From: Pseudonocardia xinjiangensis
Lineage (GTDB): Bacteria; Actinomycetota; Actinomycetes; Mycobacteriales; Pseudonocardiaceae
Direction of reading: 5' to 3'
DNA: 64,000 nucleotides
NCBI RefSeq assembly: GCF_012911925.1
Contig: NZ_JAAXKY010000023.1
Span: 1 to 64,000 of the forward strand
Position numbers and translations under genes: made by a program. The notes beneath the pieces were generated by a model, which was not told the DNA's origin, searched no databases, and saw nothing but the letters and a program-made list of their open reading frames with translations. Of this stretch, positions 1-64,000 are shown one piece after another; position 1 is the stretch's first letter, and every line of letters begins with the position of its first letter.

Positions 1-221
1 GTACCGCTGGTGGGCGGGACGGCCGCGCTCGCGCTGGGAGCGGGGGTGTCGGTGACCTGGGTGGACGGGGGTGGCGCAGCCGCCTGCGAGCCGTTGTCGC
101 CGCCACCGCCGGTGGCGAGCGCGGTGAGACCGACGACGCCGGCGATGATCCCGATACCGATCAGTGCGAGACCGCCGATTCGCAGCGGAGACGGCCCCCC
201 GGACGAAGCGGGTGCGGTCAC
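1..221 (-). CDS. LytR C-terminal domain (VirR-like) protein, 3' part off the window
   Basis: Only the N-terminal part is in the window. The GTG start at 221 follows a GGAGG ribosome binding site at 231-227. The visible residues begin MTAPASSGGPSPLRIGGLAL, followed by a single hydrophobic membrane segment (about residues 15-38) and a Gly/Pro/Ser/Thr-rich linker. The next gene leftward of DUF3263 and def in mycobacteria (Rv0429c-Rv0431) is the LytR_C protein VirR, a cell-envelope factor. The layout and the N-terminal anchor match, but the LytR_C domain itself would lie outside the window, so the family call rests on synteny. Confidence 0.6.
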   Translation of the reverse strand, partial: MTAPASSGGPSPLRIGGLALIGIGIIAGVVGLTALATGGGGDNGSQAAAPPPSTQVTDTPAPSASAAVPPTSG

Positions 222-277
222 GAATGCCTCCGGTGGGGGGTTAGTTCCGTTCAGCGGCCGGGGCGATCATGGTGCCG

Positions 278-583
278 CTACCACGGCTCGATGCCCAGGC
301 GACGCGCCGCACGAGTGCGCTGCCGGCTGCTGCGCAGCCGTCGGAGCCTGCGTACGAGCAGTGGGTCGGCGGCGAGCGCCTCCGGCTTGTCGATCAGTGC
401 GTTGAGGACCTGGTAGTAGCGGGTGGCCGACATGTCGAACAGCTCGCGGATCGCCTGTTCCTTCGCGCCGGCGTACTTCCACCACTGACCCTCGAATGCG
501 AGGATCTCGCGTTCCCTGCGGTCCAGCTCGCGGTTGGCGCTCCCGGCGGGAGACCCCCCGCTGGGGCCGGTGGCGGACTCCAT
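278..583 (-). CDS. DUF3263 protein (Rv0430-like)
   Basis: A small, soluble, charged protein of 101 residues. It carries the DUF3263 signature: RERE-ILAFEGQWWKYAGAKEQAIRELF followed by SATRYYQVLNALID, and ends in an Arg-rich stretch. The family is actinobacterial and of unknown function. Its helix-turn-helix-like segment suggests nucleic acid binding, which is inference. ATG at 583 is chosen because AAGGAG at 593-588 leaves four bases before it; a GTG at 586 is possible but almost touches the ribosome binding site. It lies between the VirR-like gene and the divergent def, the same arrangement as in mycobacteria. Confidence 0.8.
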   Translation of the reverse strand: MESATGPSGGSPAGSANRELDRREREILAFEGQWWKYAGAKEQAIRELFDMSATRYYQVLNALIDKPEALAADPLLVRRLRRLRSSRQRTRAARRLGIEPW

Positions 584-737
584 CACGCTCCTTGCAGGCC
601 TGGCCGTCGGCGAATGACATGCCTGTCATTCGCGGCGGCCATTCAACCACGATGGACCGACGGAAAGCGGTCAGGCACGCAGCACCCGGAGGAGTGGATC
701 GACGGTCGGTACCCCAGCGGCGACTACTGTCATCACC

Positions 738-1310
738 GTGGCCGTCCGTCCCATCCGCATCGTCGGTGACCCTGTCCTGCACACGCCCACCCGGCCCGTC
801 GAGGTCTTCGACGACGAGCTGAAGGCGCTGGTCGAGGACATGTTCGACACCATGGCTGCTGCTGACGGCGTCGGCCTCGCAGCGAACCAGATCGGTGTCG
901 ACCTGCGCCTGTTCGTCTACGACTGCCCCGACGAGGAACTGCGGGAGAGGGTGCGTGGCGTCGTCGTCAACCCCGTGCTGGAGACCTCGGAACGTCCCGA
1001 GACGATGCCCGACCCCGAGGACGACGAGGAGGGCTGCCTCTCGGTGCCGGGCGAGCACTTCCCGACGGGCCGTGCGGAGTGGGCCCGTGTCACGGGCTCG
1101 GACATCGACGGGACGCCGGTGGCGGTGGAGGGCCGCGGGTTCCTGGCCCGGTGCCTGCAGCACGAGACCGACCACCTCGACGGCGTGATCTACCTCGACC
1201 GGCTCGTCGGGCGCAACCAGCGGGCCGCCCGCCGGATGCTCAAGCAGCTCGAGTGGGGGGTGCCGGGGCTGTCGTGGGATCCGGCCACCCAGCAGGCAGA
1301 GGACGTCTAG
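738..1310 (+). CDS. def: Peptide deformylase
   Basis: Removes the N-terminal formyl group from nascent proteins in the cytoplasm, using a metal ion (usually iron). All three family motifs are present in the 190 residues: [10 protein letters not shown] (44-53), EGCLSVPG (98-105, metal ligand Cys100) and QHETDHLDG (141-149, ligands His142 and His146, catalytic Glu143). The length is normal for the family. GTG at 738 starts the usual short N-terminus before [10 protein letters not shown]. The stop is 71 bases from the HtrA-like gene, so cotranscription is possible. It diverges from the DUF3263 gene. Confidence 0.96.
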
Positions 1311-1348
1311 GAGCGGCAGGAACACGAGCGGAGAGCCTGGCGTTCCGA

Positions 1349-1372
1349 CTTCTGCAACACTGTAAGCAGAAG
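1349..1372 (+). promoter_or_regulatory. Hairpin overlapping the ribosome binding site of the HtrA-like gene
   Basis: CTTCTGC (1349-1355) and GCAGAAG (1366-1372) are perfect 7-base inverted repeats with a 10-base loop. The 3' arm covers the first bases of the AAGGAGG ribosome binding site. Folding could partly hide the site. A thermosensor role is speculation. Confidence 0.35.
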
Positions 1373-1381
1373 GAGGTCGCC

Positions 1382-2293
1382 ATGGACGAACTCGACTCCT
1401 ACTCCCGCACCGTCAGTGCGGTGGCGGCCGAGCTGACCGGCCGGGTGGCGGCGATCCGCACCGGGCGTGGCAGCGGCTCCGCCGTGGTCGTCGACGCCGA
1501 CGGCGTACTGGTCACCAACGCCCACGTGGTCGGCGAGGCCACCCGGGGCCGCGCCGACTTCGTCGACGGCACCCAGTCCGACATCGTCGTGGTGGGCACC
1601 GACCCTCTCTCCGATCTCGCGGTGCTCCGGGCCGCACGGCCGGGCGACCTGCCGCCGCCTGCGCGGCTCGGCGACGCCGACGAGCTCGTCGTCGGCCAGC
1701 TCGTGGTGGCCGTCGGCAACCCGCTGGGCCTCGCCGGCTCGGTGACGGCAGGCGTCGTGAGCGCGCTCGGCCGGGCCCTGCCCACCCGCAGCGGGAGCGC
1801 GGGCCGCGTCGTGGAGGACGTCATCCAGACCGACGCGGCGCTCAACCCCGGCAACTCGGGGGGAGCGCTCGCCGACAGCCGCGGGCGCGTGGTCGGGATC
1901 AACACCGCCGTCGCCGGGGTCGGGCTCGGGCTGGCGGTGCCGGTCAACGCGACGACGCGGCGGATCGTGGCCGCCCTGCTCGCCGACGGGCGGGTGCGGC
2001 GCGCCTACCTCGGGGTCGTCGGCGCCCCCGCGCCCGTGCCGGCGACGGTCGCCGAGCGCTACGGCCGAGGCAGCGGGCTGCGCCTCGCCGAGGTGATCGG
2101 CGGCAGCCCGGCTGCCCAGGCCGGACTGCGGGCCGGCGACCTCGTGCTCGACGTCGGCCGGCGCCCGGTGCAGGACGCGCAGGGCGTGCAGCGCCAGCTC
2201 TTCGGCGACGCGATCGGGGTGCCGCTGCCGGTCACCGTGCTGCGCAACGGAGCGATGGTCGACGTGGTCGCGGTGCCCACCGAGCTGCGCTGA
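1382..2293 (+). CDS. HtrA/DegP-type trypsin-like protease with PDZ domain
   Basis: A 303-residue S1C serine protease. The catalytic triad is visible: His48 in TNAHVV, Asp78 in SDLAVL and Ser159 in NPGNSGGAL. A C-terminal PDZ domain (about 195-300) contains the GGSPAAQAGLRAGDLVL segment and would bind exposed C-termini. No signal peptide or membrane segment precedes the protease domain, which is unusual for HtrA proteins, so a cytoplasmic location is likely. ATG at 1382 follows the strong ribosome binding site AAGGAGG at 1370-1376. That site overlaps a small hairpin (see the separate entry). Confidence 0.9.
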   Translation: MDELDSYSRTVSAVAAELTGRVAAIRTGRGSGSAVVVDADGVLVTNAHVVGEATRGRADFVDGTQSDIVVVGTDPLSDLAVLRAARPGDLPPPARLGDADELVVGQLVVAVGNPLGLAGSVTAGVVSALGRALPTRSGSAGRVVEDVIQTDAALNPGNSGGALADSRGRVVGINTAVAGVGLGLAVPVNATTRRIVAALLADGRVRRAYLGVVGAPAPVPATVAERYGRGSGLRLAEVIGGSPAAQAGLRAGDLVLDVGRRPVQDAQGVQRQLFGDAIGVPLPVTVLRNGAMVDVVAVPTELR

Positions 2294-2323
2294 CACCACC
2301 AGCTGTGCCGACACCACCCTGGG

Positions 2324-2962
2324 TCAGCGCACGTAGCCGTGCTCCCACGCCCACGCGGCGATCTCCACCCGGTTCCGGGCCGACAGCTTGGCCTGGACGT
2401 TGGTGAGGTGCGTCTTCACCGTCGACAGGGAGACGAACAGCTCGGCCGCGATCTCCGCGTTCGTGCGGCCCCGGGCGACGGCCCGCACGACGTCCAGCTC
2501 CCGTGGGGAGAGCGGGTCGGGCAGCGGGGACCCCGTGGCCGGCCGGGTGGCCAGGTGCTTCAGCAGCCGCACGGTGACCGACGGCGAGACGAGCGCGTCA
2601 CCCGCCGCCGCGGCCCGCACCGCCTCGACGAGCAGCCGTGGCCCGGCGTCCTTGAGCAGGAACCCGCACGCCCCCACCCGCAGTGCGCCGTACACGTACT
2701 CGTCGAGGTCGAACGTCGTGACGACGACGATCCGCGGCGGCTCCCGGTCGGCCATCAGCAGACGCGTGGCCTCCAGCCCGTCCAGCTCGGGCATGCGGAT
2801 GTCCATGAGCACGACGTCCGGCCGCAGCTCGCGGGCGCGGGCGATGGCGTCGACCCCGGTGCCGGCCTCGCCGACCACCTCGATGCCGTCCTCGGCCGAC
2901 AGGATCAGCCGGAAACCGGTGCGCACCATCTCCTGGTCGTCGGCGAGCAGGACCCGGATCAC
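2324..2962 (-). CDS. NarL/FixJ-family response regulator
   Basis: A 212-residue cytoplasmic transcription regulator. The N-terminal receiver domain has the acidic pair Asp8-Asp9, phosphoacceptor Asp54 in VLMDIRMPELDG and Lys near the end of the domain (FLLKDA). The C-terminal LuxR-type helix-turn-helix contains LSPRELDVVRAVARG and the TVKTHLTNVQAKL recognition helix. GTG at 2962 is chosen because it overlaps the kinase stop codon by GTGA, the usual translational coupling. With the kinase it probably controls the divergent ABC exporter, as in many actinobacterial DesK/NarL loci; that target is inference. Confidence 0.92.
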   Translation of the reverse strand: MIRVLLADDQEMVRTGFRLILSAEDGIEVVGEAGTGVDAIARARELRPDVVLMDIRMPELDGLEATRLLMADREPPRIVVVTTFDLDEYVYGALRVGACGFLLKDAGPRLLVEAVRAAAAGDALVSPSVTVRLLKHLATRPATGSPLPDPLSPRELDVVRAVARGRTNAEIAAELFVSLSTVKTHLTNVQAKLSARNRVEIAAWAWEHGYVR

Positions 2963-4137
2963 CGTGCGCCCCGCAGCGGCAGGCGCACCGACACCGTCCA
3001 CTCCCCGGGGCCCGTCGGCCCGGCGGTGAGCGTGCCGTCCAGCGCGCCCACCCGCTCGGCCATCCCGGCGAGCCCGAAGCCGCTCGACCCCGCGCGTGGC
3101 CCGGCGCCCCCCGCGGACACCCCGTCATTGCGGACCGACACCACCAGTGCCTCCTCGCGCATCCGGACGTCCACCTCCACGGCTGTGGCGTCCGGAGCAT
3201 GCCTGCGGACGTTGGTCAGAGCTTCCTGTACGACCCGGTACCCGGTTGCGGCGATCCCCGCGGGCAGCACGGCGTGCTCCAGCCCGGGCGCGGTCGCGAG
3301 CCGCACGAGCCGGGCGTCGGGGTCGAACCGGCGGACGAGCGTGTGGACCTCGCGCAGCTCCGCGCCCGGGGTGCGCGTGGCCTCCGTCCCGTCCTGGCCG
3401 CGCAGCACCCCGACCATCCGGCGCATCGCGGCCAGCGCGTCCGTTCCTGCTGTCTCGATCGCGGCGAGCGCCCTGTCGACGTCGTCGGGGGAGGTGCGGG
3501 CCACCACCGCCGCGGCCTGAGCAGCCACGACGATCCCGGTGACGTGGTGGGCGACCACGTCGTGCAGCTCGCGGGCGAGCTCCATCCGCTCCGCCGCCCG
3601 GACGTCCGCGAGTGCCGCGCGCCTGCGCGTCTCGACCTCGCGCAGGACGAGCCCGACGGCGACGGCGCCGCCCCAGCCGAGCGCGCACGGCAGGGCGAGC
3701 CCGCGGGCGTCGTCCTGGGCGAATCGGATGACCGGCGACCCGACGATCGCCACCGCGGCGGCCGCGGTGAGCAGCAGCGCGGGGCGCAGCCGGCAGCGGC
3801 GCAGCACGGTGACGACAGCCACGGCGAGCGCGAGCAGCTCCGCGAAGGAGAGGAAGTAGGGGCCGTTCGGGCGGCCCAGCAGCCCGACCGCCGGGGTCAG
3901 GGTGAGGACCGAGATCGTCAGCGAGGAGCCCACCGCGAACACGGCGACGAGGACCGCGTCCGCGCCCGGCCGCCTGCGCAGCAGGACGATCCCGGCGACG
4001 GCGATCCCGGCGACGACGGGGAGGTAGTTGCCGGTGGTGTGGGAGATGACGGCGTCGGCCAGGAGCCACACCGCGTAGGCGGCCAGCTCGACCACCAGGT
4101 CGACATGCCGCCGGACCCAGCGGAGCGGGCGGATCAT
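2959..4137 (-). CDS. Sensor histidine kinase, NarL/DesK class
   Basis: 392 residues. The N-terminal half has about five or six hydrophobic membrane segments (residues 13-165) with no sizeable extracellular domain, as in intramembrane-sensing kinases. The HisKA_3 dimerisation motif ELARELHDVVAHHV carries phosphoacceptor His192. The ATP-binding domain shows EALTNVRRHAP (N box) and GFGLAGMAERV (G box). It overlaps the response regulator by four bases. The start at 4137 faces the small membrane peptide and ABC exporter genes. Such kinases often sense envelope stress or antibiotics; the ligand here is unknown. Confidence 0.92.
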   Translation of the reverse strand: MIRPLRWVRRHVDLVVELAAYAVWLLADAVISHTTGNYLPVVAGIAVAGIVLLRRRPGADAVLVAVFAVGSSLTISVLTLTPAVGLLGRPNGPYFLSFAELLALAVAVVTVLRRCRLRPALLLTAAAAVAIVGSPVIRFAQDDARGLALPCALGWGGAVAVGLVLREVETRRRAALADVRAAERMELARELHDVVAHHVTGIVVAAQAAAVVARTSPDDVDRALAAIETAGTDALAAMRRMVGVLRGQDGTEATRTPGAELREVHTLVRRFDPDARLVRLATAPGLEHAVLPAGIAATGYRVVQEALTNVRRHAPDATAVEVDVRMREEALVVSVRNDGVSAGGAGPRAGSSGFGLAGMAERVGALDGTLTAGPTGPGEWTVSVRLPLRGAR

Positions 4138-4255
4138 GCAACGAGCCTATTGCGCCTCCGCTCGTGCCCCCTCGGCCGGAAGTACGAGGTCCGGGCGTTC
4201 CGTTCGGTCCTCCGGACGAGGTGCGCCATGCAGCTGCACTGAGATCGTTCCGGTC

Positions 4256-4378
4256 ATGACGGACATGATCGCTGCGGTGTTGGGCACCGCGGCATGGGCG
4301 ACGGGCCTGCTCGTCCTGGCGTTGATGGCGGCGCTGCCGCTCCTGGAGCGGTTCGGCACGCCGGGTGCGCGGCGGTGA
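4256..4378 (+). CDS. 40-residue single-pass membrane peptide
   Basis: The sequence begins MTDMIAAVLGTAAWATGLLV and consists almost entirely of one hydrophobic membrane helix (about residues 4-30) with a short basic tail ending GTPGARR. Its stop codon overlaps the GTG of the ABC ATPase gene (GTGA at 4375-4378), which argues for real, coupled translation. The family is not recognised. Possible roles are an accessory subunit of the exporter or a leader peptide for the operon. The alternative is that ATPase translation simply starts further upstream. Confidence 0.6.
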   Translation: MTDMIAAVLGTAAWATGLLVLALMAALPLLERFGTPGARR

Positions 4379-5166
4379 CCGGTCCGCTGCCGCCCGGTGC
4401 CGACCTGCGGGCGCCGTCGCGCCACCTCCGTCCGGCCATCCGCGCCGTCGACCTCGTGAAGGTCCACGGTCGCGGCGATGCCGCCGTCCGCGCGCTCGAC
4501 GGGGTGGATCTCGCCGTACCCGCGGCCCGGTTCACCGCGATCATGGGGCCGTCCGGTTCCGGCAAGTCCACGCTGCTGCACCTGCTCGCCGGGCTGGACA
4601 ACGCCACGTCCGGCCAGGTCCTCCTCGGCGACACCGAACTGGGCGCGTGCAGCGACGCCCAGCTGACCGCTCTGCGTCGCGACCGGATCGGGTTTGTGTT
4701 CCAGGCCTTCAACCTGCTGCCCCAGCTGACCGCGGCGCAGAACATCGAGCTGCCCGCACGGCTGGCGGGGCGCCGTCCCGACCGGGCGTGGCGCGACACC
4801 CTCGTCGGCCTGCTCGGCATCGGCGACCGGCTCACGCACCGCCCCACCCAGCTGTCGGGCGGCCAGCAGCAGCGGGTCGCCGTGGCCAGGGCGCTGCTGG
4901 GCCGGCCCGAGGTGGTCTTCGCGGACGAGCCGACCGGCAACCTCGACACCGCCAGTGGCCACGAACTGCTGCACCTGCTGCGCACGTCGGTCAGGGAGCT
5001 CGGCCAGACCGTCGTGATGGTGACGCACGACCCGGTCGCGGCCTCGTTCGCCGACGAGGTGGTCCTGCTGCGGGACGGTCGCGTGGCCGGCTCGGTGCCC
5101 GACCCGCGCCCGGACTCCGTTCTCTCCGCACTGTCTGCGCTGTCCGGCGCCCGGGCGGGTATCTGA
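4375..5166 (+). CDS. ABC transporter ATPase, MacB/LolD type
   Basis: A 263-residue nucleotide-binding subunit. Walker A is GPSGSGKST, the signature is LSGGQQQRVAVARAL, Walker B is VVFADEPTGNLDT and the H-loop is VMVTHD. The sequence matches the MacB/LolD/FtsE class, which energises FtsX-type permeases to move lipids, peptides or antibiotics outward rather than to import. The GTG start overlaps the stop of the membrane peptide, and the stop overlaps the permease ATG (TGATG at 5164-5168), so the three genes form one operon. It is divergent from the two-component system that probably regulates it. Confidence 0.93.
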   Translation: MTGPLPPGADLRAPSRHLRPAIRAVDLVKVHGRGDAAVRALDGVDLAVPAARFTAIMGPSGSGKSTLLHLLAGLDNATSGQVLLGDTELGACSDAQLTALRRDRIGFVFQAFNLLPQLTAAQNIELPARLAGRRPDRAWRDTLVGLLGIGDRLTHRPTQLSGGQQQRVAVARALLGRPEVVFADEPTGNLDTASGHELLHLLRTSVRELGQTVVMVTHDPVAASFADEVVLLRDGRVAGSVPDPRPDSVLSALSALSGARAGI

Positions 5167-7346
5167 TGGCCGCCGGTGCGGCGGGGGCGCTGCTCGCCGA
5201 GACCCGCCGCCGTCCGGGACGCCTGCTGCTCACGGGGCTCGCCATCACGGTGGCCACGGTCTTCGCGGCCGGCACGCTCCTGTTCGGCGAGACGCTGCGC
5301 TCGTACCTGGGCGCCACCAGCGTGGAGACGCCCGACACGGTCGCGGCTGTCGTCATGCCGGACCGCCTGCCGGAGGACGCCCGTGCCGACCTCGACGGCC
5401 GGGTGTCCTCCGTGGACGGCGTGGCGCAGGCCGTGGAGCTGCGGGAGCTCTACCCGACCGTCGGGGGCGCAGGCGCGGCCACGACCTGGCGGGTGACGTC
5501 CGATCCGATGACCGGGCCCCTCACCCGCCTTTCCGCACCTCCGGTGCGGGGCACGTTGCCGGCGGGACTCGACGAGGTGGCGGTGGGCGAGGGCACGGCG
5601 AAGCGCACCGACCTCGCGCCGGGCGACACGGTCACGCTGTCCGCGGGTGCGGGGGCCCCGCAGACGGTGACGGTCACCGCCGTGGTGCCGCTGGACGACG
5701 GAGGGCTGAACTCGCTCGTCACCACTCCCGACGCCATGTCGGCACTCGGCGGCTTTCTCGAACAGGTGGACGTCGCCGCGGATCCGGGGGTCGACCCCGC
5801 GGAGCTGGCTGCCCGTATCTCCGCTGCCCTCGGAGCCCCCGACGCCGCACGGACGGGCAGCGAGCAGCGAGCGGCCGAGCTCGCAGACGGGTCGGCCTCG
5901 GTGAGCGCCGTGCTCGTCGGCGTCGGCGTGTTCGCGGCGCTGGCCTTGGTCGCGGCCTCCGTGATCGTCGCGTCCACCTTCCGCATCGTGCTCACCCAGC
6001 GGCGCACGCAGATGGCCCTGCTGCGGTGCGTGGGGGCACGGCGGGGGCAGGTGGTCCGGGCCGTGCTCGCCGAGGCGGTCGTCACCGGCCTCGTCGCGGG
6101 AGCCTTGGGCGTGGGGTTGGCGTTGCTCGCCGGGTACGGGCTGGTCGCGGCGATGCGCGCGAGCGGCATGCAGGACGTGCCGGGCCTGGTGGTGTGGTGG
6201 GCGGGGCTCGCCGGGGTGCTGGTGGTGGCCGTGCTGGCGACGGTGCTGGCCGCGCTCGCACCCGCGCTGGCGGCGGCGCGCATCCCCCCGGTGGCCGCAC
6301 TGGGTGTCGCCGACGCCTCGGACGCCGGAACACCCCGCGCCGGACGCCGGATCGCGGTCGCCGCCGTACTGGCGGTGGCCGCAGGCGGCCTCGCCGCACT
6401 GGCACTCGGCGTCGCGCGGACCTCCGACGAGCTCGCGATGCTGGTCGTGGCGGGATCCGGGATCGTCGCGTTCGGCGCGCTCATCGTCATCGGCCCCGTG
6501 CTGGTGCGGGGGCTGGTGGCGGTCGCCGGGCGTCCCATCGCCGCGATCGGCGGCGCGTCCGGGCGGCTCGCGGTGGCCAACGCCGCCCAGGTGCCCCGAC
6601 GCACCGCGGCGACGATCTCGGTGTTGGCTCTCGGCGTCGGCCTGACGTCGGCCCTGCTGGTCGGGGTGTCGTCGGTCCGCGCAGGAGCCGAGCAGAACAT
6701 CGCCGAGATGTTCCCGACCGACGTCGTCGTCGCGACGGGGGACGCCGAAGGCGCCGCGGCACTGGCGGCCCGGCTGGCTGCCGATCCCCGGCTGACGGTG
6801 CGGGCCGACGGGCCTGCCGTGTTCGTCGACCCCGCGCCGGGGGTCGCGGAGGACGAGGCCCGCGAGGCTGTCGAGCAGGGGGCGAGCGGGGCGCCGGGCG
6901 CGCTGGTGCAGTACGCCGGGGACGTGCGGGACCAGGTGGAGGAGACGCTCGCCATCGCGCAGCTCATCGGGTTCGGGCTCGTCGGGATGACCGCGCTCGT
7001 CGCCGTGGTGGGGGTGGGCGTCACGCTGACGCTGTCGGTGACGGAACGGACCAGGGAGACCGGGCTGCTGCGCGCGGTGGGGCTGTCCCGGCGCGGCGTC
7101 CGTTCGATGGTGGCCTGGGAGGCCGCTCTGACCGGCGCGGGTGCCGCCGTGGTCGGGGCCGTGCTCGGTGCGGTCTACGGCGCGCTCGGCATGCAGGTGC
7201 TCGGCCTCGCCACAAGCCTCTCGCTGCCCATTCTGACGCTCACCGGGCTCGTTGTCGGGGTCGTCGTCGTGGCGGCATTGGCTGCGATGGCACCGGCCGT
7301 CCGTGCCGGTCGCGTGCCGCCGATCCGCGCGCTCCAGGAGGCGTGA
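5166..7346 (+). CDS. ABC transporter permease, FtsX/MacB type
   Basis: A 726-residue membrane subunit. It has an N-terminal transmembrane helix, a large extracellular MacB-PCD-like domain (about residues 40-240), then three helices, a central linker helix pair, a second periplasmic region and three final helices. It is thus a duplicated FtsX arrangement, common in Gram-positive exporters. FtsX-type segments such as RRTQMALLRCVGARRGQV and RTRETGLLRAVGLSRRGV (the ATPase-coupling regions) occur twice. The substrate is not predictable. Control by the adjacent NarL system is inferred from the divergent layout. Confidence 0.92.
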   Translation: MAAGAAGALLAETRRRPGRLLLTGLAITVATVFAAGTLLFGETLRSYLGATSVETPDTVAAVVMPDRLPEDARADLDGRVSSVDGVAQAVELRELYPTVGGAGAATTWRVTSDPMTGPLTRLSAPPVRGTLPAGLDEVAVGEGTAKRTDLAPGDTVTLSAGAGAPQTVTVTAVVPLDDGGLNSLVTTPDAMSALGGFLEQVDVAADPGVDPAELAARISAALGAPDAARTGSEQRAAELADGSASVSAVLVGVGVFAALALVAASVIVASTFRIVLTQRRTQMALLRCVGARRGQVVRAVLAEAVVTGLVAGALGVGLALLAGYGLVAAMRASGMQDVPGLVVWWAGLAGVLVVAVLATVLAALAPALAAARIPPVAALGVADASDAGTPRAGRRIAVAAVLAVAAGGLAALALGVARTSDELAMLVVAGSGIVAFGALIVIGPVLVRGLVAVAGRPIAAIGGASGRLAVANAAQVPRRTAATISVLALGVGLTSALLVGVSSVRAGAEQNIAEMFPTDVVVATGDAEGAAALAARLAADPRLTVRADGPAVFVDPAPGVAEDEAREAVEQGASGAPGALVQYAGDVRDQVEETLAIAQLIGFGLVGMTALVAVVGVGVTLTLSVTERTRETGLLRAVGLSRRGVRSMVAWEAALTGAGAAVVGAVLGAVYGALGMQVLGLATSLSLPILTLTGLVVGVVVVAALAAMAPAVRAGRVPPIRALQEA

Positions 7347-7442
7347 GGGCGGGCTACGGCGGGGTCCGACACACACGGCACCGGCCGGAGGGGCGCCGAG
7401 ACCCGGCTGCCCGGCGGCCGGCGCCGCGGTCGCACCGGAGGC

Positions 7443-7916
7443 TCAGGCCTCGGCCGGCTCCAGCAGGAAGACGGGGATCTGGCGGTCGGTCTTCTTCTGG
7501 TAGTCGGCGTAGTCGGGGTACGCCTCGACGGCCCGCTCCCACCAGGTGGCCTTCTCGTCGCCGGTGACCTCGCGGGCGACGTAGTCCTTGGAGACGGTGC
7601 CGTCCTGCAGCTCGACGTGCGGGTCGGCCTTCACGTTGTAGTACCAGACCGGGTTCTTCGGGGCGCCGCCGAGCGAGGCGACGATCGCGTACCGGCCGTC
7701 GTGCTCGACGCGCATGAGCGGCACCTTGCGCAGCTTCCCGGACTTCGCGCCGCGGGTGGTCAGCAGGATCACCTTGCGGCCCTTGATGTCGACGCTCTCC
7801 GTGGTGCCGGTCTCGAAGATCTTCTCGGTCTGGTCGCGGACCCAGCCGACGGGGCTGATCTCGTACTCACCTGTCAATGGCATATCCGTGGGCAACCCGG
7901 GGGCGACCTTGAACAT
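7443..7916 (-). CDS. F420-dependent (DUF385) nitroreductase-family oxidoreductase
   Basis: A 157-residue protein of the deazaflavin-dependent nitroreductase (Ddn/DUF385) family. The diagnostic core [20 protein letters not shown] is followed by [17 protein letters not shown] and [16 protein letters not shown], a split beta-barrel that binds F420. Members reduce quinones, nitroaromatics or other small substrates; the substrate here is unknown. The ATG at 7916 (MFKVAPG) is the only plausible start before the family-conserved region; MPLTGEYEI inside is a less likely alternative. It diverges from the thiD leader. Confidence 0.88.
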
Positions 7917-7961
7917 TCCGTGATCTCTGGCGCACCGGGCGTCGCCCAGGTTACGGTCGGG

Positions 7962-8050
7962 GTACCACGGGAGCTCGCAGCAGCGGGCTGAGAGGGCGGC
8001 TGGGCGCCGCCGACCGCAGGAACCTGTCCGGGTAATGCCGGCGTAGGGAG
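7962..8050 (+). promoter_or_regulatory. TPP riboswitch (THI element) of thiD
   Basis: The leader carries the conserved TPP aptamer blocks GGGCTGAGAGGG and GACCGCAGGAACCTGTCCGG, then GTAATGCCGGCGTAGGGA, ending just before the thiD ATG. The ribosome binding site GGGAGG is at the 3' edge of the aptamer, so ligand binding would most simply block translation. The boundaries are approximate. Confidence 0.95.
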
Positions 8051-8055
8051 GCAAC

Positions 8056-8913
8056 ATGGGAGAGCCGACGGTGGGCGTCACACCGCCGCGGGTGCTCACG
8101 ATCGCGGGCACGGACTCGGGTGGGGGCGCCGGAGTCGCCGCCGACCTGCGCGCGTTCACCGGCTGCGGGGTACACGGATGCATCGCGGTCACCGCGGTCA
8201 CCGTGCAGAACTCCGTGGGCGTCACGGGCGTGCACCCGATCCCGCCGGAGACGGTGGCCGCCCAGATCGAGACCGTGGCCGGCGACATCGGGCTGGACGC
8301 GGCGAAGACCGGCATGCTCGCGAGCCGCCCGATCATCGAGGCCATCGTGGCGGCCTGCGACCGGGTGGGGATCGGCGGCACCGGCCCCATCCCGTTCGTG
8401 ATCGACCCGGTCGCGGCGTCGATGCACGGTGACCCGCTGCTGGCCGACGAGGCGCTGGACGCCTACCGCACGCTGCTGTTCCCGCGCGCCACCGTCATCA
8501 CCCCGAACCTCGACGAGGTGCGGTTACTGGTCGGGATCGACGTCCACGACCGCAGCGCGCAGTACGACGCCGCGAAGGTGCTGCACGGCCTCGGGCCGCA
8601 GTACGTGCTGGTGAAGGGCGGCCACCTGGAGGAGGACGTCGACAGGTGCGTCGACCTCCTCTACGACGGCCACACCTTCACCGAGCTGCCCGGGCCCCGC
8701 TTCGACACCGGCAACACCCACGGCGGCGGCGACAGCATGGGCGCGGCCATCGCGTCCGGGCTCGCCCGGGGCCTGGCCGTGCCGGAGGCGGTCGCGTTCG
8801 GCAAGCGCTACGTCGTGGAGGCCGTCCGGCACTCCTACCCACTCGGTGCCGGCCACGGGCCGGTGTCGCCGCTGTGGGCGGTGCGCCACTGGTGGGAGGA
8901 GCCCACCCCCTGA
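8056..8913 (+). CDS. thiD: Hydroxymethylpyrimidine (phosphate) kinase
   Basis: Phosphorylates HMP and HMP-P to HMP-PP in thiamine synthesis (cytoplasmic, ribokinase fold, 285 residues). The N-terminal [20 protein letters not shown] and the [13 protein letters not shown] segment are typical. The anion-hole motif reads [16 protein letters not shown], with Asp226 where the well-studied enterobacterial ThiD has Cys; Asp is the usual catalytic base of ribokinases. Leu157 uses the rare TTA codon. Translation starts at ATG 8056, directly after the TPP riboswitch. The thiC gene follows on the same strand. Confidence 0.93.
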
Positions 8914-8950
8914 TCTCCCGGTCGCTCGACCGGTGAGCACAACTCCAGAT

Positions 8951-10705
<1,755 letters not shown>

Positions 10706-10726
10706 GTCCCGGTGGCGTCCCGGGAG

Positions 10727-10753
10727 ATCGTGTGACGCGCTGCGCCACGCGAT
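10727..10753 (+). terminator. Hairpin after thiC
   Basis: ATCGTGTGACGC (10727-10738) and GCGCCACGCGAT (10742-10753) form a 12-pair stem with one mismatch, one G-U pair and a 3-base loop, 22 bases after the thiC stop. There is no T-run, so termination efficiency is uncertain. It separates thiC from the molybdenum hydroxylase operon. Confidence 0.5.
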
Positions 10754-10783
10754 CAGAGCAGCTCCGGACTAGGCTCGACGGCG

Positions 10784-13078
10784 ATGAGCATCATGGGCAC
10801 GCGCGTCGTCCGTACAGAGGATCCGGTGTTCCTCTCCCGGGGCGCCACCTACACCGATGACCTGACCGACGAGCGGCTGAACGGTGCCTTGCACCTCACG
10901 CTCGTGCGGTCCCCGCTCGCGCACGCGCGGATCACCGCCGTCGACGTCGAGGCCGCCCGCGAGGCGCCCGGCGTCGTCGCGGTGTTCACCGGGGCCGACG
11001 TCGACCTGGCGCCGGCGCTGTTGTTCGCGGGCGCCAACCCCGGCATGGTCCGACCCTGGCTGGCCACCGACAAGGTGCGGTTCGTCGGCGAGCCGGTGGC
11101 CGCCGTACTGACCGAGCAGGTCTACCAGGGCCAGGACGCCGCCGACCTGGTCGAGGTCGACTACGACCCGCTGCCTGCGGTGGTCGACCCCAGGGCCGCG
11201 CTCGCGGACGAGGTGTTGCTGTTCGAGGAGGTCGGCACCAACCTCGCCGGCGGCTTCGGGCACGACAAGGAGTTCGACGAGCACCTCTTCGACGACTGCG
11301 ACGTCGTCGTCACGCGGGACATCGTCAACCAGCGCCTCGCCGCCTCTCCGCTGGAGACGCGCGCCGCCGCCGCCGTCTGGGGCGACGACGGGCGCGTCAC
11401 CCTCTGGGCGTCCACCCAGAACCCGCAGTCCGCCCGGGACGAGATCGCCGGGTGGCTGGGCATCGACGCCGCGCTGATCCACCTGATCGCGCCCGACGTG
11501 GGCGGCGGTTTCGGTGCGAAGATCGGGGCCGACCCCGAGTTCGCGCTGGTGGTGTGGCTCGCCAAGGCCGTCGGCCGCCCCGTGCGCTGGGCGGAGACCC
11601 GCTCGGAGAACCTCACCGGGATGCTGCAGGGCCGGGCGCAGCTGCAGACCATCACGATCGGCGGCAACCGCGACGGCGACGTGCTCGCCTACCGCCTCGA
11701 CATCCTGGCCGACGCCGGTGCCTACCCGCGTCTCGGCGTGTTCCTGCCGTTCTTCACCCGGCAGATGGCCCCTGGTGTCTACGACATCCCCAAGGTCGAG
11801 TCGCGGGCGCGCACCGTCGTCACCACCACGACGTCGACGGGCGCCTACCGCGGCGCCGGGCGTCCGGAGGCCACCGCGGCGATCGAGCGGGCCATGGACC
11901 TGTTCGCCGCCGAGATCGGCAAGGACCCGGCCGAGGTCCGCAAGCGCAACGTCGTGCCGCCGGACGCGTTCCCGTTCGAGACCAAGGGCGGCGCCGTCTA
12001 CGACAGCGGCGAGTACGCGAAGGCCATCGACCGGGTGCTGGAGGGCGCGGGCTACGCCGAGCTGCGCGCCGAGCAGGCCGCCCGCCGCGAGCGTGGCGAC
12101 GTCGTCCAGCTCGGGATCGGCGTCTCGGCCTACGTCGAGATCACCGGCGGCGGCGCGTTCAGCGAGGACGCGTCGGTCGAGGTGCACGCCGACGGCACGG
12201 TCACGGTGCTGACCGGTACCTCACCACACGGCCAGGGTCACGCCACGGCGTGGTCGATGCTCGCCAGCGAGCACCTGGGCATCCCCATCGAGAAGATCAC
12301 GGTGAAGCACGGCGACACCGACCTCATCCCGCGGGGTTCCGGCACCATGGGCTCGCGCAGCCTGCAGACCGGCGGTGTGGCCGTCCACCAGGCGGCGGGC
12401 GAGCTCGTCGAGCTGGCGAAGCGGCGCGCGGCCGACGTCCTGGAGGCGAGCGTCGACGACCTGGAGGTCGCCGAGGGCGCGGTCACGGTCAAGGGCACGG
12501 ACACGAGCGTCACGCTCGCCCAGCTCGCGGAGAAGGAGCAGCTGAAGGTCGACACCGTGTTCGACAGCGGCGCCCCGACGTTCCCGTTCGGCGCGCACGT
12601 CGCGGTCGTGGAGGTCGACATCGAGTCGGGCAAGGCCGTGGTCGACCGGATCGTCACACTCGACGACGCCGGGCCGATCGTGAACCCGCTGCTCGCCGAG
12701 GGCCAGCGTCACGGCGGTATCGCCCAGGGCATCTCCCAGGCGCTGCTCGAGGAGGTCGTCTACGACTCCGAGGGCAACCCGCTCACGGCCACCTTCGCCG
12801 ACTACGCGTTCCCGTCGGCGGCCGAGCTGCCCAGCTTCACGCTGCTGGACATGGCCACACCCACCAACCTCAACCCGCTCGGCGCCAAGGGCATCGGCGA
12901 GGCGGGCACCATCGGTGCCACGCCCGCGGTGCAGAGCGCGGTGATCGACGCCGTGTCCTACCTCGGCGTCCGCCACATCGACATGCCCACCAGCCCGCTG
13001 CGGGTGTGGGAGGCCATCAACGCCGCCCGCGTCGAAAGCGGAGCCGGCAGCGACAGCTCCGAGGGAGCGCAGCAGTGA
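10784..13078 (+). CDS. Molybdenum hydroxylase large subunit (xanthine/CO dehydrogenase family), operon 1
   Basis: The 764-residue molybdopterin-cytosine-dinucleotide-binding subunit of an aerobic hydroxylase. The active-site loop is AYRGAGR (354-360), the form II type, not the AYRCSFR of true CO dehydrogenases. The catalytic base is Glu706 in GIGEAG. The Moco-binding segments DVGGGFGAK and GSRSLQTGG are present. The real substrate could be an aldehyde, purine, N-heterocycle or other small molecule. The stop overlaps the GTG of the 2Fe-2S subunit gene (GTGA). The order large-small-FAD differs from the canonical coxM-S-L order. Confidence 0.92.
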
Positions 13079-13659
13079 CGATCTCAGTGAACACATCCGT
13101 CAAGGTCGGGATCACCGTCAACGGCGAGGAGACCACCGCCGACGTCGAGCCGCGCCTGCTGCTCGTGCACTACCTGCGGGACGTGCTCGGGCTCAAGGCC
13201 ACGAACGTCGGCTGCGACACCACCTCCTGCGGCGCCTGCACGGTGCTCGTGGACGGCGAGTCGGTGAAGTCGTGCACCGTGCTCGCGGTGCAGGCCGACG
13301 GGCAGTCGGTCACCACGATGGAGGGGCTCTCCCCGAACTCCACCGAGCTGCACCCGATGGCGGCGGCGTTCCGCGCCGAGCACGGCCTGCAGTGCGGGTT
13401 CTGCACGCCCGGCATGGTGATGGCCGCGGTGAGCCTGCTGGAGGAGAACCCCACCCCCACCGAGCGCGAGGTGCGCGAGGGTCTCGAGGGCAACCTCTGC
13501 CGGTGCACGGGCTACCACAACATCGTGCGCGCGGTGCTCTCCGCCAGCGGCCAGAACCCCGACGCCGTGCAGACCACCTCCGTCGACGCGGACGCCGACC
13601 AGTCACCGGCCGGCGGCGTCGAGTCCGCGCCGGGCTTCTCCACCGGGAGTGGTGCATGA
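13075..13659 (+). CDS. 2Fe-2S small subunit of molybdenum hydroxylase, operon 1
   Basis: 194 residues with two [2Fe-2S] domains. The N-terminal plant-ferredoxin domain ligands are in [16 protein letters not shown] and VKSC. The C-terminal helical domain ligands are in [10 protein letters not shown] and [10 protein letters not shown]. It passes electrons from the Mo site to the FAD subunit. The GTG at 13075 overlaps the large-subunit stop, and the stop overlaps the next ATG (ATGA at 13656-13659), so the three subunits are translationally coupled. The C-terminal tail beyond about residue 165 is Ala/Asp/Ser-rich and longer than usual. Confidence 0.94.
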
Positions 13660-14468
13660 TCCCCGTCGCTTTCTCCTACGCGCGTCCGGACTCCGTCGAC
13701 GGTGCGCTGGCGCTGCTCGCGGAGCACGGGGAGGACGCCACGATCCTCGCGGGTGGCCACTCGCTGCTGCCGGTGATGAAGCTCCGGCTCGGTGCGCCCG
13801 AGGTGGTCATCGACATCGGGCGGCTGCCGGAGCTGCGCTACATCCGGGTCCAGGGCGACGAGGTCGCGATCGGCGCCGGCACCCGGCACCGCGACCTGGA
13901 GGCCTCCGACGTGCTCGGATCCGACGTGCCACTGCTCGCCGCGGTGGCCCGCACCGTCGGTGACCCGCAGGTGCGCCACCGCGGAACCATCGGCGGGTCC
14001 CTGGCGCACGCCGACCCGGCGTCCGACCTCCCGGCCGCTGTCCTCGCGCTCGACGCCACCATCGTGCTGCGCAGCCCGCGCGGGGAGCGTCAGGTCCCCG
14101 CCACCGGCTTCTACACCGGGATGTTCTCCTCGGTGAAGGAGCCCGACGAGCTGATCGTCGAGATCCGGGTGCCGCGCACGGGCTCGGCCGGGTGGGCGTA
14201 CGAGAAGTTCACCCGTCGGGCCAACGACTGGGCGATCGTCGGGGTCGCGGTCGTCGACGGCCGCGTGGGCCTGGTCAACATGGGAGCGAGCCCGTTGCGG
14301 GCGTCGGCCACGGAGGCCGCGCTGGCCGACGGGGCGTCGATCGACGAGGCTGCGGCGCTGGCTGACCAGGGCACGGACCCGCAGACCGACGTGTCGGCCA
14401 CGGCGGAGTACCGGCGGCACCTCGCCCGGCTCCTCACCCGCCGCGCCCTCACGACCGCCGCCGGCTGA
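13656..14468 (+). CDS. FAD-binding medium subunit of molybdenum hydroxylase, operon 1
   Basis: 270 residues of the CoxM/XdhB type. The FAD pyrophosphate-binding motifs are [15 protein letters not shown] (N-terminal third) and [16 protein letters not shown] (middle). The C-terminal CO-dehydrogenase flavoprotein domain covers about residues 165-265. It oxidises the Fe-S subunit and passes electrons to a quinone or other acceptor. The start overlaps the small-subunit stop. No XdhC/CoxI or coxD-F maturation gene follows; the next gene is a protein kinase. Confidence 0.93.
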
Positions 14469-14531
14469 CACTCCTGGGGATGATTCCGCCATTTGCGCAT
14501 GGATGCGGCGCAATGGGGGAACGAGGACGGC

Positions 14532-15617
14532 ATGGCCCTCGACGAGTCCATGCCGTCCAGGGATCGCGCTGCTGAGCCCCGGGACGGGCGCCGGCTCATC
14601 GCCGGTCGGTACGCGCTCGGCCGGGTGCTCGGCACCGGGTCGTCTGCGGTCGTCCACCGGGCTCGTGACCTGCGCAGCGGCGACGAGGTGGCGGTCAAGC
14701 GGTTCCACTCCGGGTCGTCGCCGCACGACCTGCGCCAGCAGCGCCGGGAGATGACGGTGCTCGCGCGGCTCGACCACCCCGGCCTGGTCGGGCTGCACGA
14801 CGGGGGCACCGAGGACGGGAGGCCGTTCGTGGTCACCGACCTCGTCGAAGGTCCGACGCTGGCCCAGCGGATCAGCGCGGGCCCGATCGCGCCCGGAGCG
14901 GTGCGGACGCTCGGCAGGCAGCTGGCCGAGGCGCTCGCCCACGTGCACAGCGGTGGGATCGTGCACCGGGACGTGAAACCCGCGAACGTGCTGCTCGACG
15001 GCGTCCGCCCGCGGCTCGCCGACTTCGGCATCGCCCGCGCGCTCGACGGGACCGCTGCCACCGCGACCGGGTGCGTCGTCGGCACGGCCGCCTACCTCGC
15101 TCCCGAGCAGGTGCGCGGGGAGGCGGTCGGACCTCCGGTCGACGTCTACGCGCTGGGCCTCGTGCTGCTGGAGGCCCTCACCGGACGCCGCGAGTATCCC
15201 GGCCTCGCGGTGGAGTCGGCGACCGCGCGGCTGCACCGCTGTCCCGCGGTGCCGCGCGGACTGCCCGGTGGCCTCGGCGAGCTCCTCGACGCGATGACGA
15301 GGAGCGACCCTCGGCAACGGCCCACCGCCGCCCAGGTCGCCGCCGTCCTCGCCGCGGATCCGGCTCGCCGGACGCGACGGGCACCTGCCGGGTTGCGACA
15401 CGGGCGGCACCGGCTGCCCTGCCGTGGGCAGCGCAGGCCTGCGGCGTCCCGCCTCACGCTCATGCTGCTCACCGGGGTGGTCGCGGTACTCGCCGGGGCC
15501 TCGCCGTCGGACCCACCCGCTCCCGTCTCCGTGCCGGACGTCGATCAGGGCGCCGTGGTGCCCGGGATCCCGGGGGCGTCGCACGGCACCGTGTCCGCCG
15601 GTCTGCTGAACGAGTAA
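14532..15617 (+). CDS. Serine/threonine protein kinase with C-terminal membrane segment
   Basis: 361 residues. The kinase domain (about 25-285) has the P-loop GTGSSAVV, Lys56 in VAVKRF, the catalytic loop HRDVKPANVLL (Asp147), DFG at 164-166 and the APEQV motif. An Arg/Pro-rich juxtamembrane region precedes one hydrophobic helix (LTLMLLTGVVAVLAGA), and a short exported tail of about 40 residues lacks PASTA repeats. ATG 14532 is chosen for the GAGG five bases upstream; in-frame TTG 14493 and ATG 14499 are alternatives. Its target is unknown, and nothing links it functionally to the hydroxylase operon except position. Confidence 0.9.
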   Translation: MALDESMPSRDRAAEPRDGRRLIAGRYALGRVLGTGSSAVVHRARDLRSGDEVAVKRFHSGSSPHDLRQQRREMTVLARLDHPGLVGLHDGGTEDGRPFVVTDLVEGPTLAQRISAGPIAPGAVRTLGRQLAEALAHVHSGGIVHRDVKPANVLLDGVRPRLADFGIARALDGTAATATGCVVGTAAYLAPEQVRGEAVGPPVDVYALGLVLLEALTGRREYPGLAVESATARLHRCPAVPRGLPGGLGELLDAMTRSDPRQRPTAAQVAAVLAADPARRTRRAPAGLRHGRHRLPCRGQRRPAASRLTLMLLTGVVAVLAGASPSDPPAPVSVPDVDQGAVVPGIPGASHGTVSAGLLNE

Positions 15618-15627
15618 TGCGGCAGCG

Positions 15628-17142
15628 TCAGTGCGCGTCGATGATCAGGTCGGCGCCGCGCTCGGCGATGGCGAGCACTGTGGCGTTGGGGTTCATCGAG
15701 GGCACCGACGGTATGACGGAGGCGTCCGCGACCAGCAACCCCCGCACCCCGTGGACCCGCAGGTGCGGGTCGACGGCGGCGAGATCGTCCACGCCGATCC
15801 GACAGGTCCCCACCGGGTGGAACTGCGTGCTCGCGCTGCGCCGGACGAACTCCCGCCAGGCGGCTCGGTCACGTGTGCCGGGGCCGGGCGCGACCTCGGT
15901 GGGCTGCCAGGAGGAGAACGCCGCCGCCGCACCGACCTGCCGCGCCATCTGCAGGCCCGCCACCAGCGTGTCCACGTCGCGCTCGTCGTCGAGGTAGCGG
16001 GGGTCGATCAGCGGGGCCTGGCGGGGATCGGCCCCGGCCAGCCGCACCGTCCCCCGGCTGTGGGGCGTCGAGAGGGCGGCCGCGATCGTGTAGCCGTGCG
16101 GCGGCAGTGGTGTCAGAGCCGGCGAGTACGGCGCGTGGATGGGGTACAGCTGCACGTTCGGGTCGGGCCCGGCCGCGGCGGTGCGCAGCAGGGCGGTGAG
16201 CTCGGTGTGGTTGTTGACGCCCAGCGGGATGTCCTCGTCCGTGGCGTAGACGACTCCGCTCTGGACGTGGTCGTGGAGGTTCGCCCCCACCCCCGGCACA
16301 TCGGCCGCGACGCCGATGCCGAGCTCGCGCAGGTGCGGCGCCGGACCGATGCCGGAGAGCATCAACAGCTGCGGGGATCCGATGGTGCCCGCGCAGAGCA
16401 CGACCTCCCCGTCCGTGCGGACGCTGCGGGTCTCCCCGTCGATCTCGTAGTCGACGCCCTCGCACCGGTCCCCGGCGATGACCAGCCTGCGGACGGACGC
16501 GTCGCAGGTGACCGTCAGGTTCGGCCGGCCCAGATGGGGCCGCAGGTAGGCGTCGGCCGAGGTCTGGCGGACGCCGCCGACGACGGTGACGTCGTACCAC
16601 CCCACGCCGTACTGGTCGGCGCCGCTGATGTCCTGCGTGCCGGGGTGCCCCGCAGCGAGGACGGCGTCGGAGAACGCCTCCGACAGCGGGTGCCGCCGGG
16701 TCACCGGAGCGACCGTCATCGGACCCCCGGTGCCGCGGTAGGCCGGGTCCCGCCCCTGGGTGTGCTCGGTGCGCCGGAAGTAGGGGAGCAGGTCCTGATA
16801 CGACCAGCCGTGCGCCCCCGCTGCCTGCCATCCGTCGAACACGGAGCGGTCGCCGCGGGGAAAGGCCATGCCGTTGATCGCTCCGGAGCCACCGAGGACC
16901 CGCCCTCGGGGCCACGCGTGGACCGTGCCGTTCGTGCCACGTTGCGGCACCGTCTCGTAGGCCCAGTCGACCGTGCTGCCGAGCAGTTCCTGCCAGCGGG
17001 CCGGGACGCTCATGGCGGGCGGCCCGGTCGCAGGCCCCGCCTCCAGGAGCAGTACCCGCGTGCCGGGGTTCTCGGAGAGACGCGCCGCCAGCACGCACCC
17101 CGCGCTCCCACCACCGACCACGACGTGGTCGTAGGTCTCCAT
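15628..17142 (-). CDS. GMC-family FAD oxidoreductase
   Basis: 504 residues. The N-terminal ADP-binding motif is VVVGGGSAGCVLAARLSE, the GMC signature PRGRVLGGSGAINGM is present, and the C-terminal active-site pair is in FHPVGTCRIG (His) and NPNATVLA (Asn), the choline dehydrogenase-like arrangement. The enzyme would oxidise a primary or secondary alcohol. Mycofactocin clusters are often accompanied by GMC enzymes, but this one lies 9 kb away, so any link is only possible. It is convergent with the kinase gene and read in the same direction as the downstream NarL system. Confidence 0.9.
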   Translation of the reverse strand: METYDHVVVGGGSAGCVLAARLSENPGTRVLLLEAGPATGPPAMSVPARWQELLGSTVDWAYETVPQRGTNGTVHAWPRGRVLGGSGAINGMAFPRGDRSVFDGWQAAGAHGWSYQDLLPYFRRTEHTQGRDPAYRGTGGPMTVAPVTRRHPLSEAFSDAVLAAGHPGTQDISGADQYGVGWYDVTVVGGVRQTSADAYLRPHLGRPNLTVTCDASVRRLVIAGDRCEGVDYEIDGETRSVRTDGEVVLCAGTIGSPQLLMLSGIGPAPHLRELGIGVAADVPGVGANLHDHVQSGVVYATDEDIPLGVNNHTELTALLRTAAAGPDPNVQLYPIHAPYSPALTPLPPHGYTIAAALSTPHSRGTVRLAGADPRQAPLIDPRYLDDERDVDTLVAGLQMARQVGAAAAFSSWQPTEVAPGPGTRDRAAWREFVRRSASTQFHPVGTCRIGVDDLAAVDPHLRVHGVRGLLVADASVIPSVPSMNPNATVLAIAERGADLIIDAH

Positions 17143-17278
17143 GCCGAACCCCCCACCGCACCGCCGCCTCGTACGCCGAGCGCGGCAACGGGTCCGACGC
17201 TAGTTCCGCGCACCCGGCCGGAGGGCAGGCCGACGTCGGACGTCACAGCTCGCCGTGCATGGGGCCGTCCGCCGACCG

Positions 17279-17938
17279 TCAGCCGACGAGGCCGGCGTCC
17301 TGCGCGGCGATGGCCGCCTGCACCCGGGACCGCAGCCCGAGTTTCGTGAGCACCCGGGACACGTGCGTCTTCGTGGTCGCCTCCGTGATCACCAGCTCCG
17401 CGGCGATCTCGGCGTTGGACAGGCCACGCCCCAGGCAGGTGAGCACGTCGGTCTCCCGGGGCGTCAGGTCGGCGAGACCCGACGGCGGCTGCGGACGGCG
17501 GGCCGGTGGCGCGAGGCGGGAGATCACCCGTCGGGTGATCTCCGGGGCGAGCACCCCGTCACCACGGGCCACCGCCCGCACGGCCGCGAGCAGCGACGGG
17601 GCGTCGACGGACTTGAGCAGGAACCCGGCCGCCCCGGCGGCGAGGGCGGAGTCGACGTAGTCGTCGAGGTCGAAGGTCGTGAGCACGAGCACCTCGCACA
17701 CCCGGTCCCGCGTGCCGGGATCCCCCACGAGCCTGCGGGTGGCCTCGATCCCGTCGATGCCGGGCATCCGGATGTCCATCAGCACGACGTCCGGGGCGGT
17801 CTCCCGCGCCAGCGCGACGGCCGCGAGCCCGTCGGCCGCCTCGCCGACCACCGTGATGTCCGGCGCGGAGTCGAGGATCATCGTCAGGCCGGTGCGGATC
17901 GCCGCCTGGTCGTCGGCCACCACCACGCGAACCGTCAT
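17279..17938 (-). CDS. NarL/FixJ-family response regulator
   Basis: 219 residues. The receiver domain has Asp9-Asp10 and phosphoacceptor Asp55 in VLMDIRMPGIDG. The LuxR helix-turn-helix includes LTPRETDVLTCLGRG and ATTKTHVSRVLTKLGL. The ATG at 17938 overlaps the kinase stop by four bases (ATGA), so the pair is translationally coupled. The regulated genes are unknown. The divergent membrane-protein pair at 19256-21011 is the nearest candidate by position, and autoregulation is also usual. Confidence 0.93.
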   Translation of the reverse strand: MTVRVVVADDQAAIRTGLTMILDSAPDITVVGEAADGLAAVALARETAPDVVLMDIRMPGIDGIEATRRLVGDPGTRDRVCEVLVLTTFDLDDYVDSALAAGAAGFLLKSVDAPSLLAAVRAVARGDGVLAPEITRRVISRLAPPARRPQPPSGLADLTPRETDVLTCLGRGLSNAEIAAELVITEATTKTHVSRVLTKLGLRSRVQAAIAAQDAGLVG

Positions 17939-19134
17939 CGCGACACCCCGTCCGGCACGGGCACGGGCAGCGCGGCGCGGACACTCCAGGTCAGCCCCTG
18001 CCGGCCCGCCTCGACCGTGCCGCCCACCGCACCCGCCCGCTCGGCGAGCCCCACCAGTCCGGTACCGGTGCCCGGGGCCGCCGGGGCGTCCGGAACGAGG
18101 TCGTTGTCCACCTCGATCACCAGCTCACCGTCCCGGTGCTGCAGCGTCAGGTGCACCGCGCAGCCGGGGGCGTGCTTGGCCGCGTTCGTCAACGACTCCT
18201 GCACGATCCGGTAGGCGGCGAGATCCACGGCGGCCGCGACCGGACCGGGCCCGCAGCGGCGGTCGTCCACGTCGATCCGCAGCCCGTTGGACCGCCCGGC
18301 GGCGAGCAGGTCGTCGAGGCGGCCGAGCCCGGCCGGGGAGGTGCGCGGCTCCGCGTCGGCCGAGTCGTCGGCCCGTAGCAGGCCGATCATGGTGCGCATC
18401 TCCGCGAGCGACGCCACGCTGTCGCGGCGCACCGCCGCCAGTACCCGGCGCAGGGTGGCCGGGTCGGCGTCGGGCAGGGTGAGCGCGGCCTCGGACTGGA
18501 TCGCGATGGCCGACAGCTGGCCCGCGATCACGTCGTGCAGGTCCCGGGCCATCCGGGTGCGCTCCGCGGTGATCGCCGCGACCCGGTCCAGCTCGGCCAT
18601 CCGGCGGGTCTGCTCGGTGCGCTCGCGCTCGGAGTCGGCCGCCTCGCGATGCCGTCGGACCTCCTGGGCCCACAGCACGGGTATCGCGAGCAGCAGGCCG
18701 AGGTTGAGCACGGTGAGCAGGGCAGCCCGGCCGCCGTCGGAGACGAGGCTGGCCAGCCCGAGGCCGCCCGCGACCAGCGCGGCGGTGGCCGCCACCGCCC
18801 GGCTCGCGCGCCGCGAGGTGAACAGGATGGCGCAGTAGAGCATGTCGCCGAAGACCAGGACCGCTCCCAGCGGGCTGCTCCCGGTGGCCAGCATCCCGCC
18901 GACCACCGCGGCACAGGCCACGGCCAGACCGAGCACGGGCCGTCCCCGCCGTTGCGTCTCGCCGAGGCACGCCACGGCGATCACGACGAGCCCGGCCCAG
19001 AGCGGCGGTTCTCCCGCGCCGGGGCGCGCTGACACCGTGACCTCGGGCAGGACCAGCAGCAGGAGCGCGCCGACCGCGAAGTAGCCGATGGCCTGGAACG
19101 CGTCCTCGCCCCGCTCCCGTCCCGACAGCCGCAC
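17935..19134 (-). CDS. Sensor histidine kinase, NarL/DesK class
   Basis: 399 residues from GTG 19134. Four to six hydrophobic helices fill residues 14-155, with no large extracellular domain. A short coiled segment leads to the HisKA_3 motif RMARDLHDVIAGQLSAIAIQ, where His200 is phosphorylated. The ATPase domain has ESLTNAAKHAP and GTGLVGLAERAG. The reading frame is open for 54 more codons upstream, but that part is Arg/Pro-rich and overlaps the divergent promoter, so the later start is preferred. It is paired with the response regulator by a four-base overlap. Confidence 0.88.
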   Translation of the reverse strand: MRLSGRERGEDAFQAIGYFAVGALLLLVLPEVTVSARPGAGEPPLWAGLVVIAVACLGETQRRGRPVLGLAVACAAVVGGMLATGSSPLGAVLVFGDMLYCAILFTSRRASRAVAATAALVAGGLGLASLVSDGGRAALLTVLNLGLLLAIPVLWAQEVRRHREAADSERERTEQTRRMAELDRVAAITAERTRMARDLHDVIAGQLSAIAIQSEAALTLPDADPATLRRVLAAVRRDSVASLAEMRTMIGLLRADDSADAEPRTSPAGLGRLDDLLAAGRSNGLRIDVDDRRCGPGPVAAAVDLAAYRIVQESLTNAAKHAPGCAVHLTLQHRDGELVIEVDNDLVPDAPAAPGTGTGLVGLAERAGAVGGTVEAGRQGLTWSVRAALPVPVPDGVSR

Positions 19135-19255
19135 GCGCCCATCCCAGCACGGCCGCCCGGTGCGGCGCGTCGGTCGAAGGAGGTACGTCCGGGGCGGCGG
19201 AGATCGATCCCACGACGGACGACCGGGGCGGTCCCGGCGGCCAGAGTCTCCCGGC

Positions 19256-19855
19256 ATGGGGGATTTCCTGTCCGAGAACCCGCTGGTGCTGCTCATCGGC
19301 GCCAGCGAGGTGGGCTTCTGGGTGCTGCTCGCCGCCGGCCTCGCCGCGCGCTACCTGCTGCGAGCCCGCCGGCTGAGCACGCTGCTGCTGCTGCTCGTGC
19401 CCGTCCTCGACGTGGTGCTGGTGTCGGCGGCACTCGTCGACGTGGCCGGGGGCTCGCCGCCGGACGCCACGCACGGGCTGGCCGCGGTCTATCTCGGTGG
19501 CACGGTCGCGTTCGGGCACTCGCTGATTCGCTGGGCGGACGCGCGGTTCGCGCATCGCTTCGCCGGAGGGCCGCCACCGCCCCGACCACCCCGCTACGGC
19601 GCCGCCAAGGTGGCGTACGAGTGGCGGGAGTGGGGCAAGATCGTGCTGGCGTGGGGGATCGCGCTCGCCGTGATGCTGCTGACGGCGACCGTCGCCGGCA
19701 CCGGTGTGCCCGCGCCGTCCGACTGGTCCGCCGACCCGATGTGGAGCTGGGGAGCCCGGCTCGTGCCCGTCGTGCTCATCTGGTTCGTCGGCTGGCCGCT
19801 GTGGACCACGCTCTCCCCGCCCCGCGCACCGGAGACCACCGATGTCCGTGGCTGA
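19256..19855 (+). CDS. Multi-pass membrane protein of unknown function
   Basis: 199 residues with about five hydrophobic helices, beginning MGDFLSENPLVLLIGASEVG. A charged loop with a Pro-rich patch (GGPPPPRPPRYG) separates the first three helices from the last two. I do not recognise a named family. ATG 19256 is chosen as the first start after the divergent promoter region. The 3' end overlaps the DUF418 gene by 14 bases, so the two are probably cotranslated. It faces the NarL two-component system across about 120 bases. Confidence 0.75.
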   Translation: MGDFLSENPLVLLIGASEVGFWVLLAAGLAARYLLRARRLSTLLLLLVPVLDVVLVSAALVDVAGGSPPDATHGLAAVYLGGTVAFGHSLIRWADARFAHRFAGGPPPPRPPRYGAAKVAYEWREWGKIVLAWGIALAVMLLTATVAGTGVPAPSDWSADPMWSWGARLVPVVLIWFVGWPLWTTLSPPRAPETTDVRG

Positions 19856-21011
19856 GCAGACGCCGGCCACCGGCCGGATCGCGTCGCTCGACGTCCTGCG
19901 GGGCGTCGCGATCCTCGGCACCTTCGCGTCCAACGCGTGGCTGTTCGCCGTCCCGGGGGGTGCCACGGTGTGGCTGTCGGGAGGGCTGCTGGCGAACGAC
20001 CCGGTGGAGGCCGGGCTGCGGCTGCTGTCCAACGGCAAGTTCCTCGCGCTGCTGACGCTGCTGTTCGGCGTCGGGATCGAGCTGCAGTACCGGGCCGCGC
20101 TGCGCCGGGGCACGCGGTGGCCGGGCCGCCGGTACCCGGTGCGGGCGCTGGTCCTGTTCGTGGAGGGCGTGCTGCACTACGTGCTCGTCTTCGAGTTCGA
20201 CGTGCTCATGGGCTACGCAGTCGCCGCGCTGCTGGTGGCCTACCTGGTGGGGCGCAGCGACCGTGCCGTGCTGGTGTGGACGGTGGCGGTCGGCGGCATC
20301 TACGTGGTCGTGCTGCTCGGCCTGACCGCGCTGCTGCTCGCCGTGCCCGACGACGCACTGGCCACACCGCCGGTGGCGGATCCGGCGGCCACCGCGAGCT
20401 GGACCGCCCAGGTGTCCGACCGCCTGCAGTACCTCCCGCTGTTCCGCATCGAGATCCTGCTGATCGTCCCGTCGGCCACCGTGCTGTTCCTGCTCGGAGC
20501 GCGGCTGCTGCGATCCGGCGCCTTCGCCGGCTCCCCGGCCGGTGCGCGGATCCGGCGCCGGTTGATGGTCTGGGGGTTCGGGGTGGCTCTCCCGCTCAAC
20601 GCGCTCACGGCGTTCGGCGGGGAGGACTGGTTCCTGGTCGACCGCTACCTGCTGCCGCCGCTCGTCGCGCTCGGTCTGCTCGGCCTCGTGACGAGCATCG
20701 TGCTGCGGTCGCGGGAAGCACCCGGTCCGCTGCGTCGAGGCCTCGCCGCCGTCGGCCGGACGGCCCTGTCCAGCTACGTGCTGCAGAACGTGCTGGGTAG
20801 CGTCCTCTGCTACGGGTGGGGGCTCGGCCTGGCCGTCCGGCTGGCCGATGCGCGGCCGTGGTGGGTGGTCGGGCTCTGGGCCGGCGTCTGCGCGGTCCTG
20901 ATGGTGGCCGCGTCGCTGTGGCTGCGGCGCTTCGACCGCGGGCCGTTGGAACTGCTCGCGCACCGCGTGCAGGGCATCGGCCGGGTGCCGGTCCAGTCCG
21001 GAAGGGAATGA
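19842..21011 (+). CDS. DUF418-family membrane protein
   Basis: 389 residues with about nine or ten transmembrane helices. The N-terminal IASLDVLRGVAILGTF segment and the C-terminal GRTALSSYVLQNVLGSVL segment are typical of DUF418 proteins (YeiB-like), which resemble acyltransferase-3-type membrane proteins. The biochemical role is not established. ATG 19842 lies inside the end of the preceding membrane-protein gene. It is convergent with the DUF4232 gene, with only ten bases between the stops. Confidence 0.88.
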   Translation: MSVAEQTPATGRIASLDVLRGVAILGTFASNAWLFAVPGGATVWLSGGLLANDPVEAGLRLLSNGKFLALLTLLFGVGIELQYRAALRRGTRWPGRRYPVRALVLFVEGVLHYVLVFEFDVLMGYAVAALLVAYLVGRSDRAVLVWTVAVGGIYVVVLLGLTALLLAVPDDALATPPVADPAATASWTAQVSDRLQYLPLFRIEILLIVPSATVLFLLGARLLRSGAFAGSPAGARIRRRLMVWGFGVALPLNALTAFGGEDWFLVDRYLLPPLVALGLLGLVTSIVLRSREAPGPLRRGLAAVGRTALSSYVLQNVLGSVLCYGWGLGLAVRLADARPWWVVGLWAGVCAVLMVAASLWLRRFDRGPLELLAHRVQGIGRVPVQSGRE

Positions 21012-21021
21012 CGGAGATCTG

Positions 21022-22341
21022 TCACGGGCTGCCCGGCTTCCACCCGCTCACCTGCATCGTCGCCCCGTCGACGACGTCGAACGGGGCGGGGCCCTCCCCG
21101 AGCGGGACGTCGCCGGGGGCCGCGGTTCCCGGCAGCGTGACGCTCAGGGCCTGCGGGGTGTCGTGGTCCGCCGCGGCGCCGTACCCCTTCCAGAACAGGG
21201 TGAAGGACGCCGTGCCGCCGGGGGCGACGCCGACCCGCTGGGCGGTCGGTGCCTTACCGGATCCGCTCATCGACCCCGGGACGATGTCGAGGCGCAGCGG
21301 CAGGCCGCCCTGCGCCAGCGTGACGCCGGCGAACCCGTCGAGGTAGCAGGGGTGGGGGCCGTGCTGGGTGGCCACCACGGTGACGGCCCGGGAGCCCATG
21401 GTGGCGTCCCAGCCGGCGACGCTCCACGTGAGGTCGCCGGGCAGGCACGGGTTCGCCGCATCGACCGGAGCCGGCGGCGGAGCGGGCGCCGTGGTGCGTC
21501 GCGCCGGCTCGGGAGGGAGCGTCGGGAGCACGGCAGCCGGCGGCGGCCCGGCAGTGCCGGGTTCCTCGGCGGAGTCCGGCCACGGCACTGCCAGTGCGAC
21601 GAGGGCCGCGACGCCGAGGACAGCGATGACGGCTCCGGCGACGTTCCGCACCGGCCCTGTCCCGGTCGACTGCTCGCCTCGTGCGGGCAGGACGCGGCCC
21701 AGGAGGACGACTGCGGCGAGCGTTCCGGCGTCGGCGATCAGGAGCGGCCCGACCGCATCAGGGCCGCCGTCGATCAGCCACAGCCCCACCCCCACCGTCA
21801 CGGCGAGGGCCACGGCGCTGCCGACCAGCCCGATCAGCCACTCGACGCGCGCCGGGCGGCGTGGGGAACCGGTCGCGCGGTCGACCTCGGTCACCAGGCG
21901 CGCCTGGAGGAGCCAGAAGATGCAGAGGGCGGTCGGGATGCCCGGCTCGGGGACGAAGGCGCCCGCCAGCAGGACGGGCCAGGCCACCACGCAGAACGCC
22001 AGCCCGACCAGCGCGACGGACCCGGCCTGGCCCCACGGAGGCAGCGGGAACCTCGCGGCGGAGCGCGGACCCAGGGGGAGCCGGCGCCACGTCAGGGCGC
22101 GGCCGGCCAGCACCAGCAGGAACCCGGCGCCCGCCACCCACCACATGGCACGCAGCATGTTCGCCGATTCCGGGGTGGCACATCGACCGTGGAGCGCACA
22201 TCCCTCGTCGGGGTCGAACCAGAAGAGCGTGTACCGCTGGGCCACAGCGACGGCGCCGACCATCACGAGCACGCCCGCCGCGGCGATCACCCGGCCCGTC
22301 CAGGGTGGGCGGGCAGGCGGGACGCCGTCAGCGGGCCACAC
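21022..22341 (-). CDS. Membrane protein with C-terminal DUF4232 domain
   Basis: 439 residues from GTG 22341. The N-terminal two thirds contain about seven hydrophobic helices. A Pro/Ala/Thr-rich linker (about 290-320) leads to an exported DUF4232 domain, starting near CLPGDLTWSVAGWD and containing PCYLDGFAGVTL, with the family's paired cysteines. DUF4232 is usual in actinobacterial lipoproteins and exported proteins; a fusion to a polytopic membrane domain is less common. The GTG follows GAGGGAG at a usable distance. The reading frame extends 53 codons further upstream without recognisable content. The function is unknown. Confidence 0.78.
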   Translation of the reverse strand: MWPADGVPPARPPWTGRVIAAAGVLVMVGAVAVAQRYTLFWFDPDEGCALHGRCATPESANMLRAMWWVAGAGFLLVLAGRALTWRRLPLGPRSAARFPLPPWGQAGSVALVGLAFCVVAWPVLLAGAFVPEPGIPTALCIFWLLQARLVTEVDRATGSPRRPARVEWLIGLVGSAVALAVTVGVGLWLIDGGPDAVGPLLIADAGTLAAVVLLGRVLPARGEQSTGTGPVRNVAGAVIAVLGVAALVALAVPWPDSAEEPGTAGPPPAAVLPTLPPEPARRTTAPAPPPAPVDAANPCLPGDLTWSVAGWDATMGSRAVTVVATQHGPHPCYLDGFAGVTLAQGGLPLRLDIVPGSMSGSGKAPTAQRVGVAPGGTASFTLFWKGYGAAADHDTPQALSVTLPGTAAPGDVPLGEGPAPFDVVDGATMQVSGWKPGSP

Positions 22342-22581
22342 GGAACGGCGCTCCCTCGTCTCACGCGGAGCGGGGGCCGTCCGCCGGGCCCGGACTCTAG
22401 TGCGGTGCCGAGGGCTGGGTCCGCACCGTGCCCACCAGCCGGGTGCCGAGCCGCTGCGGAGTATGTCGCCGATGGTCGTTCTCCCGGTATTTCCACCCAC
22501 TGGTGACGCGTAACAATTCGGTAAGTGGCACAGCCGATGATCGGCGATTGGGCAACCTGCCTGCCTCGGTATGTTTGTGGG

Positions 22582-23250
22582 GTGACGAGGGAGTCGGCGG
22601 CGGACGACAGCGCTGGCCGCAGTGTGGTCCGTGGGGTATTCGCGGTTTTGCGTGAGTTGCGGGAAGAGACCGCGCCGTTGGGCGTCAGCACTTTGTCGCG
22701 ACGCGTCGGGCTACCCAAGTCGACCGTTCAACGGCTGCTGGTGCAGATGGCCGCCGAAGGCGCCGTCGAACGCGTGGGACGGGCCTGGACCATCGGCCTC
22801 GCGATGAGACAGGTCGGACTGGATTCGCGATCGGTGTCCGGATTGAGATATGTCACCAGGCCACGCCTGCGCAGGATTGCGCTGGCCACCGGTGCCTCCA
22901 CTTTTCTCTCCGTGGGCGACGCCGCGGGTCCGGTGACCTTGGACCAGGTCAGCGGCGCACTGATCGATCCGCGGATCTCTCCGGAGCAGCAGATGAGCAT
23001 GGCCGCGCACCCGGCCTCGGCCGCGGCGCTCGCCATGGCGGCCGGCGGCCCGGCGATCGAACGTGGCTCGGTCGGGCCCGGGTACGAATGCATCGCGGAT
23101 CTGTTCCCGCTCGCCACCGGTGAGGTCGGTGCTCTCACCCTCACGCTGCCCCGTGGCCGGGGTGTCGAGCAGTTCGTGAAAGCGCTGCATCGCATGAGCG
23201 AGAGCATCGGCATCGACGTCGACAATGTCGGGCGGGACGGCGGCTGGTGA
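22582..23250 (+). CDS. IclR-family transcriptional regulator
   Basis: 222 residues. An N-terminal winged helix-turn-helix (about 10-70: VFAVLRELREET, GVSTLSRRVGLPKSTVQRLL) precedes an IclR-type ligand-binding domain (about 85-215), slightly shorter than the usual 250 residues. GTG 22582 follows an AT-richer promoter region with TATGTT (22570-22575). The codon choice looks a little less GC-biased than in neighbouring genes. It is 97 bases upstream of a GMC oxidoreductase gene on the same strand and most likely controls it; ligand and operator are unknown. Confidence 0.88.
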   Translation: MTRESAADDSAGRSVVRGVFAVLRELREETAPLGVSTLSRRVGLPKSTVQRLLVQMAAEGAVERVGRAWTIGLAMRQVGLDSRSVSGLRYVTRPRLRRIALATGASTFLSVGDAAGPVTLDQVSGALIDPRISPEQQMSMAAHPASAAALAMAAGGPAIERGSVGPGYECIADLFPLATGEVGALTLTLPRGRGVEQFVKALHRMSESIGIDVDNVGRDGGW

Positions 23251-23251
23251 T

Positions 23252-23276
23252 CGCTGTGCCGCTGGGCGGCACAGCG
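23252..23276 (+). promoter_or_regulatory. Perfect 11-bp inverted repeat between iclR and the GMC gene
   Basis: CGCTGTGCCGC, loop TGG, GCGGCACAGCG: an uninterrupted 11-bp stem starting two bases after the regulator stop and 71 bases before the GMC ATG. No T-run follows. It could be an operator, a partial terminator or an mRNA-stabilising hairpin. Confidence 0.55.
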
Positions 23277-23347
23277 CAGGAGTGCCGGGGAAAAGGTGCG
23301 CACGCTGGGGTCGGGAGTAGTTTCGGCTCATCGGAAGGGCGTGGGAA

Positions 23348-24865
23348 ATGGCTTGCCCGGCATCTGTTCACGATTTCATCGTCGTCGGCGGAGGTAGTGC
23401 CGGCTGTGTGCTGGCCGCCCGCCTCTCGGAGGACGAGAACGTTCGCGTCCTCCTGCTGGAGGCCGGGGCCGGTCAGCCGTTGGAGGCCTCGGCGGTACCG
23501 CCGGCGTGGCCCACGCTCCTGGGCTCGTCGATGGACTGGTGCACGAGCACCGTCGAGTTGGCTGCCACCGGGTCGCCGATGCCCTGGCCGCGGGGGCGCG
23601 GACTCGGCGGCTGCTCTGCACTGAACGGCATGGTCTTCGCCCGCGGGCATTCCTCGAGCTACGACGCGTGGACCGAGGCGGGGGCGAAGGGATGGGGGTT
23701 CGCCGACCTGCTGCCGTACTTCCGGCGCACCGAGAACGTCGAGGGTCGCGACCCGGCCCTGCGCGGCGTCGGCGGTCCGCTGACCGTCCGGCCGGCGGAG
23801 CCGAACCCGGCGGTGCGGGCGCTGCTGGACGCGGCGGCCGAGGCGGGTCATCCGGTGGCCACCGACATCAGCGGCGGCCGGGAGGAGGGGTTCGGTCTGC
23901 CCGACCTCAACATCGTCGACGGGGCGAGGCAGAGTGCCGCGGACGCCTACCTCCGGCCGGCGCTGCGGCGACCCAACCTCGATGTGGTGACCGATGCGCC
24001 GGTCCACCGGGTCCTCGTCGAGGGCGGCCGCTGCACGGGCGTGGAGTACCGCGTGGGCACCGAGGTGGTCACGGCGGCGTGCACGAGGGAGGTGGTTTTG
24101 ACCGCGGGTGTCGTCGGGTCGGCGCAACTGCTCCTGCTGTCCGGCATCGGTCCCCGGGCACACCTGCGCGAGGTCGGTGTCGACCTGACACTGGACCTCC
24201 CCGGTGTCGGCGCGAACATGCACGACCACCCCATGACGACCGTCGTCTACACCTCGAGGCAGCCGATGGCCGCCAGCGCGATCAACTACGGCGAGGCGAT
24301 CGGTCTCGTGCGCAGCGGTCCCGGCACCGACGGCCCTGACCTGCAGATCCTGTTCGTCGCCATGCCCTACTACGACGTCATGACGCTCCCGGGCCCCCAG
24401 GAGGGCTACACGATCGCGGTCTCGCTGATGAACCCGCGCAGCCGCGGAACGGTGCGGCTGGCCACGGCCGACCCGGCCGCGGCGCCCCTGCTCGACCCCG
24501 CCTACCTCACCGACGAGCGGGACCTGCAGGTGATGGCCCTCGGGCTGCGTACGGCGCGGGAGATCGGCGACGCGCCTGCGCTGGACCCCTGGCGTGACGC
24601 CGAGGCGCTGCCCGGCCTCGACGTGTTCGGCGCCGACCGGACACAGGACTACCTGCGGAGGAGCCTGCTGCCGTACTTCCACGGGGTGGGCACCTGCCGG
24701 ATCGGCTCCGACGACGCGGCGGTCGTGGACAGCGACCTGCGGGTGCACGGGATCGACGGGCTCCGCGTGGCCGATGCGTCCGTGATGCCCTCGATCGTCT
24801 CCGCCAACACCCATGCCACCGTCTACGCCATCGCCGAGCGCGGCGCCGTCCTGCTCACCGGGTGA
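23348..24865 (+). CDS. GMC-family FAD oxidoreductase beside the mycofactocin locus
   Basis: 505 residues. FIVVGGGSAGCVLAARLSE binds the FAD ADP moiety, and PRGRGLGGCSALNGMVF is the GMC signature. The C-terminal pair is in YFHGVGTCRIG (His) and NTHATVYAIAERG, where a second His replaces the more common Asn. Mycofactocin loci commonly carry a GMC dehydrogenase (MftG and relatives) that links mycofactocin to respiration or oxidises alcohols. Position 1.3 kb from mftA suggests that role, but I cannot separate MftG from other GMC types by eye. It is convergent with the DUF952-GNAT gene. Confidence 0.85.
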   Translation: MACPASVHDFIVVGGGSAGCVLAARLSEDENVRVLLLEAGAGQPLEASAVPPAWPTLLGSSMDWCTSTVELAATGSPMPWPRGRGLGGCSALNGMVFARGHSSSYDAWTEAGAKGWGFADLLPYFRRTENVEGRDPALRGVGGPLTVRPAEPNPAVRALLDAAAEAGHPVATDISGGREEGFGLPDLNIVDGARQSAADAYLRPALRRPNLDVVTDAPVHRVLVEGGRCTGVEYRVGTEVVTAACTREVVLTAGVVGSAQLLLLSGIGPRAHLREVGVDLTLDLPGVGANMHDHPMTTVVYTSRQPMAASAINYGEAIGLVRSGPGTDGPDLQILFVAMPYYDVMTLPGPQEGYTIAVSLMNPRSRGTVRLATADPAAAPLLDPAYLTDERDLQVMALGLRTAREIGDAPALDPWRDAEALPGLDVFGADRTQDYLRRSLLPYFHGVGTCRIGSDDAAVVDSDLRVHGIDGLRVADASVMPSIVSANTHATVYAIAERGAVLLTG

Positions 24866-24889
24866 CGGGGCAGGCCGTGGCCGCCGCCG

Positions 24890-25999
24890 TCACGTGGTGA
24901 GCCGGGCCGACCAGGAGCGCCCGACCTCGGCGAAGCCGCGACGCGTGTACCAGTGCCTCGTCCAGTCGTCGACGGCCGCGTTCAGGACGACCAGGTCGCA
25001 GCCGGCCTGTGCCGCCATGGCCATCGCCGTGCGGAGCAGGGCGTCGCCGTGTCCGCGCCTGCGATGCTCCGGCTCCGTGCTCACGGCGTCGAGCAGGGCG
25101 GTGCCGCCGTCGATCGCGAGGACGGCCGAGGCGACGAGCTCCCCACCGGCGGGGACGGCGAGGTAGCGGACGTCGACGACGGCTTCCTCGAGTCGCCGTC
25201 CGTCGACGGCCTGGGCGATCTCCTCGTCGCGGATGCCGGGCAGGTCGCGCCGCCAGGAGGCGTTGATCAACGGGCGCAACGCCTCGGCGTCGACCTGCTC
25301 GACGCGCGCGACCGGTTCCCCGCCCGCGGGCGCCGCCATCCCGACCATCTCCTGCACCTCCCAGCCGCGGCCGGCGAGCCCGGCTGCCGTGTCCGCCAGG
25401 TGCGCTCCGGAGAGCAGGGCCCAGCGCTGTGCCGTGCCGTTGAGGACGCGGTCGGCGTCGGCGTCCACCTGAGCCGCGTCCACCCGGCCGTTCACCAGCA
25501 GCTGGTTGTGTGCCGGTGACGCGGGGGCCGCCGCGGTGCGGACGGCGACCCCGCCCGTGACGGGCACCTCGGCGGTGGCCGTTCTCCGCAGCACCGACGG
25601 TTCGAGGACGCCGTGGCGCCAACCGGGGCCGACGGGCCCGAGCTCGGGAGCGTCGAACCCGCCGTCCGGTCGCGGGCGGTACGGCAGCACGGCGAGCACG
25701 GCCGCAGTGGGCACGGGACCGTAGGCGTGCGGGAAGCGCATCGAGGGCGGATCGGTCGGCAGACCGGGCTCGAAGCGGACCGGGACGACGATGCGGTCGG
25801 GGTCGAGCACGAGCAGCACGAGGTCGGTGCGGCCACGGAAGAGTCGCCCGGCCGGCAGCGCCACCTGCTCCGGCGTGGACAGGTGGACGAACCCGAGGTC
25901 GGCGAGGGAGGCCGGCGCGATCGCGCCGGCGGCGAGGGCGGACCGCCACTCGGCGGGCGTGGTCAGGTGCAGGAGGGGACCGGGCACGGTAGGCAGCAT
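24890..25999 (-). CDS. DUF952 plus GNAT acetyltransferase fusion
   Basis: 369 residues. The N-terminal third (about 8-105) is a DUF952 domain, seen in LLHLTTPAEWRSALAAGAI, GFVHLSTPEQV and the FPHAYGPVP segment. The C-terminal part (about 225-369) is a GNAT N-acetyltransferase with the acetyl-CoA loop VSTEPEHRRRGHGDALL and the WYTRRGFAEVGRSW ending. The middle region resembles a second, degenerate GNAT half. The substrate is unknown. ATG 25999 is chosen because the upstream in-frame extension would run into the mftA operator palindrome. It is divergent from the mycofactocin genes. Confidence 0.82.
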   Translation of the reverse strand: MLPTVPGPLLHLTTPAEWRSALAAGAIAPASLADLGFVHLSTPEQVALPAGRLFRGRTDLVLLVLDPDRIVVPVRFEPGLPTDPPSMRFPHAYGPVPTAAVLAVLPYRPRPDGGFDAPELGPVGPGWRHGVLEPSVLRRTATAEVPVTGGVAVRTAAAPASPAHNQLLVNGRVDAAQVDADADRVLNGTAQRWALLSGAHLADTAAGLAGRGWEVQEMVGMAAPAGGEPVARVEQVDAEALRPLINASWRRDLPGIRDEEIAQAVDGRRLEEAVVDVRYLAVPAGGELVASAVLAIDGGTALLDAVSTEPEHRRRGHGDALLRTAMAMAAQAGCDLVVLNAAVDDWTRHWYTRRGFAEVGRSWSARLTT

Positions 26000-26068
26000 G
26001 CCGCCTGCGCGGCTCGGGAGCGGGACCGCCGTGCCGGAAACCGGGACGGGATGCCGCCGAGCCTTGTC

Positions 26069-26087
26069 ATTGGCACCGGGTGCCAAT
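26069..26087 (+). promoter_or_regulatory. 19-bp perfect palindrome upstream of mftA, probable operator
   Basis: ATTGGCACC-G-GGTGCCAAT has perfect 9-bp arms around one central base, 43 bases upstream of the mftA ATG and inside the divergent promoter region. The symmetry and position are those of a dimeric repressor site. No mftR (TetR) gene is in the window, so the regulator is unidentified. Confidence 0.75.
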
Positions 26088-26129
26088 TAACGTGCGACGG
26101 ACAACCCCGTCGACGGCAGGAGGCCTTCC

Positions 26130-26231
26130 ATGCCCCCGATCGAGCAGTCCGAGTCCGCGACCGAGGAGCCCGTCGTCGAGGAGATGCTCGTCGAGGAGGT
26201 CTCGATCGACGGCATGTGCGGTGTCTACTGA
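26130..26231 (+). CDS. mftA: Mycofactocin precursor peptide
   Basis: A 33-residue ribosomally made precursor with an acidic leader (EEPVVEEMLVEEVS) and the invariant core IDGMCGVY at the C-terminus. The terminal Val-Tyr is decarboxylated and cross-linked by MftC, then released by MftE to give the mycofactocin redox cofactor scaffold. ATG 26130 is preceded by AGGAGG (26118-26123). The mftB gene starts inside its last codons. The family match is unambiguous despite the small size. Confidence 0.97.
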   Translation: MPPIEQSESATEEPVVEEMLVEEVSIDGMCGVY

Positions 26232-26514
26232 CCCCGCCCCGAGCGAACCGTTCGACCCGGACCGCGCCTACCGCTGCAGTCCGCGGGTGGCGCTGCGCCC
26301 CGAGCCGTTCGGGGCGCTCGTCTACCACTTCGGCACCCGCAGGCTGTCGTTCCTGAAGACGCCGCAGCTGGTCGCGGTCGTGTCCGGCCTGGAGCAGCAC
26401 CACTCCGTGCACGCCGCGATCGACGCGGCCGACGTGGAGGACACGCAGCGCCCGGCGTACCTGCGCGCCCTGGCCGGCCTGGCCGCCAACGGCACCATCG
26501 AGCAGCGGTCGTAG
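26221..26514 (+). CDS. mftB: Mycofactocin peptide chaperone
   Basis: A 97-residue PqqD-like RiPP recognition element that binds the MftA leader and delivers it to MftC. Family features are DPDRAYRCSPRVALRPEPFGA, LVYHFGTRRLSFLKTPQL and a C-terminal helix. GTG 26221 lies within the GMCGVY codons of mftA, an 11-base overlap in another frame; this fits the tight coupling usual in these loci. It is followed 15 bases later by mftC. Confidence 0.93.
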   Translation: MSTDPAPSEPFDPDRAYRCSPRVALRPEPFGALVYHFGTRRLSFLKTPQLVAVVSGLEQHHSVHAAIDAADVEDTQRPAYLRALAGLAANGTIEQRS

Positions 26515-26529
26515 AGACACGGAGTCGCA

Positions 26530-27789
26530 GTGAAACTGGTCGAGCACTTCCAGTACGGCCTGAACTCACCGATCTGCCTCACCTGGGAGCTCACCTACGC
26601 CTGCAACCTGGCGTGCGTGCACTGCCTGTCGTCGTCGGGACGCCGGGATCCGCGGGAGCTGACCACCGCAGAGGCCAAGGGCGTGATCGACGAGCTGCAG
26701 CGGATGCAGGTCTTCTACGTCAACATCGGCGGTGGCGAGCCGACCGTGCGCTCCGACTTCTGGGAGCTGCTCGACTACGCGGTCGGCCACGACGTCGGTG
26801 TGAAGTTCTCGACCAACGGGATCAAGCTCGACGAGAAGCGGGCCCGGCAGCTGGCGGCCACCGACTACGTCGACGTCCAGATCTCCCTCGACGGCGCCAC
26901 CGCCGACGTCAACGACCACGTGCGGGGCCCCGGCTCGTACGCCACGGCGATCCGGGCTCTGGAGAACCTCGCGACGGCCGGGTTCGCCCAGCCGAAGATC
27001 AGTGTCGTCATGACGCGGCAGAACGTCGCCCAGCTCGACGAGTTCAAGGCCATCGCGGACAGGTTCGGAGCGCAGCTGCGCATCACCCGGCTGCGGCCGT
27101 CCGGGCGTGGCGCCGACGTCTGGGACGAGCTGCACCCCACCGCGGGGCAGCAGCGTCAGCTCTACGACTGGCTCGTCGCGCACGGCGAGGGTGTGCTGAC
27201 CGGCGACTCCTTCTTCCACCTCTCCGCGTACGGCGAGTCCCTCCCCGGGCTCAACCTGTGCGGCGCCGGGCGCGTGGTCTGCCTGATCGACCCGGTCGGG
27301 GACGTCTACGCGTGCCCGTTCGCCATCCACGAGAACTTCCTCGCGGGCAACGTCCGGTCGCCGGGCGGGTTCCAGCAGGTCTGGCAGCACTCGGAGCTGT
27401 TCGCGCAGCTGCGTCAGCCGCAGACCGGCGGCGCGTGCCGCAGCTGCGGCTTCTACGACTCCTGCCAGGGCGGCTGCATGGCGGCCAAGTTCTTCACCGG
27501 CCTGCCGCTGGACGGTCCGGATCCGGAGTGCGTGCGCGGGTTCGGCGAGGAGGCGCTCGCCGCGCGCGACGGGAGCGCTCCGGTCCCGCGGTCGGACGTC
27601 GACCACTCCCGATCGGCGCCGCGCAACATCCGCGGTCCGGTGCCGGTGCAGATCGGCATGCCGAGCCGGGCCGGTGCCGCCACCGGGCCCGTGGCCCAGC
27701 CGGACCGGGCCTGCGAGACGAGCCCGCTGGCGGGGATGCCCGGCGACGCCTCCGACTCGCGCCTGCGGGTCCCGGTGGCCGGGAGCTGA
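26530..27789 (+). CDS. mftC: Mycofactocin radical SAM maturase
   Basis: 419 residues. The radical SAM cluster ligands are Cys25, Cys29 and Cys32 in CNLACVHC. A SPASM/twitch domain with extra Cys ligands follows (LCGAGRVVCLIDPVGDVYAC, then GACRSCGFYDSCQGGC). MftC oxidatively decarboxylates the MftA C-terminal Tyr and forms the Val-Tyr cross-link, working with MftB. The C-terminal tail ending ACETSPLAG matches the family. GTG 26530 starts the conserved MKLVEHFQYGLNSPICLTWE. The 3' end is about 30 bases from the next gene. Confidence 0.97.
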   Translation: MKLVEHFQYGLNSPICLTWELTYACNLACVHCLSSSGRRDPRELTTAEAKGVIDELQRMQVFYVNIGGGEPTVRSDFWELLDYAVGHDVGVKFSTNGIKLDEKRARQLAATDYVDVQISLDGATADVNDHVRGPGSYATAIRALENLATAGFAQPKISVVMTRQNVAQLDEFKAIADRFGAQLRITRLRPSGRGADVWDELHPTAGQQRQLYDWLVAHGEGVLTGDSFFHLSAYGESLPGLNLCGAGRVVCLIDPVGDVYACPFAIHENFLAGNVRSPGGFQQVWQHSELFAQLRQPQTGGACRSCGFYDSCQGGCMAAKFFTGLPLDGPDPECVRGFGEEALAARDGSAPVPRSDVDHSRSAPRNIRGPVPVQIGMPSRAGAATGPVAQPDRACETSPLAGMPGDASDSRLRVPVAGS

Positions 27790-27818
27790 CCTCGATCCGG
27801 CCCACGTCGCGGGCATCC

Positions 27819-29783
27819 GTGCCACGGCTGGCCGGACCGGTCGTGCTGCGCGGACGCACGGCGCCCAGCCGGGTGCTGTTCGGACCGCACGAGACGAACC
27901 TGGCGTGGCGCCGGGAGATCTCCGAGCGGCACGCCGCCTACTACGCCCGGCGGGCCGCCGGTGGGGCCGGGGTGATCGTCACCGAGGTGGCGAGCGTGCA
28001 CGGGTCGGACTGGCCCTACGAGCGGGCGCCGCTCGCCGCCGACGCCGGGCCCGGCTGGGCCGCGGTCGCGCAGGCGTGTCGCCCGTACGGCTCGCTCGTG
28101 CTCGCCGGGCTCGGGCACGCGGGCGGGCAGGGCAGCTCCGCGTACGGGCAGCAGGCGCTCTGGGCGCCGTCCGGGGTGGCCGACCCCGGCACCCGCGAGG
28201 TGCCGATGGTGGTCGAGCAGCCCGAGATCGACGCGCTGGTCGCCGGCTACGGCGCGGCGGCAACCTCCGCCGTGTCCGCGGGACTGGACGGCGTGGAGGT
28301 CGCCGCCGGCCAGCACTCGATCCTGCGCCAGTTCCTGTCCGGGCTCACCAACCGCCGCCGCGACACCTACGGCGCCGACCGCGTCCGCCTGCTCCGGGAG
28401 GTGCTGGCGGCGGTGCGGGCCGGCCTCGGCGCGGACGGCGTGCTGGGGCTGCGGCTGTGCTGCGACGAGCTGGCCCCATGGGCCGGGATCACACCGGAGC
28501 AGGGGACCGCGGTGGCCGGTGCGGTCGCCGGGACCGCCGACTACCTGGTGCCGGTTCGTGGGTCGGGCCTGTCGGTCTGGGCGACCCGCCCCGACATGCA
28601 CGAGGAGCCCGGCTTCAACCGCGGGCTCTGCGCGCGGGTGCGCACCGCCGTGGCCGTCCCCGTCGTCCTGCAGGGCAGCGTGGTGGACCCGGCGTTCGCG
28701 CAGCAGGCCCTCGACCAGGGCGTCGCCGATCTCGTCGAGATGACGAGAGCGCAGATCGCCGAACCGGACCTGGTGAGGCACGTCCGGGCCGGGACGGCGG
28801 AGCGGATCCGACCGTGCACGCTGTCGAACGCGCGCAGCGCGGTCCGCGACCCGCGCAACCCGGTCGTCTCCGACGACGCCGAGCCCCGTGCCGGGCACGA
28901 GACCGAGGACCCGCCCGTCGAGGGCACCGACGCCGTGAGCCGCGCCGCCGTCGTGGTCGGTGGGGGACCGGCCGGGATGGAGGCGGCGCGCGTGCTGGCG
29001 CTGCGCGGGCACCGGGTGCGCCTCCTCGAGCGGGACGGCCGGCTCGGCGGCGCGCTGCGGCTCGCCGCCGCGGTGCCCGGCCGGGCCCGGATGGGTCTGC
29101 TCGTGCCGTGGTGGGAGCGCGAGCTGGCGCGCCTGGGGGTCGCCGTGGAGCTGGGCGCCGAGGCCGATCCGGCGCTGCTCGACGCGGCCGGGCGCGCGGG
29201 AGAGGCGGTGCTGCTCGCCACCGGTTCGCGCCCGGCGCAGTCGCCGATCGGGGGGCCGGCCGTCCTCGACGCCGTCTTCCTCGACGCCGCCGCCTTCGAG
29301 TCCGCGGTGCTGGCGGCCGGGTCGACGGCGGCGGTGCTGGCGCGCCGGCCCGCCGGGACGGTGGTGGTGCACGACCCGGTCGGGGACTCGACCGGCGTCG
29401 GGATCGCCGAGCAGGTCGCGGCCGCGGGACGGGCCGCCGTCCTCGTCACCCCGGACCAGGTGGCCGGGGTCCAGCTGGCCCGCACCGGCGACCTCGTCCC
29501 GGCGAACATCCGGTTGCAGCGCGCGGGGGTGGTGCGGGAGCTGCGCACGCGGCTGCTCGACGTGCGCGACGGGCGGGCGGTGCTGGAGCACGTCTGGACC
29601 GGCGCGTGCCGCGAGATCGGCTGCGCGGTGGTCATCGACTGCGGCCACCGGCTGCCCGCCGACGAGCTGTGGCGGGCCCGGCCGCAGCTGCGGCGGGCCG
29701 GGGACTGCGTCGCGCCCCGCACGGTGCACGAGGCCGTGCTCGAGGGCCGCCGTGCCGCGTTCATGGTCGGCGCATCAGGATGA
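27819..29783 (+). CDS. Mycofactocin-system FadH/OYE-family oxidoreductase, type 1
   Basis: 654 residues. An N-terminal Old Yellow Enzyme TIM barrel (about 10-335; QFLSGLTNRRRDTYG is characteristic) is followed by a FAD/NAD-binding half starting with AAVVVGGGPAGMEAARVLAL, the 2,4-dienoyl-CoA reductase (FadH) layout. In FadH relatives a 4Fe-4S cluster links the halves, but here the junction (RPCTLSNARSAVRDPRN) keeps only one Cys, so that cluster is probably missing. GTG 27819 is the first in-frame start after mftC. It sits where mftD normally lies and overlaps the next OYE gene by ATGA. Confidence 0.87.
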   Translation: MPRLAGPVVLRGRTAPSRVLFGPHETNLAWRREISERHAAYYARRAAGGAGVIVTEVASVHGSDWPYERAPLAADAGPGWAAVAQACRPYGSLVLAGLGHAGGQGSSAYGQQALWAPSGVADPGTREVPMVVEQPEIDALVAGYGAAATSAVSAGLDGVEVAAGQHSILRQFLSGLTNRRRDTYGADRVRLLREVLAAVRAGLGADGVLGLRLCCDELAPWAGITPEQGTAVAGAVAGTADYLVPVRGSGLSVWATRPDMHEEPGFNRGLCARVRTAVAVPVVLQGSVVDPAFAQQALDQGVADLVEMTRAQIAEPDLVRHVRAGTAERIRPCTLSNARSAVRDPRNPVVSDDAEPRAGHETEDPPVEGTDAVSRAAVVVGGGPAGMEAARVLALRGHRVRLLERDGRLGGALRLAAAVPGRARMGLLVPWWERELARLGVAVELGAEADPALLDAAGRAGEAVLLATGSRPAQSPIGGPAVLDAVFLDAAAFESAVLAAGSTAAVLARRPAGTVVVHDPVGDSTGVGIAEQVAAAGRAAVLVTPDQVAGVQLARTGDLVPANIRLQRAGVVRELRTRLLDVRDGRAVLEHVWTGACREIGCAVVIDCGHRLPADELWRARPQLRRAGDCVAPRTVHEAVLEGRRAAFMVGASG

Positions 29784-31774
29784 CGCTCTTCTCGCCACTG
29801 CGGGTGGGGCCGTTGACGCTGCCCACCCGGATCGTGTTCTGCGCGCATCTGACGGGCAGCGCGCTCGACGGGCTGCCCACCGAGCAGCACGCCGCCTACT
29901 ACGCGGCACGTGCCGCGGGCGGGGCCGGGTTGATCGTCACCGAGGAGCACTCGGTGCACCCGGACGACCGGCCCTACGAGAAGCTGCTGCGCGGGCACGA
30001 TCCGGCCGCCGTGCCCGGCTACCGGCGGCTCACCGCGGCCGTGCACGCCCACGGCGTCCCGGTGCTCGCGCAGCTCAACCACAACGGCGCGCAGTCGTCG
30101 GGGATGTACTCGCGACGGCCGCTGTTGGCGCCGTCGCCGGTGGCCGACCCGCTGTTCCGCGAGGTCCCGAAGGAGATCACGGCAGCGGAGATCCGCGAGG
30201 TCGTGGCCGGATACGCGCGCACCGCGGGCCACTGCGCCGCCGGCGGCTTCGACGGGGTCGAGATCCAGTGCTCGCAGGCGTCGCTGCTGCGGCAGTTCCT
30301 CTCCCCGCTCACGAACCGGCGCACCGACCGCTACGGCGGTGACCTGGCCGGGCGGGCCCGGATCGTCCTGGAGGTGCTCGCCGCGGTGCGCGAGGCGATC
30401 GGCCCGCGGCGCGCGCTCGGGGTGCGGCTCTGCGGTGACGAGGGGATCCCCGGCGGCACGACGCTCGCCGAGGCCGTGGCCACGGCCCGGCTGCTGGCCG
30501 CGGACGGCCGGGTCGACTACCTGAACACCTCGGTCGGCGTCGCGACCGCCACGCTGCACCTGGTCGAGCCGCCGATGCCGGTGCGTGCCGGGTACGCGCT
30601 GCCCGTCGCGGCCGCGATCCGGGCGGCCGTCGCGCTGCCGGTGGTGGGGGTCGGCCGGTTCACCGATCCCGCCGACGCCGCCCGCGCGCTGGCCGAGGGC
30701 CACTGCGACCTGGTGGGGGTCGTCCGGGGACAGATCGCCGACCCGGAGTTCGCCGCGCACGCCCGCAGCGGACGGCCGGGCCGCACGTGCGTGGGGTGCA
30801 ACCAGGAGTGCGCCGGGCGGGTGGGGCTCAACCAGCCGCTGGGGTGCCTGGTGAACCCGCGGGCGGGGCAGGAGGCGGTGGCGCTGCCCCCGCCCCGCAT
30901 CCCCCGCGAGTCGCCCGTTTCCGGCGCGCGAGTCGCCGAAATTCCGTGGGCGAGTCGCCCGTTGCGGCGCGGCCGGGCCGTCCTCGTCGTCGGCGGGGGC
31001 CCCGCCGGGCTCAGCGCCGCGGCCACCGCGGCGGCGCGGGGGCACCGGGTGACGTTGTGCGAGCGCGAACAGCGGACAGGCGGGCAGGTGGCGGTGGCCG
31101 CATCGACGCCGGGGCGAGCCGGGTTCGGGGCGGTGGTGAGTGACCTGCTCGCCGAGTGCGACGGGGTCGACATCCGCACCGGCGTCACCGTGGACGCCGC
31201 GTTCGTCGAGCGCGAGCGGCCCGACGCCGTGGTGCTCGCGACCGGCGCCCGCCCGGCCCGTCCGGCGTGGGCCGGGTCGCTTGCGCGCGTCGCCGACGTG
31301 CGGGACGTGCTGACCGGCCGCGTGGTGCCGACGGGCTCCGTGCTCGTGTACGACGAGCTGGGCTTCCACCCGGCCACCTCCGTGGCCGAGCACCTCGCGG
31401 CGGCCGGCTGCGCGGTGGAGATCGCCACTCCGGCGATGGTGGTCGGCCAGGACCTCGGCCTGACACTCGACATGGAGCTGTTCCACCGCCGTGCGCACGC
31501 CGCCGGGATCACGATGACCACCGACCGGGTCGTGCTCGCCGCGGCGCCCGCCCGGTCCGGCGTGATGCTCACCGTGCTCGACCACGCCGTCGATGCCGTC
31601 AGCGAGATCGGGTACGCCTGGGTCGTGACCGCCGTACCACCGGAACCGGAGGACGCGCTGTGGCGGGCGCTGCGCGGGCAGGACGTTCCGGTGCACCGGA
31701 TCGGCGACTGCCTCGCCCCGCGCCGGGCCGCCGCCGCCGTCCGTGAGGGCCACCGCATCGGAGTCGCGCTGTGA
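29780..31774 (+). CDS. Mycofactocin-system FadH/OYE-family oxidoreductase, type 2
   Basis: 664 residues: an OYE barrel (about 1-335; QFLSPLTNRRTDRYGG), an intact cluster motif RTCVGCNQECAGRVGLNQ plus a later Cys, then a FAD-binding domain (VLVVGGGPAGLSAAATAAARG). It would transfer hydride between a nicotinamide or flavin donor and an enone or enoyl substrate; the link to mycofactocin is by location. Between the Fe-S region and the FAD domain the DNA contains a GCGAGTCGCC repeat in frame (30906-30963). The ATG overlaps the previous stop, and the stop overlaps the mftE GTG. Confidence 0.88.
   Translation: MTLFSPLRVGPLTLPTRIVFCAHLTGSALDGLPTEQHAAYYAARAAGGAGLIVTEEHSVHPDDRPYEKLLRGHDPAAVPGYRRLTAAVHAHGVPVLAQLNHNGAQSSGMYSRRPLLAPSPVADPLFREVPKEITAAEIREVVAGYARTAGHCAAGGFDGVEIQCSQASLLRQFLSPLTNRRTDRYGGDLAGRARIVLEVLAAVREAIGPRRALGVRLCGDEGIPGGTTLAEAVATARLLAADGRVDYLNTSVGVATATLHLVEPPMPVRAGYALPVAAAIRAAVALPVVGVGRFTDPADAARALAEGHCDLVGVVRGQIADPEFAAHARSGRPGRTCVGCNQECAGRVGLNQPLGCLVNPRAGQEAVALPPPRIPRESPVSGARVAEIPWASRPLRRGRAVLVVGGGPAGLSAAATAAARGHRVTLCEREQRTGGQVAVAASTPGRAGFGAVVSDLLAECDGVDIRTGVTVDAAFVERERPDAVVLATGARPARPAWAGSLARVADVRDVLTGRVVPTGSVLVYDELGFHPATSVAEHLAAAGCAVEIATPAMVVGQDLGLTLDMELFHRRAHAAGITMTTDRVVLAAAPARSGVMLTVLDHAVDAVSEIGYAWVVTAVPPEPEDALWRALRGQDVPVHRIGDCLAPRRAAAAVREGHRIGVAL
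30906..30963 (+). repeat. Triple GCGAGTCGCC repeat inside the OYE-2 gene
   Basis: GCGAGTCGCCCGTT (30906-30919), GCGAGTCGCC (30928-30937) and GCGAGTCGCCCGTT (30950-30963) occur within 58 bases. The third forms a GGGCGAGTCGCCC near-palindrome. It encodes an extra linker (ESPVSGARVAEIPWASRPL) in frame. It looks like a dispersed REP-type element inserted in a coding region. Confidence 0.6.
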
Positions 31775-32475
31775 ACCCTTCCGCCGGCTCGCTGGGCAGC
31801 CGCACCTGGACCGAGCTGGAGGGGCGGCCCACGCTTCTCGTCCCCGTCGGGTCGCTGGAGCAGCACGGCCCGCACCTGCCGCTGGACACCGACGCCCGCG
31901 TCGCCGCCGCCGTCGCCCGCCGCGCTGCCGACGCAGCGCCGGGTGTGCTGGTGGCGCCCGTGCTGGCCTTCGGCGCGTCGGGCGAGCACGAGGCGTTCCC
32001 CGGGACGCTCTCCATCGGGCACGAGGCGCTGCGCGCGGTGCTGGTCGAGCTGGGCCGCTCGGCCGGCCGCTGGGCCGCTCGGCTGGTGTTCGTCAACGGC
32101 CACGGCGGCAACCTCCCCACCGTCGCCGACGCCGTGGTGCAGTTGCGCGCCGAAGGTCGGGACGCGGCGTGGTTCGGCTGCGGCGTGGCGGGCGGCGACG
32201 CCCACGCCGGCCGCACCGAGACGTCGCTGCTGCTCGCACTGGCCCCCGGGCTCGTCCGTCTCGACGAGGCGGCGGCGGGCAACACCGCCCCGCTCACCGA
32301 CCTGCTCACCGACCTGCGCAGCGGCGGCGTCGCCGCCGTGAGCCCGAACGGCGTGCTGGGCGACCCGGCCGGCGCCACCGCGCAGGAGGGCGGGCGGCTG
32401 CTGACGGAGATGGCCGCCCGCCTCCGCAGCGCCGTCGAGAACTGGACCCTGACCTCCCGAGGCGCGCTGAGCTGA
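31771..32475 (+). CDS. mftE: Mycofactocin peptidase, creatininase family
   Basis: A 234-residue metal-dependent peptidase that releases the cross-linked C-terminal dipeptide (AHDP) from MftC-modified MftA. Creatininase-fold metal ligands appear in PVGSLEQHGPHLPLDTD (Glu, His, Asp), FGASGEHEAFPGTLS, FVNGHGGN and AGRTETS (Glu). GTG 31771 overlaps the OYE-2 stop (GTGA), so it is coupled to the upstream genes. A large inverted repeat follows about ten bases after the stop and may end this transcriptional segment. Confidence 0.95.
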   Translation: MNPSAGSLGSRTWTELEGRPTLLVPVGSLEQHGPHLPLDTDARVAAAVARRAADAAPGVLVAPVLAFGASGEHEAFPGTLSIGHEALRAVLVELGRSAGRWAARLVFVNGHGGNLPTVADAVVQLRAEGRDAAWFGCGVAGGDAHAGRTETSLLLALAPGLVRLDEAAAGNTAPLTDLLTDLRSGGVAAVSPNGVLGDPAGATAQEGGRLLTEMAARLRSAVENWTLTSRGALS

Positions 32476-32485
32476 CCTCCCCCGG

Positions 32486-32542
32486 GTTGCAGCAAAGCCA
32501 CTTTGACGCGACGTGGCTGCATGAAAGTGGCTTTGCTGCAAC
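32486..32542. repeat. Inverted repeat, 19-bp perfect arms
   Basis: GTTGCAGCAAAGCCACTTT (32486-32504), a 19-base loop, then AAAGTGGCTTTGCTGCAAC (32524-32542). It lies in the gap between mftE and the phosphodiesterase gene. The composition is less GC-rich than its surroundings. It could act as a terminator or be a dispersed intergenic palindromic element. Confidence 0.85.
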
Positions 32543-32576
32543 GGGCGGCCGGGGTCCGGGGCGCCCCCGCGGTGCG

Positions 32577-33743
32577 ATGCTGGAGGTCGTGACCGATCCC
32601 GTCCTGCCCGTGTACGGGCACCGTTCGCTCGCCGAAGTGCTGCCCGCTCTGCTCACCGCGCTCGGTGTGCCCGGCGAGGCACCCGGGCAGCCGGGCCTGG
32701 AGCTCGCCCCGGCCCCGGCCGTCGCGTTGTTGCTGGTCGACGGGCTCGGCAGCGAACTCCTCCGCACGCACGCCGCCGACGCGCCGTTCCTCGCGAGCCT
32801 GTCCGACGCCGGCCCGCTCACGGTCGGCTTCCCGTCCAGCACGTCGATCAGCCTCACCTCGCTGGGCACCGGCCTGCCACCGGGCGCGCACGGCATGCTC
32901 GGCATCTCCTTCCGCACTGCTCCCGACGAGCTGCTCGACACCCTCCAGTGGCGGTCGGTCGGGACGCCGGAGCCCGTCGACCTGCGGGAGCGGCGGCCGC
33001 CCGAGGAGATCCAGCCGAGCACCACGGTGTTCGAGCGGGCGGCGGCCGCGGGCGTCGAGGTCACGGTGGTGTCGAAGGCGGAGTTCGGCGGTTCGGGCCT
33101 CACCCGCGCGGCGCTGCGCGGCGGGCGGTACGCGGGCACGTACGCGCTCGGTGACCTCGCCGCCGAGATGATCGGCGCGCTCGCGGGCCAAGGCAGGCGG
33201 CTGGTCTACGGCTACCACGCCGACCTCGACGCCCTGGGTCACCTGTACGGACCGGGGACGCTGCCGTGGCGGCTGCAGCTGAGCCAGGTCGACCGGCTGG
33301 CCGCGCTGGTCGCCGAGCATCTCCCGCCCGACGGGATGCTGGTGGTGACCGGCGACCACGGGATGGTCCGGGTCGACCGGGTCGTCGACGCCGACACCGA
33401 CCCGGCGCTGCGCTCCGGCGTCGACCTGCTGGGCGGCGACCCCCGGTCGCGGCACGTCTACGTGCAGCCCGGCGCCCAGGACGACGTGCTGGCCGTGTGG
33501 CGAGCGGTCCTCGGCGACGGCGCCTGGGTCGTACCGGGCGAGCAGGCCGTCGCCGAAGGCTGGTTCGGGCGGGTCGACCAGCGCATGCGCAACCGGATCG
33601 GGGACGTCGTGGTCGCCGCCCGCGGCGGCACGGCCGTGGTCCGCTCGGTGGCCGAGCCCGTGCTCGCGGGCCTGCCGGGCCAGCACGGCTCCCTCACCGT
33701 GGCCGAGCAGGTCGTGCCGCTGCTGGTCGCGCGCCCGGCCTGA
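32577..33743 (+). CDS. Alkaline-phosphatase-fold nucleotide pyrophosphatase/phosphodiesterase
   Basis: 388 residues of the type I phosphodiesterase/nucleotide pyrophosphatase family. Metal and nucleophile motifs are ALLLVDGLG (Asp), FPSSTSISLTSLGTG (Thr/Ser nucleophile region), YGYHADLDALGHLYG (Asp, His) and VVTGDHGM (Asp, His). No signal peptide is seen, so it is probably cytoplasmic. It lies between mftE and mftF. A role in processing a nucleotide-activated sugar, F420-like or mycofactocin phosphodiester intermediate is possible but unproven. ATG 32577 is preferred over GTG 32589. Confidence 0.85.
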   Translation: MLEVVTDPVLPVYGHRSLAEVLPALLTALGVPGEAPGQPGLELAPAPAVALLLVDGLGSELLRTHAADAPFLASLSDAGPLTVGFPSSTSISLTSLGTGLPPGAHGMLGISFRTAPDELLDTLQWRSVGTPEPVDLRERRPPEEIQPSTTVFERAAAAGVEVTVVSKAEFGGSGLTRAALRGGRYAGTYALGDLAAEMIGALAGQGRRLVYGYHADLDALGHLYGPGTLPWRLQLSQVDRLAALVAEHLPPDGMLVVTGDHGMVRVDRVVDADTDPALRSGVDLLGGDPRSRHVYVQPGAQDDVLAVWRAVLGDGAWVVPGEQAVAEGWFGRVDQRMRNRIGDVVVAARGGTAVVRSVAEPVLAGLPGQHGSLTVAEQVVPLLVARPA

Positions 33744-33788
33744 CCGCCTCACCGCGGCGGTGCCCCTGGCCGTGACACGATCGGCGCC

Positions 33789-35240
33789 GTGATCGAGGTA
33801 CCCGCCGGCCCGGCCCGGACGCGCCTTCCCGCGGGGTTCCGGATCGCCCTCGACCGGAGGGTGTGGACGGTCGACGACGGCGAGGTCATGTTCGGGGGCG
33901 CGCCGCCGCGCATGCTGCGCCTCGCCCGGGCGGCCCGGGACCTGCTCGCCGCGGACGGCACCTGCACCGTCGCCGACGAGGCCTCGGCACGGCTGGCCCG
34001 GGCTCTGGTGGACGCCGGGATGGCCCACCCGGTGGCCGTTCCCGACGGTGACGTGCCGTCCGCCTGCGACGTCACCGTGGTGGTGCCGGTGAAGGACCGC
34101 GCCGACGGCCTGCGCCGGCTCCTCGCCGCTCTGCCCGGCGGCCTGGGTGGCGTGATCGTCGTGGACGACGGGTCGGTGGACGCGGACGGGGTCGGCGGGG
34201 TCGCCGACGCCGCCGGTGCGCGGGTGCTCCGTCACGAGCGGCCGCTCGGCCCGGCCGCAGCCCGCAACGCGGGGCTCGCCGCGGCGACCACTGCGCTGGT
34301 GGCGTTCCTCGACTCCGATGTGGTGCCCCTGCCCGGCTGGCTGGAGCCGCTGCTGGCGCTCTTCGCCGATCCCGCTGTCGGGCTCGCGGCGCCGCGGATC
34401 GTCGCCCTGCCCCCGGGACCCCTGTCGCGGATCGACGGGCTGCTGGCCCGGTACGAGGCCGTCCGGTCATCGTTGGACCTGGGTCCGGACCCGGCGCTGG
34501 TGGTGCCGCGCTCGCGCGTCGCGTACGTGCCGAGCGCCGCCGTGCTCGTGCGCCGCACCGCGGTCGGGCCCGGTTTCGACGACGGGATGCGGGTGGCCGA
34601 GGACGTCGACCTGGTGCTGCGCATGCACGAGGCCGGCTGGCGGCTGCGCTACGAGCCGGCCGCTCGGGTGGAGCACGACCACCGGACCACGCCGGCGGCG
34701 TGGTGGCTGCGCAAGGCCTACTACGGCACGGGTGCGGCGCCGCTCGCCGTGGCGCACCCCGGTTCCGTGCCGCCGATGGTGCTCAGCCCGTGGTCGGCGG
34801 CAGTCGGGGCGCTGGTGCTGGTTGGCACCCCGTGGTCAGCGGCTGCTGCGGTGGCGGTGAGCGCTGCGGCGGCGCAGCGGCTGGCGCGGAAGCTGCCGGT
34901 GCGCCGTCCGCGCGCCACGGCGGCCCGGCTGATCGCGATGGGTGCGGTGGGCACGGTGGCACAGACGGCCGACGGCGTGACGCGGCACTACTGGCCCGTG
35001 TCGCTCGCCGCGTGCCTGCTGTCGCGGCGGGCGCGGCGCACGGTGGCGGCCGTGGCGGTGGCGGAGGGCATCGTCGACTGGTGGCGCCACCGCGGCCGGG
35101 ACGCGTCCGTGCGACCAGGGCTGCTCGGGCACCTGGTGGCGCACCGGCTCGACGACCTGGCGTACGGCACCGGCCTGTGGTGGGGCGCACTGCGGCACCG
35201 CACGACGGAACCGCTCCGGCCGGTCGGTACGGGGTCGTAG
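33789..35240 (+). CDS. mftF: Mycofactocin glycosyltransferase
   Basis: 483 residues. An N-terminal PqqD/wHTH-like region (about 1-90) precedes a GT-A family 2 domain with TVVVPVKDRADGL, VIVVDDGS and the DxD motif at 175-177 (FLDSDV), plus the EDVDLVLRMHEAGW acceptor motif. Hydrophobic helices in the C-terminal third (about 330-420) suggest membrane association. MftF adds beta-1,4-glucose chains to premycofactocin in mycobacteria. GTG 33789 begins MIEVPAGPARTRLPAGF. It is the last gene of the mft locus, 46 bases after the phosphodiesterase. Confidence 0.94.
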   Translation: MIEVPAGPARTRLPAGFRIALDRRVWTVDDGEVMFGGAPPRMLRLARAARDLLAADGTCTVADEASARLARALVDAGMAHPVAVPDGDVPSACDVTVVVPVKDRADGLRRLLAALPGGLGGVIVVDDGSVDADGVGGVADAAGARVLRHERPLGPAAARNAGLAAATTALVAFLDSDVVPLPGWLEPLLALFADPAVGLAAPRIVALPPGPLSRIDGLLARYEAVRSSLDLGPDPALVVPRSRVAYVPSAAVLVRRTAVGPGFDDGMRVAEDVDLVLRMHEAGWRLRYEPAARVEHDHRTTPAAWWLRKAYYGTGAAPLAVAHPGSVPPMVLSPWSAAVGALVLVGTPWSAAAAVAVSAAAAQRLARKLPVRRPRATAARLIAMGAVGTVAQTADGVTRHYWPVSLAACLLSRRARRTVAAVAVAEGIVDWWRHRGRDASVRPGLLGHLVAHRLDDLAYGTGLWWGALRHRTTEPLRPVGTGS

Positions 35241-35596
35241 CGGATCTTCGGACCACGACGGACCACCGTTGCCGGTGGATGCAGCCGTCCGTCGGGAGTA
35301 ATCCGGATGGGTGAGACCGACCGCTCACTGGGTCTGCCGATGCGTTTCCGGGGTGCGATATTGCGCCGCATCCGCGGAGGGAAGGCCTGGTGAGTGATTT
35401 GTTCGCCCCGAGGTCACCTGCGGGTGGGTATACCGGTCGGAAGGGGACCCGTTGCGCCGCCGGATCAACAGGGGTGTGATGTGGTCGCCGCCACAACGGC
35501 GTGGCGGCCCGGATGGTGGTGCGACCACCTCGGCCGGCCCTCCGGAAGACATGCTGGCGCGATACGACACCGTGGTCGCGGTTGAGGAGAGATCTC
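35241..35596. promoter_or_regulatory. 356-base intergenic region before molybdenum hydroxylase operon 2
   Basis: No convincing gene is present; the short open frames have no recognisable content. Two inverted repeats stand out: GCCGCCAC-N6-GTGGCGGC (35487-35508) and GGTGGTGCGACCACC (35515-35529). The second includes TGGT-GCG-ACCA, which fits the TGGTnnnACCA consensus of FadR-type (FCD) GntR regulators. The operon promoter should lie here. Confidence 0.5.
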
Positions 35597-36115
35597 ATGG
35601 CACAGGTCCGGGTCACGGTCGACGGCGTGGTGTACGCCGACGACGTCGAGCCCCGCACGTTGCTGGTCCACTATCTGCGGGAACGCCTCGGCAAGACGGG
35701 CACCCTGGTCGGGTGCGACACCAGCAACTGTGGAGCCTGCACCGTCCACCTGAACGGGCAGAGTGTGAAGTCCTGTTCCGTGCTGGCCGTCCAGGTCGAT
35801 GGTGCCGAGGTCACGACGATCGAGGGCATCGCGCGTGACGGCAAGCTGCACCCCGTGCAGGAAGCCTTCAACGAGTGCCACGCGCTGCAGTGCGGCTACT
35901 GCACGCCGGGGATGATCATGCAGTCCATCGACCTGCTCGGGGACAACCCCGACCCCAACGAGCAGGAGGTGCGCGAGGGCATCGAGGGCAACCTCTGTCG
36001 CTGCACCGGGTACCAGAACATCGTCCGCGCCGTCCAGAGCGCCGCGGAGAAGATGAAGCCGGGCGCCCAGGCCGACGTGCAGTCGCCGGTGTCCGTGGCC
36101 GGAGGGGGCGACTAG
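35597..36115 (+). CDS. 2Fe-2S small subunit of molybdenum hydroxylase, operon 2
   Basis: 172 residues with two [2Fe-2S] domains: ligands in [16 protein letters not shown] and VKSC (N-terminal) and in [10 protein letters not shown] and [10 protein letters not shown] (C-terminal). ATG 35597 follows GAGGAGAG. It is adjacent to the large-subunit ATG (TAG then ATG at 36116). This subunit relays electrons from the Mo cofactor to the FAD subunit. It closely resembles its counterpart in operon 1, suggesting related complexes with different gene orders. Confidence 0.95.
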
Positions 36116-38593
36116 ATGACCGCGACCGCCGAACCCACCGTCGAGTTCGGAAAGGCCCGACCCCGCAAGGAGGACGCCCGTCTCATCACGGGCCGCAGCC
36201 GCTACACCGACGCCATCACGCCGTCGGGCACCTTGCACATCGCCGTTGTCCGCTCACCGCTCGCGCACGCGACGATCACGGGCGTCGACAAGTCCGAGGC
36301 CGAGCAGGCTCCGGGTGTCGTCGGCGTCTACACGGCCGCCGACCTGGGCCTCGAGGGGGTCGGCCTACCTTGCGCGTGGCCGGTCACCCCGGACATGAAG
36401 GCGCCGCAGCGTCCCGTGCTCGCCACCGGCACCGTGCACTTCGCCGGTGAGGGCGTGGCCGTCATCGTCGCCCGGAGCCCCGCCGAGGCCCGCGACGCCG
36501 CCGACCTCGTCGAGATCGACTACGAGCCGCTCGACCCCGTGCTCGACATGGAGGCCGCACTCGCCGACGGCGCCACCCTCGTCCACCCCGACCTGGGGAC
36601 GAACGAGAACGCCACCTGGGTGTTCGACTCGGGCGAGGCCGGCACCGGCACGAGTGTCAGCGACGCGATCTCGGCTGCCGAGGCCGACCCCGACCAGGTG
36701 GTCGTGCGGCGCCGGTTCCGCCAGCAGCGCCTGATCCCGGCGTTCATGGAGCCGCGGTCCGCGGTGTGCGACCCGACCGGCGAGCAGATCACCCTCTACG
36801 CGGCCACCCAGGTGCCGCACATCCTCCGGACGATGACGACGGTCACGCTGGGGGTGCCCGAGAGCAAGCTGCGGGTCATCGCCCCGGACGTGGGTGGCGG
36901 CTTCGGCGGCAAGATCGGTGTGCTGCCCGAGGAGATGCTCGTCGTCGCACTCGCGCAGAAGCTGGGCAAGCCCGTCAAGTGGAGCGAGACGCGCTCGGAG
37001 TCGCTGCTCGCCGCCCACCACGGCCGCGACCAGATCCAGGACATCACGATCACGGCGAAGAAGGACGGCACGGTCACCGGCCTGGACGTCAAGCTACTGG
37101 CCGACATGGGTGCCTACCTCGGCCTGGTCGGTCCGGGCGTGCCGATCCTCGGCGCGTTCATGTTCAACGCGATCTACAAGTTCCCGGCCTACAGGTTCAC
37201 GTGCACCAACGTCTTCACCACGAAGACACTGACCGACGCCTACCGCGGCGCCGGGCGGCCGGAGGCCACGTTCGCCGTCGAGCGGATCATGGACGAGCTC
37301 GCCGTCGAGCTCGGCCGCGACCCGATGGAGCTGCGCGAGCAGAACTGGATCAAGCACGAGGAGTTCCCGTTCACCACGGTGTGCGGGCTGACCTACGACT
37401 CGGGCAACTACGAGCAGGCCACGCAGCAGGCGATGGAGCTGTTCGACTACGCCGGGCTGCGCCGCGAGCAGGAGGAGCGGCGGCGCAACAACGACCCGGT
37501 ACAGCTCGGGATCGGCATCTCGACGTTCACCGAGATGTGCGGTCTCGCGCCCTCGCGGGTGCTGGGTTCGCTGTCCTACGGCGCGGGCGGCTGGGAGGCC
37601 GCGAGCATCCGGATGCTCGCCACCGGCAAGGTCGAGGTGATCACGGGCGCATCGGCGCACGGCCAGGGCCACGAGACGGCGTTCAGCCAGATCGTCGCCG
37701 ACCAGCTGGGCGTGCCGTTCGAGGACGTCGAGGTCCTGCACGGCGACACGCAGATCTCACCGAAGGGCCTCGACACCTACGGCTCGCGCTCGCTCGTGGT
37801 CGGTGGCATCGCGATCGTGAAGGCCGCCGACAAGGTCATCGCGAAGGCCAAGAAGATCGCGGCGCACCTGCTCGAGGCGTCCGAGGACGACATCGAGTTC
37901 GCGGGTGGCAACTTCACCGTCCGCGGCACGGACAAGGGCAGGTCGATCCAGGAGATCGCGTTCGCCGCGTTCATGGCGCACGACTACCCGGAGGACATGG
38001 AGCCCTCGCTCGACTCCGACGCCGTGTACGACCCGGAGAACTTCTCGTTCCCGCACGGCACGCACCTGGCGGCCATCGAGATCGACACCGAGACCGGGCA
38101 CGTCGACCTGCGCAAGTACGTCTGCGTTGACGACATCGGCAACGTGGTCAACCCGCTCATCGTCGAGGGCCAGGTGCACGGCGGCCTCGCCCAGGGCATC
38201 GCGCAGGCGCTGTTCGAAGAGGCCAACTACGACGACCAGGGCACGCTGGTCAACGGCACGTTCGTCGACTACACGCTGCCCTCGGCGGCCGACCTGCCGA
38301 GCTTCGACACCCGCACGGTGAGCACCCCGGCCACGTCGAACCCGCTCGGCGTCAAGGGCGTCGGCGAGGCGGGCACGATTGCCTCGACGCCCGCGATCGT
38401 GAACGGCGTGCTCGACGCGCTGCGCCACCTCGGCGTCCGCGACGTCGAGATGCCGTGCACGTCGCAGCGCGTGTGGCGGGCACTCCAGGACGCACAGGGG
38501 CGTTCCACCCAGGAGACCCCGGTCGACACCCACTCGCCGGGTGCCGGTCTGGGCTCGATCGACCCGAACAACCCTCAGGGAGAGGTCCAGTGA
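36116..38593 (+). CDS. Molybdenum hydroxylase large subunit (form II CO dehydrogenase-like), operon 2
   Basis: 825 residues. The active-site loop is AYRGAGR (375-381), the form II type lacking the Cys of CO dehydrogenase. Catalytic Glu751 is in GVGEAG. Moco segments DVGGGFGGK, GASAHGQGHETAF and GSRSLVVGG are present. Form II enzymes oxidise diverse substrates such as aldehydes, nicotine-like heterocycles or carboxylates; no clear substrate clue exists here. The stop overlaps the FAD-subunit GTG (GTGA at 38590-38593). It is about 60 residues longer than the operon 1 protein. Confidence 0.94.
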   Translation: MTATAEPTVEFGKARPRKEDARLITGRSRYTDAITPSGTLHIAVVRSPLAHATITGVDKSEAEQAPGVVGVYTAADLGLEGVGLPCAWPVTPDMKAPQRPVLATGTVHFAGEGVAVIVARSPAEARDAADLVEIDYEPLDPVLDMEAALADGATLVHPDLGTNENATWVFDSGEAGTGTSVSDAISAAEADPDQVVVRRRFRQQRLIPAFMEPRSAVCDPTGEQITLYAATQVPHILRTMTTVTLGVPESKLRVIAPDVGGGFGGKIGVLPEEMLVVALAQKLGKPVKWSETRSESLLAAHHGRDQIQDITITAKKDGTVTGLDVKLLADMGAYLGLVGPGVPILGAFMFNAIYKFPAYRFTCTNVFTTKTLTDAYRGAGRPEATFAVERIMDELAVELGRDPMELREQNWIKHEEFPFTTVCGLTYDSGNYEQATQQAMELFDYAGLRREQEERRRNNDPVQLGIGISTFTEMCGLAPSRVLGSLSYGAGGWEAASIRMLATGKVEVITGASAHGQGHETAFSQIVADQLGVPFEDVEVLHGDTQISPKGLDTYGSRSLVVGGIAIVKAADKVIAKAKKIAAHLLEASEDDIEFAGGNFTVRGTDKGRSIQEIAFAAFMAHDYPEDMEPSLDSDAVYDPENFSFPHGTHLAAIEIDTETGHVDLRKYVCVDDIGNVVNPLIVEGQVHGGLAQGIAQALFEEANYDDQGTLVNGTFVDYTLPSAADLPSFDTRTVSTPATSNPLGVKGVGEAGTIASTPAIVNGVLDALRHLGVRDVEMPCTSQRVWRALQDAQGRSTQETPVDTHSPGAGLGSIDPNNPQGEVQ

Positions 38594-39441
38594 TCCCGTC
38601 CAAGTTCGACTACGTCAAGCCGTCGTCGGTGGCCGAGGCCATCACGGCGCTGCGCGACGGCGGCGACGACGCCAAGATCCTGGCCGGTGGCCAGAGCCTG
38701 ATCCCGGTGCTGCGGCTGCGGCTCGCGACGCCGTCGGTGCTGATCGACCTCGGGGGGATCCCGGAGCTGCGGGGCATCCGCGAGGACGGCGACCGCATCG
38801 CGATCGGTGCGATGACGGCCTACTACGACGTCATCCGGGACGACCTGGTGAAGCAGCACGTCAGGCTGCTCGCCCAGGCCACGGAGACGGTGGCCGACGG
38901 CCAGGTGCGCCACCGGGGCACCCTCGGCGGCTCGCTGGCCCACGCCGACCCCGCCGGTGACCTGGGTGCCGTGGCGCTGGCGCTGGACGCCGAGCTGGTG
39001 ATCGCCGGTGCGGACGGCACGCGCACGGTGCCGGCGAGCGAGTTCTTCGTGGACTACTTCACCACGGCGATCGGCGAGGGCGAGATCCTCACCGAGATCC
39101 GGTTCCCGAAGCACACGGGCTGGGGGAGCCACTACGAGAAGTTCAACCGGACCGCGCAGGCCTGGTCGATGGTCGCCATCGCGGCGGCCATCCGGGTCGA
39201 GGGTGGGACCATCGCGGAGGCCCGGGTCGGGCTGACCAACATGGGCACCACGCCGATCCGCGCCACCGGCGTCGAGCAGGCGCTCGTCGGTCAGCCTGCC
39301 ACCGCCGACGCTGTGCGCGCCGCCGCCGACCACGTCACGGAAGGCACATCCGCTCCAAGTGACGCGGATGCGGCCGCCGACTACCGTGAACACCTGGCCA
39401 AGGTGCTCACCGGCCGGGCGGTGCTGGCGGCCGTGGGCTGA
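38590..39441 (+). CDS. FAD-binding medium subunit of molybdenum hydroxylase, operon 2
   Basis: 283 residues. FAD-binding motifs are ILAGGQSLIPVLRLR and [17 protein letters not shown]. The C-terminal CO-dehydrogenase flavoprotein domain runs from about 180 to 280. GTG 38590 overlaps the large-subunit stop. It is followed after about 110 bases by a CoxG-type gene. The order small-large-FAD-CoxG differs from operon 1 and from the canonical cox operon. Confidence 0.94.
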   Translation: MIPSKFDYVKPSSVAEAITALRDGGDDAKILAGGQSLIPVLRLRLATPSVLIDLGGIPELRGIREDGDRIAIGAMTAYYDVIRDDLVKQHVRLLAQATETVADGQVRHRGTLGGSLAHADPAGDLGAVALALDAELVIAGADGTRTVPASEFFVDYFTTAIGEGEILTEIRFPKHTGWGSHYEKFNRTAQAWSMVAIAAAIRVEGGTIAEARVGLTNMGTTPIRATGVEQALVGQPATADAVRAAADHVTEGTSAPSDADAAADYREHLAKVLTGRAVLAAVG

Positions 39442-39550
39442 CGTTCATCGTTCCACCGTGGACGCCTGCTCCGAGCACCCGGGAGCGGGCGTCCACGGCT
39501 TTACGCCCCTCGGCGGTTCGCCGGCCAGGGGTCCGAGAAGGAGACGACTC

Positions 39551-40315
39551 ATGCAGTTGGAGAACAAGTTCACGATCGAAGCGCCGATCGAGAAGGCGTG
39601 GGAGGCGCTGAACACACCCGAGACGGTGGCTCCATGTTTCCCGGGTGCCACGCTCCAGGAGTACGAGGGCGACTCGTTCACCGGCACCGTCAAGGTGAAG
39701 CTCGGGCCCATCTCGCTGACCTACAAGGGCAAGGGCACCTACATCAGCCGCGACGACGAGAACCACGTCGTCGTCATCGAGGCCAACGGGCGTGACTCGC
39801 GCGGCAACGGCACGGCGAAGGCCACCGTCACCGGCACGATGACGGCCGACGGACCCACCCGGACCGCGGTCACGATGGCTACCGACATGACGATCACCGG
39901 CCGCCCGGCGCAGTTCGGACGCGGCGTCATCTCCGATGTGGCCGACAAGATCATCGGTCAGTTCTCGGCGTGCGTGGCCAGCAAGCTCGCGCCCGAGGTC
40001 GAGGGGTCGTCCGCGCCGGCGTCCGCCGGTGCCGAGGCCGCAGCCGCCGGCGGTGGCAGCACCAACGGCTCCGCGGCGCCTGCCACGGCCACCGCCACGG
40101 CGGCCACGGGCCCGGTGCTGGCGACCGCGCCCACCACTCCCGCGCAGTCCACCCCGGCGCCGAAGACCCCTGCGCCGTCCCTGCGCAGCGAGGTCGACGC
40201 GATCGACCTGCTCGACACGGCGGGTGCCCCGGTGCTGAAGCGGGTGGCCCCGGTGGCCGGCGGCCTCCTGCTGCTGCTGATCATCTTCCTGATCCGGCGC
40301 AGCCGCTCCAGCTGA
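39551..40315 (+). CDS. CoxG-like SRPBCC protein with C-terminal membrane anchor
   Basis: 254 residues. The N-terminal SRPBCC/CoxG domain (about 1-150) starts MQLENKFTIEAPIEKAWEAL and contains CFPGATLQEYEGDSF and GRGVISDVADKII. A long Ala/Thr/Pro/Ser linker (about 155-220) leads to one hydrophobic helix (VAGGLLLLLIIFLI) and an Arg-rich end, a tail anchor. CoxG recruits CO dehydrogenase to the membrane in Oligotropha and its relatives can carry menaquinone. A similar docking role for the operon 2 complex is plausible. Confidence 0.9.
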   Translation: MQLENKFTIEAPIEKAWEALNTPETVAPCFPGATLQEYEGDSFTGTVKVKLGPISLTYKGKGTYISRDDENHVVVIEANGRDSRGNGTAKATVTGTMTADGPTRTAVTMATDMTITGRPAQFGRGVISDVADKIIGQFSACVASKLAPEVEGSSAPASAGAEAAAAGGGSTNGSAAPATATATAATGPVLATAPTTPAQSTPAPKTPAPSLRSEVDAIDLLDTAGAPVLKRVAPVAGGLLLLLIIFLIRRSRSS

Positions 40316-40329
40316 GCGCGTTCCCGACG

Positions 40330-40358
40330 GAGGGCAGGCGACCAGGTCGCCTGCCCTC
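40330..40358. terminator. Bidirectional hairpin between convergent genes
   Basis: GAGGGCAGGCGAC, loop CAG, GTCGCCTGCCCTC: a perfect 13-bp stem 14 bases after the coxG stop and 44 bases from the stop of the opposing gene. There is no long T-run, as is common for hairpin terminators in high-GC actinobacteria. Confidence 0.8.
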
Positions 40359-40402
40359 GTCAGCGTGCAGCACAGGCCGTGGCCGGCCGGTTCACCTCCC
40401 GG

Positions 40403-40774
40403 TCAGTCGTCCCAACGGTCGTCGTCCCGGCCGTCGTCGTCCCGCCGGTCGTCGTCCCGAATGTCGTCGTCCCGGTGGTCGTCGCGCCGGTCGTCGTCCC
40501 ACAGGTCGTCCCGCCGGTCGTCGTCCCAGCGGTCGTCGTCCCACCTGTCGTCGTCGACGTCCGTGCGGGAGAGCTCGCCCGGGACGGTGGGCTGAGCAGG
40601 TGCGGGGCTGGTCGGGGTCGGCGTCGGGATCGCCGGGCCGCCGATCCCGGAGTCGGCGGTGGCGGTCCGCACGGGTGTGGGGGAGTCCGTGCTCGCGACA
40701 GCGAACGCGGTACCACCGATCAGCAGGGTGGCGACGGCGGCGGCCGTACCGATGACGATGCGGGGCGTGGACAT
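40403..40774 (-). CDS. Exported protein with Asp/Arg/Trp repeat tail
   Basis: 123 residues. A signal peptide or anchor (about 5-28; IVIGTAAAVATLLIGGTAFA) is followed by a Thr/Pro/Ala linker (30-68) and a repetitive tail from residue 71 made of DDDRW/DDDRR units. By my count the last 53 residues include 31 Asp and four Trp. ATG 40774 follows GAGGAGC. No family is recognised. The tail could bind cations or basic surfaces. It lies directly downstream of the kinase of an OmpR-type two-component system, whose other side carries another exported Asp-tailed protein. Confidence 0.75.
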   Translation of the reverse strand: MSTPRIVIGTAAAVATLLIGGTAFAVASTDSPTPVRTATADSGIGGPAIPTPTPTSPAPAQPTVPGELSRTDVDDDRWDDDRWDDDRRDDLWDDDRRDDHRDDDIRDDDRRDDDGRDDDRWDD

Positions 40775-40860
40775 TTCTGCTCCTCAGGGTCGTGGTGCTT
40801 GCCGACATCACGGTGTCGATCACCGGCCTAGAGGCGCGCTGCCACAGCCCTAACACCGCG

Positions 40861-42156
40861 TTAGGCCGGTGGGCCCTGAAGTCCTCCGAGCTCGAGCACG
40901 ACCTCCAGCCCGCCACGGGCGGAGCGGCCCAGCACGAGCCGGCCACCTGCCTGCTCCGCACTGCGGCGGGCGATGTCGAGCCCGAGACCCGTGGAACGGC
41001 CACCGCTGGCGCCGCGCCGTACGGTCGCCCCGTCCGGGAGCCCCGGTCCGGCGTCGGAGACCACGAAGACGGCGCCGCCTCCGGGACGGGGCGCGAGCCG
41101 TACCGCGAAGGACGTGCCGTCCGGGGTGTGGGCGAAGATGTTGCCCAGCAGCGCGTCGACACAGGCGCCGAGGTCGGCCGCGCCCAGCGCCACCGGCAGC
41201 GGGCCCGGGGTGATCTCGACCGTCGTCTCCCGATCGGTGTCCTCGGCCAGCACCGCCCAGAACGCCACCCGCTCCCGCACCACGGCGGCGGCGTCGCTGC
41301 CGATGCGTCCCGCGCCTGGCCCGCTGCCGCGCCGCCTGGCCTGCTCGATCGCCTGTGTGACCGCGCGCTGCACCGCGTCGACCCCGGCGCCGATCCGGGC
41401 CGCGTCCTGCTGTCCCGGGAGGGCTTCGGCGTCCAGGCGCAACGCGGTGAGCGGGGTGCGGACGCGGTGGGCGAGGTCGGCCACGGTCTCGCGCTCCTCC
41501 CGCAGCAGCTCCGCGATGCGGCCGGCAAGGCCGTTCAGTGCCTCGGCGACCACGCCGAGCTCGCCGGGTGCGGTGGGGTCGGCGCGCGCGGCCAGGTCGC
41601 CGCAGGCGAGGCGGTGGGAGACCGCGGCGAGGTCGGTGGTGGACCGGACCAGGGAGCGGGCCAGCCGGTCGGCGACGGCGAGGCTGAGGCCCAGCAGACC
41701 CACCCCGAGCGCTCCGAGCAGCAGCCACGCCCCCGGCACGCCTCGGCTGAGCTCGGCGTCGGGCACGAACGAGCGGATCACCCCGGCTTCGCCCGCCTGG
41801 TCGCGGACCGCGACGACGATCTCCCGGCCCCCGTCCACCACCGCGGACCTGCTGGTGCCGAGCGCTCCGAGCTCGACCAACGGGGTCCGCTCGGCCGGGG
41901 TGCCGAGGACGGTGCCGTCGGCCAGGAACACGGTGATGGCGTCGGGTGACGGGGCGTCGAGCTGCTGGACGGTGAGGGCGAGGGAGGTGCGGTCGGCCGT
42001 GCCCACGAGCGAGCTGAGTGACTGCGCCTCGACGGTGGCGGCCTGCACCGCCCGGTCGGCGGCGACGGTGCGCAGCAGCAGGGCGAGCGGCACGAGGAAG
42101 GCGATCAGTACCAGCGACGTCGTCGCCCCGACGAGGGTGAGGATGCGGCGGCGCAT
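40861..42156 (-). CDS. Sensor histidine kinase, OmpR/EnvZ class
   Basis: 431 residues: a membrane helix (9-30), an extracytoplasmic sensor domain of about 110 residues, a second helix (142-164), HAMP (about 165-220), the HisKA motif DLAHRVRTPLTALR with phosphoacceptor His230, and an ATPase domain with SDAGPGLPDG and STGLGLDIARR. ATG 42156 lies five bases after the response-regulator stop. In the HATPase N box the usual Asn region reads LLGNIFAHTPDG. A sensor of cations or envelope state is plausible given the Asp-rich neighbours, but this is inference. Confidence 0.92.
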   Translation of the reverse strand: MRRRILTLVGATTSLVLIAFLVPLALLLRTVAADRAVQAATVEAQSLSSLVGTADRTSLALTVQQLDAPSPDAITVFLADGTVLGTPAERTPLVELGALGTSRSAVVDGGREIVVAVRDQAGEAGVIRSFVPDAELSRGVPGAWLLLGALGVGLLGLSLAVADRLARSLVRSTTDLAAVSHRLACGDLAARADPTAPGELGVVAEALNGLAGRIAELLREERETVADLAHRVRTPLTALRLDAEALPGQQDAARIGAGVDAVQRAVTQAIEQARRRGSGPGAGRIGSDAAAVVRERVAFWAVLAEDTDRETTVEITPGPLPVALGAADLGACVDALLGNIFAHTPDGTSFAVRLAPRPGGGAVFVVSDAGPGLPDGATVRRGASGGRSTGLGLDIARRSAEQAGGRLVLGRSARGGLEVVLELGGLQGPPA

Positions 42157-42161
42157 GTCGC

Positions 42162-42845
42162 TCAGCCCTGCGGTGCGGAGATCCGCACGCCGACGCCGCG
42201 CACGGCGTGCAGGTAGCGCGGCTCCTGGGCGGTCTCCCCGAGCTTGCGGCGCAGCCAGGACAGGTGGACGTCGACGGTCTTGTCGGCGCCGCCGTAGGGC
42301 AGCTGCCATACCTCGGTGAGCAGCTCACGTTTGCTGACGACCTGGCCGGAGCGGGCCGCGAGGTAGTGCAGGAGCGAGAACTCGCGGGGCGTGAGGTCGA
42401 GCGCGACGCCGTCGAGGCTCGCCTCGCGCGCCCGCGGGTCCACCCGCAGCCCGCCCACCACGACCGCCGGATCGGCCACGGCGTCCCCGGTGCGGCGCAG
42501 CACGGCTCGGATGCGGGCGTCGAGCTGCGCGGCGCTGAACGGCTTGACCAGGTAGTCGTCGGCGCCGGCGTCGAGTACGGCCACGATCTCGGACTCGTCG
42601 TCGCGTGCGGTCGCCACGATCACCGGCACCGCGCTCACACCACGCAGCATCCGGAGCACGGTCGTGCCGTCGAGGTCGGGCAGCCCGAGATCGAGCACGA
42701 CCAGGTCGGGCCGGTTCGTCACGGCCGACTCGAGACCGGGCAGCGCGGCGGCGGCCGAGTCGACCGCGTGCCCGCGCTCGGTCAGGCCGCGGATCAGCGC
42801 GCCGCGAATCGCCGGATCGTCCTCGATGAGAAGTACCTGGGCCAC
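42162..42845 (-). CDS. OmpR/PhoB-family response regulator
   Basis: 227 residues. The receiver domain has Glu8-Asp9-Asp10, phosphoacceptor Asp52 in VVLDLGLPDLDG and Lys in YLVKPF. The C-terminal winged helix includes LTPREFSLLHYLAARSGQVV and DVHLSWLRRKLGE. GTG 42845 begins VAQVLLIEDDPA; a longer frame starts at 42875 but lacks support. It precedes its kinase by five bases. The divergent exported Asp-tailed protein starts 114 bases away behind direct repeats that could be its binding site. Confidence 0.93.
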   Translation of the reverse strand: MAQVLLIEDDPAIRGALIRGLTERGHAVDSAAAALPGLESAVTNRPDLVVLDLGLPDLDGTTVLRMLRGVSAVPVIVATARDDESEIVAVLDAGADDYLVKPFSAAQLDARIRAVLRRTGDAVADPAVVVGGLRVDPRAREASLDGVALDLTPREFSLLHYLAARSGQVVSKRELLTEVWQLPYGGADKTVDVHLSWLRRKLGETAQEPRYLHAVRGVGVRISAPQG

Positions 42846-42922
42846 CGGCTGAACCGTAGAACAGCCGACGATCACCGCACCACGGTCGGGCGCCCCGGCA
42901 GCTCACTCCTAGTGCGGTCTTA

Positions 42923-42939
42923 GGAGCGTCTTAACCCAC
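42923..42939 (+). promoter_or_regulatory. GTCTTA direct repeat, 11-bp spacing
   Basis: GTCTTAGGAGCGTCTTA sits about 20-36 bases upstream of the Asp-tailed exported protein gene, in the divergent gap with the OmpR-type regulator. Two half-sites 11 bp apart are the usual layout for OmpR/PhoB dimers. Confidence 0.4.
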
Positions 42940-42958
42940 GACCCGGCAGGCTGATCGC

Positions 42959-43453
42959 ATGAGCTCCCCGCGCACGCGAACAGCACTGGTCGCGCTCGCG
43001 TGGACGGCGGCCGTGGTCGTCGCGACGCTGGTGGGGATGAGCGCGGTCGGCGCGATCGGCACCGGCATCCTCGGGCGCGGGCAGCAGGCGCTCACGCCGT
43101 CCCAGGTGGACCAGGCGCTCGCGGCCGCCCGGGCGGTGCCGGCCTCGGCGCCGGTTGCCCCGCCGTCCCCGACAGACCCGCCGTCCCCGCCGTCCGACTC
43201 GGCCGCCGCCGCCGCCGTCGCCGACGTCGTCACGAGTCCCGGTGGCACGATCGTCGCCCGGTGCACGGGCAGCGCCGTCGAGATCGTCTCGGCCAGTCCG
43301 GCCCAGGGCTTCCGCCTCGACGACGAGCGCGAGGGATCGCGGATGCAGTTCGAGTCCGAGGACACGACGGTCGCGGTGCAGCTGAGCTGCCAGGGCGGCC
43401 GGCCGGTCGGTGCGGTGGAGGTCCAGGGCGATGACGATGACGATGACGACTGA
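42959..43453 (+). CDS. Exported single-pass protein with C-terminal poly-Asp
   Basis: 164 residues. One hydrophobic segment (about 9-37) and a Pro/Ser/Ala linker (58-85) precede a small domain (about 88-156) with two cysteines (102 and 144) that could form a disulfide. The protein ends with seven consecutive Asp residues, encoded partly by a GATGAC repeat. No family is recognised. It is divergent from an OmpR-type two-component system and, with the Asp/Arg/Trp-repeat protein on the other side, brackets it. A shared role in cation sensing or buffering is inference. Confidence 0.78.
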   Translation: MSSPRTRTALVALAWTAAVVVATLVGMSAVGAIGTGILGRGQQALTPSQVDQALAAARAVPASAPVAPPSPTDPPSPPSDSAAAAAVADVVTSPGGTIVARCTGSAVEIVSASPAQGFRLDDEREGSRMQFESEDTTVAVQLSCQGGRPVGAVEVQGDDDDDDD

Positions 43454-43503
43454 GCCTCGGAATTCGGGTGGCCGGGGCGGCCCCGCTCCTGCACAGTGAC
43501 GCC

Positions 43504-44262
43504 GTGCGTGGGCTGACCGACGAACAGATCGACCGCTTCGTGCACGACGGCCTCGTGCACGTCGAGGGCGCGTTTCCGCGGGAGCTGGCCGATGCGGGCC
43601 GGGCCGTGCTGTGGAAGGCCACGGGCTGCGATCCGGAGGACGCCACCACGTGGACACGTCCGGTGATCCGGCTCGACCACTTCACCCAGGAGCCGTTCCG
43701 CGCCGCCGCCAACACGCCGCTGCTGCACGCCGCGTTCGACCAGCTGGTGGGCACCGCGCGCTGGCTTCCGCAGGGGGGCCTCGGCACCTTCCCCGTCCGG
43801 TTCCCGCACCCCGACCCGCCCGGCGACGACGGCTGGCACGTGGAGGGGAGCTTCGCCGACCCGGCAGGCGGCTACCGGCTGAACGTCCGGTCGCGCGGGC
43901 GCGCGTTGCTGATGCTGTTCCTGTTCTCCGACGTCGGCCCCGACGACGCGCCCACCCGGGTGCGGACCGGTTCGCACCTCGACGCCGCCCGGTTGCTCGC
44001 GCCGCACGGCGACGACGGTGCGGAGTTCTTCGCGTTCGCCCGCGAGGTGGTGCCGACCACCGAGCACCGGCCGGAGGTCGTGGCCACCGGGGCAGCGGGT
44101 GACGTCTACCTGTGCCACCCGTTCCTCGTGCACTCCGCGCAGCCCCACCGCGGCACGAGGCCGCGGTTCATGGCCCAGCCGCCCCTCCTGCCGAGGGGCG
44201 AGCTCGATCTCGAGCACCCCGTGTCACCGGTGGAACGGGCCGTGCACGACGCGCTGGCGTGA
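43504..44262 (+). CDS. Phytanoyl-CoA dioxygenase-like Fe(II)/2-oxoglutarate enzyme
   Basis: 252 residues, starting VRGLTDEQIDRFVHDGLVHV, the typical PhyH N-terminus. The metal site is in GWHVEGSF (His112, Glu114) and YLCHPFLVHSAQPHRG (distal His, probably His210, followed by an Arg for 2-oxoglutarate). The family normally has HxD; the Glu here is unusual. The substrate is unknown. GTG 43504 is preferred; the frame is open to GTG 43468. It is the first of three dioxygenase-fold genes in a row, convergent with alkB. Confidence 0.85.
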   Translation: MRGLTDEQIDRFVHDGLVHVEGAFPRELADAGRAVLWKATGCDPEDATTWTRPVIRLDHFTQEPFRAAANTPLLHAAFDQLVGTARWLPQGGLGTFPVRFPHPDPPGDDGWHVEGSFADPAGGYRLNVRSRGRALLMLFLFSDVGPDDAPTRVRTGSHLDAARLLAPHGDDGAEFFAFAREVVPTTEHRPEVVATGAAGDVYLCHPFLVHSAQPHRGTRPRFMAQPPLLPRGELDLEHPVSPVERAVHDALA

Positions 44263-44265
44263 CCG

Positions 44266-44937
44266 TCAGGCCAGCCCCGAGACCCGGAGCGTGATGTTGA
44301 GCCGTCCTGCGGCAAGTCCGGTGTCGGGCAGGTCGGACGCGGGGAGCAGCTTCGGCACGCCGTGGTAGGCCAGCCTGCTCTCGTCGCCGAAGACGACCAG
44401 GTCGCCGGAGTGCAGCTCCACGTCGGTCCACGGGCGGCCGCGGTTCTCGGTGTTGCCGAAGCGGAACAGGCACGGCGCGCCGATGCTCAACGAGACGACG
44501 GGCTCGGGTGACTGCTCGTCGCCGTCGCGGTGCAGCCCCATCCTCGCGCCGTCGTCGTAGTGGTTGATCAACGCGATGTCGGGCCGGTAGCCGCGGGCGC
44601 GGTCGGGATCGCCGTACGCGTCGGCGACGGCGTCGCGGCCGAGGTCGCCGAGCCATTCGGGGAACGGCGTCACGGGCGAGCCGTCCTGGTCGTCGCGGGT
44701 GCGGGAGTAGCGGTAGGGGTACCAGTGCCACCCGAGGCAGACGCTGCGCACCGACATCTGGCCGCCGTTCGGCATGACCGCCGCGCGGATGCCCGGCCCC
44801 TCGCTCGCCCACTCCCGGCACGCGCGGACCAGCTCGCGCTGCCGGTCGAGGTCGAGCCAGTCGGGCACGTGCACCGCGCCCGGGGCGAGCACCCGTCGCT
44901 CCCGGGGGATCAGCGCGGCGGACACGACGACTCCCAC
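44266..44937 (-). CDS. alkB: AlkB-type DNA/RNA dealkylase
   Basis: A 223-residue Fe(II)/2-oxoglutarate dioxygenase that reverses 1-methyladenine and 3-methylcytosine damage by oxidative demethylation. The metal ligands are His136 and Asp138 in GLHRDGDE and His192 in LAYHGVPKLL. The 2-oxoglutarate and substrate motif RLNITLR contains Arg212 and Arg218. NHYDDGARMG matches the family. GTG 44937 has GGAGGG just upstream; GTG 44925 is an alternative. The gene sits 22 bases downstream of the stop of another dioxygenase on the same strand. Confidence 0.95.
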   Translation of the reverse strand: MGVVVSAALIPRERRVLAPGAVHVPDWLDLDRQRELVRACREWASEGPGIRAAVMPNGGQMSVRSVCLGWHWYPYRYSRTRDDQDGSPVTPFPEWLGDLGRDAVADAYGDPDRARGYRPDIALINHYDDGARMGLHRDGDEQSPEPVVSLSIGAPCLFRFGNTENRGRPWTDVELHSGDLVVFGDESRLAYHGVPKLLPASDLPDTGLAAGRLNITLRVSGLA

Positions 44938-44959
44938 ACGCCCTCCAGTGTGCCCGCCG

Positions 44960-45682
44960 TCAACGCGCGTTGTGGAAGATGATGCCCAGCACGTGCCGGT
45001 TCCCGCTGTGCACGGCGCTCACGCCGTGGCGCATCTGCACCCGGTGGTGGCCGCGCGAGCCGAGCTTCGGCCGGTTGCGCACCGGGAAGATCACCGCCTC
45101 GCCCTGCCGGGGCCGCAGCACCACCGGGCGGGACTGCTGGCGGGGGCGCTGCTCGACGAACACGCTCTCGCCGCCGGTGAAGTCCTCGTCGGGACGGCTC
45201 AGCATCACCAGGAACTGCAGCGGGAACGTCAGGTCGCCGTAGACGTCCTGGTGCAGGCAGTTGTAACCGCCCGGGCCGTAGCGCAGCACCAGCGGGGTGG
45301 GCCGGTGCTGACCCAGCGCCGCACACTCGGCCAGCAGGTCGTCGAGCGTGGTGGGGAACGTGCGCTCGCCGAGCAGCCCGGCCCACCGGTTGGCGACGGT
45401 GGCCAGCGGCGGGTAGAGCTGCTCGCGCAGCGTCTGGACCAGCGGCGGGAGCGGGTCGGCGAAGTAGCGGTAGCTGCCCTCGCCGAACGCGTGCCGGGCC
45501 ATCACGACCGTGCTGCGGAACCGCTCGTCCTCGTCGAACATCGCAACCACCTCGGCGCACTGCCCGGGTGAGAGCAGCGGCGGGGTGGTGGCGACGCCGT
45601 CGACGTCGAGGCGCTCCTGCAGCGCCGCCCAGTCCAGGCCGTCCAGCCGATCCCGGGTGCCTTCCGGTGCTGCGGTACTCAT
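44960..45682 (-). CDS. 2OG-Fe(II) oxygenase (prolyl-hydroxylase-like)
   Basis: 240 residues. The double-stranded beta-helix metal site is LHQDVYGD (His144, Asp146), with the distal ligand in RHGVSAVHSGNRHVLGIIF (His219 likely, Arg229 for 2-oxoglutarate). Conserved segments LVLRYGPGGYNCLHQD and TGGESVFVEQRPRQQSR fit a family often encoded next to alkB in actinobacteria. Its substrate is unknown; a role in nucleic acid or protein repair alongside AlkB is plausible. ATG 45682 starts MSTAAPEGTRDRLDGLDW. The frame is open much further upstream but that part is not coding-like. Confidence 0.88.
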   Translation of the reverse strand: MSTAAPEGTRDRLDGLDWAALQERLDVDGVATTPPLLSPGQCAEVVAMFDEDERFRSTVVMARHAFGEGSYRYFADPLPPLVQTLREQLYPPLATVANRWAGLLGERTFPTTLDDLLAECAALGQHRPTPLVLRYGPGGYNCLHQDVYGDLTFPLQFLVMLSRPDEDFTGGESVFVEQRPRQQSRPVVLRPRQGEAVIFPVRNRPKLGSRGHHRVQMRHGVSAVHSGNRHVLGIIFHNAR

Positions 45683-45752
45683 GGTTCCACTGTCGCCGGT
45701 CCGCGGGCCCCGTGCTGGCGGGAAACGGCCACGGGGATCAGGATGACCGCTC

Positions 45753-46715
45753 ATGCGCACCGGACCGCACAACGCACTGACCGACGTGCCGGGCCTCCGG
45801 GTCGGACACGCATCCGCACCCGGGGCGGGAGCGCGCAGCGGCGTCACTGTCGTGGTCGCCCCGCCGGACGGGGCCGTCGGCGGGGTGGACGTCCGCGGCG
45901 CCCCACAGGGCACCCGCGAGACCGATCTGCTCGACCCGGTCCGGACCGTGCAGCGGGTGCACGCCGTCGTGCTCACCGGTGGCGGCGCGTACGGGCTGGC
46001 CGCGGTGGACGGCGTGATGCAACGGCTGGAGGAGGCGGCGGCGGGGTTCGCGGTGCCCGGCGGTGTGGTGCCGATCGTGCCGGCCGCCACCGTGCCCGAC
46101 CTGGGCCGCGGTGGTGGTCCCGGGTCCCGGTTGGACGGCCCCACCGGCGCCGCCGCGTTCGACGCCGCCGCCGACGGGGCGGTCGCCCAGGGATCCGTCG
46201 GAGCGGGGACGGGCGCGGTCGCCGGCGGCCTGCCGGGCGGTGTGGGCACCGCGAGCGCGATACTCGACGACGGGTCCGTGGTGGCCGCGCTCGTCGTCGT
46301 CGACTCCGTCGGGTCGGCCGTCGACCCGGTGTCGCGGACGCTCCACGGCGCGCGCGCCGGGCTGCCGGGCGAGTTCGCGGACCCTGTCATCGATCAGCCC
46401 GAGCCACCACCACCGGCGGCGGGTCCGGCGACGACGCTTGCGGTGGTGGCCACCGACGTCACCCTCGACAAAGCGGGCTGCGCGCGGCTCGCCACGATGG
46501 GCCACGACGGGCTCACCCGCGCGCTGGCCCCGTCGGAGACCGCCTCCGACGATGCCGTGGTCTTCGGGCTCTCCGTCGCCACCCGGCCGGCCCCCGCGCC
46601 ACTCGCGTTCGGCACGCTGCACGCCGCCGCGGCCGACGTGGTCTCCCGTGCGGTCGCCCACGCGCTGCTCGCCGCACACACCGTCCCGGCGGTCGGCGGC
46701 GCAGTGTCAGATTGA
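45753..46715 (+). CDS. P1-family (S58, DmpA-like) peptidase
   Basis: 320 residues. Begins with NALTDVPGLRVGHA, the family's conserved opening, and contains VVLTGGGAYGLAAVDGVM and GSVGAGTGA. Autoprocessing in this Ntn-type family occurs before the nucleophile in an N-T-T-like motif; here the segment is PATTLAVVATDVTL with Thr227-Thr228 as candidates, and the usual Asn is Ala. Members are aminopeptidases or amidases with variable substrates. ATG 45753 begins MRTGPHNALT. It diverges from the 2OG oxygenase gene. Confidence 0.88.
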   Translation: MRTGPHNALTDVPGLRVGHASAPGAGARSGVTVVVAPPDGAVGGVDVRGAPQGTRETDLLDPVRTVQRVHAVVLTGGGAYGLAAVDGVMQRLEEAAAGFAVPGGVVPIVPAATVPDLGRGGGPGSRLDGPTGAAAFDAAADGAVAQGSVGAGTGAVAGGLPGGVGTASAILDDGSVVAALVVVDSVGSAVDPVSRTLHGARAGLPGEFADPVIDQPEPPPPAAGPATTLAVVATDVTLDKAGCARLATMGHDGLTRALAPSETASDDAVVFGLSVATRPAPAPLAFGTLHAAAADVVSRAVAHALLAAHTVPAVGGAVSD

Positions 46716-46799
46716 GACGATGAGCCGACGCGAGCGGCCTAGCGTCGGTGAGCGCCGTCCGTCACAGCCGTGGCGGCGCTCCGTCGCGAGGAGAAGCCG

Positions 46800-47849
46800 A
46801 TGAAGGCGCTCGTCTACCACGGTCCGGGTCAGAAGTCCTGGGACACCGTCGCCGATCCGAAGCCGGTGGACCCGACCGACGTCGTCGTGCAGATCGACAC
46901 GACGACGATCTGCGGGACGGACCTGCACATCCTCAAGGGTGACGTGCCCACCGTGGAGCAGGGCCGCATCCTCGGCCACGAGGCGGTCGGCACGATCGTG
47001 GCCGTCGGCACGGCGGTGACCGGCCTCAAGGTCGACGACCGGGTGATCGTCCCCGCCATCACGTCCTGCGGGCGCTGCGCCTACTGCAAGCGCGGGACAC
47101 CGAGCCACTGCCAGGCCACCGGCGGCATCGGGTGGATCTTCGGCCACCTGATCGACGGCACGCAGGCCGAGTACGCGCGGGTGCCCTTCGCCGAGACGAG
47201 CGTGCACAAGGTGCCCGACGGCGTGACCGACGAGCAGGTGCTGTTCCTCACCGACATCCTGCCCACCGGCTACGAGGTGGGCGTCCGCAACGGCCGGGTG
47301 AAGCCGGGAGACGTGGTGGTGGTCGTCGGAGCGGGGCCGGTCGGCCTGGCTGCGATCCAGACCGCGCAGCTCGCGGGCGCCGCCACGGTGGTCGCCGTGG
47401 ACGTCGCCGACTCCCGGCTGGAGCATGCGACCCGGTTCGGTGCCGACCACGTCCTCAACTCGCGCGGCGCCGACGTCGAGGCGCTGATCGGCTCCCTCAC
47501 CGACGACGGGCTCGGCGCCGACGTCGCGATCGAGGCCGTCGGCATCCCGGAGACCTTCGACCTCTGTACCCGCGTGGTCCGGCCCGGCGGCGTGGTCGCC
47601 AACGTGGGTGTGCACGGCGCACCCACGACGCTGCACCTCGAGGATCTGTGGATCAAGAACATCACGATCACGACCGGACTGGTCGACGGCACCACCGTGC
47701 CGATGCTCATGAAGCTCGTGCAGTCCGGGAAGATCGCCGGCGAGCTGTTCGGCACCCACGAGTTCGCGCTGGGCGACATGCTGTCGGCCTACGACACCTT
47801 CGCGGACGCGGGCGCGAACAACGCGCTCAAGGTGGTGATCAGGAGGTAG
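46800..47849 (+). CDS. Zinc-dependent alcohol dehydrogenase
   Basis: 349 residues of the medium-chain dehydrogenase family. The catalytic zinc ligands are Cys38 (ICGTDLH) and His60-Glu61 (GHE). The structural zinc site is Cys90, Cys93, Cys96 and Cys104 (CGRCAYCKRGTPSHC). The NAD(P)-binding Rossmann motif is VVGAGPVGLAA, and an Asp near VAVDVADSR suggests NAD. It resembles secondary or short-chain alcohol dehydrogenases. ATG 46800 follows CGAGGAGAAG. It is convergent with the L,D-transpeptidase gene. Some mycofactocin-linked dehydrogenases belong to this superfamily, but no direct link is seen. Confidence 0.92.
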   Translation: MKALVYHGPGQKSWDTVADPKPVDPTDVVVQIDTTTICGTDLHILKGDVPTVEQGRILGHEAVGTIVAVGTAVTGLKVDDRVIVPAITSCGRCAYCKRGTPSHCQATGGIGWIFGHLIDGTQAEYARVPFAETSVHKVPDGVTDEQVLFLTDILPTGYEVGVRNGRVKPGDVVVVVGAGPVGLAAIQTAQLAGAATVVAVDVADSRLEHATRFGADHVLNSRGADVEALIGSLTDDGLGADVAIEAVGIPETFDLCTRVVRPGGVVANVGVHGAPTTLHLEDLWIKNITITTGLVDGTTVPMLMKLVQSGKIAGELFGTHEFALGDMLSAYDTFADAGANNALKVVIRR

Positions 47850-47870
47850 CCGCCGCAGACCCGACGGGCC

Positions 47871-48419
47871 TCAGCGGATCTGCACCTCGTCGCCGACCTG
47901 CAGGGTGTCGAACCACGCCACCGCATCGTCGTGCGACAGGTGCACGCAGCCGGCCGACTGCTTCGTCAAGCTGCCCTCGTGGAACGCGATCCCGCCGGGG
48001 GCGAAGAACACGGAGTACGGCATCGGGGCGTTGTTGTACTCCGCGCTGCGGTGGTCCTGGTCCTTGCGCTGCACCGTGAACGTGCCGGGAGGGGTCTCCT
48101 GTCCCGGGGCGCCGTGGGTGATCTGCACCGGCCCGCGCACGACGTGGCCGTCCTGGATGAGCCATGCCTGGTTGTGGGCCAGGTCGACGCACGCCTCGGC
48201 CGTGACGGTGCAGGGCGTGCCGTCCACGAGCTCCGCCGCGTCGCCGGTCGGGGTGGCCCCCTCGGTGGCTGCGGGAGAGCCGGGGGTGGCGGCCGTGGCG
48301 AGGCCGGCCATGGGCGAGGACGCGAGTCCGAGCACCCCCACGCCCACCGCTCCGGTCAGTACCGCGACCCGGCCGACGCCCGTCCACGGGCGAACCTTCT
48401 GCCTGCTGTGTCTACCCAT
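47871..48419 (-). CDS. L,D-transpeptidase (YkuD)
   Basis: 182 residues. A basic N-terminus and hydrophobic segment (about 15-44) form a signal peptide ending near ATAATP. A linker leads to a YkuD domain (about 70-180) with the catalytic motif HEGSLTKQSAGCVHL: His147, Ser155, Gly157, Cys158 and His160. It forms 3-3 cross-links in peptidoglycan or attaches proteins, outside the membrane. The protein is short and has no separate peptidoglycan-binding domain. The start at 48419 is an ATG (MGRHSRQKVR). Confidence 0.92.
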   Translation of the reverse strand: MGRHSRQKVRPWTGVGRVAVLTGAVGVGVLGLASSPMAGLATAATPGSPAATEGATPTGDAAELVDGTPCTVTAEACVDLAHNQAWLIQDGHVVRGPVQITHGAPGQETPPGTFTVQRKDQDHRSAEYNNAPMPYSVFFAPGGIAFHEGSLTKQSAGCVHLSHDDAVAWFDTLQVGDEVQIR

Positions 48420-48535
48420 GTACGACGACGCCTGCCTCTCCCCGATATCACCCGCTCAACTGCGGATCTCGGGACGAGGTGACGGCCGATAAACGTGATC
48501 AACATGACAGTGCGCGGTGGGCAACCGCGGCGGGC

Positions 48536-48820
48536 TCAGCCCCCGGCGAACGGGGGCAGGACGTCGAACGTGGCGCCGTCGGACAGCGGTGTGGACCGGT
48601 CGCGCACAGCGAGCTCGTCGAGCAGGAAGCTGCAGCGGTCGAGTACCCGGGCGAGCTCCGCCCCGTGCCGGTCCCGGAGGGCGGTGACCACGTCGTCGAC
48701 GGTGGGCGTGCCCGGCAGCTCCAGCGGTTCGGTCTCCGTGCCGGCGGCCGCGCGGGCCGCGGCGAAGTAGCGGACGGTGACGCGCGTGGTCGTCGTGGTG
48801 GTGGCGTACACCCCGGCCAT
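48536..48820 (-). CDS. moaD: Molybdopterin synthase small subunit (MoaD/ThiS fold)
   Basis: 94 residues with a beta-grasp fold: VRYFAAARAAAGTETEPLEL, then LSDGATFDVLPPFAGG. The C-terminal Gly-Gly is adenylated and converted to a thiocarboxylate, donating sulfur to cPMP. ATG 48820 is preceded by GGAGG. It starts five bases after the moaA stop, so the two are cotranscribed. It supports the molybdenum enzymes encoded in this window. Confidence 0.9.
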   Translation of the reverse strand: MAGVYATTTTTTRVTVRYFAAARAAAGTETEPLELPGTPTVDDVVTALRDRHGAELARVLDRCSFLLDELAVRDRSTPLSDGATFDVLPPFAGG

Positions 48821-48825
48821 CCTCC

Positions 48826-49887
48826 TCACCCGCCGATCGCGCTCATGGGGCGGTCCGGCTGCAGGAAGCCGGGGTCGTCGATGCCGTGTCCGGCGAGCTT
48901 GCCCCACATGGCCTGGCGCCAGACGTCGGCGATCTCGGCGTCCGTGGTGCCGCTGCGGAGCATCGCCCGCAGGTCGGTCTCGGTGCGCGCGAACAGGCAC
49001 GACCGGATCTGGCCGTCGGCGGTGAGCCGGGTGCGGTCGCAGGCCCCGCAGAACGGGCGCGTGACGGAGGCGATGACGCCGACCACGGCCGGTCCGCCGT
49101 CCACCAGCCAGCGCTCGGCGGGCGCACCGCCGCGCTCGGTGGGGTCGGGGGTGAGCTCGAAGCCCTCGCGGAGGCGCTCCATGATCTCGCCGGCCGTGAC
49201 CATCTCCGTGCGCGTCCAGCCGTGCTGGGCGTCGAGCGGCATCTGCTCGATGAACCGGAGCTCGTAGCCGTGGTCGACGGCGAAGCGCAGGAGCGGGACC
49301 GCCTCGTCGTCGTTCATGCCGCGCAGCAGCACCGTGTTGATCTTGACGGGGCCGAGGCCGGCCGCGCGGGCGGCGGCGAGGCCGTCGAGGACGTCGGAGA
49401 GCCGGTCGCGCCGCGTGATCGTGGCGAACCGCTCCTGCTGCAGCGTGTCCATCGAGACGTTCAACCGGTTGACCCCGGCCGCAGCCAGCGACTCCGCCCG
49501 GCGCGCCAGGCCGATGCCGTTGGTGGTGAGCGAGATGTCCGGGCGCGGTTCCAGCGCAGCCGATGCCGCGATGAGGCCCTCGAGCCCCCGGCGCAGCAGC
49601 GGCTCGCCGCCGGTGAACCGCAGCTCCTCGACGCCGAGGTCGCGCACCGCGATGGTGATCAGCCGCATCAGCTCGTCGTCGGTGAGCTGTTCGTCGCGCG
49701 GCATCCAGTCCAGGCCCTCTGCGGGCATGCAGTAGGAGCAGCGGAGGTTGCAGCGGTCGGTCAGCGAGATCCGCAGGTCGGTGGCGACTCTGCCGAACGT
49801 GTCGACGAGGCGCGGGTCGGCAGGGCGGGCCGGGTCTCGGGAGACGGGCCGCCGCACTGCGGGGAGGCCTAGCTCGGATGCCGTCAC
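48826..49887 (-). CDS. moaA: GTP 3',8-cyclase
   Basis: A 353-residue radical SAM enzyme catalysing the first step of molybdopterin synthesis, working with MoaC. The N-terminal cluster ligands are Cys46, Cys50 and Cys53 (CNLRCSYC). The C-terminal second cluster is in FCGACDRTRLTADGQIRSC. The C-terminal tail ends SAIGG, as required for activity. GTG 49887 starts MTASELGLPAVRRP. The gene is followed by moaD. No moaC or moaE lies nearby. Confidence 0.97.
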   Translation of the reverse strand: MTASELGLPAVRRPVSRDPARPADPRLVDTFGRVATDLRISLTDRCNLRCSYCMPAEGLDWMPRDEQLTDDELMRLITIAVRDLGVEELRFTGGEPLLRRGLEGLIAASAALEPRPDISLTTNGIGLARRAESLAAAGVNRLNVSMDTLQQERFATITRRDRLSDVLDGLAAARAAGLGPVKINTVLLRGMNDDEAVPLLRFAVDHGYELRFIEQMPLDAQHGWTRTEMVTAGEIMERLREGFELTPDPTERGGAPAERWLVDGGPAVVGVIASVTRPFCGACDRTRLTADGQIRSCLFARTETDLRAMLRSGTTDAEIADVWRQAMWGKLAGHGIDDPGFLQPDRPMSAIGG

Positions 49888-50051
49888 ACCGCAAGCGTAA
49901 CCGTCCCAGACGGGCGGAAACGGGGCCGTGATCTGGGCTTTTGCGGGAATCCGCAGTTGCGGAACGGATCAGCGATCAGCGCCGTACCTGCTGGTGCCGC
50001 AGGCCCGGTCACTGCCTGAAAGGTGAGCCTCGTCCGGTGCTCCCGCCGGGG

Positions 50052-51257
50052 TCAGTCGTGCCGTCCGAGCTCCTGGCGGGCGACGGTGCGCATGTGCACC
50101 TCGTCGGGGCCGTCGGCGAGCCGTAGTGCCCGTGCCCACGTGTAGAAGTAGGCGAGCGGGAGATCGTCGCTCATCCCGGCCCCGCCGTGGATCTGGATCG
50201 CGCGGTCGATCACGTCGCACGCGATCTGCGGGCACACCACCTTGATCGCGGCGATCTCGGTGGCCGCGCCCTTGGAGCCGTACCTGTCGATCAGCCAGGC
50301 GGTCTTGAGCACGAGCAGTCGGGCCTGCTCCACCTCGATCCGCGACCGCGCGATCTGCTCACGCACGACGCCCTGGTCGGCCAGCGGCCGCCCGAAGGCG
50401 ACACGGGAGCGGGCGCGGCGCACCATGAGGTCGATGGCGCGCTCGGCCATCCCGATCAGGCGCATGCAGTGGTGGATCCGGCCCGGTCCCAGCCGTGCCT
50501 GGGCGATCGCGAAGCCGCCGCCCTCCTCCCCGAGCAGGTTCGTGACCGGCACCCGCACGTCGCGGAGCAGCAGTTCGGAGTGGCCGTGCTGGTCCTGGTA
50601 GCCGAACGTCGGCAGGTGCCGGACGATCTCCAGGCCCGGGGTGTCGCGGGGCACCAGCACCATCGACTGCTGCCGGTGGGCGGCGGCGTCCGGGTCGGTC
50701 TTGCCCATCACGATGAAGATCCGGCAGCGCTCGTCGGCGGACCCGGAGATCCACCACTTCCGGCCGGAGATCACGTACTCGTCGCCGTCGCGCCGGATGC
50801 TGGTCTGCACGTTCCTCGCGTCCGAGGAGGCGACGTCGGGCTCGGTCATCGCGAACGCCGAGCGGATCTCGCCCTCCAGCAGCGGAGCGAGCCACTGCTC
50901 CTGCTGCTCCGGCGTGCCGAACAGGTGCAGGGTCTCCATGTTGCCGGTGTCGGGGGCCTGGCAGTTGATCGCCTCGGGCGCGATCACCGGTGACCAGCCG
51001 GAGACCTCGGCCACCGCGGCGTAGTCGACGTTGGACAGGCCGGAGACGCTCGGCAGGAAGAGGTTCCACAGCCCGCGGGCGCGGGCCTCAGCCTTCAGCT
51101 CCTCGACCACGGGCGGCAGGTCCCACTCCTGCGGGGTGCCACGGCGCTCGGCGCGGAACGCCTCGTACCCCGCCTCGGCCGGCAGCACCTTCTCGTCGAG
51201 GAACGCGCGCATGCGCTTCGTGAGGTCGGCAGCGACGGCGCTGGGTTCGAAGTCCAC
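50052..51257 (-). CDS. Acyl-CoA dehydrogenase
   Basis: 401 residues. The N-terminal helical domain is followed by the FAD/substrate region with FAMTEPDVASSDA and KWWISGSADERC, and a C-terminal domain with IHGGAGMSDDLPLAYFYTWARALRLADGPDEVH. The catalytic Glu region near VRIHHCMRLIGMAERA is not assignable by eye. It resembles the long-chain/phosphotransferase-associated ACAD subgroup (ACAD10/11-like) in the 'PGLEIVRHLPTFGYQDQHGH' segment. It oxidises acyl-CoA to enoyl-CoA and reduces ETF. It stands alone between moaA and the mod genes. Confidence 0.92.
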   Translation of the reverse strand: MDFEPSAVAADLTKRMRAFLDEKVLPAEAGYEAFRAERRGTPQEWDLPPVVEELKAEARARGLWNLFLPSVSGLSNVDYAAVAEVSGWSPVIAPEAINCQAPDTGNMETLHLFGTPEQQEQWLAPLLEGEIRSAFAMTEPDVASSDARNVQTSIRRDGDEYVISGRKWWISGSADERCRIFIVMGKTDPDAAAHRQQSMVLVPRDTPGLEIVRHLPTFGYQDQHGHSELLLRDVRVPVTNLLGEEGGGFAIAQARLGPGRIHHCMRLIGMAERAIDLMVRRARSRVAFGRPLADQGVVREQIARSRIEVEQARLLVLKTAWLIDRYGSKGAATEIAAIKVVCPQIACDVIDRAIQIHGGAGMSDDLPLAYFYTWARALRLADGPDEVHMRTVARQELGRHD

Positions 51258-51326
51258 GGCCTGGAGCCAACCACAGCATCACCCCGCGGTGGGCAATGTC
51301 GCATTCGCGGCTCTAGGATCGGCCGC

Positions 51327-51731
51327 GTGCCGCAGTTCAGGATCTCCGACGCTGCCCGTCTGCTGGGGGTCAGTGACGACACGGTTCGTCGCTGGGTCGA
51401 TGCAGGGACCCTCCCCGTCCAGCCGGACGCGTCCAACCGCAAGGTGATCGACGGGGCGGCGCTCGCCGCGTTCGCCCGCGACCACGCGCACACCCCGCCC
51501 GACCCGTCGGGTGTGCAGAGCTCGGCGCGCAACCGGTTCGTCGGGCTGGTGACGGCGGTGGTCACGGACCGGGTGATGGCCCAGGTGGAGATGCAGTGCG
51601 GGCCGCACCGGGTCGTGTCCCTGATGTCCACGGAGGCGGTGCGGGAGCTGGGCCTCGAGCCGGGGGCCCTGGCCGTGGCCGTGATCAAGTCGACGACCGT
51701 CGTCATCGAGACTCCCGGAGGGAGCTCATGA
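51327..51731 (+). CDS. ModE-like regulator: helix-turn-helix plus molybdate-binding (TOBE) domain
   Basis: 134 residues. The N-terminal MerR/excisionase-type helix-turn-helix (FRISDAARLLGVSDDTVRRWVDAGTLPV) is joined to a single Mop/TOBE domain (about 65-130, starting SARNRFVGLVTAVVTDRV). Such proteins bind molybdate or tungstate and control or buffer uptake. GTG 51327 is used. The stop overlaps the modA ATG by ATGA, so it is the first gene of the mod operon and probably its regulator. Confidence 0.9.
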   Translation: MPQFRISDAARLLGVSDDTVRRWVDAGTLPVQPDASNRKVIDGAALAAFARDHAHTPPDPSGVQSSARNRFVGLVTAVVTDRVMAQVEMQCGPHRVVSLMSTEAVRELGLEPGALAVAVIKSTTVVIETPGGSS

Positions 51732-52510
51732 GAACGCGGCTGCCGGTCGCCGCGGCGGCAGCGGGACTGGTGCTGCTGGCCGGGTGCGGAGGCACGCCGA
51801 GCGGTACGGACGCCAGGGCGCCCGGCACCCCGGAGCAGCGCACCCTCACCGTCTTCGCCGCGGCGTCGCTGACCGAGTCGTTCGGCGAGATCGAGAAGCA
51901 GTTCGAGACCGACAACCCCGGGGTGGACGTCGTACCGAGCTACGGCGGCTCGTCCGACCTGGCGCAGCAGATCGTCAACGGGGCGCCTGCCGACGTGTTC
52001 GCCTCGGCGAGTGACGCCACGATGACGACGGTCACCGACGCCGGGCTCGCCGACGGAGCGCCCGCGGTCTTCGCCACCAACGTGCTGGTGATCGCCACCG
52101 CGGCGGGGAACCCGAAGGGCATCACGTCGTTCGCCGACCTCGCGAAGCCCGACCTCAAGGTCGTTGTCTGCGCCCCTCAGGTGCCCTGTGGCGCCGCCGC
52201 CCGGAAGGTGGAGACCGCGACCGGCGTGGACATCAAGCCGGTCAGTGAGGAGACCGACGTCAAGAACGTCCTCGGCAAGGTCACCACCGGCAACGCCGAC
52301 GCCGGCCTCGTCTACGTCACCGACGTCGCGTCCGCCGGGTCCGCCGTCGAGGGTGTGACCTTCCCGGAGGCTGCGAAGGCCACCACCGCCTACCCGATCG
52401 CCGTGATCAGGAACGCGCCGCAGGCCGAGCTCGCCCGGTCGTTCGTGAGCGCGGTGACCGGTGAGCAGGGCCAGAAGGTGCTGCAGGCGGCAGGCTTCGG
52501 GACGCCGTGA
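51728..52510 (+). CDS. modA: Molybdate-binding lipoprotein
   Basis: 260 residues. Lipobox LLAGC follows a signal peptide, so it is anchored outside the membrane. The mature domain has TVFAAASLTESFGEIEKQF, YGGSSDLAQQI and APADVFASASDA-like segments typical of ModA, with Ser residues binding the oxyanion. ATG 51728 overlaps the regulator stop. The stop overlaps the modB GTG (GTGA at 52507-52510). Confidence 0.95.
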   Translation: MRTRLPVAAAAAGLVLLAGCGGTPSGTDARAPGTPEQRTLTVFAAASLTESFGEIEKQFETDNPGVDVVPSYGGSSDLAQQIVNGAPADVFASASDATMTTVTDAGLADGAPAVFATNVLVIATAAGNPKGITSFADLAKPDLKVVVCAPQVPCGAAARKVETATGVDIKPVSEETDVKNVLGKVTTGNADAGLVYVTDVASAGSAVEGVTFPEAAKATTAYPIAVIRNAPQAELARSFVSAVTGEQGQKVLQAAGFGTP

Positions 52511-53349
52511 GCACAACGCCCGGCGAAGCGCCGGCCAGGCGTCGCCCCGACGACCACGAGACCGGCGTCGGGGTGCCCCGCCTGCTGTGGGTGCCTGCCG
52601 GGCTGGCCTTCGCGCTCATCGCGCTGCCCGTGCTCGGGCTCGCGCTCAAGGCCGACTGGCCGAGGCTGCCGGAGCAGCTGGTCAGTGCCGCGGCTCTCGA
52701 CGCGTTGCGGCTCTCGCTGCTCACGGCGTCCATCTCGACGGTGCTGTGCATCGTGTTCGGTGGCCCGCTCGCGGTGGTGCTGGCCCGTGGCAGGCTGCGC
52801 GGCCTGCGGCTGCTGCGCTCGGTGGTGCTGCTGCCGCTGGTGCTGCCCCCCGTCGTGGGCGGCCTGGCGCTGCTGTACCTCCTCGGGCGCACCGGGCTCG
52901 TGGGGCGCGGGCTGGACGTGGCGTTCGGCGTGACGATCCCGTTCACCACGGCCGCGGTGGTGCTGGCACAGACGTTCGTCGCGCTGCCGTTCCTCGTGGT
53001 CAGCCTGGAGGGGGCGCTGCGCACCGCCGGGCGGCGGTACGAGGCGGTGGCGGCGACCCTCGGTGCGTCGCCCGCGCTGGCCTTCCGCCGGGTGACGGTG
53101 CCGCTGGTGCTGCCCGGTCTCGCCTCGGGCGCGGTGCTGGCGTTCGCCCGGTGCCTGGGTGAGTTCGGGGCGACGGTCGCGTTCGCCGGCAGCCTCCAGG
53201 GCACCACGCAGACGCTGCCGCTGCTGGTCTACCAGCTGCGGGAGACCGACGTGGAAGCTGCGGTGGCGCTCTCGCTGCTGCTGGTCGTGGTGGCCGTCGC
53301 GGTGATCGCCGTGGCAGCCCCGCGGACCACTGCCGACGGCCGGCTGTGA
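52507..53349 (+). CDS. modB: Molybdate ABC transporter permease
   Basis: 280 residues, about five or six transmembrane helices. The EAA loop is EAVAATLGASPALAFRRVTV, followed by GEFGATVAFAGS, characteristic of molybdate permeases. The first 30 residues are a hydrophilic extension. The GTG overlaps the modA stop and the modC gene starts 10 bases after its stop. Confidence 0.95.
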   Translation: MSTTPGEAPARRRPDDHETGVGVPRLLWVPAGLAFALIALPVLGLALKADWPRLPEQLVSAAALDALRLSLLTASISTVLCIVFGGPLAVVLARGRLRGLRLLRSVVLLPLVLPPVVGGLALLYLLGRTGLVGRGLDVAFGVTIPFTTAAVVLAQTFVALPFLVVSLEGALRTAGRRYEAVAATLGASPALAFRRVTVPLVLPGLASGAVLAFARCLGEFGATVAFAGSLQGTTQTLPLLVYQLRETDVEAAVALSLLLVVVAVAVIAVAAPRTTADGRL

Positions 53350-53359
53350 GCGGGCGCCG

Positions 53360-54475
53360 GTGACCGGGCTCGACGCGCGGGTGGTGGTGCGGCGCCCCGC
53401 GTTCACCCTCGACGTGACGCTCGCGGCCGACCCGGGTGAGGTACTGGCCGTGCTCGGGCCGAACGGCTCGGGCAAGTCGACTCTGCTCGGCGTGCTCGCC
53501 GGGCTCCTGCGCCCGGACGAGGGCCACGTCCGGGTCGGCGACGAACTGGTCACCGACGCCGCCGCGCGCGTCCTCGTGCCGCCCCACCGGCGCGGGGTGG
53601 GGCTGCTGGCGCAGCAGGCTCTGCTCTTCCCGCATCTCTCGGCCGTCGGGAACGTCGCCTTCGGTCCGCGGGCCCACGGCGTGCCGCGCCGGGAGGCGGA
53701 GCAGCGGGCCCGCGAGCTGCTCGCCGCCGTCGGCGTGGCGGAGCTGGCCGACCGGCGACCGGCGAGGATGTCCGGCGGCCAGCAACAGCGCGTCGCGCTG
53801 GCCCGCGCGCTGGCCCCCGACCCCCACCTGCTGCTGCTGGACGAGCCGCTGGCAGCGCTCGACGTCGACGCGACCCCGGCGATGCGTTCGCTGCTGCGTC
53901 AGATGCTGCGCGGGGAGCGCTTCGACCGGCCGAAGCAGACCGCCGTCCTGGTCACCCACTCCGCGCTCGACGCGCTCGTGCTGGCCGATCGGGTCGTGGT
54001 CCTGACCGGCGGCCGGGTCGTGGAGCAGGGCCCCGCCCGCGAGGTGCTCGCCCGTCCGCGCAGCCCGTTCACCGCGCGGATCGCCGGGCTGGACCTCGTG
54101 CCGGGCACGGCGTGCCCCGAGGGGTTGCGGACGGCCGACGGGGTGGTCGTCACGGGCCGCTCCGGCGACGGCGCAGCCCTGCCCACACCCGGCGAGCCCG
54201 TGGTCGCCGTGTTCCCGCCATCGGCCGTGGCCGTCTTCGCGGAGCGACCCCACGGCAGCCCGCGCAACGTGGTGCCGGTGCGGCTGGCGGCGATCGAGCC
54301 GCGCGGCGACATGGTGCGCCTGCGCGCCGCGGCCCTGCCCGGTGGCCCGCACTGGGTGGACGGGCTCGCCGCCGACGTGACCCCTGCGGCGGTGGCGGAT
54401 CTCGCCGTCGAGCCGGGTGCCGAGCTGTGGTTCGCGGTCAAGGCCGCCGAGGTCGCGATCCACGCCGCCGACTGA
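53360..54475 (+). CDS. modC: Molybdate ABC transporter ATPase
   Basis: 371 residues. Walker A GPNGSGKST, Q-loop, signature MSGGQQQRVALARAL, Walker B LLLLDEPLAALD and VLVTHS. The C-terminal TOBE region (about 285-365, including SPRNVVPVRLAAIEP) can bind molybdate for feedback inhibition. GTG 53360 follows modB by 10 bases. It is the last gene of the mod operon. Confidence 0.95.
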   Translation: MTGLDARVVVRRPAFTLDVTLAADPGEVLAVLGPNGSGKSTLLGVLAGLLRPDEGHVRVGDELVTDAAARVLVPPHRRGVGLLAQQALLFPHLSAVGNVAFGPRAHGVPRREAEQRARELLAAVGVAELADRRPARMSGGQQQRVALARALAPDPHLLLLDEPLAALDVDATPAMRSLLRQMLRGERFDRPKQTAVLVTHSALDALVLADRVVVLTGGRVVEQGPAREVLARPRSPFTARIAGLDLVPGTACPEGLRTADGVVVTGRSGDGAALPTPGEPVVAVFPPSAVAVFAERPHGSPRNVVPVRLAAIEPRGDMVRLRAAALPGGPHWVDGLAADVTPAAVADLAVEPGAELWFAVKAAEVAIHAAD

Positions 54476-54520
54476 TCTCCGGATGCGGTGAACCGGCTCG
54501 TCCCGTGATCCGTTACTTGT

Positions 54521-54539
54521 TATAGTTGTTTGCAAACAA
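54521..54539 (+). promoter_or_regulatory. Promoter -10 region with overlapping 14-bp palindrome
   Basis: TATAGT (54521-54526) reads as a -10 box and abuts the perfect palindrome TTGTTTGCAAACAA (54526-54539), 19 bases before the membrane protein ATG. A dimeric repressor here would block transcription. The GntR regulator encoded in the same operon is the obvious candidate. Confidence 0.7.
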
Positions 54540-54558
54540 GTTGCGGGGAGGGGTCATC

Positions 54559-55548
54559 ATGACCGATCAGCTCGGAAGCATGCGCCGCGCGGTGGTCACG
54601 CTCGTGCCGCCCGTCGTGGCCGGCGCGGTGACGGTGGGGATGTACGCCGCGCTCGCCCACCGGCTGCCCGGCCAGGCGTACGGGACGGGCGGGTTCGGCG
54701 ACTCGATGTCCTGGGCCGGGGTGGTCGGGCTGGGGATCGGCTGGTCGGTGGTCGCGCTGATCTGGGGCGCAGGCTGGCTGTACGCGCGTCGCCGGATCCC
54801 GACGGCCCAACGCTGGATCGGCGCGAGCACCTGGGCCGGGTCGGTCCTGATCGCGGGCTACGAGGTCCAGCTCGTCCTGCGCCACCTGGATCTCGCCGGG
54901 CCGCCGGTCCGGCCCGATCTGTGGTGGACGTCCGCGCCGGTCGTCCTGCCCGTGCTGGCCGTCGTCGCGGTCGCAGGGTGGTGGGCGATGGGGCCCGCCC
55001 CGGAGCAGCCCGACGCGATGGAAGGTCCCGGGTCCACCGCGCCACGCCTGCGTCTCGCGGCCGGCGAGCGCGCCCTGTGGACCAGCTCGGTGTTCTCCCG
55101 GCGCAAGCTCGTCTGGGCACTCTTCTGGGCCGTGCTGGCGGCCGGGTCCGCCGTCACCGCGTACAACTACCTGGTCGTTGCGTTCGATGTGTTCGTGGCG
55201 GTGGTGGCGGCCGCGCAGTCGTGGGCTCGGGTCCGCATCGACGAGCAGAGGGTCCAGGTCGTCCAGCCGCTGCTCCGGCAGGCGCTCGTCGGTGTGGAGC
55301 TCCGGCACGTCGTCGAGGCGACAGCAGGCGCATTCGACCCTTCCACTCTGCCGCGGGCGGTCTACGGCGTGTTCCACACACCCGCGCAATCCGGCTACCG
55401 CGCGACCGCCGGCGGGGACGTGCTGCGGCTGAGGACGTCGAACGGGCATCGGATCCTCATCACCGTCCCGGGGGCGGCCACGGCCGCGGCGCTGGTGAAC
55501 ACCCAGCTGGACCGGCGGCGCGCCACGGCGGGCGACGACCGTTGCTGA
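54559..55548 (+). CDS. Membrane protein cotranscribed with a GntR regulator
   Basis: 329 residues. About five or six hydrophobic helices (15-40, 50-75, 90-112, 125-150, 195-230) precede a C-terminal cytoplasmic part of about 95 residues (from VRIDEQRVQVVQPLLRQAL). No named family is certain; similar membrane proteins accompany YtrA-type regulators. ATG 54559 follows GGGGAGGGG. The 3' end overlaps the GntR gene by seven bases, so regulator and membrane protein form an autoregulated unit. Confidence 0.78.
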   Translation: MTDQLGSMRRAVVTLVPPVVAGAVTVGMYAALAHRLPGQAYGTGGFGDSMSWAGVVGLGIGWSVVALIWGAGWLYARRRIPTAQRWIGASTWAGSVLIAGYEVQLVLRHLDLAGPPVRPDLWWTSAPVVLPVLAVVAVAGWWAMGPAPEQPDAMEGPGSTAPRLRLAAGERALWTSSVFSRRKLVWALFWAVLAAGSAVTAYNYLVVAFDVFVAVVAAAQSWARVRIDEQRVQVVQPLLRQALVGVELRHVVEATAGAFDPSTLPRAVYGVFHTPAQSGYRATAGGDVLRLRTSNGHRILITVPGAATAAALVNTQLDRRRATAGDDRC

Positions 55549-55904
55549 TCCGCATCGATGCGACGTCCCCCGTGCCGCTGGGCGACCAGGTGGCCGCCTC
55601 GGTGCGGCGGGCGATCGCGGAGGGTCAGGTGGCGGCGGGGGAGAAGCTGCCACCGGCCCGGGAGGTCGCCGAGTCGCTGGGGATCAACCTGCATACGGTG
55701 CTCCGTGGCTACCAGCGGCTTCGTGACGAGGGCCTGGTGGACCTGCGCCGGGGCCGCGGCGCGGTGCTCACCGACGCGGCCACCCGCGGTCAGGCCGCCG
55801 TCTCGGAACGGGTCGCGGAGCTGGTGGCGCTGGCGCGCAGCATGGGCCTCGGTGAGCAGGACGTCCTGGGCCTGGTCAGCGCAGCGTTCCAGCCCGGTCA
55901 GTGA
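55542..55904 (+). CDS. GntR-family regulator, YtrA type
   Basis: 120 residues. A winged helix-turn-helix (about 10-70: LGDQVAASVRRAIAEG, KLPPAREVAESLGINLHTV, LRRGRGAVLTD) followed by a short helical dimerisation tail of about 45 residues, the YtrA size class lacking a ligand-binding domain. TTG 55542 is the likely start and overlaps the membrane protein stop. The palindrome TTGTTTGCAAACAA before the operon is the probable operator. Confidence 0.88.
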   Translation: MLIRIDATSPVPLGDQVAASVRRAIAEGQVAAGEKLPPAREVAESLGINLHTVLRGYQRLRDEGLVDLRRGRGAVLTDAATRGQAAVSERVAELVALARSMGLGEQDVLGLVSAAFQPGQ

Positions 55905-55911
55905 GCGCGGT

Positions 55912-55941
55912 GGGGCTCGCACGTCTCCCTGCGTGCGCCCC
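55912..55941 (+). terminator. Possible terminator hairpin after gntR
   Basis: GGGG-CT-CGCACG, an 8-base loop and CGTGCG-CCCC pair to form a 10-bp stem with a two-base bulge, seven bases after the gntR stop. It separates the gntR unit from the protease gene. Confidence 0.5.
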
Positions 55942-55977
55942 AACTGTCACATCTGCCCCAATCGTGTCTCTGTCATC

Positions 55978-57180
55978 ATGCGTTTCAGGCCCGTACCGTC
56001 GCTCCACGTGACACGCCTCCCCTGGTGGATCGCCGTCTTGGTGGCCGCCGTCCAGCCCCTCGCCGCCGTTGCGATCCCGGGCAGCGCGGCCGCCCATCCC
56101 GTGCCGGCCCGGGCGATCGACTACGTGGTGCACACCCGCAGCAGTGCCGATGCGGGGGCGGCCGCCAAGGAGCTCGCCGTCCGGCCCACCATCACCTTCG
56201 ATCGTGCGTTCGCCGGTTTCGCCGCCCGCCTCGACCCGGTGCAGGTCGACCGGTTGCGCAGGCTGCCCGGAGTGATCGGCATCGAGGAGGACCGGCGGGT
56301 GAGCGCGCTCGAGCCGCGGGCCATCCCCTACCGGGACCTGACCGAAGGCAGCCAGGCCGACCCGCCGAACTGGGGGCTCGACCGCATCGACCAGCGATCC
56401 CTCCCGCTCGACGGCCGATACACCACACGGGCCACGGGCGCGGGCGTGACCATCTACGTGCTCGACACCGGCATCGACACCACCCACCCCGAGTTCGGCG
56501 GCCGGGCGACCGACGGGGTGAACACGGTCGACAACGTGGGCGGTGACTGCGACGGGCACGGCACCGTGGTGGCCGGGATCGCCGGTTCCCGGGACCACGG
56601 GGTGGCCAAGCAGGCGTTCCTGCGCTCGGTCAAGGTGCTCGACTGCGGCGGTGCGGGCACCCTGTCGTCGCTGCTCGCCGGGATCGACTACGTGGCCAGG
56701 GACCAGCGGGGCCCGTCCGTCGCGGTGATGTCGTGGAGCTACCCCCGGTCGGACGTGCTGACGGCGGCGGTGACGGAGCTGGTGAACAGGGGTGTCTTCG
56801 TGACCTCGTCCGCGGGCAACACCGGCGGGAACGACTGCGAGGCCTCGCCTCGCGCGTCGAGCGGCGTGCTGGTGGTGGCGAACTCGACGATCGACGACCG
56901 CCGGGGCCCGGGCTCGTCCACCGGCGGCTGCGTGGACCTCTACGCGCCGGGCACGCGCATCGTCTCGACCTTCCCCGGCGGCGGCAGCGCGTCGTACACG
57001 GGCACCTCGATGGCCGCGCCACACGCCGCCGGGGTGGCGGCCCTGCTCAAGCAGACCTACGGCGACGCCCCCAGCCGCACCGTGGAGCAGTGGATCGTCG
57101 CCAACGCGACGCCGGGCGTCATCGCCGGCGGTGGCGCCGACGGCACCCCGAACCTGCTGCTCTGCACGGCCGGTCTCTAG
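55978..57180 (+). CDS. Secreted subtilisin-like (S8) protease
   Basis: 400 residues. Signal peptide (about 10-40, ending AAA), an I9-type inhibitory propeptide (about 46-110) and a proteinase-K-like catalytic domain. The triad is Asp163 (VLDTGIDTTH), His194 (DGHGTVVAG) and Ser344 (GTSMAAPHAAG), with Asn281 as the oxyanion residue. Two deviations are visible: GHGT is followed by Val rather than His, and the usual MSLGG-like segment reads VMSWSYPRS. Several Cys suggest disulfides. ATG 55978 is the first good start after the hairpin. Confidence 0.92.
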   Translation: MRFRPVPSLHVTRLPWWIAVLVAAVQPLAAVAIPGSAAAHPVPARAIDYVVHTRSSADAGAAAKELAVRPTITFDRAFAGFAARLDPVQVDRLRRLPGVIGIEEDRRVSALEPRAIPYRDLTEGSQADPPNWGLDRIDQRSLPLDGRYTTRATGAGVTIYVLDTGIDTTHPEFGGRATDGVNTVDNVGGDCDGHGTVVAGIAGSRDHGVAKQAFLRSVKVLDCGGAGTLSSLLAGIDYVARDQRGPSVAVMSWSYPRSDVLTAAVTELVNRGVFVTSSAGNTGGNDCEASPRASSGVLVVANSTIDDRRGPGSSTGGCVDLYAPGTRIVSTFPGGGSASYTGTSMAAPHAAGVAALLKQTYGDAPSRTVEQWIVANATPGVIAGGGADGTPNLLLCTAGL

Positions 57181-57225
57181 TGCGGCGGCACCAGAGACCG
57201 GCCGTCGCTGCGCCGTCGTGGCTGC

Positions 57226-58659
57226 TCAGTACTTGCTCATGACGTGCTTGATCCGCGTGTAGTCCTCCAGCGAGTAGCCCGAGAGGTCCTTGCCGTATCC
57301 GGACTCCTTGAACCCCCCGTGCGGCATCTCCGCGACCAGCGGGATGTGGCAGTTGACCCAGACGCAACCGAAGTCCAGGGCGCGCGAGAGCCGGATCGTC
57401 CGGGAGTGGTCGCTCGTCCAGACACTCGACGCGAGCCCGTAGGGCGTGCCGTTGGCGTACGCCACGGCCTCGTCCTCGTCAGTGAACGTCTGCACGGTGA
57501 TCACCGGGCCGAAGACCTCGGTCTGCACGATCTCGTCGTCCTGCACCACGCCGCTCACCACGGTCGGCGGGTAGAACCAGCCCGGGCCCTCGGCCGGGGT
57601 GCCGCCCGTGAGCACCCGCGCGTGCGACGGCAGCCGCTCGAGCAGCCCCGACACCTTCGAGAGCTGGTCGGGGTTGTTCAGCGGCGGGATGAAGAGGTCC
57701 TCGGCACCGGGCTGCTCGTCCCGCGAGAACAGGACACCGCCCGCCTCGGCGGCCAGTGCCTCGGCCAGCGCGTCGGCCACGTCGGCGTGGGCGATGACGC
57801 GGGTGGCGGCCGTGCAGTCCTGGCCGGCGTTGAAGAACCCGGCGACGGCGATGTCGGCGGCGGCCGCGGCCACGTCGGCGTCGTCGAACACGATGACCGG
57901 CGCGTTGCCGCCCAGCTCGAGGTGCACGCGGGTGACGCGGGACGCCGCGGCGCCCGCGACGGACTTCCCGGCCGGGATGCTGCCGGTGATGGCGAGCATC
58001 GCCGGGATCGGGTTCTCGCTCATCGCGACGCCGGTGGACCGGTCGCCGCACACGACGTTGAGCACACCGGGCGGCAGCACCTCGGCGAAGAGCTCACCGA
58101 GGCGCACAGTGCCGGCCGGCGTGGTGTCCGACGGCTTGAGCACCATGGTGTTGCCCGCCGCGAGTGCCGGGCCGATCTTCCAGATCGCCATCATCAGCGG
58201 GTAGTTCCACGGCGTGATGGAGCCGACCACGCCGAGGGGCTCGCGCCGGATCGACGAGGAGTGGCCCGCCATGTACTCGCCGGTGGCGCGGCCCTCGAGG
58301 TGACGCGCGGCCCCGGCGAAGAACCGGAGCTGGTCGGCCATGGGGCCGATCTCCTCCGACAGCGTCAGCCCGGTGGGCTTGCCCGTGTCGCGCGCCTCGA
58401 TCTCGACGAGCTCGTCGCCGTGGGCCTCGAGCGCGTCGGCCATCTTGAGCAGGGCACTCATCCGGTCGCCCGGCGTGGTGTCACGCCAGCCCTCGTCGAA
58501 CGCGCGCCGCGCGCTCCGGTAGGCCGCGTCGACGTCGGCGGCCCCGGAGAGCGGGGAGGTGGCGTACACCTCGCCCGTCTTGGGGTCGGAGATGTCGAGG
58601 GTGCGACCGTCGGCCGCGGGCACCGGCTTGCCGTCGACGATGTTGTGGAACGTCTGCAT
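57226..58659 (-). CDS. Aldehyde dehydrogenase, gamma-aminobutyraldehyde type
   Basis: 477 residues. The NAD(P) and active-site motifs are ITPWNYPLMMAIWKIGPA, LELGGNAP (general base Glu248) and NAGQDCTAATR (nucleophile Cys282). The sequence and the context, last gene of a polyamine transporter operon, suggest oxidation of 4-aminobutanal from putrescine to GABA; other aminoaldehydes are possible. ATG 58659 (MQTFHNIVDG) is preferred over the upstream in-frame GTG 58674. It is 32 bases after potC. Confidence 0.88.
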   Translation of the reverse strand: MQTFHNIVDGKPVPAADGRTLDISDPKTGEVYATSPLSGAADVDAAYRSARRAFDEGWRDTTPGDRMSALLKMADALEAHGDELVEIEARDTGKPTGLTLSEEIGPMADQLRFFAGAARHLEGRATGEYMAGHSSSIRREPLGVVGSITPWNYPLMMAIWKIGPALAAGNTMVLKPSDTTPAGTVRLGELFAEVLPPGVLNVVCGDRSTGVAMSENPIPAMLAITGSIPAGKSVAGAAASRVTRVHLELGGNAPVIVFDDADVAAAAADIAVAGFFNAGQDCTAATRVIAHADVADALAEALAAEAGGVLFSRDEQPGAEDLFIPPLNNPDQLSKVSGLLERLPSHARVLTGGTPAEGPGWFYPPTVVSGVVQDDEIVQTEVFGPVITVQTFTDEDEAVAYANGTPYGLASSVWTSDHSRTIRLSRALDFGCVWVNCHIPLVAEMPHGGFKESGYGKDLSGYSLEDYTRIKHVMSKY

Positions 58660-58691
58660 GACGGGGCCTCTCACTTCAGGGGTAGCTGCCG

Positions 58692-59495
58692 TTACTTCGT
58701 CACTGCGCCGGCGGAGTCACCGGACAGTCGGTTGGCCAGGTAGACCGGGAGTACCGAGATCACGACGAGGACCGCGGCCGCGACGTTGACCACGGGCGAC
58801 TGGTTGGGGCGGAACAGGTTCTGGAAGATCCACAGCGGCAGGGTCTGGAGGCCCGGCCCCGCGGTGAACGTGGTGACGATGATCTCGTCGAAGGACAGCG
58901 CGAACGCCAGCAGCCCACCGGCCAGCAGAGCGCCGCGCAGCGCCGGGAAGGTGACGAGCCGCCAGGTGGTCCACGGGGTGGCGCCGAGGTCCATCGAGGC
59001 CTCCTCCACCGTGCCCGACATCCGGCGCAGCCGCGCGGACACATTGTTCACCACGATCACGATGCAGAACGTGGCGTGACCTACCACGAGGGTGAGGAAC
59101 GTGAGCCCGCCCAGCGCCTGGGTGAACAGCGTGTTGAGCGCGATGCCCGTGACGATGCCGGGCATGGCGATCGGCAGCAGGATGAGCAGCGACACCCCCT
59201 CGCGGCCGAAGAACTCGTAGCGGGTGAGCGCCATCGAGGCGAGGGTGCCGAGGACCACGGCGATGGCGGTGGCCAGCAGCGCCACCTCCACCGACGTGAC
59301 CAGGGCGGCCCGCACGCCGTCGTTGGTGGCGGCGACCTGCCACCAGCGCAGCGTGAGGCCGGGCGGGGGCCACGCGAACGTGGCGCTCGTGGAGAACGAG
59401 TTGAGCAGCACCAGCAGCAGCGGCGCGTAGATGAAGGTCAGTACGGCGATGGCGGCGGTGCGCAGCAGCCAGCGGGCCGTGGTGGAGAGGATCAC
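58692..59495 (-). CDS. potC: Polyamine-type ABC transporter permease
   Basis: 267 residues, six transmembrane helices. The EAA loop EEASMDLGATPWTTWRLVTF and FDEIIVTTFTAGPGLQTLPL are typical of PotC. GTG 59495 is used. It follows potB after 13 bases. The substrate is assigned from family and from the aldehyde dehydrogenase partner; spermidine, putrescine or GABA-like compounds are possible. Confidence 0.92.
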   Translation of the reverse strand: MILSTTARWLLRTAAIAVLTFIYAPLLLVLLNSFSTSATFAWPPPGLTLRWWQVAATNDGVRAALVTSVEVALLATAIAVVLGTLASMALTRYEFFGREGVSLLILLPIAMPGIVTGIALNTLFTQALGGLTFLTLVVGHATFCIVIVVNNVSARLRRMSGTVEEASMDLGATPWTTWRLVTFPALRGALLAGGLLAFALSFDEIIVTTFTAGPGLQTLPLWIFQNLFRPNQSPVVNVAAAVLVVISVLPVYLANRLSGDSAGAVTK

Positions 59496-59508
59496 GGGTG
59501 CTGCACTC

Positions 59509-60375
59509 CTAGAGCCGGGACAGGGCGCCGGTGCGCCGGATCGTCAGCAGGTAGGCCGCCATCACCAGCAGCGGCAGCACGGCCACGGCCGCGGCGAACG
59601 GCAGGTCGACCGAGAACGTGGAGTAGACCAGGTTGCCCAGCATCTGGTGGGTGCCTCCGACCAGCTGCACGGTGATGTAGTCGCCGAGCGACAGGGAGAA
59701 CGTGAACACCGAGCCTGCGGCGATGGCCGGGGCGAGCATGGGCAGCACCACCGTGCGGAACGACGTCCACGGGCGGGCGCCGAGATCGGCGGTGGCCTCC
59801 AGGAACGAACCGCGCATCGAGCTGATCCCCGCGTACACCGGCAGCACCATGTACGGCAGCCAGAGGTAGGTGAGTGTCAGCACGACGGCCGTCCAGCCGT
59901 AGCCCGGGCTCGCGGCGCCCAGCAGACCGCCTTCCGGCACCAGCAGCACGCGCCACGCGTAGACCTTGACCAGGTAGGACGCCCACAGCGGGGTGAGCAC
60001 GAGCGCCAGCAGCACCGGCCGCGAACGCGGGCCGGCCACGAGGGCCATGTAGGTCGCCAGCGGCAGCGCGAGCAGAGCGCAGAGCAGCGTGACGCCCACG
60101 GCCACGCCCACGGTGCGGCCGGCCGTGAGCAGGTACTCCGGGGTGGTGAGGACGTCGACGACGTTGTCGGTGGAGAAGTCGTAGACGATGCGCCCGGTGA
60201 AGCTGTTGGTCCTGAAGAACGCGGTGGCCAGGAGGAGGGCCAGCGGCGCGATGTAGAAGAGGCCGAGCCAGACCAGCGCGGGCGTGAGCAGGCCGGTGAG
60301 CCGTAGGCCCGGCCGGCGGTGCAGCACGGCCTGTAGGCGCCGCGTCAGGGTGGGGGACGCGGGGGTGCTCGTCAC
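59509..60375 (-). CDS. potB: Polyamine-type ABC transporter permease
   Basis: 288 residues, six transmembrane helices with a hydrophilic N-terminal extension. EAA loop LEATADLGARPWTSFRTVVLP and LGDYITVQLVGGTHQMLGNL match PotB/PotH. GTG 60375 is used. Between potD and potB lies a strong 16-bp hairpin (60410-60450) that may lower permease expression relative to the binding protein. Confidence 0.92.
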   Translation of the reverse strand: MTSTPASPTLTRRLQAVLHRRPGLRLTGLLTPALVWLGLFYIAPLALLLATAFFRTNSFTGRIVYDFSTDNVVDVLTTPEYLLTAGRTVGVAVGVTLLCALLALPLATYMALVAGPRSRPVLLALVLTPLWASYLVKVYAWRVLLVPEGGLLGAASPGYGWTAVVLTLTYLWLPYMVLPVYAGISSMRGSFLEATADLGARPWTSFRTVVLPMLAPAIAAGSVFTFSLSLGDYITVQLVGGTHQMLGNLVYSTFSVDLPFAAAVAVLPLLVMAAYLLTIRRTGALSRL

Positions 60376-60409
60376 GCTGGACAGGGTCGTTCCTCCTCGG
60401 GTGCGAGGT

Positions 60410-60450
60410 GCGGCCGGGCGTGCCCGTGATGATGGGGCACGCCCGGCCGC
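60410..60450 (-). terminator. 16-bp perfect hairpin between potD and potB
   Basis: GCGGCCGGGCGTGCCC (60410-60425), a 9-base loop, and GGGCACGCCCGGCCGC (60435-60450). No T-run follows. Such structures after binding-protein genes stabilise the upstream message or reduce read-through into the permease genes. Confidence 0.8.
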
Positions 60451-60508
60451 GGTGGTCGATCGCCGACGCCGGATCAGGGACCCGGCGCCGGGTGGTGCTA
60501 TGCGTTGA

Positions 60509-61711
60509 TCAGCTGTTCTGGAGCTCGGTCCAGGCCCGGACCCACTCGTCGTAGCCGATGCACTCCACGTCCCGGCGACCGTCGATGCACTGCTCGATCG
60601 GGGTCGTCCAGTAGTAGACGTTGTCCCAGAAGCCCGTCTCCTGCGCGTGGTACTGGGTGCAGTGGTCGGGGTTCTTGGTCAGCGCGCAGGACTTCGTGTT
60701 GGCCGGGGCCTCACCGAAGTACTCCGCGACCTGTGCGTTCGCCTCGGGGGAGACGATGTGGTTGAGCCACTGGTACGCGCAGTTGATGTGCGGGGTGTCC
60801 TTCTTGATCATCCACGTGTCCGACCATCCGGTCGCACCCTCGATGGGCTTGGTGGTGCCCACCGTGGTGGCGTCGGTGTTGGCCAGGTTCGCGGTGAGCT
60901 GCCAGCCCTGCGCCTCGGACAACGTGCCGGAGGCGAGGCCCTGGCCCTGCTTGACGACGTCACCCCAGTACTCGGCGACCATCGGCTTCTGCTGGCGCAG
61001 CAGCGCGATCGCGGCGTCGAACTGCGTCTGGTCGAGCGCGTACGGGTTGGTGATCCCCAGCTCCGGGCGCTTGGCCATGAGGTAGACCGCGGCGTCGGCG
61101 ATGTAGATCGCGTCGTTGTACGGGCTGATCTTGCCCGCCGCCGAGGAACCCGGCTCCCACATGTCCGCCCACGAGGTGGGCGGGGTGGGGTGGGTGGCGA
61201 GGTTGTAGAGCAGCAGGTTCGCACCCCGGCCGTGCGGGATGCCGTAGCTCTTCCCGGCGACCGTGTTCCAGGGCTTGTTCTTCAGGTCGGGGAGGATGTC
61301 GGCGTAGTTGGGCACGAGGTCGGTGTTGACCGGCTGCACGCGGTCGCCGTACACGAGGCGCAGCGAGGCGTCACCGGACGCCGAGACCACGTCGTACTCG
61401 CCGGTGGAGAACAGCTGGACGGCCTCGGCCGAGGTGGCGAACGCCCTGACCGTCACCTGGCAGCCGGTGGCCTGCTCGAACGGGGTGACCCAGTCGACGG
61501 CCGGGTCGGTGGACCCGTCCTCGGCGTAGCCCGGCCAGGCCAGCACGCTCAGCGCGCCCTCGCCCTGACCGACGGGACCGGCGTAGGCGGTGGCCTCCGG
61601 CGGGGAGTCGTCCAGAACCGGAGCCGTGTCGTCACTGCCGCCGCACGCGGCGAGTGCCAGCCCGATGGCTCCGACCAGCGCAACGGAACGCACCGCTGTC
61701 TGACATCTCAT
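60509..61711 (-). CDS. potD: Polyamine-binding lipoprotein
   Basis: 400 residues. Signal peptide with lipobox LAAC (ALVGAIGLALAAC), then a PotD/PotF-type solute-binding fold with NTDLVPNYADILPDL, YGIPHGRGANLLLYN and the C-terminal YYWTTPIEQC region. Several Cys in the last 70 residues suggest disulfides, unusual for the family. ATG 61711 follows GGGAGAGAGAGA. It is transcribed after potA with an 89-base gap. Confidence 0.9.
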   Translation of the reverse strand: MRCQTAVRSVALVGAIGLALAACGGSDDTAPVLDDSPPEATAYAGPVGQGEGALSVLAWPGYAEDGSTDPAVDWVTPFEQATGCQVTVRAFATSAEAVQLFSTGEYDVVSASGDASLRLVYGDRVQPVNTDLVPNYADILPDLKNKPWNTVAGKSYGIPHGRGANLLLYNLATHPTPPTSWADMWEPGSSAAGKISPYNDAIYIADAAVYLMAKRPELGITNPYALDQTQFDAAIALLRQQKPMVAEYWGDVVKQGQGLASGTLSEAQGWQLTANLANTDATTVGTTKPIEGATGWSDTWMIKKDTPHINCAYQWLNHIVSPEANAQVAEYFGEAPANTKSCALTKNPDHCTQYHAQETGFWDNVYYWTTPIEQCIDGRRDVECIGYDEWVRAWTELQNS

Positions 61712-61800
61712 ATGGATCTCTCTCTCCCGTTCTCTCGCAGCGCGGTCGGGCGACGGCGCGACTCTTGATCCCCCGGCGGGCAGGCGCCCCCCGAGGTGGC

Positions 61801-62874
61801 TCACATGAGGGGGATCTCGTGTTCGGGCTGCCACGAGAGCCGAACGGTCTGCCCACGGCCGAGCGGCGGCGCACCGTCGCCACTTCCGTTGAGCAGCAGC
61901 GCGGAGAGCACTCCGCCCGCCTCGAGGGCGACGACGCAGCGCGTGGTGGCGCCGGTGTAGACGAGCTCCTCGACCACACCGACCGTGCTCGACCAACCCG
62001 CGGCGGCTTCCCGGTCGACCGCGGTGACGGTGATCTTCTCCGGCCGGATGCTCCAGCTGCCCTCGCGGCCGAGGACGGTGCCCGCGGTCTCCCCGGCCAG
62101 CACGTTCGACGTGCCGACGAACCCGGCGACGAAGGCCGACGCGGGCCGCTCGTAGACCTCCTGGGGGGACCCGGCCTGCTCCACCCGGCCCTCGGAGAAC
62201 ACCACGGTCCGGTCGGCCAGTGTCAGTGCCTCGTCCTGGTCGTGGGTGACGAACACGAAGGTGATGCCCGAGCTCCGCTGGATCTCCTTGAGCTCGATCT
62301 GCATCTGCTCGCGCAGCTTGAGGTCGAGCGCGCCGAGCGGCTCGTCGAGCAGGAGGACCGCCGGCCGGTTCACGAGCGCGCGGGCGAGCGCGACGCGCTG
62401 CCGCTGGCCGCCCGACAGGGCCGTGGTGCTCCGGTCGGCCAGTCCTTCCAGGCGCACCGTGGCCAGCGCGGCGAGTGCGCGCTCCCGGCGTTCGGTGCGC
62501 GGGACCTTCGCGATCCTCAGCGGGTACTCGACGTTGCGCAGCACCGACAGGTGCGGGAACAGCGCGTAGTCCTGGAACACGGTGTGCACGTCGCGGTCGA
62601 ACGGCGGCGCGGTGGTGACGTCACGGTCGCGGAGCAGCACGGTGCCGGCAGTGGGCTGCTCGAAGCCTGCGATGAGGCGCAGCACCGTGGTCTTCCCCGA
62701 GCCGGACGGGCCTAGGAGGGTGACGAACTCGCCCTCGGCGATGTCGAGGTCCAGGTCATGGACGGCGACCACACCACCGGGGAACTCCTTGCGCACGCCG
62801 CGCAGGGAGATCGCCGGAACCTCGCCGGCGTGCTGCGGCGGCGTGACTGGGACGGTTCGAGCAACTGACGGCAC
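61801..62874 (-). CDS. potA: Polyamine-type ABC transporter ATPase
   Basis: 357 residues. Walker A GPSGSGKTT, signature LSGGQRQRVALARAL, Walker B VLLLDEPLGALD and FVTHDQDEALTL. The C-terminal TOBE_2 domain (about 275-350) includes SIRPEKITV. GTG 62874 follows GGAGGGG. It is the first gene of the pot-aldehyde dehydrogenase operon and diverges from the FCD regulator. Confidence 0.94.
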   Translation of the reverse strand: MPSVARTVPVTPPQHAGEVPAISLRGVRKEFPGGVVAVHDLDLDIAEGEFVTLLGPSGSGKTTVLRLIAGFEQPTAGTVLLRDRDVTTAPPFDRDVHTVFQDYALFPHLSVLRNVEYPLRIAKVPRTERRERALAALATVRLEGLADRSTTALSGGQRQRVALARALVNRPAVLLLDEPLGALDLKLREQMQIELKEIQRSSGITFVFVTHDQDEALTLADRTVVFSEGRVEQAGSPQEVYERPASAFVAGFVGTSNVLAGETAGTVLGREGSWSIRPEKITVTAVDREAAAGWSSTVGVVEELVYTGATTRCVVALEAGGVLSALLLNGSGDGAPPLGRGQTVRLSWQPEHEIPLM

Positions 62875-62888
62875 GCACCCCTCCGAGT

Positions 62889-62935
62889 GATATTCGAGGA
62901 TAACTTATGAGTTTATATGTTTTTAGTCAAATGCC
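62889..62935. promoter_or_regulatory. AT-rich divergent promoter region with ATAACT-TATG-AGTTTAT element
   Basis: The stretch is strikingly AT-rich against its surroundings. AACTTATGAGTT (62902-62913) is an inverted repeat inside ATAACTTATGAGTTTAT. It lies between potA and the FCD regulator and probably holds both promoters and the regulator's operator. Confidence 0.55.
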
Positions 62936-62976
62936 GTGGCAGTCTGACCCCTGGGCGTACAGAGGGGAACGGTCAG

Positions 62977-63783
62977 GTGCGCAGGGACAGACCCACGCCG
63001 ACTGCGGGAGGTAAAGCCGGGGTCTTCGCCCCCCTCGAGGTGAGTAAGCGTGCCGACGCGGTCGTGCGACGGCTGTCGGAGGGTATCCGGCTGGGTCTGC
63101 TCGTCGCCGACGAGCACCTGCCCAGCGAGAGCGACCTCGCCGAATCCTTCGGCGTCTCCCCGGTGACCATTCGAGAGGCGCTCACCACGCTGCGCGAGCA
63201 GGGTCTGGTGGTCACCCGACGAGGCCGCAACGGCGGGAGCTTCGTGCGGGACGTCCGGGGCGGGGCGGCCGAGCTCCTCCGCGAGCGGCTGCGCGAGGTG
63301 AGCCCGGCGGAGCTGCGTGACCTGGCCGATCACTACGCGGCGATCAGCGGCACCAGCGCCCTGCTCGCCGCCCACCGGGCCGGCGAGCCGGACCTCGCCC
63401 TGATCACCGACAGCATGTCCGAGCTGCAGCGGGCCACCGATGCCGCTGGACGGCGCCGGGCCGTGTCGCGATTCCAGGTCGAGCTCGCGGCGGCCGCCCA
63501 GTCCCCGCGGCTCATCCGAGCGGTGATCGGCATGCAGGCCGAGGTGGGACCCCTGCTGTGGCTCGCCACCACCGGTGACGCCGACCGCGTCGAGGTCCTG
63601 CGGCGCCACCGCGAGATCCACGCCGCCGTGCTGGCCGGCGACGGCACTCGCGCTCGGGCCCAGGCGGTCGCCCACGTCTACGGCGCGCTGGCCAGGGCCG
63701 GCGCCCTCCAGCGCACGCTTCTGACAGGGGACGAGGACGGCGGCCCGCCCGGCGGGGCGGCAGCCGAGGTGCGTGCGTGGTGA
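62977..63783 (+). CDS. FadR/FCD-type GntR regulator
   Basis: 268 residues. Winged helix-turn-helix (about 22-92: RLSEGIRLGLLVADEHLPS, DLAESFGVSPVTIREALTTL) and a helical FCD ligand domain (about 100-240; RRHREIHAAVLAGD is typical). GTG 62977 has GAGGGGAA upstream; an earlier in-frame ATG at 62917 lies in the AT-rich promoter. By position it represses the divergent pot-aldehyde dehydrogenase operon, probably relieved by a polyamine-derived carboxylate; that ligand is inference. Confidence 0.9.
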   Translation: MRRDRPTPTAGGKAGVFAPLEVSKRADAVVRRLSEGIRLGLLVADEHLPSESDLAESFGVSPVTIREALTTLREQGLVVTRRGRNGGSFVRDVRGGAAELLRERLREVSPAELRDLADHYAAISGTSALLAAHRAGEPDLALITDSMSELQRATDAAGRRRAVSRFQVELAAAAQSPRLIRAVIGMQAEVGPLLWLATTGDADRVEVLRRHREIHAAVLAGDGTRARAQAVAHVYGALARAGALQRTLLTGDEDGGPPGGAAAEVRAW

Positions 63784-64000
63784 CGACGCGGGTGGCGCCG
63801 GTCGACGGGGTCTCGCGGTTGTGCGGCAGCGCGTCCGCTGCCGTCGGCTGAGAGCGTCGCGAGGCCGAGCGGCTCCCGCCCCGGCTCGCAGACATGCGCC
63901 CGCGCCGCGGCGTCCTCGGACCGATCGCCCTCCGCCATGCACCTGGTGCCGGCGGCTTCGGCCGGGCGCGCTGGACGACCTGCGGCAGCTCGAGTGGTGG

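What the first reader, a model, noticed from the sequence alone, without database searches (positions are those of the whole stretch)
26069..35240. Mycofactocin locus without mftD, carrying two OYE-type flavoproteins and a phosphodiesterase
mftA, B, C, E and F are all clear, but the FMN-dependent mftD (which oxidises AHDP to premycofactocin) is missing from its usual place between mftC and mftE. Two coupled FadH/OYE oxidoreductase genes occupy that place, and an alkaline-phosphatase-fold gene separates mftE from mftF. Either mftD is elsewhere in the genome, or one of the flavoproteins replaces its oxidation step, or the end product differs from mycobacterial mycofactocin. The OYE pair may be the client enzymes that use the cofactor.
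Basis: partly seen in the sequence, partly recalled or inferred. Interest (0 to 1): 0.75.

Follow-up and report, generated by a model that had tools for sequence, protein, structure and literature searches.

The report
Mycofactocin locus with mftD elsewhere
A soil bacterium (apparently Pseudonocardia) makes the redox cofactor mycofactocin with a gene cluster whose seemingly missing enzyme gene simply sits elsewhere in the genome, while the two extra flavoprotein genes in its place look like a paired accessory complex, one half of which has lost its iron-sulphur cluster in this genus.

Summary
The window holds mftA, B, C, E, F, with two FadH/OYE genes (NCBIfam mycofactocin OYE_1 and OYE_2) between mftC and mftE and a PF01663 hydrolase between mftE and mftF. 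mftD is not missing: an intact copy (715 bits, cut-off 471) lies on another contig. In the window's genus it is away from mftC in 54 of 55 sampled genomes holding both, with or without the OYE genes, so the pair does not replace it here. OYE-bearing clusters without mftD are already in print for Saccharopolyspora.

What looks new is the pair itself. OYE_1 and OYE_2 share one reading frame in about nine distinct loci. OYE_1 lacks two presumed FMN-site residues in 115 of 115 sequences and, in Pseudonocardia, also the four-cysteine [4Fe-4S] motif (28 of 28 distinct). OYE_2 keeps them wherever readable. 40 of 80 related loci add mycofactocin-type ETF genes, and four Frankiales-type genomes have OYE plus ETF and no mftD found. 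I infer an accessory two-subunit flavoprotein exchanging electrons with mycofactocin. Replacement of mftD remains possible in that other clade.

The parts
26130..26231 (+). mftA, precursor peptide ending IDGMCGVY
   Evidence: TIGR03969 51.2 bits, cut-off 25; the only match in the genome
26221..26514 (+). mftB, peptide chaperone
   Evidence: TIGR03967 111.3 bits, cut-off 33; GTG start chosen by me
26530..27789 (+). mftC, radical SAM maturase
   Evidence: TIGR03962 656.9 bits, cut-off 265; only one over the cut-off in the genome
27819..29783 (+). OYE_1, mycofactocin system FadH/OYE family oxidoreductase 1 (degenerate subunit)
   Evidence: TIGR03996 816.8 bits, cut-off 627.9; start uncertain (27819 or 27873)
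28815..28874 (+). remnant of the [4Fe-4S] loop in OYE_1: C333, S336, S340, D352 in place of four Cys
   Evidence: ungapped alignment with E. coli FadH 1ps9 at this place and 115 OYE_1 sequences
29780..31774 (+). OYE_2, mycofactocin system FadH/OYE family oxidoreductase 2 (presumed catalytic subunit)
   Evidence: TIGR03997 910.3 bits, cut-off 793.15; overlaps the end of OYE_1 by four bases
30788..30847 (+). intact four-Cys [4Fe-4S] loop of OYE_2 (C337, C340, C344, C356)
   Evidence: alignment with 1ps9; 107 of 107 OYE_2 readable at this place keep it, one further row is a gap
31771..32475 (+). mftE, creatininase-family peptidase
   Evidence: TIGR03964 323.6 bits, cut-off 172
32487..32541 (+). 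perfect inverted repeat, 18-base arms, between mftE and the hydrolase
   Evidence: 0 of 100 shuffles had two matches
32589..33743 (+). PF01663 phosphodiesterase/nucleotide pyrophosphatase-type hydrolase
   Evidence: Pfam 100.2 bits, cut-off 23; on the strand opposite to mftE in 23 of 23 genus loci where it was matched
33789..35240 (+). mftF, glycosyltransferase
   Evidence: TIGR03965 487.8 bits, cut-off 280

Best explanation
This is a complete mycofactocin pathway with a dispersed mftD and an accessory flavoprotein pair. Shown: the locus encodes MftA, B, C, E and F, and MftD is encoded on another contig. Established (literature): MftC decarboxylates and cyclises the Val-Tyr end of MftA, MftE frees AHDP, MftD oxidises it to premycofactocin, MftF glycosylates it. 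Inferred: OYE_1 and OYE_2 form one two-subunit enzyme. OYE_2, with intact FMN-site and [4Fe-4S] residues, is the catalytic half. OYE_1, without the FMN-site residues and in this genus without the cluster, is a structural or FAD/nucleotide-binding half. The complex exchanges electrons with the mycofactocin pool (most likely re-oxidising reduced mycofactocin or a partner dehydrogenase). In many relatives the acceptor is a dedicated ETF plus a FixC-like quinone reductase encoded in the same locus. In the window's organism, which has no mycofactocin-type EtfB over the cut-off, the acceptor would be a general ETF or NAD(P).
For: Intact mftD at 715 bits on G000:C238. In the genus sample mftD is away from mftC in 54 of 55 genomes with both: 17 on the same contig at about 146 kb or more, 37 on another contig (counted by hand). 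It does not depend on OYE_1. The OYE_1 match is beside mftC in 34 of 35 genus genomes that have it, in the other on a separate contig. OYE_1-OYE_2 in one open frame in 10 loci, about 9 distinct. OYE_1 FMN-site Gln and Arg absent in 115 of 115, OYE_2 keeps both in 108 of 108. OYE_1 Fe-S Cys lost in 28 of 28 distinct Pseudonocardia sequences, one clade, support 1.0. OYE_1 dN/dS 0.19-0.30 in five pairs, like OYE_2, so not decaying. etfA after OYE_2 in 40 of 80 related loci.
Against: No biochemical data. The heterodimer is inferred from fusions and overlapping genes only. The electron-flow direction is a guess; FadH relatives reduce rather than oxidise. OYE_1 has no match in 25 of 60 genus genomes (3 of these also show no mftC), so it is not essential. 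In 9 of 80 named OYE_1 loci no mftC was matched in the stretch fetched, some of them cut short by the contig end. Five of the seven Rhodococcus/Prescottella loci have both the OYE pair and a GMC (MftG-like) gene, so the pair is not simply an MftG substitute. The own genome also has a GMC gene just over the MftG cut-off (402.6 against 387.45 bits).
Confidence: 0.6

Rival explanations
1. The OYE pair (with ETF and FixC where present) is a non-orthologous replacement for MftD: an amine-dehydrogenase-type flavoenzyme that oxidatively deaminates AHDP and hands the electrons to ETF.
For: Four genomes of one family (G068 100% complete, G112 91%, G120 90%, G162 84%) have mftC, OYE_1, OYE_2 and mft_etfB over its cut-off, and an unchanged IDGMCGVY core in the 3 loci where it was read, but no mftD over the cut-off (best TIGR03966 matches 137-147 bits, in pieces). 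The OYE_1 model's best folds are histamine dehydrogenase, HisD amine oxidase, NCR and TMADH. Saccharopolyspora clusters lack mftD and carry TIGR03997, yet S. erythraea is reported to make methylated mycofactocin (PMC11162802).
Against: In the window's genus mftD is kept whether or not the pair is present. Rhodococcus and Prescottella have both side by side. ETF-bearing Pseudonocardia G013 and G032 also have mftD. The mftD-less genomes are one family, so perhaps one event, and three of the four are incomplete assemblies. By sequence FadH is the closest solved relative of both proteins.
Confidence: 0.2
2. The OYE pair are ordinary client ene-reductases that use mycofactocin or NAD(P)H to reduce an unrelated substrate, and sit in the locus for co-regulation.
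For: FadH/OYE superfamily membership; FadH is the best sequence match in PDB; mycofactocin-coupled SDR genes lie between OYE_1 and OYE_2 in L075 and L086.
Against: The position of FadH's active-site Tyr is Ser or Ala in all 115 OYE_1 and 108 OYE_2 sequences aligned. The fusions and the ETF/FixC genes point to a dedicated electron-transfer role.
Confidence: 0.15
3. OYE_1 in Pseudonocardia is a decaying gene with no function.
For: Loss of three or four of the cluster cysteines and of FMN-site residues.
Against: Full-length frame in the window, dN/dS 0.19-0.30 in five pairs, fused to OYE_2 in some species, matched in 35 of 60 genomes, 30 of them over the family cut-off.
Confidence: 0.05

Closest known systems
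Mycofactocin (mft) biosynthesis locus of Mycobacterium (Haft 2011, PMC3023750)
   Same: mftA, B, C, E, F families all over their curated cut-offs; MftA core IDGMCGVY
   Different: mftD is on another contig; OYE pair and a PF01663 hydrolase are interposed
mftD-less, TIGR03997-bearing mycofactocin clusters of Saccharopolyspora (BGCFlow, PMC11162802)
   Same: No mftD in the cluster, an OYE_2 gene present, MftA ends IDGMCGVY
   Different: The section read compares clusters and reports no genome-wide mftD search; here mftD was looked for and found elsewhere. The Saccharopolyspora loci fetched here also carry ETF and FixC-like genes, the window does not
NCBIfam mycofact_OYE_1 (TIGR03996) and mycofact_OYE_2 (TIGR03997)
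   Same: Both genes are members above cut-off
   Different: Pseudonocardia OYE_1 has lost the [4Fe-4S] cysteines that 61 of 76 other distinct OYE_1 keep in full
Trimethylamine and histamine dehydrogenases, 2-naphthoyl-CoA reductase, E. coli FadH
   Same: FMN domain, Fe-S loop and nucleotide-binding domain in one chain of similar length; Foldseek best hits of OYE_1
   Different: Two diverged chains, one without FMN-site residues; no FadH Tyr
MftG, mycofactocin dehydrogenase (PMC11778925)
   Same: Proposed role of linking reduced mycofactocin to respiration; about a quarter of mftC genomes are reported to lack MftG, with the substitute unknown
   Different: Unrelated family (GMC); OYE pair and GMC genes coexist in Rhodococcus loci

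Membership tests
Mycofactocin biosynthetic system | MftA with conserved C-terminal IDGMCGVY | tested here: met
Mycofactocin biosynthetic system | MftB, MftC, MftE, MftF over curated cut-offs | tested here: met
Mycofactocin biosynthetic system | MftD encoded in the genome | tested here: met
   715 bits against 470.85, unlinked
Mycofactocin biosynthetic system | mftD inside the cluster, as in Mycobacterium | tested here: not met
   also not met in 54 of 55 genus genomes that have both genes
Mycofactocin biosynthetic system | Product is glycosylated premycofactocin | not testable with these tools
   needs mass spectrometry
TIGR03996 mycofact_OYE_1 | Score over curated cut-off | tested here: met
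   816.8 against 627.9
TIGR03997 mycofact_OYE_2 | Score over curated cut-off | tested here: met
   910.3 against 793.15
FadH-type 2,4-dienoyl-CoA reductase (OYE_1) | Four-Cys [4Fe-4S] motif | tested here: not met
   C333, S336, S340, D352
FadH-type 2,4-dienoyl-CoA reductase (OYE_2) | Four-Cys [4Fe-4S] motif | tested here: met
FadH-type 2,4-dienoyl-CoA reductase (both) | Active-site Tyr (role recalled) | tested here: not met
   Ser in the window's OYE_1 and OYE_2; Ser or Ala in all sequences aligned
TMADH/HDH-type amine dehydrogenase delivering to ETF (trait recalled) | Dedicated ETF partner encoded nearby | tested here: not met
   OYE_2 and mftE overlap, so no ETF gene lies between them; no mft_etfB over cut-off in the genome (best 77.8 bits, cut-off 200). 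mft_etfA was not sought genome-wide. Met for etfA in 40 of 80 related loci
TMADH/HDH-type amine dehydrogenase delivering to ETF (trait recalled) | Oxidative deamination activity | not testable with these tools
   needs enzyme assay
Replacement of MftD by the OYE pair (in the window's organism) | mftD absent where the OYE pair is present | tested here: not met

The most novel reading that the evidence does not exclude
There are two routes to premycofactocin. Besides MftD, an OYE_1/OYE_2 amine-dehydrogenase complex coupled to a dedicated ETF and a FixC-like quinone reductase carries out the oxidative deamination of AHDP in lineages without mftD (the Frankiales-type clade, perhaps Saccharopolyspora). 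In Pseudonocardia, where mftD was kept or regained at a distant site, the complex has been stripped down: most loci have no ETF and OYE_1 has lost its Fe-S cluster, leaving a heterodimer with one catalytic and one degenerate half that now serves the mycofactocin redox pool.
Probability: 0.2. Interest if true: 0.75.

Novelty: new variant of a known kind. Interest (0 to 1): 0.45.

Why it matters
It shows that an OYE-bearing mycofactocin cluster without mftD need not be an mftD-less pathway: in Pseudonocardia mftD is simply elsewhere, which also bears on the Saccharopolyspora clusters in print. It gives the unstudied OYE_1 and OYE_2 families testable assignments: one complex, one catalytic half, a lineage-specific loss of the Fe-S cluster, and ETF/FixC as the likely electron outlet in half of the related loci. 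That touches the open question, stated in PMC11778925, of what does MftG's job in the genomes that lack it. The Frankiales-type genomes with no mftD found are a natural test of whether a second enzyme can make premycofactocin.

Tried and rejected
Considered and rejected: a second complete mft locus (only one mftA and one mftC over the cut-off); mftD as part of a conserved neighbourhood elsewhere (its neighbours on C238 are sugar-transport, kinase and GH65 genes, and none is shared with more than 4 of 18 other mftD loci); the hydrolase as a conserved mft-operon enzyme (it was matched in 23 genus loci and is on the strand opposite to mftE in all 23; it was not matched in L092, L125 and L140); loss of ETF as the cause of OYE_1 cluster loss (P. 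acidicola, L123/L144, has ETF and a degenerate OYE_1; Amycolatopsis L199, L204, L215 and Geodermatophilus show no ETF in the locus but keep four Cys).

Weak or faulty pieces: the coxS query began one base late (35598 instead of 35597), so every coxS match is not to be used; coxL is unaffected. The OYE_2 dN/dS for L123 against L125 is invalid (L125 ends before OYE_2). The OYE_2 model (mean pLDDT 73.5, 335-396 below 50) gives good full-length Foldseek E-values but TM only about 0.5, so its ranking is not used. The fourth cysteine of OYE_1 was read one column off; correct it. 'Pseudonocardia' is my own grouping: genus-handle loci plus titles, with one record titled Pseudonocardiales (L146). One search (mycofactocin with ETF gene names) listed 10 of 235 papers, none of the 10 holding the word mycofactocin, and settles nothing.
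Full report
WHAT IS THERE. The window carries a mycofactocin locus on the + strand: mftA 26130-26231, mftB 26221-26514, mftC 26530-27789, OYE_1 27819-29783, OYE_2 29780-31774, mftE 31771-32475, a PF01663 hydrolase 32589-33743 and mftF 33789-35240. All but the hydrolase score over the curated cut-off of their NCBIfam family; the hydrolase passes the Pfam gathering score.

mftD IS ELSEWHERE. The own genome (7.76 Mb, 308 contigs, 99.34% complete) has one match over the cut-off to the MftD family: G000:C238:25688-26842, 715 bits over positions 1-385 of 385, cut-off 470.85, no stop; scanned as a protein its best family is pre-mycofactocin synthase MftD. It lies about 23 kb or more from either end of its contig and the locus about 26 kb or more from the ends of C155 (lengths), so the two are at least about 49 kb apart. 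Its neighbours are an L-fucose permease-like gene, a PfkB kinase, a GH65 protein, an aminotransferase and prfC. There is one mftA and one mftC over the cut-off. So the locus is not an mftD-less pathway; mftD is unlinked.

A GENUS-WIDE TRAIT. In a sample of 60 genomes of the genus, mftC is over the cut-off in 57 and mftD in 56; 55 have both. By hand from those tables, mftD lies beside mftC only in G017; in 17 genomes both are on one contig, about 146 kb (G059) or more apart; in the other 37 they are on different contigs, which in fragmented assemblies is weaker evidence. OYE_1 is matched in 35 of 60, 30 of them over its cut-off; in 34 of the 35 it is beside mftC, in G023 on a separate contig. 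mftD is over the cut-off in 34 of the 35 with OYE_1 and in 21 of the 22 that have mftC without OYE_1; the exceptions G023 and G028 are highly fragmented assemblies. Synteny around mftD is not conserved.

WIDER DISTRIBUTION. In 111 genomes of the order, mftC is present in 57 and mftD over the cut-off in 51. By hand, OYE_2 lies within about 15 kb of mftC in 14 genomes (11 of them over its cut-off), and none of these 14 has mftD beside mftC (three have it 41-48 kb away). Of the 43 mftC genomes without such an OYE_2, 29 have mftD within 10 kb, 10 have it on another contig or far away and 4 could not be judged (fragments or no full match). Against a strict either-or rule: 7 of 80 named OYE_1 loci, all Rhodococcus or Prescottella, read mftC-mftD-OYE_1-OYE_2. 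Four genomes of one family, G068, G112, G120 and G162 (completeness 100, 91, 90, 84%), have mftC, OYE_1 and OYE_2 and no mftD: their best TIGR03966 matches are 137-147 bits, in pieces. One of them shares a contig of 21,401 bases with a record titled Frankiales bacterium. Their MftA, read in 3 of the 4 loci, still ends IDGMCGVY.

ETF GENES. In these four genomes the genes between OYE_2 and mftE are mft_etfA (NF038209), a FixC-like FAD oxidoreductase and mft_etfB (TIGR04503): scanned in L080 (all three) and L074 (etfA, etfB), the FixC-like protein below the cut-offs of its families, and matched by tblastn in all four loci. In 80 mftC-bearing genomes searched, mft_etfB is over the cut-off in 5: these four and Pseudonocardia G032 (24 of the 57 mftC-bearing genus genomes were in that list). 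The window's genome has only a generic match of 77.8 bits (cut-off 200). In four loci of another family (L075-L077, L079) a stretch matching only the C-terminal part of mft_etfA lies after OYE_2 (L075 scored 110 bits, cut-off 240). G013 and G032, which have ETF, also have mftD.

THE OYE PAIR. (a) OYE_1 and OYE_2 lie in one uninterrupted reading frame in 10 loci, about 9 distinct (L135 and L161 are the same contig by length), in Pseudonocardia, Frankia and another family. That suggests they act together (inference). (b) Against E. coli FadH (1ps9) both align through the flavin and Fe-S parts. OYE_2 keeps all four cluster cysteines in 107 of 107 readable sequences (one further row has a gap there). 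OYE_1 keeps all four in 61 of 76 distinct sequences outside Pseudonocardia, three in 14, none in one distant outlier; inside Pseudonocardia 23 of 28 distinct sequences keep one and 5 keep none. A tree built without the loop puts all 28 in one clade with support 1.0, so one loss at its base is the simplest account (rooting on one distant sequence). (c) A Gln and an Arg that FadH has at its FMN site (role recalled, positions) are kept in 108 of 108 OYE_2 and in 0 of 115 OYE_1. The FadH active-site Tyr (role recalled) is Ser or Ala throughout both. The nucleotide-binding GxGxxG is intact in both wherever readable. (d) dN/dS of OYE_1 is 0.19-0.30 in five Pseudonocardia pairs, similar to OYE_2 (one OYE_2 value there is invalid). 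OYE_1 is therefore kept by selection, not decaying. (e) The OYE_1 model (mean pLDDT 76) matches histamine dehydrogenases, HisD amine oxidase, 2-naphthoyl-CoA reductase, TMADH and FadH over its whole length; by sequence FadH comes first. (f) In 71 of 80 named loci mftC was matched upstream in the fetched stretch; in 9 it was not (counted by hand), so the pair can occur without mftC close by.

HOW IT PROBABLY WORKS. Biosynthesis is standard: MftC, MftE, MftD (from the distant gene), MftF, as summarised in PMC11778925 (passages). The OYE pair is accessory: a heterodimer in which OYE_2 does flavin/Fe-S chemistry and OYE_1 is a degenerate half, exchanging electrons with the mycofactocin pool, in many relatives through a dedicated ETF and FixC to quinone. 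Shown: gene content, residue losses, fusions, co-location. Inferred: complex, direction, partner. PMC11778925 states that about 25% of mftC genomes lack MftG and that it is open whether other enzymes complement it; the OYE-ETF-FixC module is a candidate, but 5 of the 7 Rhodococcus/Prescottella loci carry both OYE and GMC genes, so it is not a simple swap.

PRIOR ART. Haft 2011 (PMC3023750; outline with abstract and three passages) says the MftD family occurs in most but not all species with the cluster; the word search found no OYE or FadH in that text. BGCFlow (PMC11162802; passages and section 28) reports 17 Saccharopolyspora clusters with TIGR03997 and without mftD and notes that S. erythraea makes methylated mycofactocin; the section reports no search for mftD outside the clusters. 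PMC8406134 was read in passages only. In the held library I found no paper joining mycofactocin with 'electron transfer flavoprotein' (none) and only two with TIGR03997, TIGR03996 or 'mycofactocin system FadH' (BGCFlow, and PMC7913881, seen in listings only). Two papers hold both mycofactocin and Pseudonocardia (listing only, not opened). Further searches were seen as listings apart from the papers named. The methyltransferase paper (PMC9679996) is not held.

VERDICT. The headline anomaly is ordinary: mftD is in the genome. The pair of flavoproteins belongs to known NCBIfam families, but I found no description, in the searches, of its pairing, fusion, ETF coupling or the genus-specific loss of the Fe-S cluster in one partner. 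The idea that OYE replaces MftD is not supported for this organism and open for the mftD-less clade.

Noticed in passing
23348-24865 and 15628-17142: Two GMC-family oxidoreductases near the locus score 322 and 359 bits to MftG, below its cut-off of 387; a third, on another contig (C292), scores 402.6, just over it. The gene at 23348 has a 73% identical counterpart upstream of the mft locus in P. alaniniphila.
   Followed up: partly
32589-33743: The PF01663 hydrolase is on the same strand as mftE here but on the opposite strand in 23 of 23 genus loci where it was matched, as if this gene had been inverted in the window's lineage.
   Followed up: partly
32487-32541: Perfect hairpin with 18-base arms between mftE and the hydrolase; a 16-base part of the arm also occurs in 5 of 221 fetched loci, which come from only about two genomes.
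   Followed up: partly
30906-30960: A GC-rich repeat-like stretch (GCGAGTCGCC motif, partly repeated) lies in frame inside OYE_2, between its Fe-S loop and its FAD domain, in a linker modelled with low confidence.
   Followed up: no
35597-39441: Genes for a three-subunit molybdenum hydroxylase (CO/glyceraldehyde/xanthine dehydrogenase-like, all below family cut-offs) follow mftF, a CoxG-like gene comes after them, and the large subunit follows mftF in many Pseudonocardia loci.
   Followed up: partly
10784-14468: A second molybdenum hydroxylase operon of the same kind lies in the window, upstream of the mft locus.
   Followed up: no
L075:9322-10988, L086:8733-11301: In two other families mycofactocin-coupled SDR genes (TIGR03971 over cut-off) sit between OYE_1 and OYE_2.
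   Followed up: partly
L075:14895-15434 and the same place in L076, L077, L079: A stretch matching only the C-terminal part of the mycofactocin-type EtfA follows OYE_2.
   Followed up: partly
L164, L172, L180, L188, L194, L201, L206, L210, L212: OYE_1 loci, several of them Frankia or Pseudofrankia, with no mftC matched in the fetched stretch; three of these Frankia loci have OYE_1 and OYE_2 in one frame.
   Followed up: no
G059 (genus sample): One genome has two mftC genes about 0.5 Mb apart and two mftD genes.
   Followed up: no
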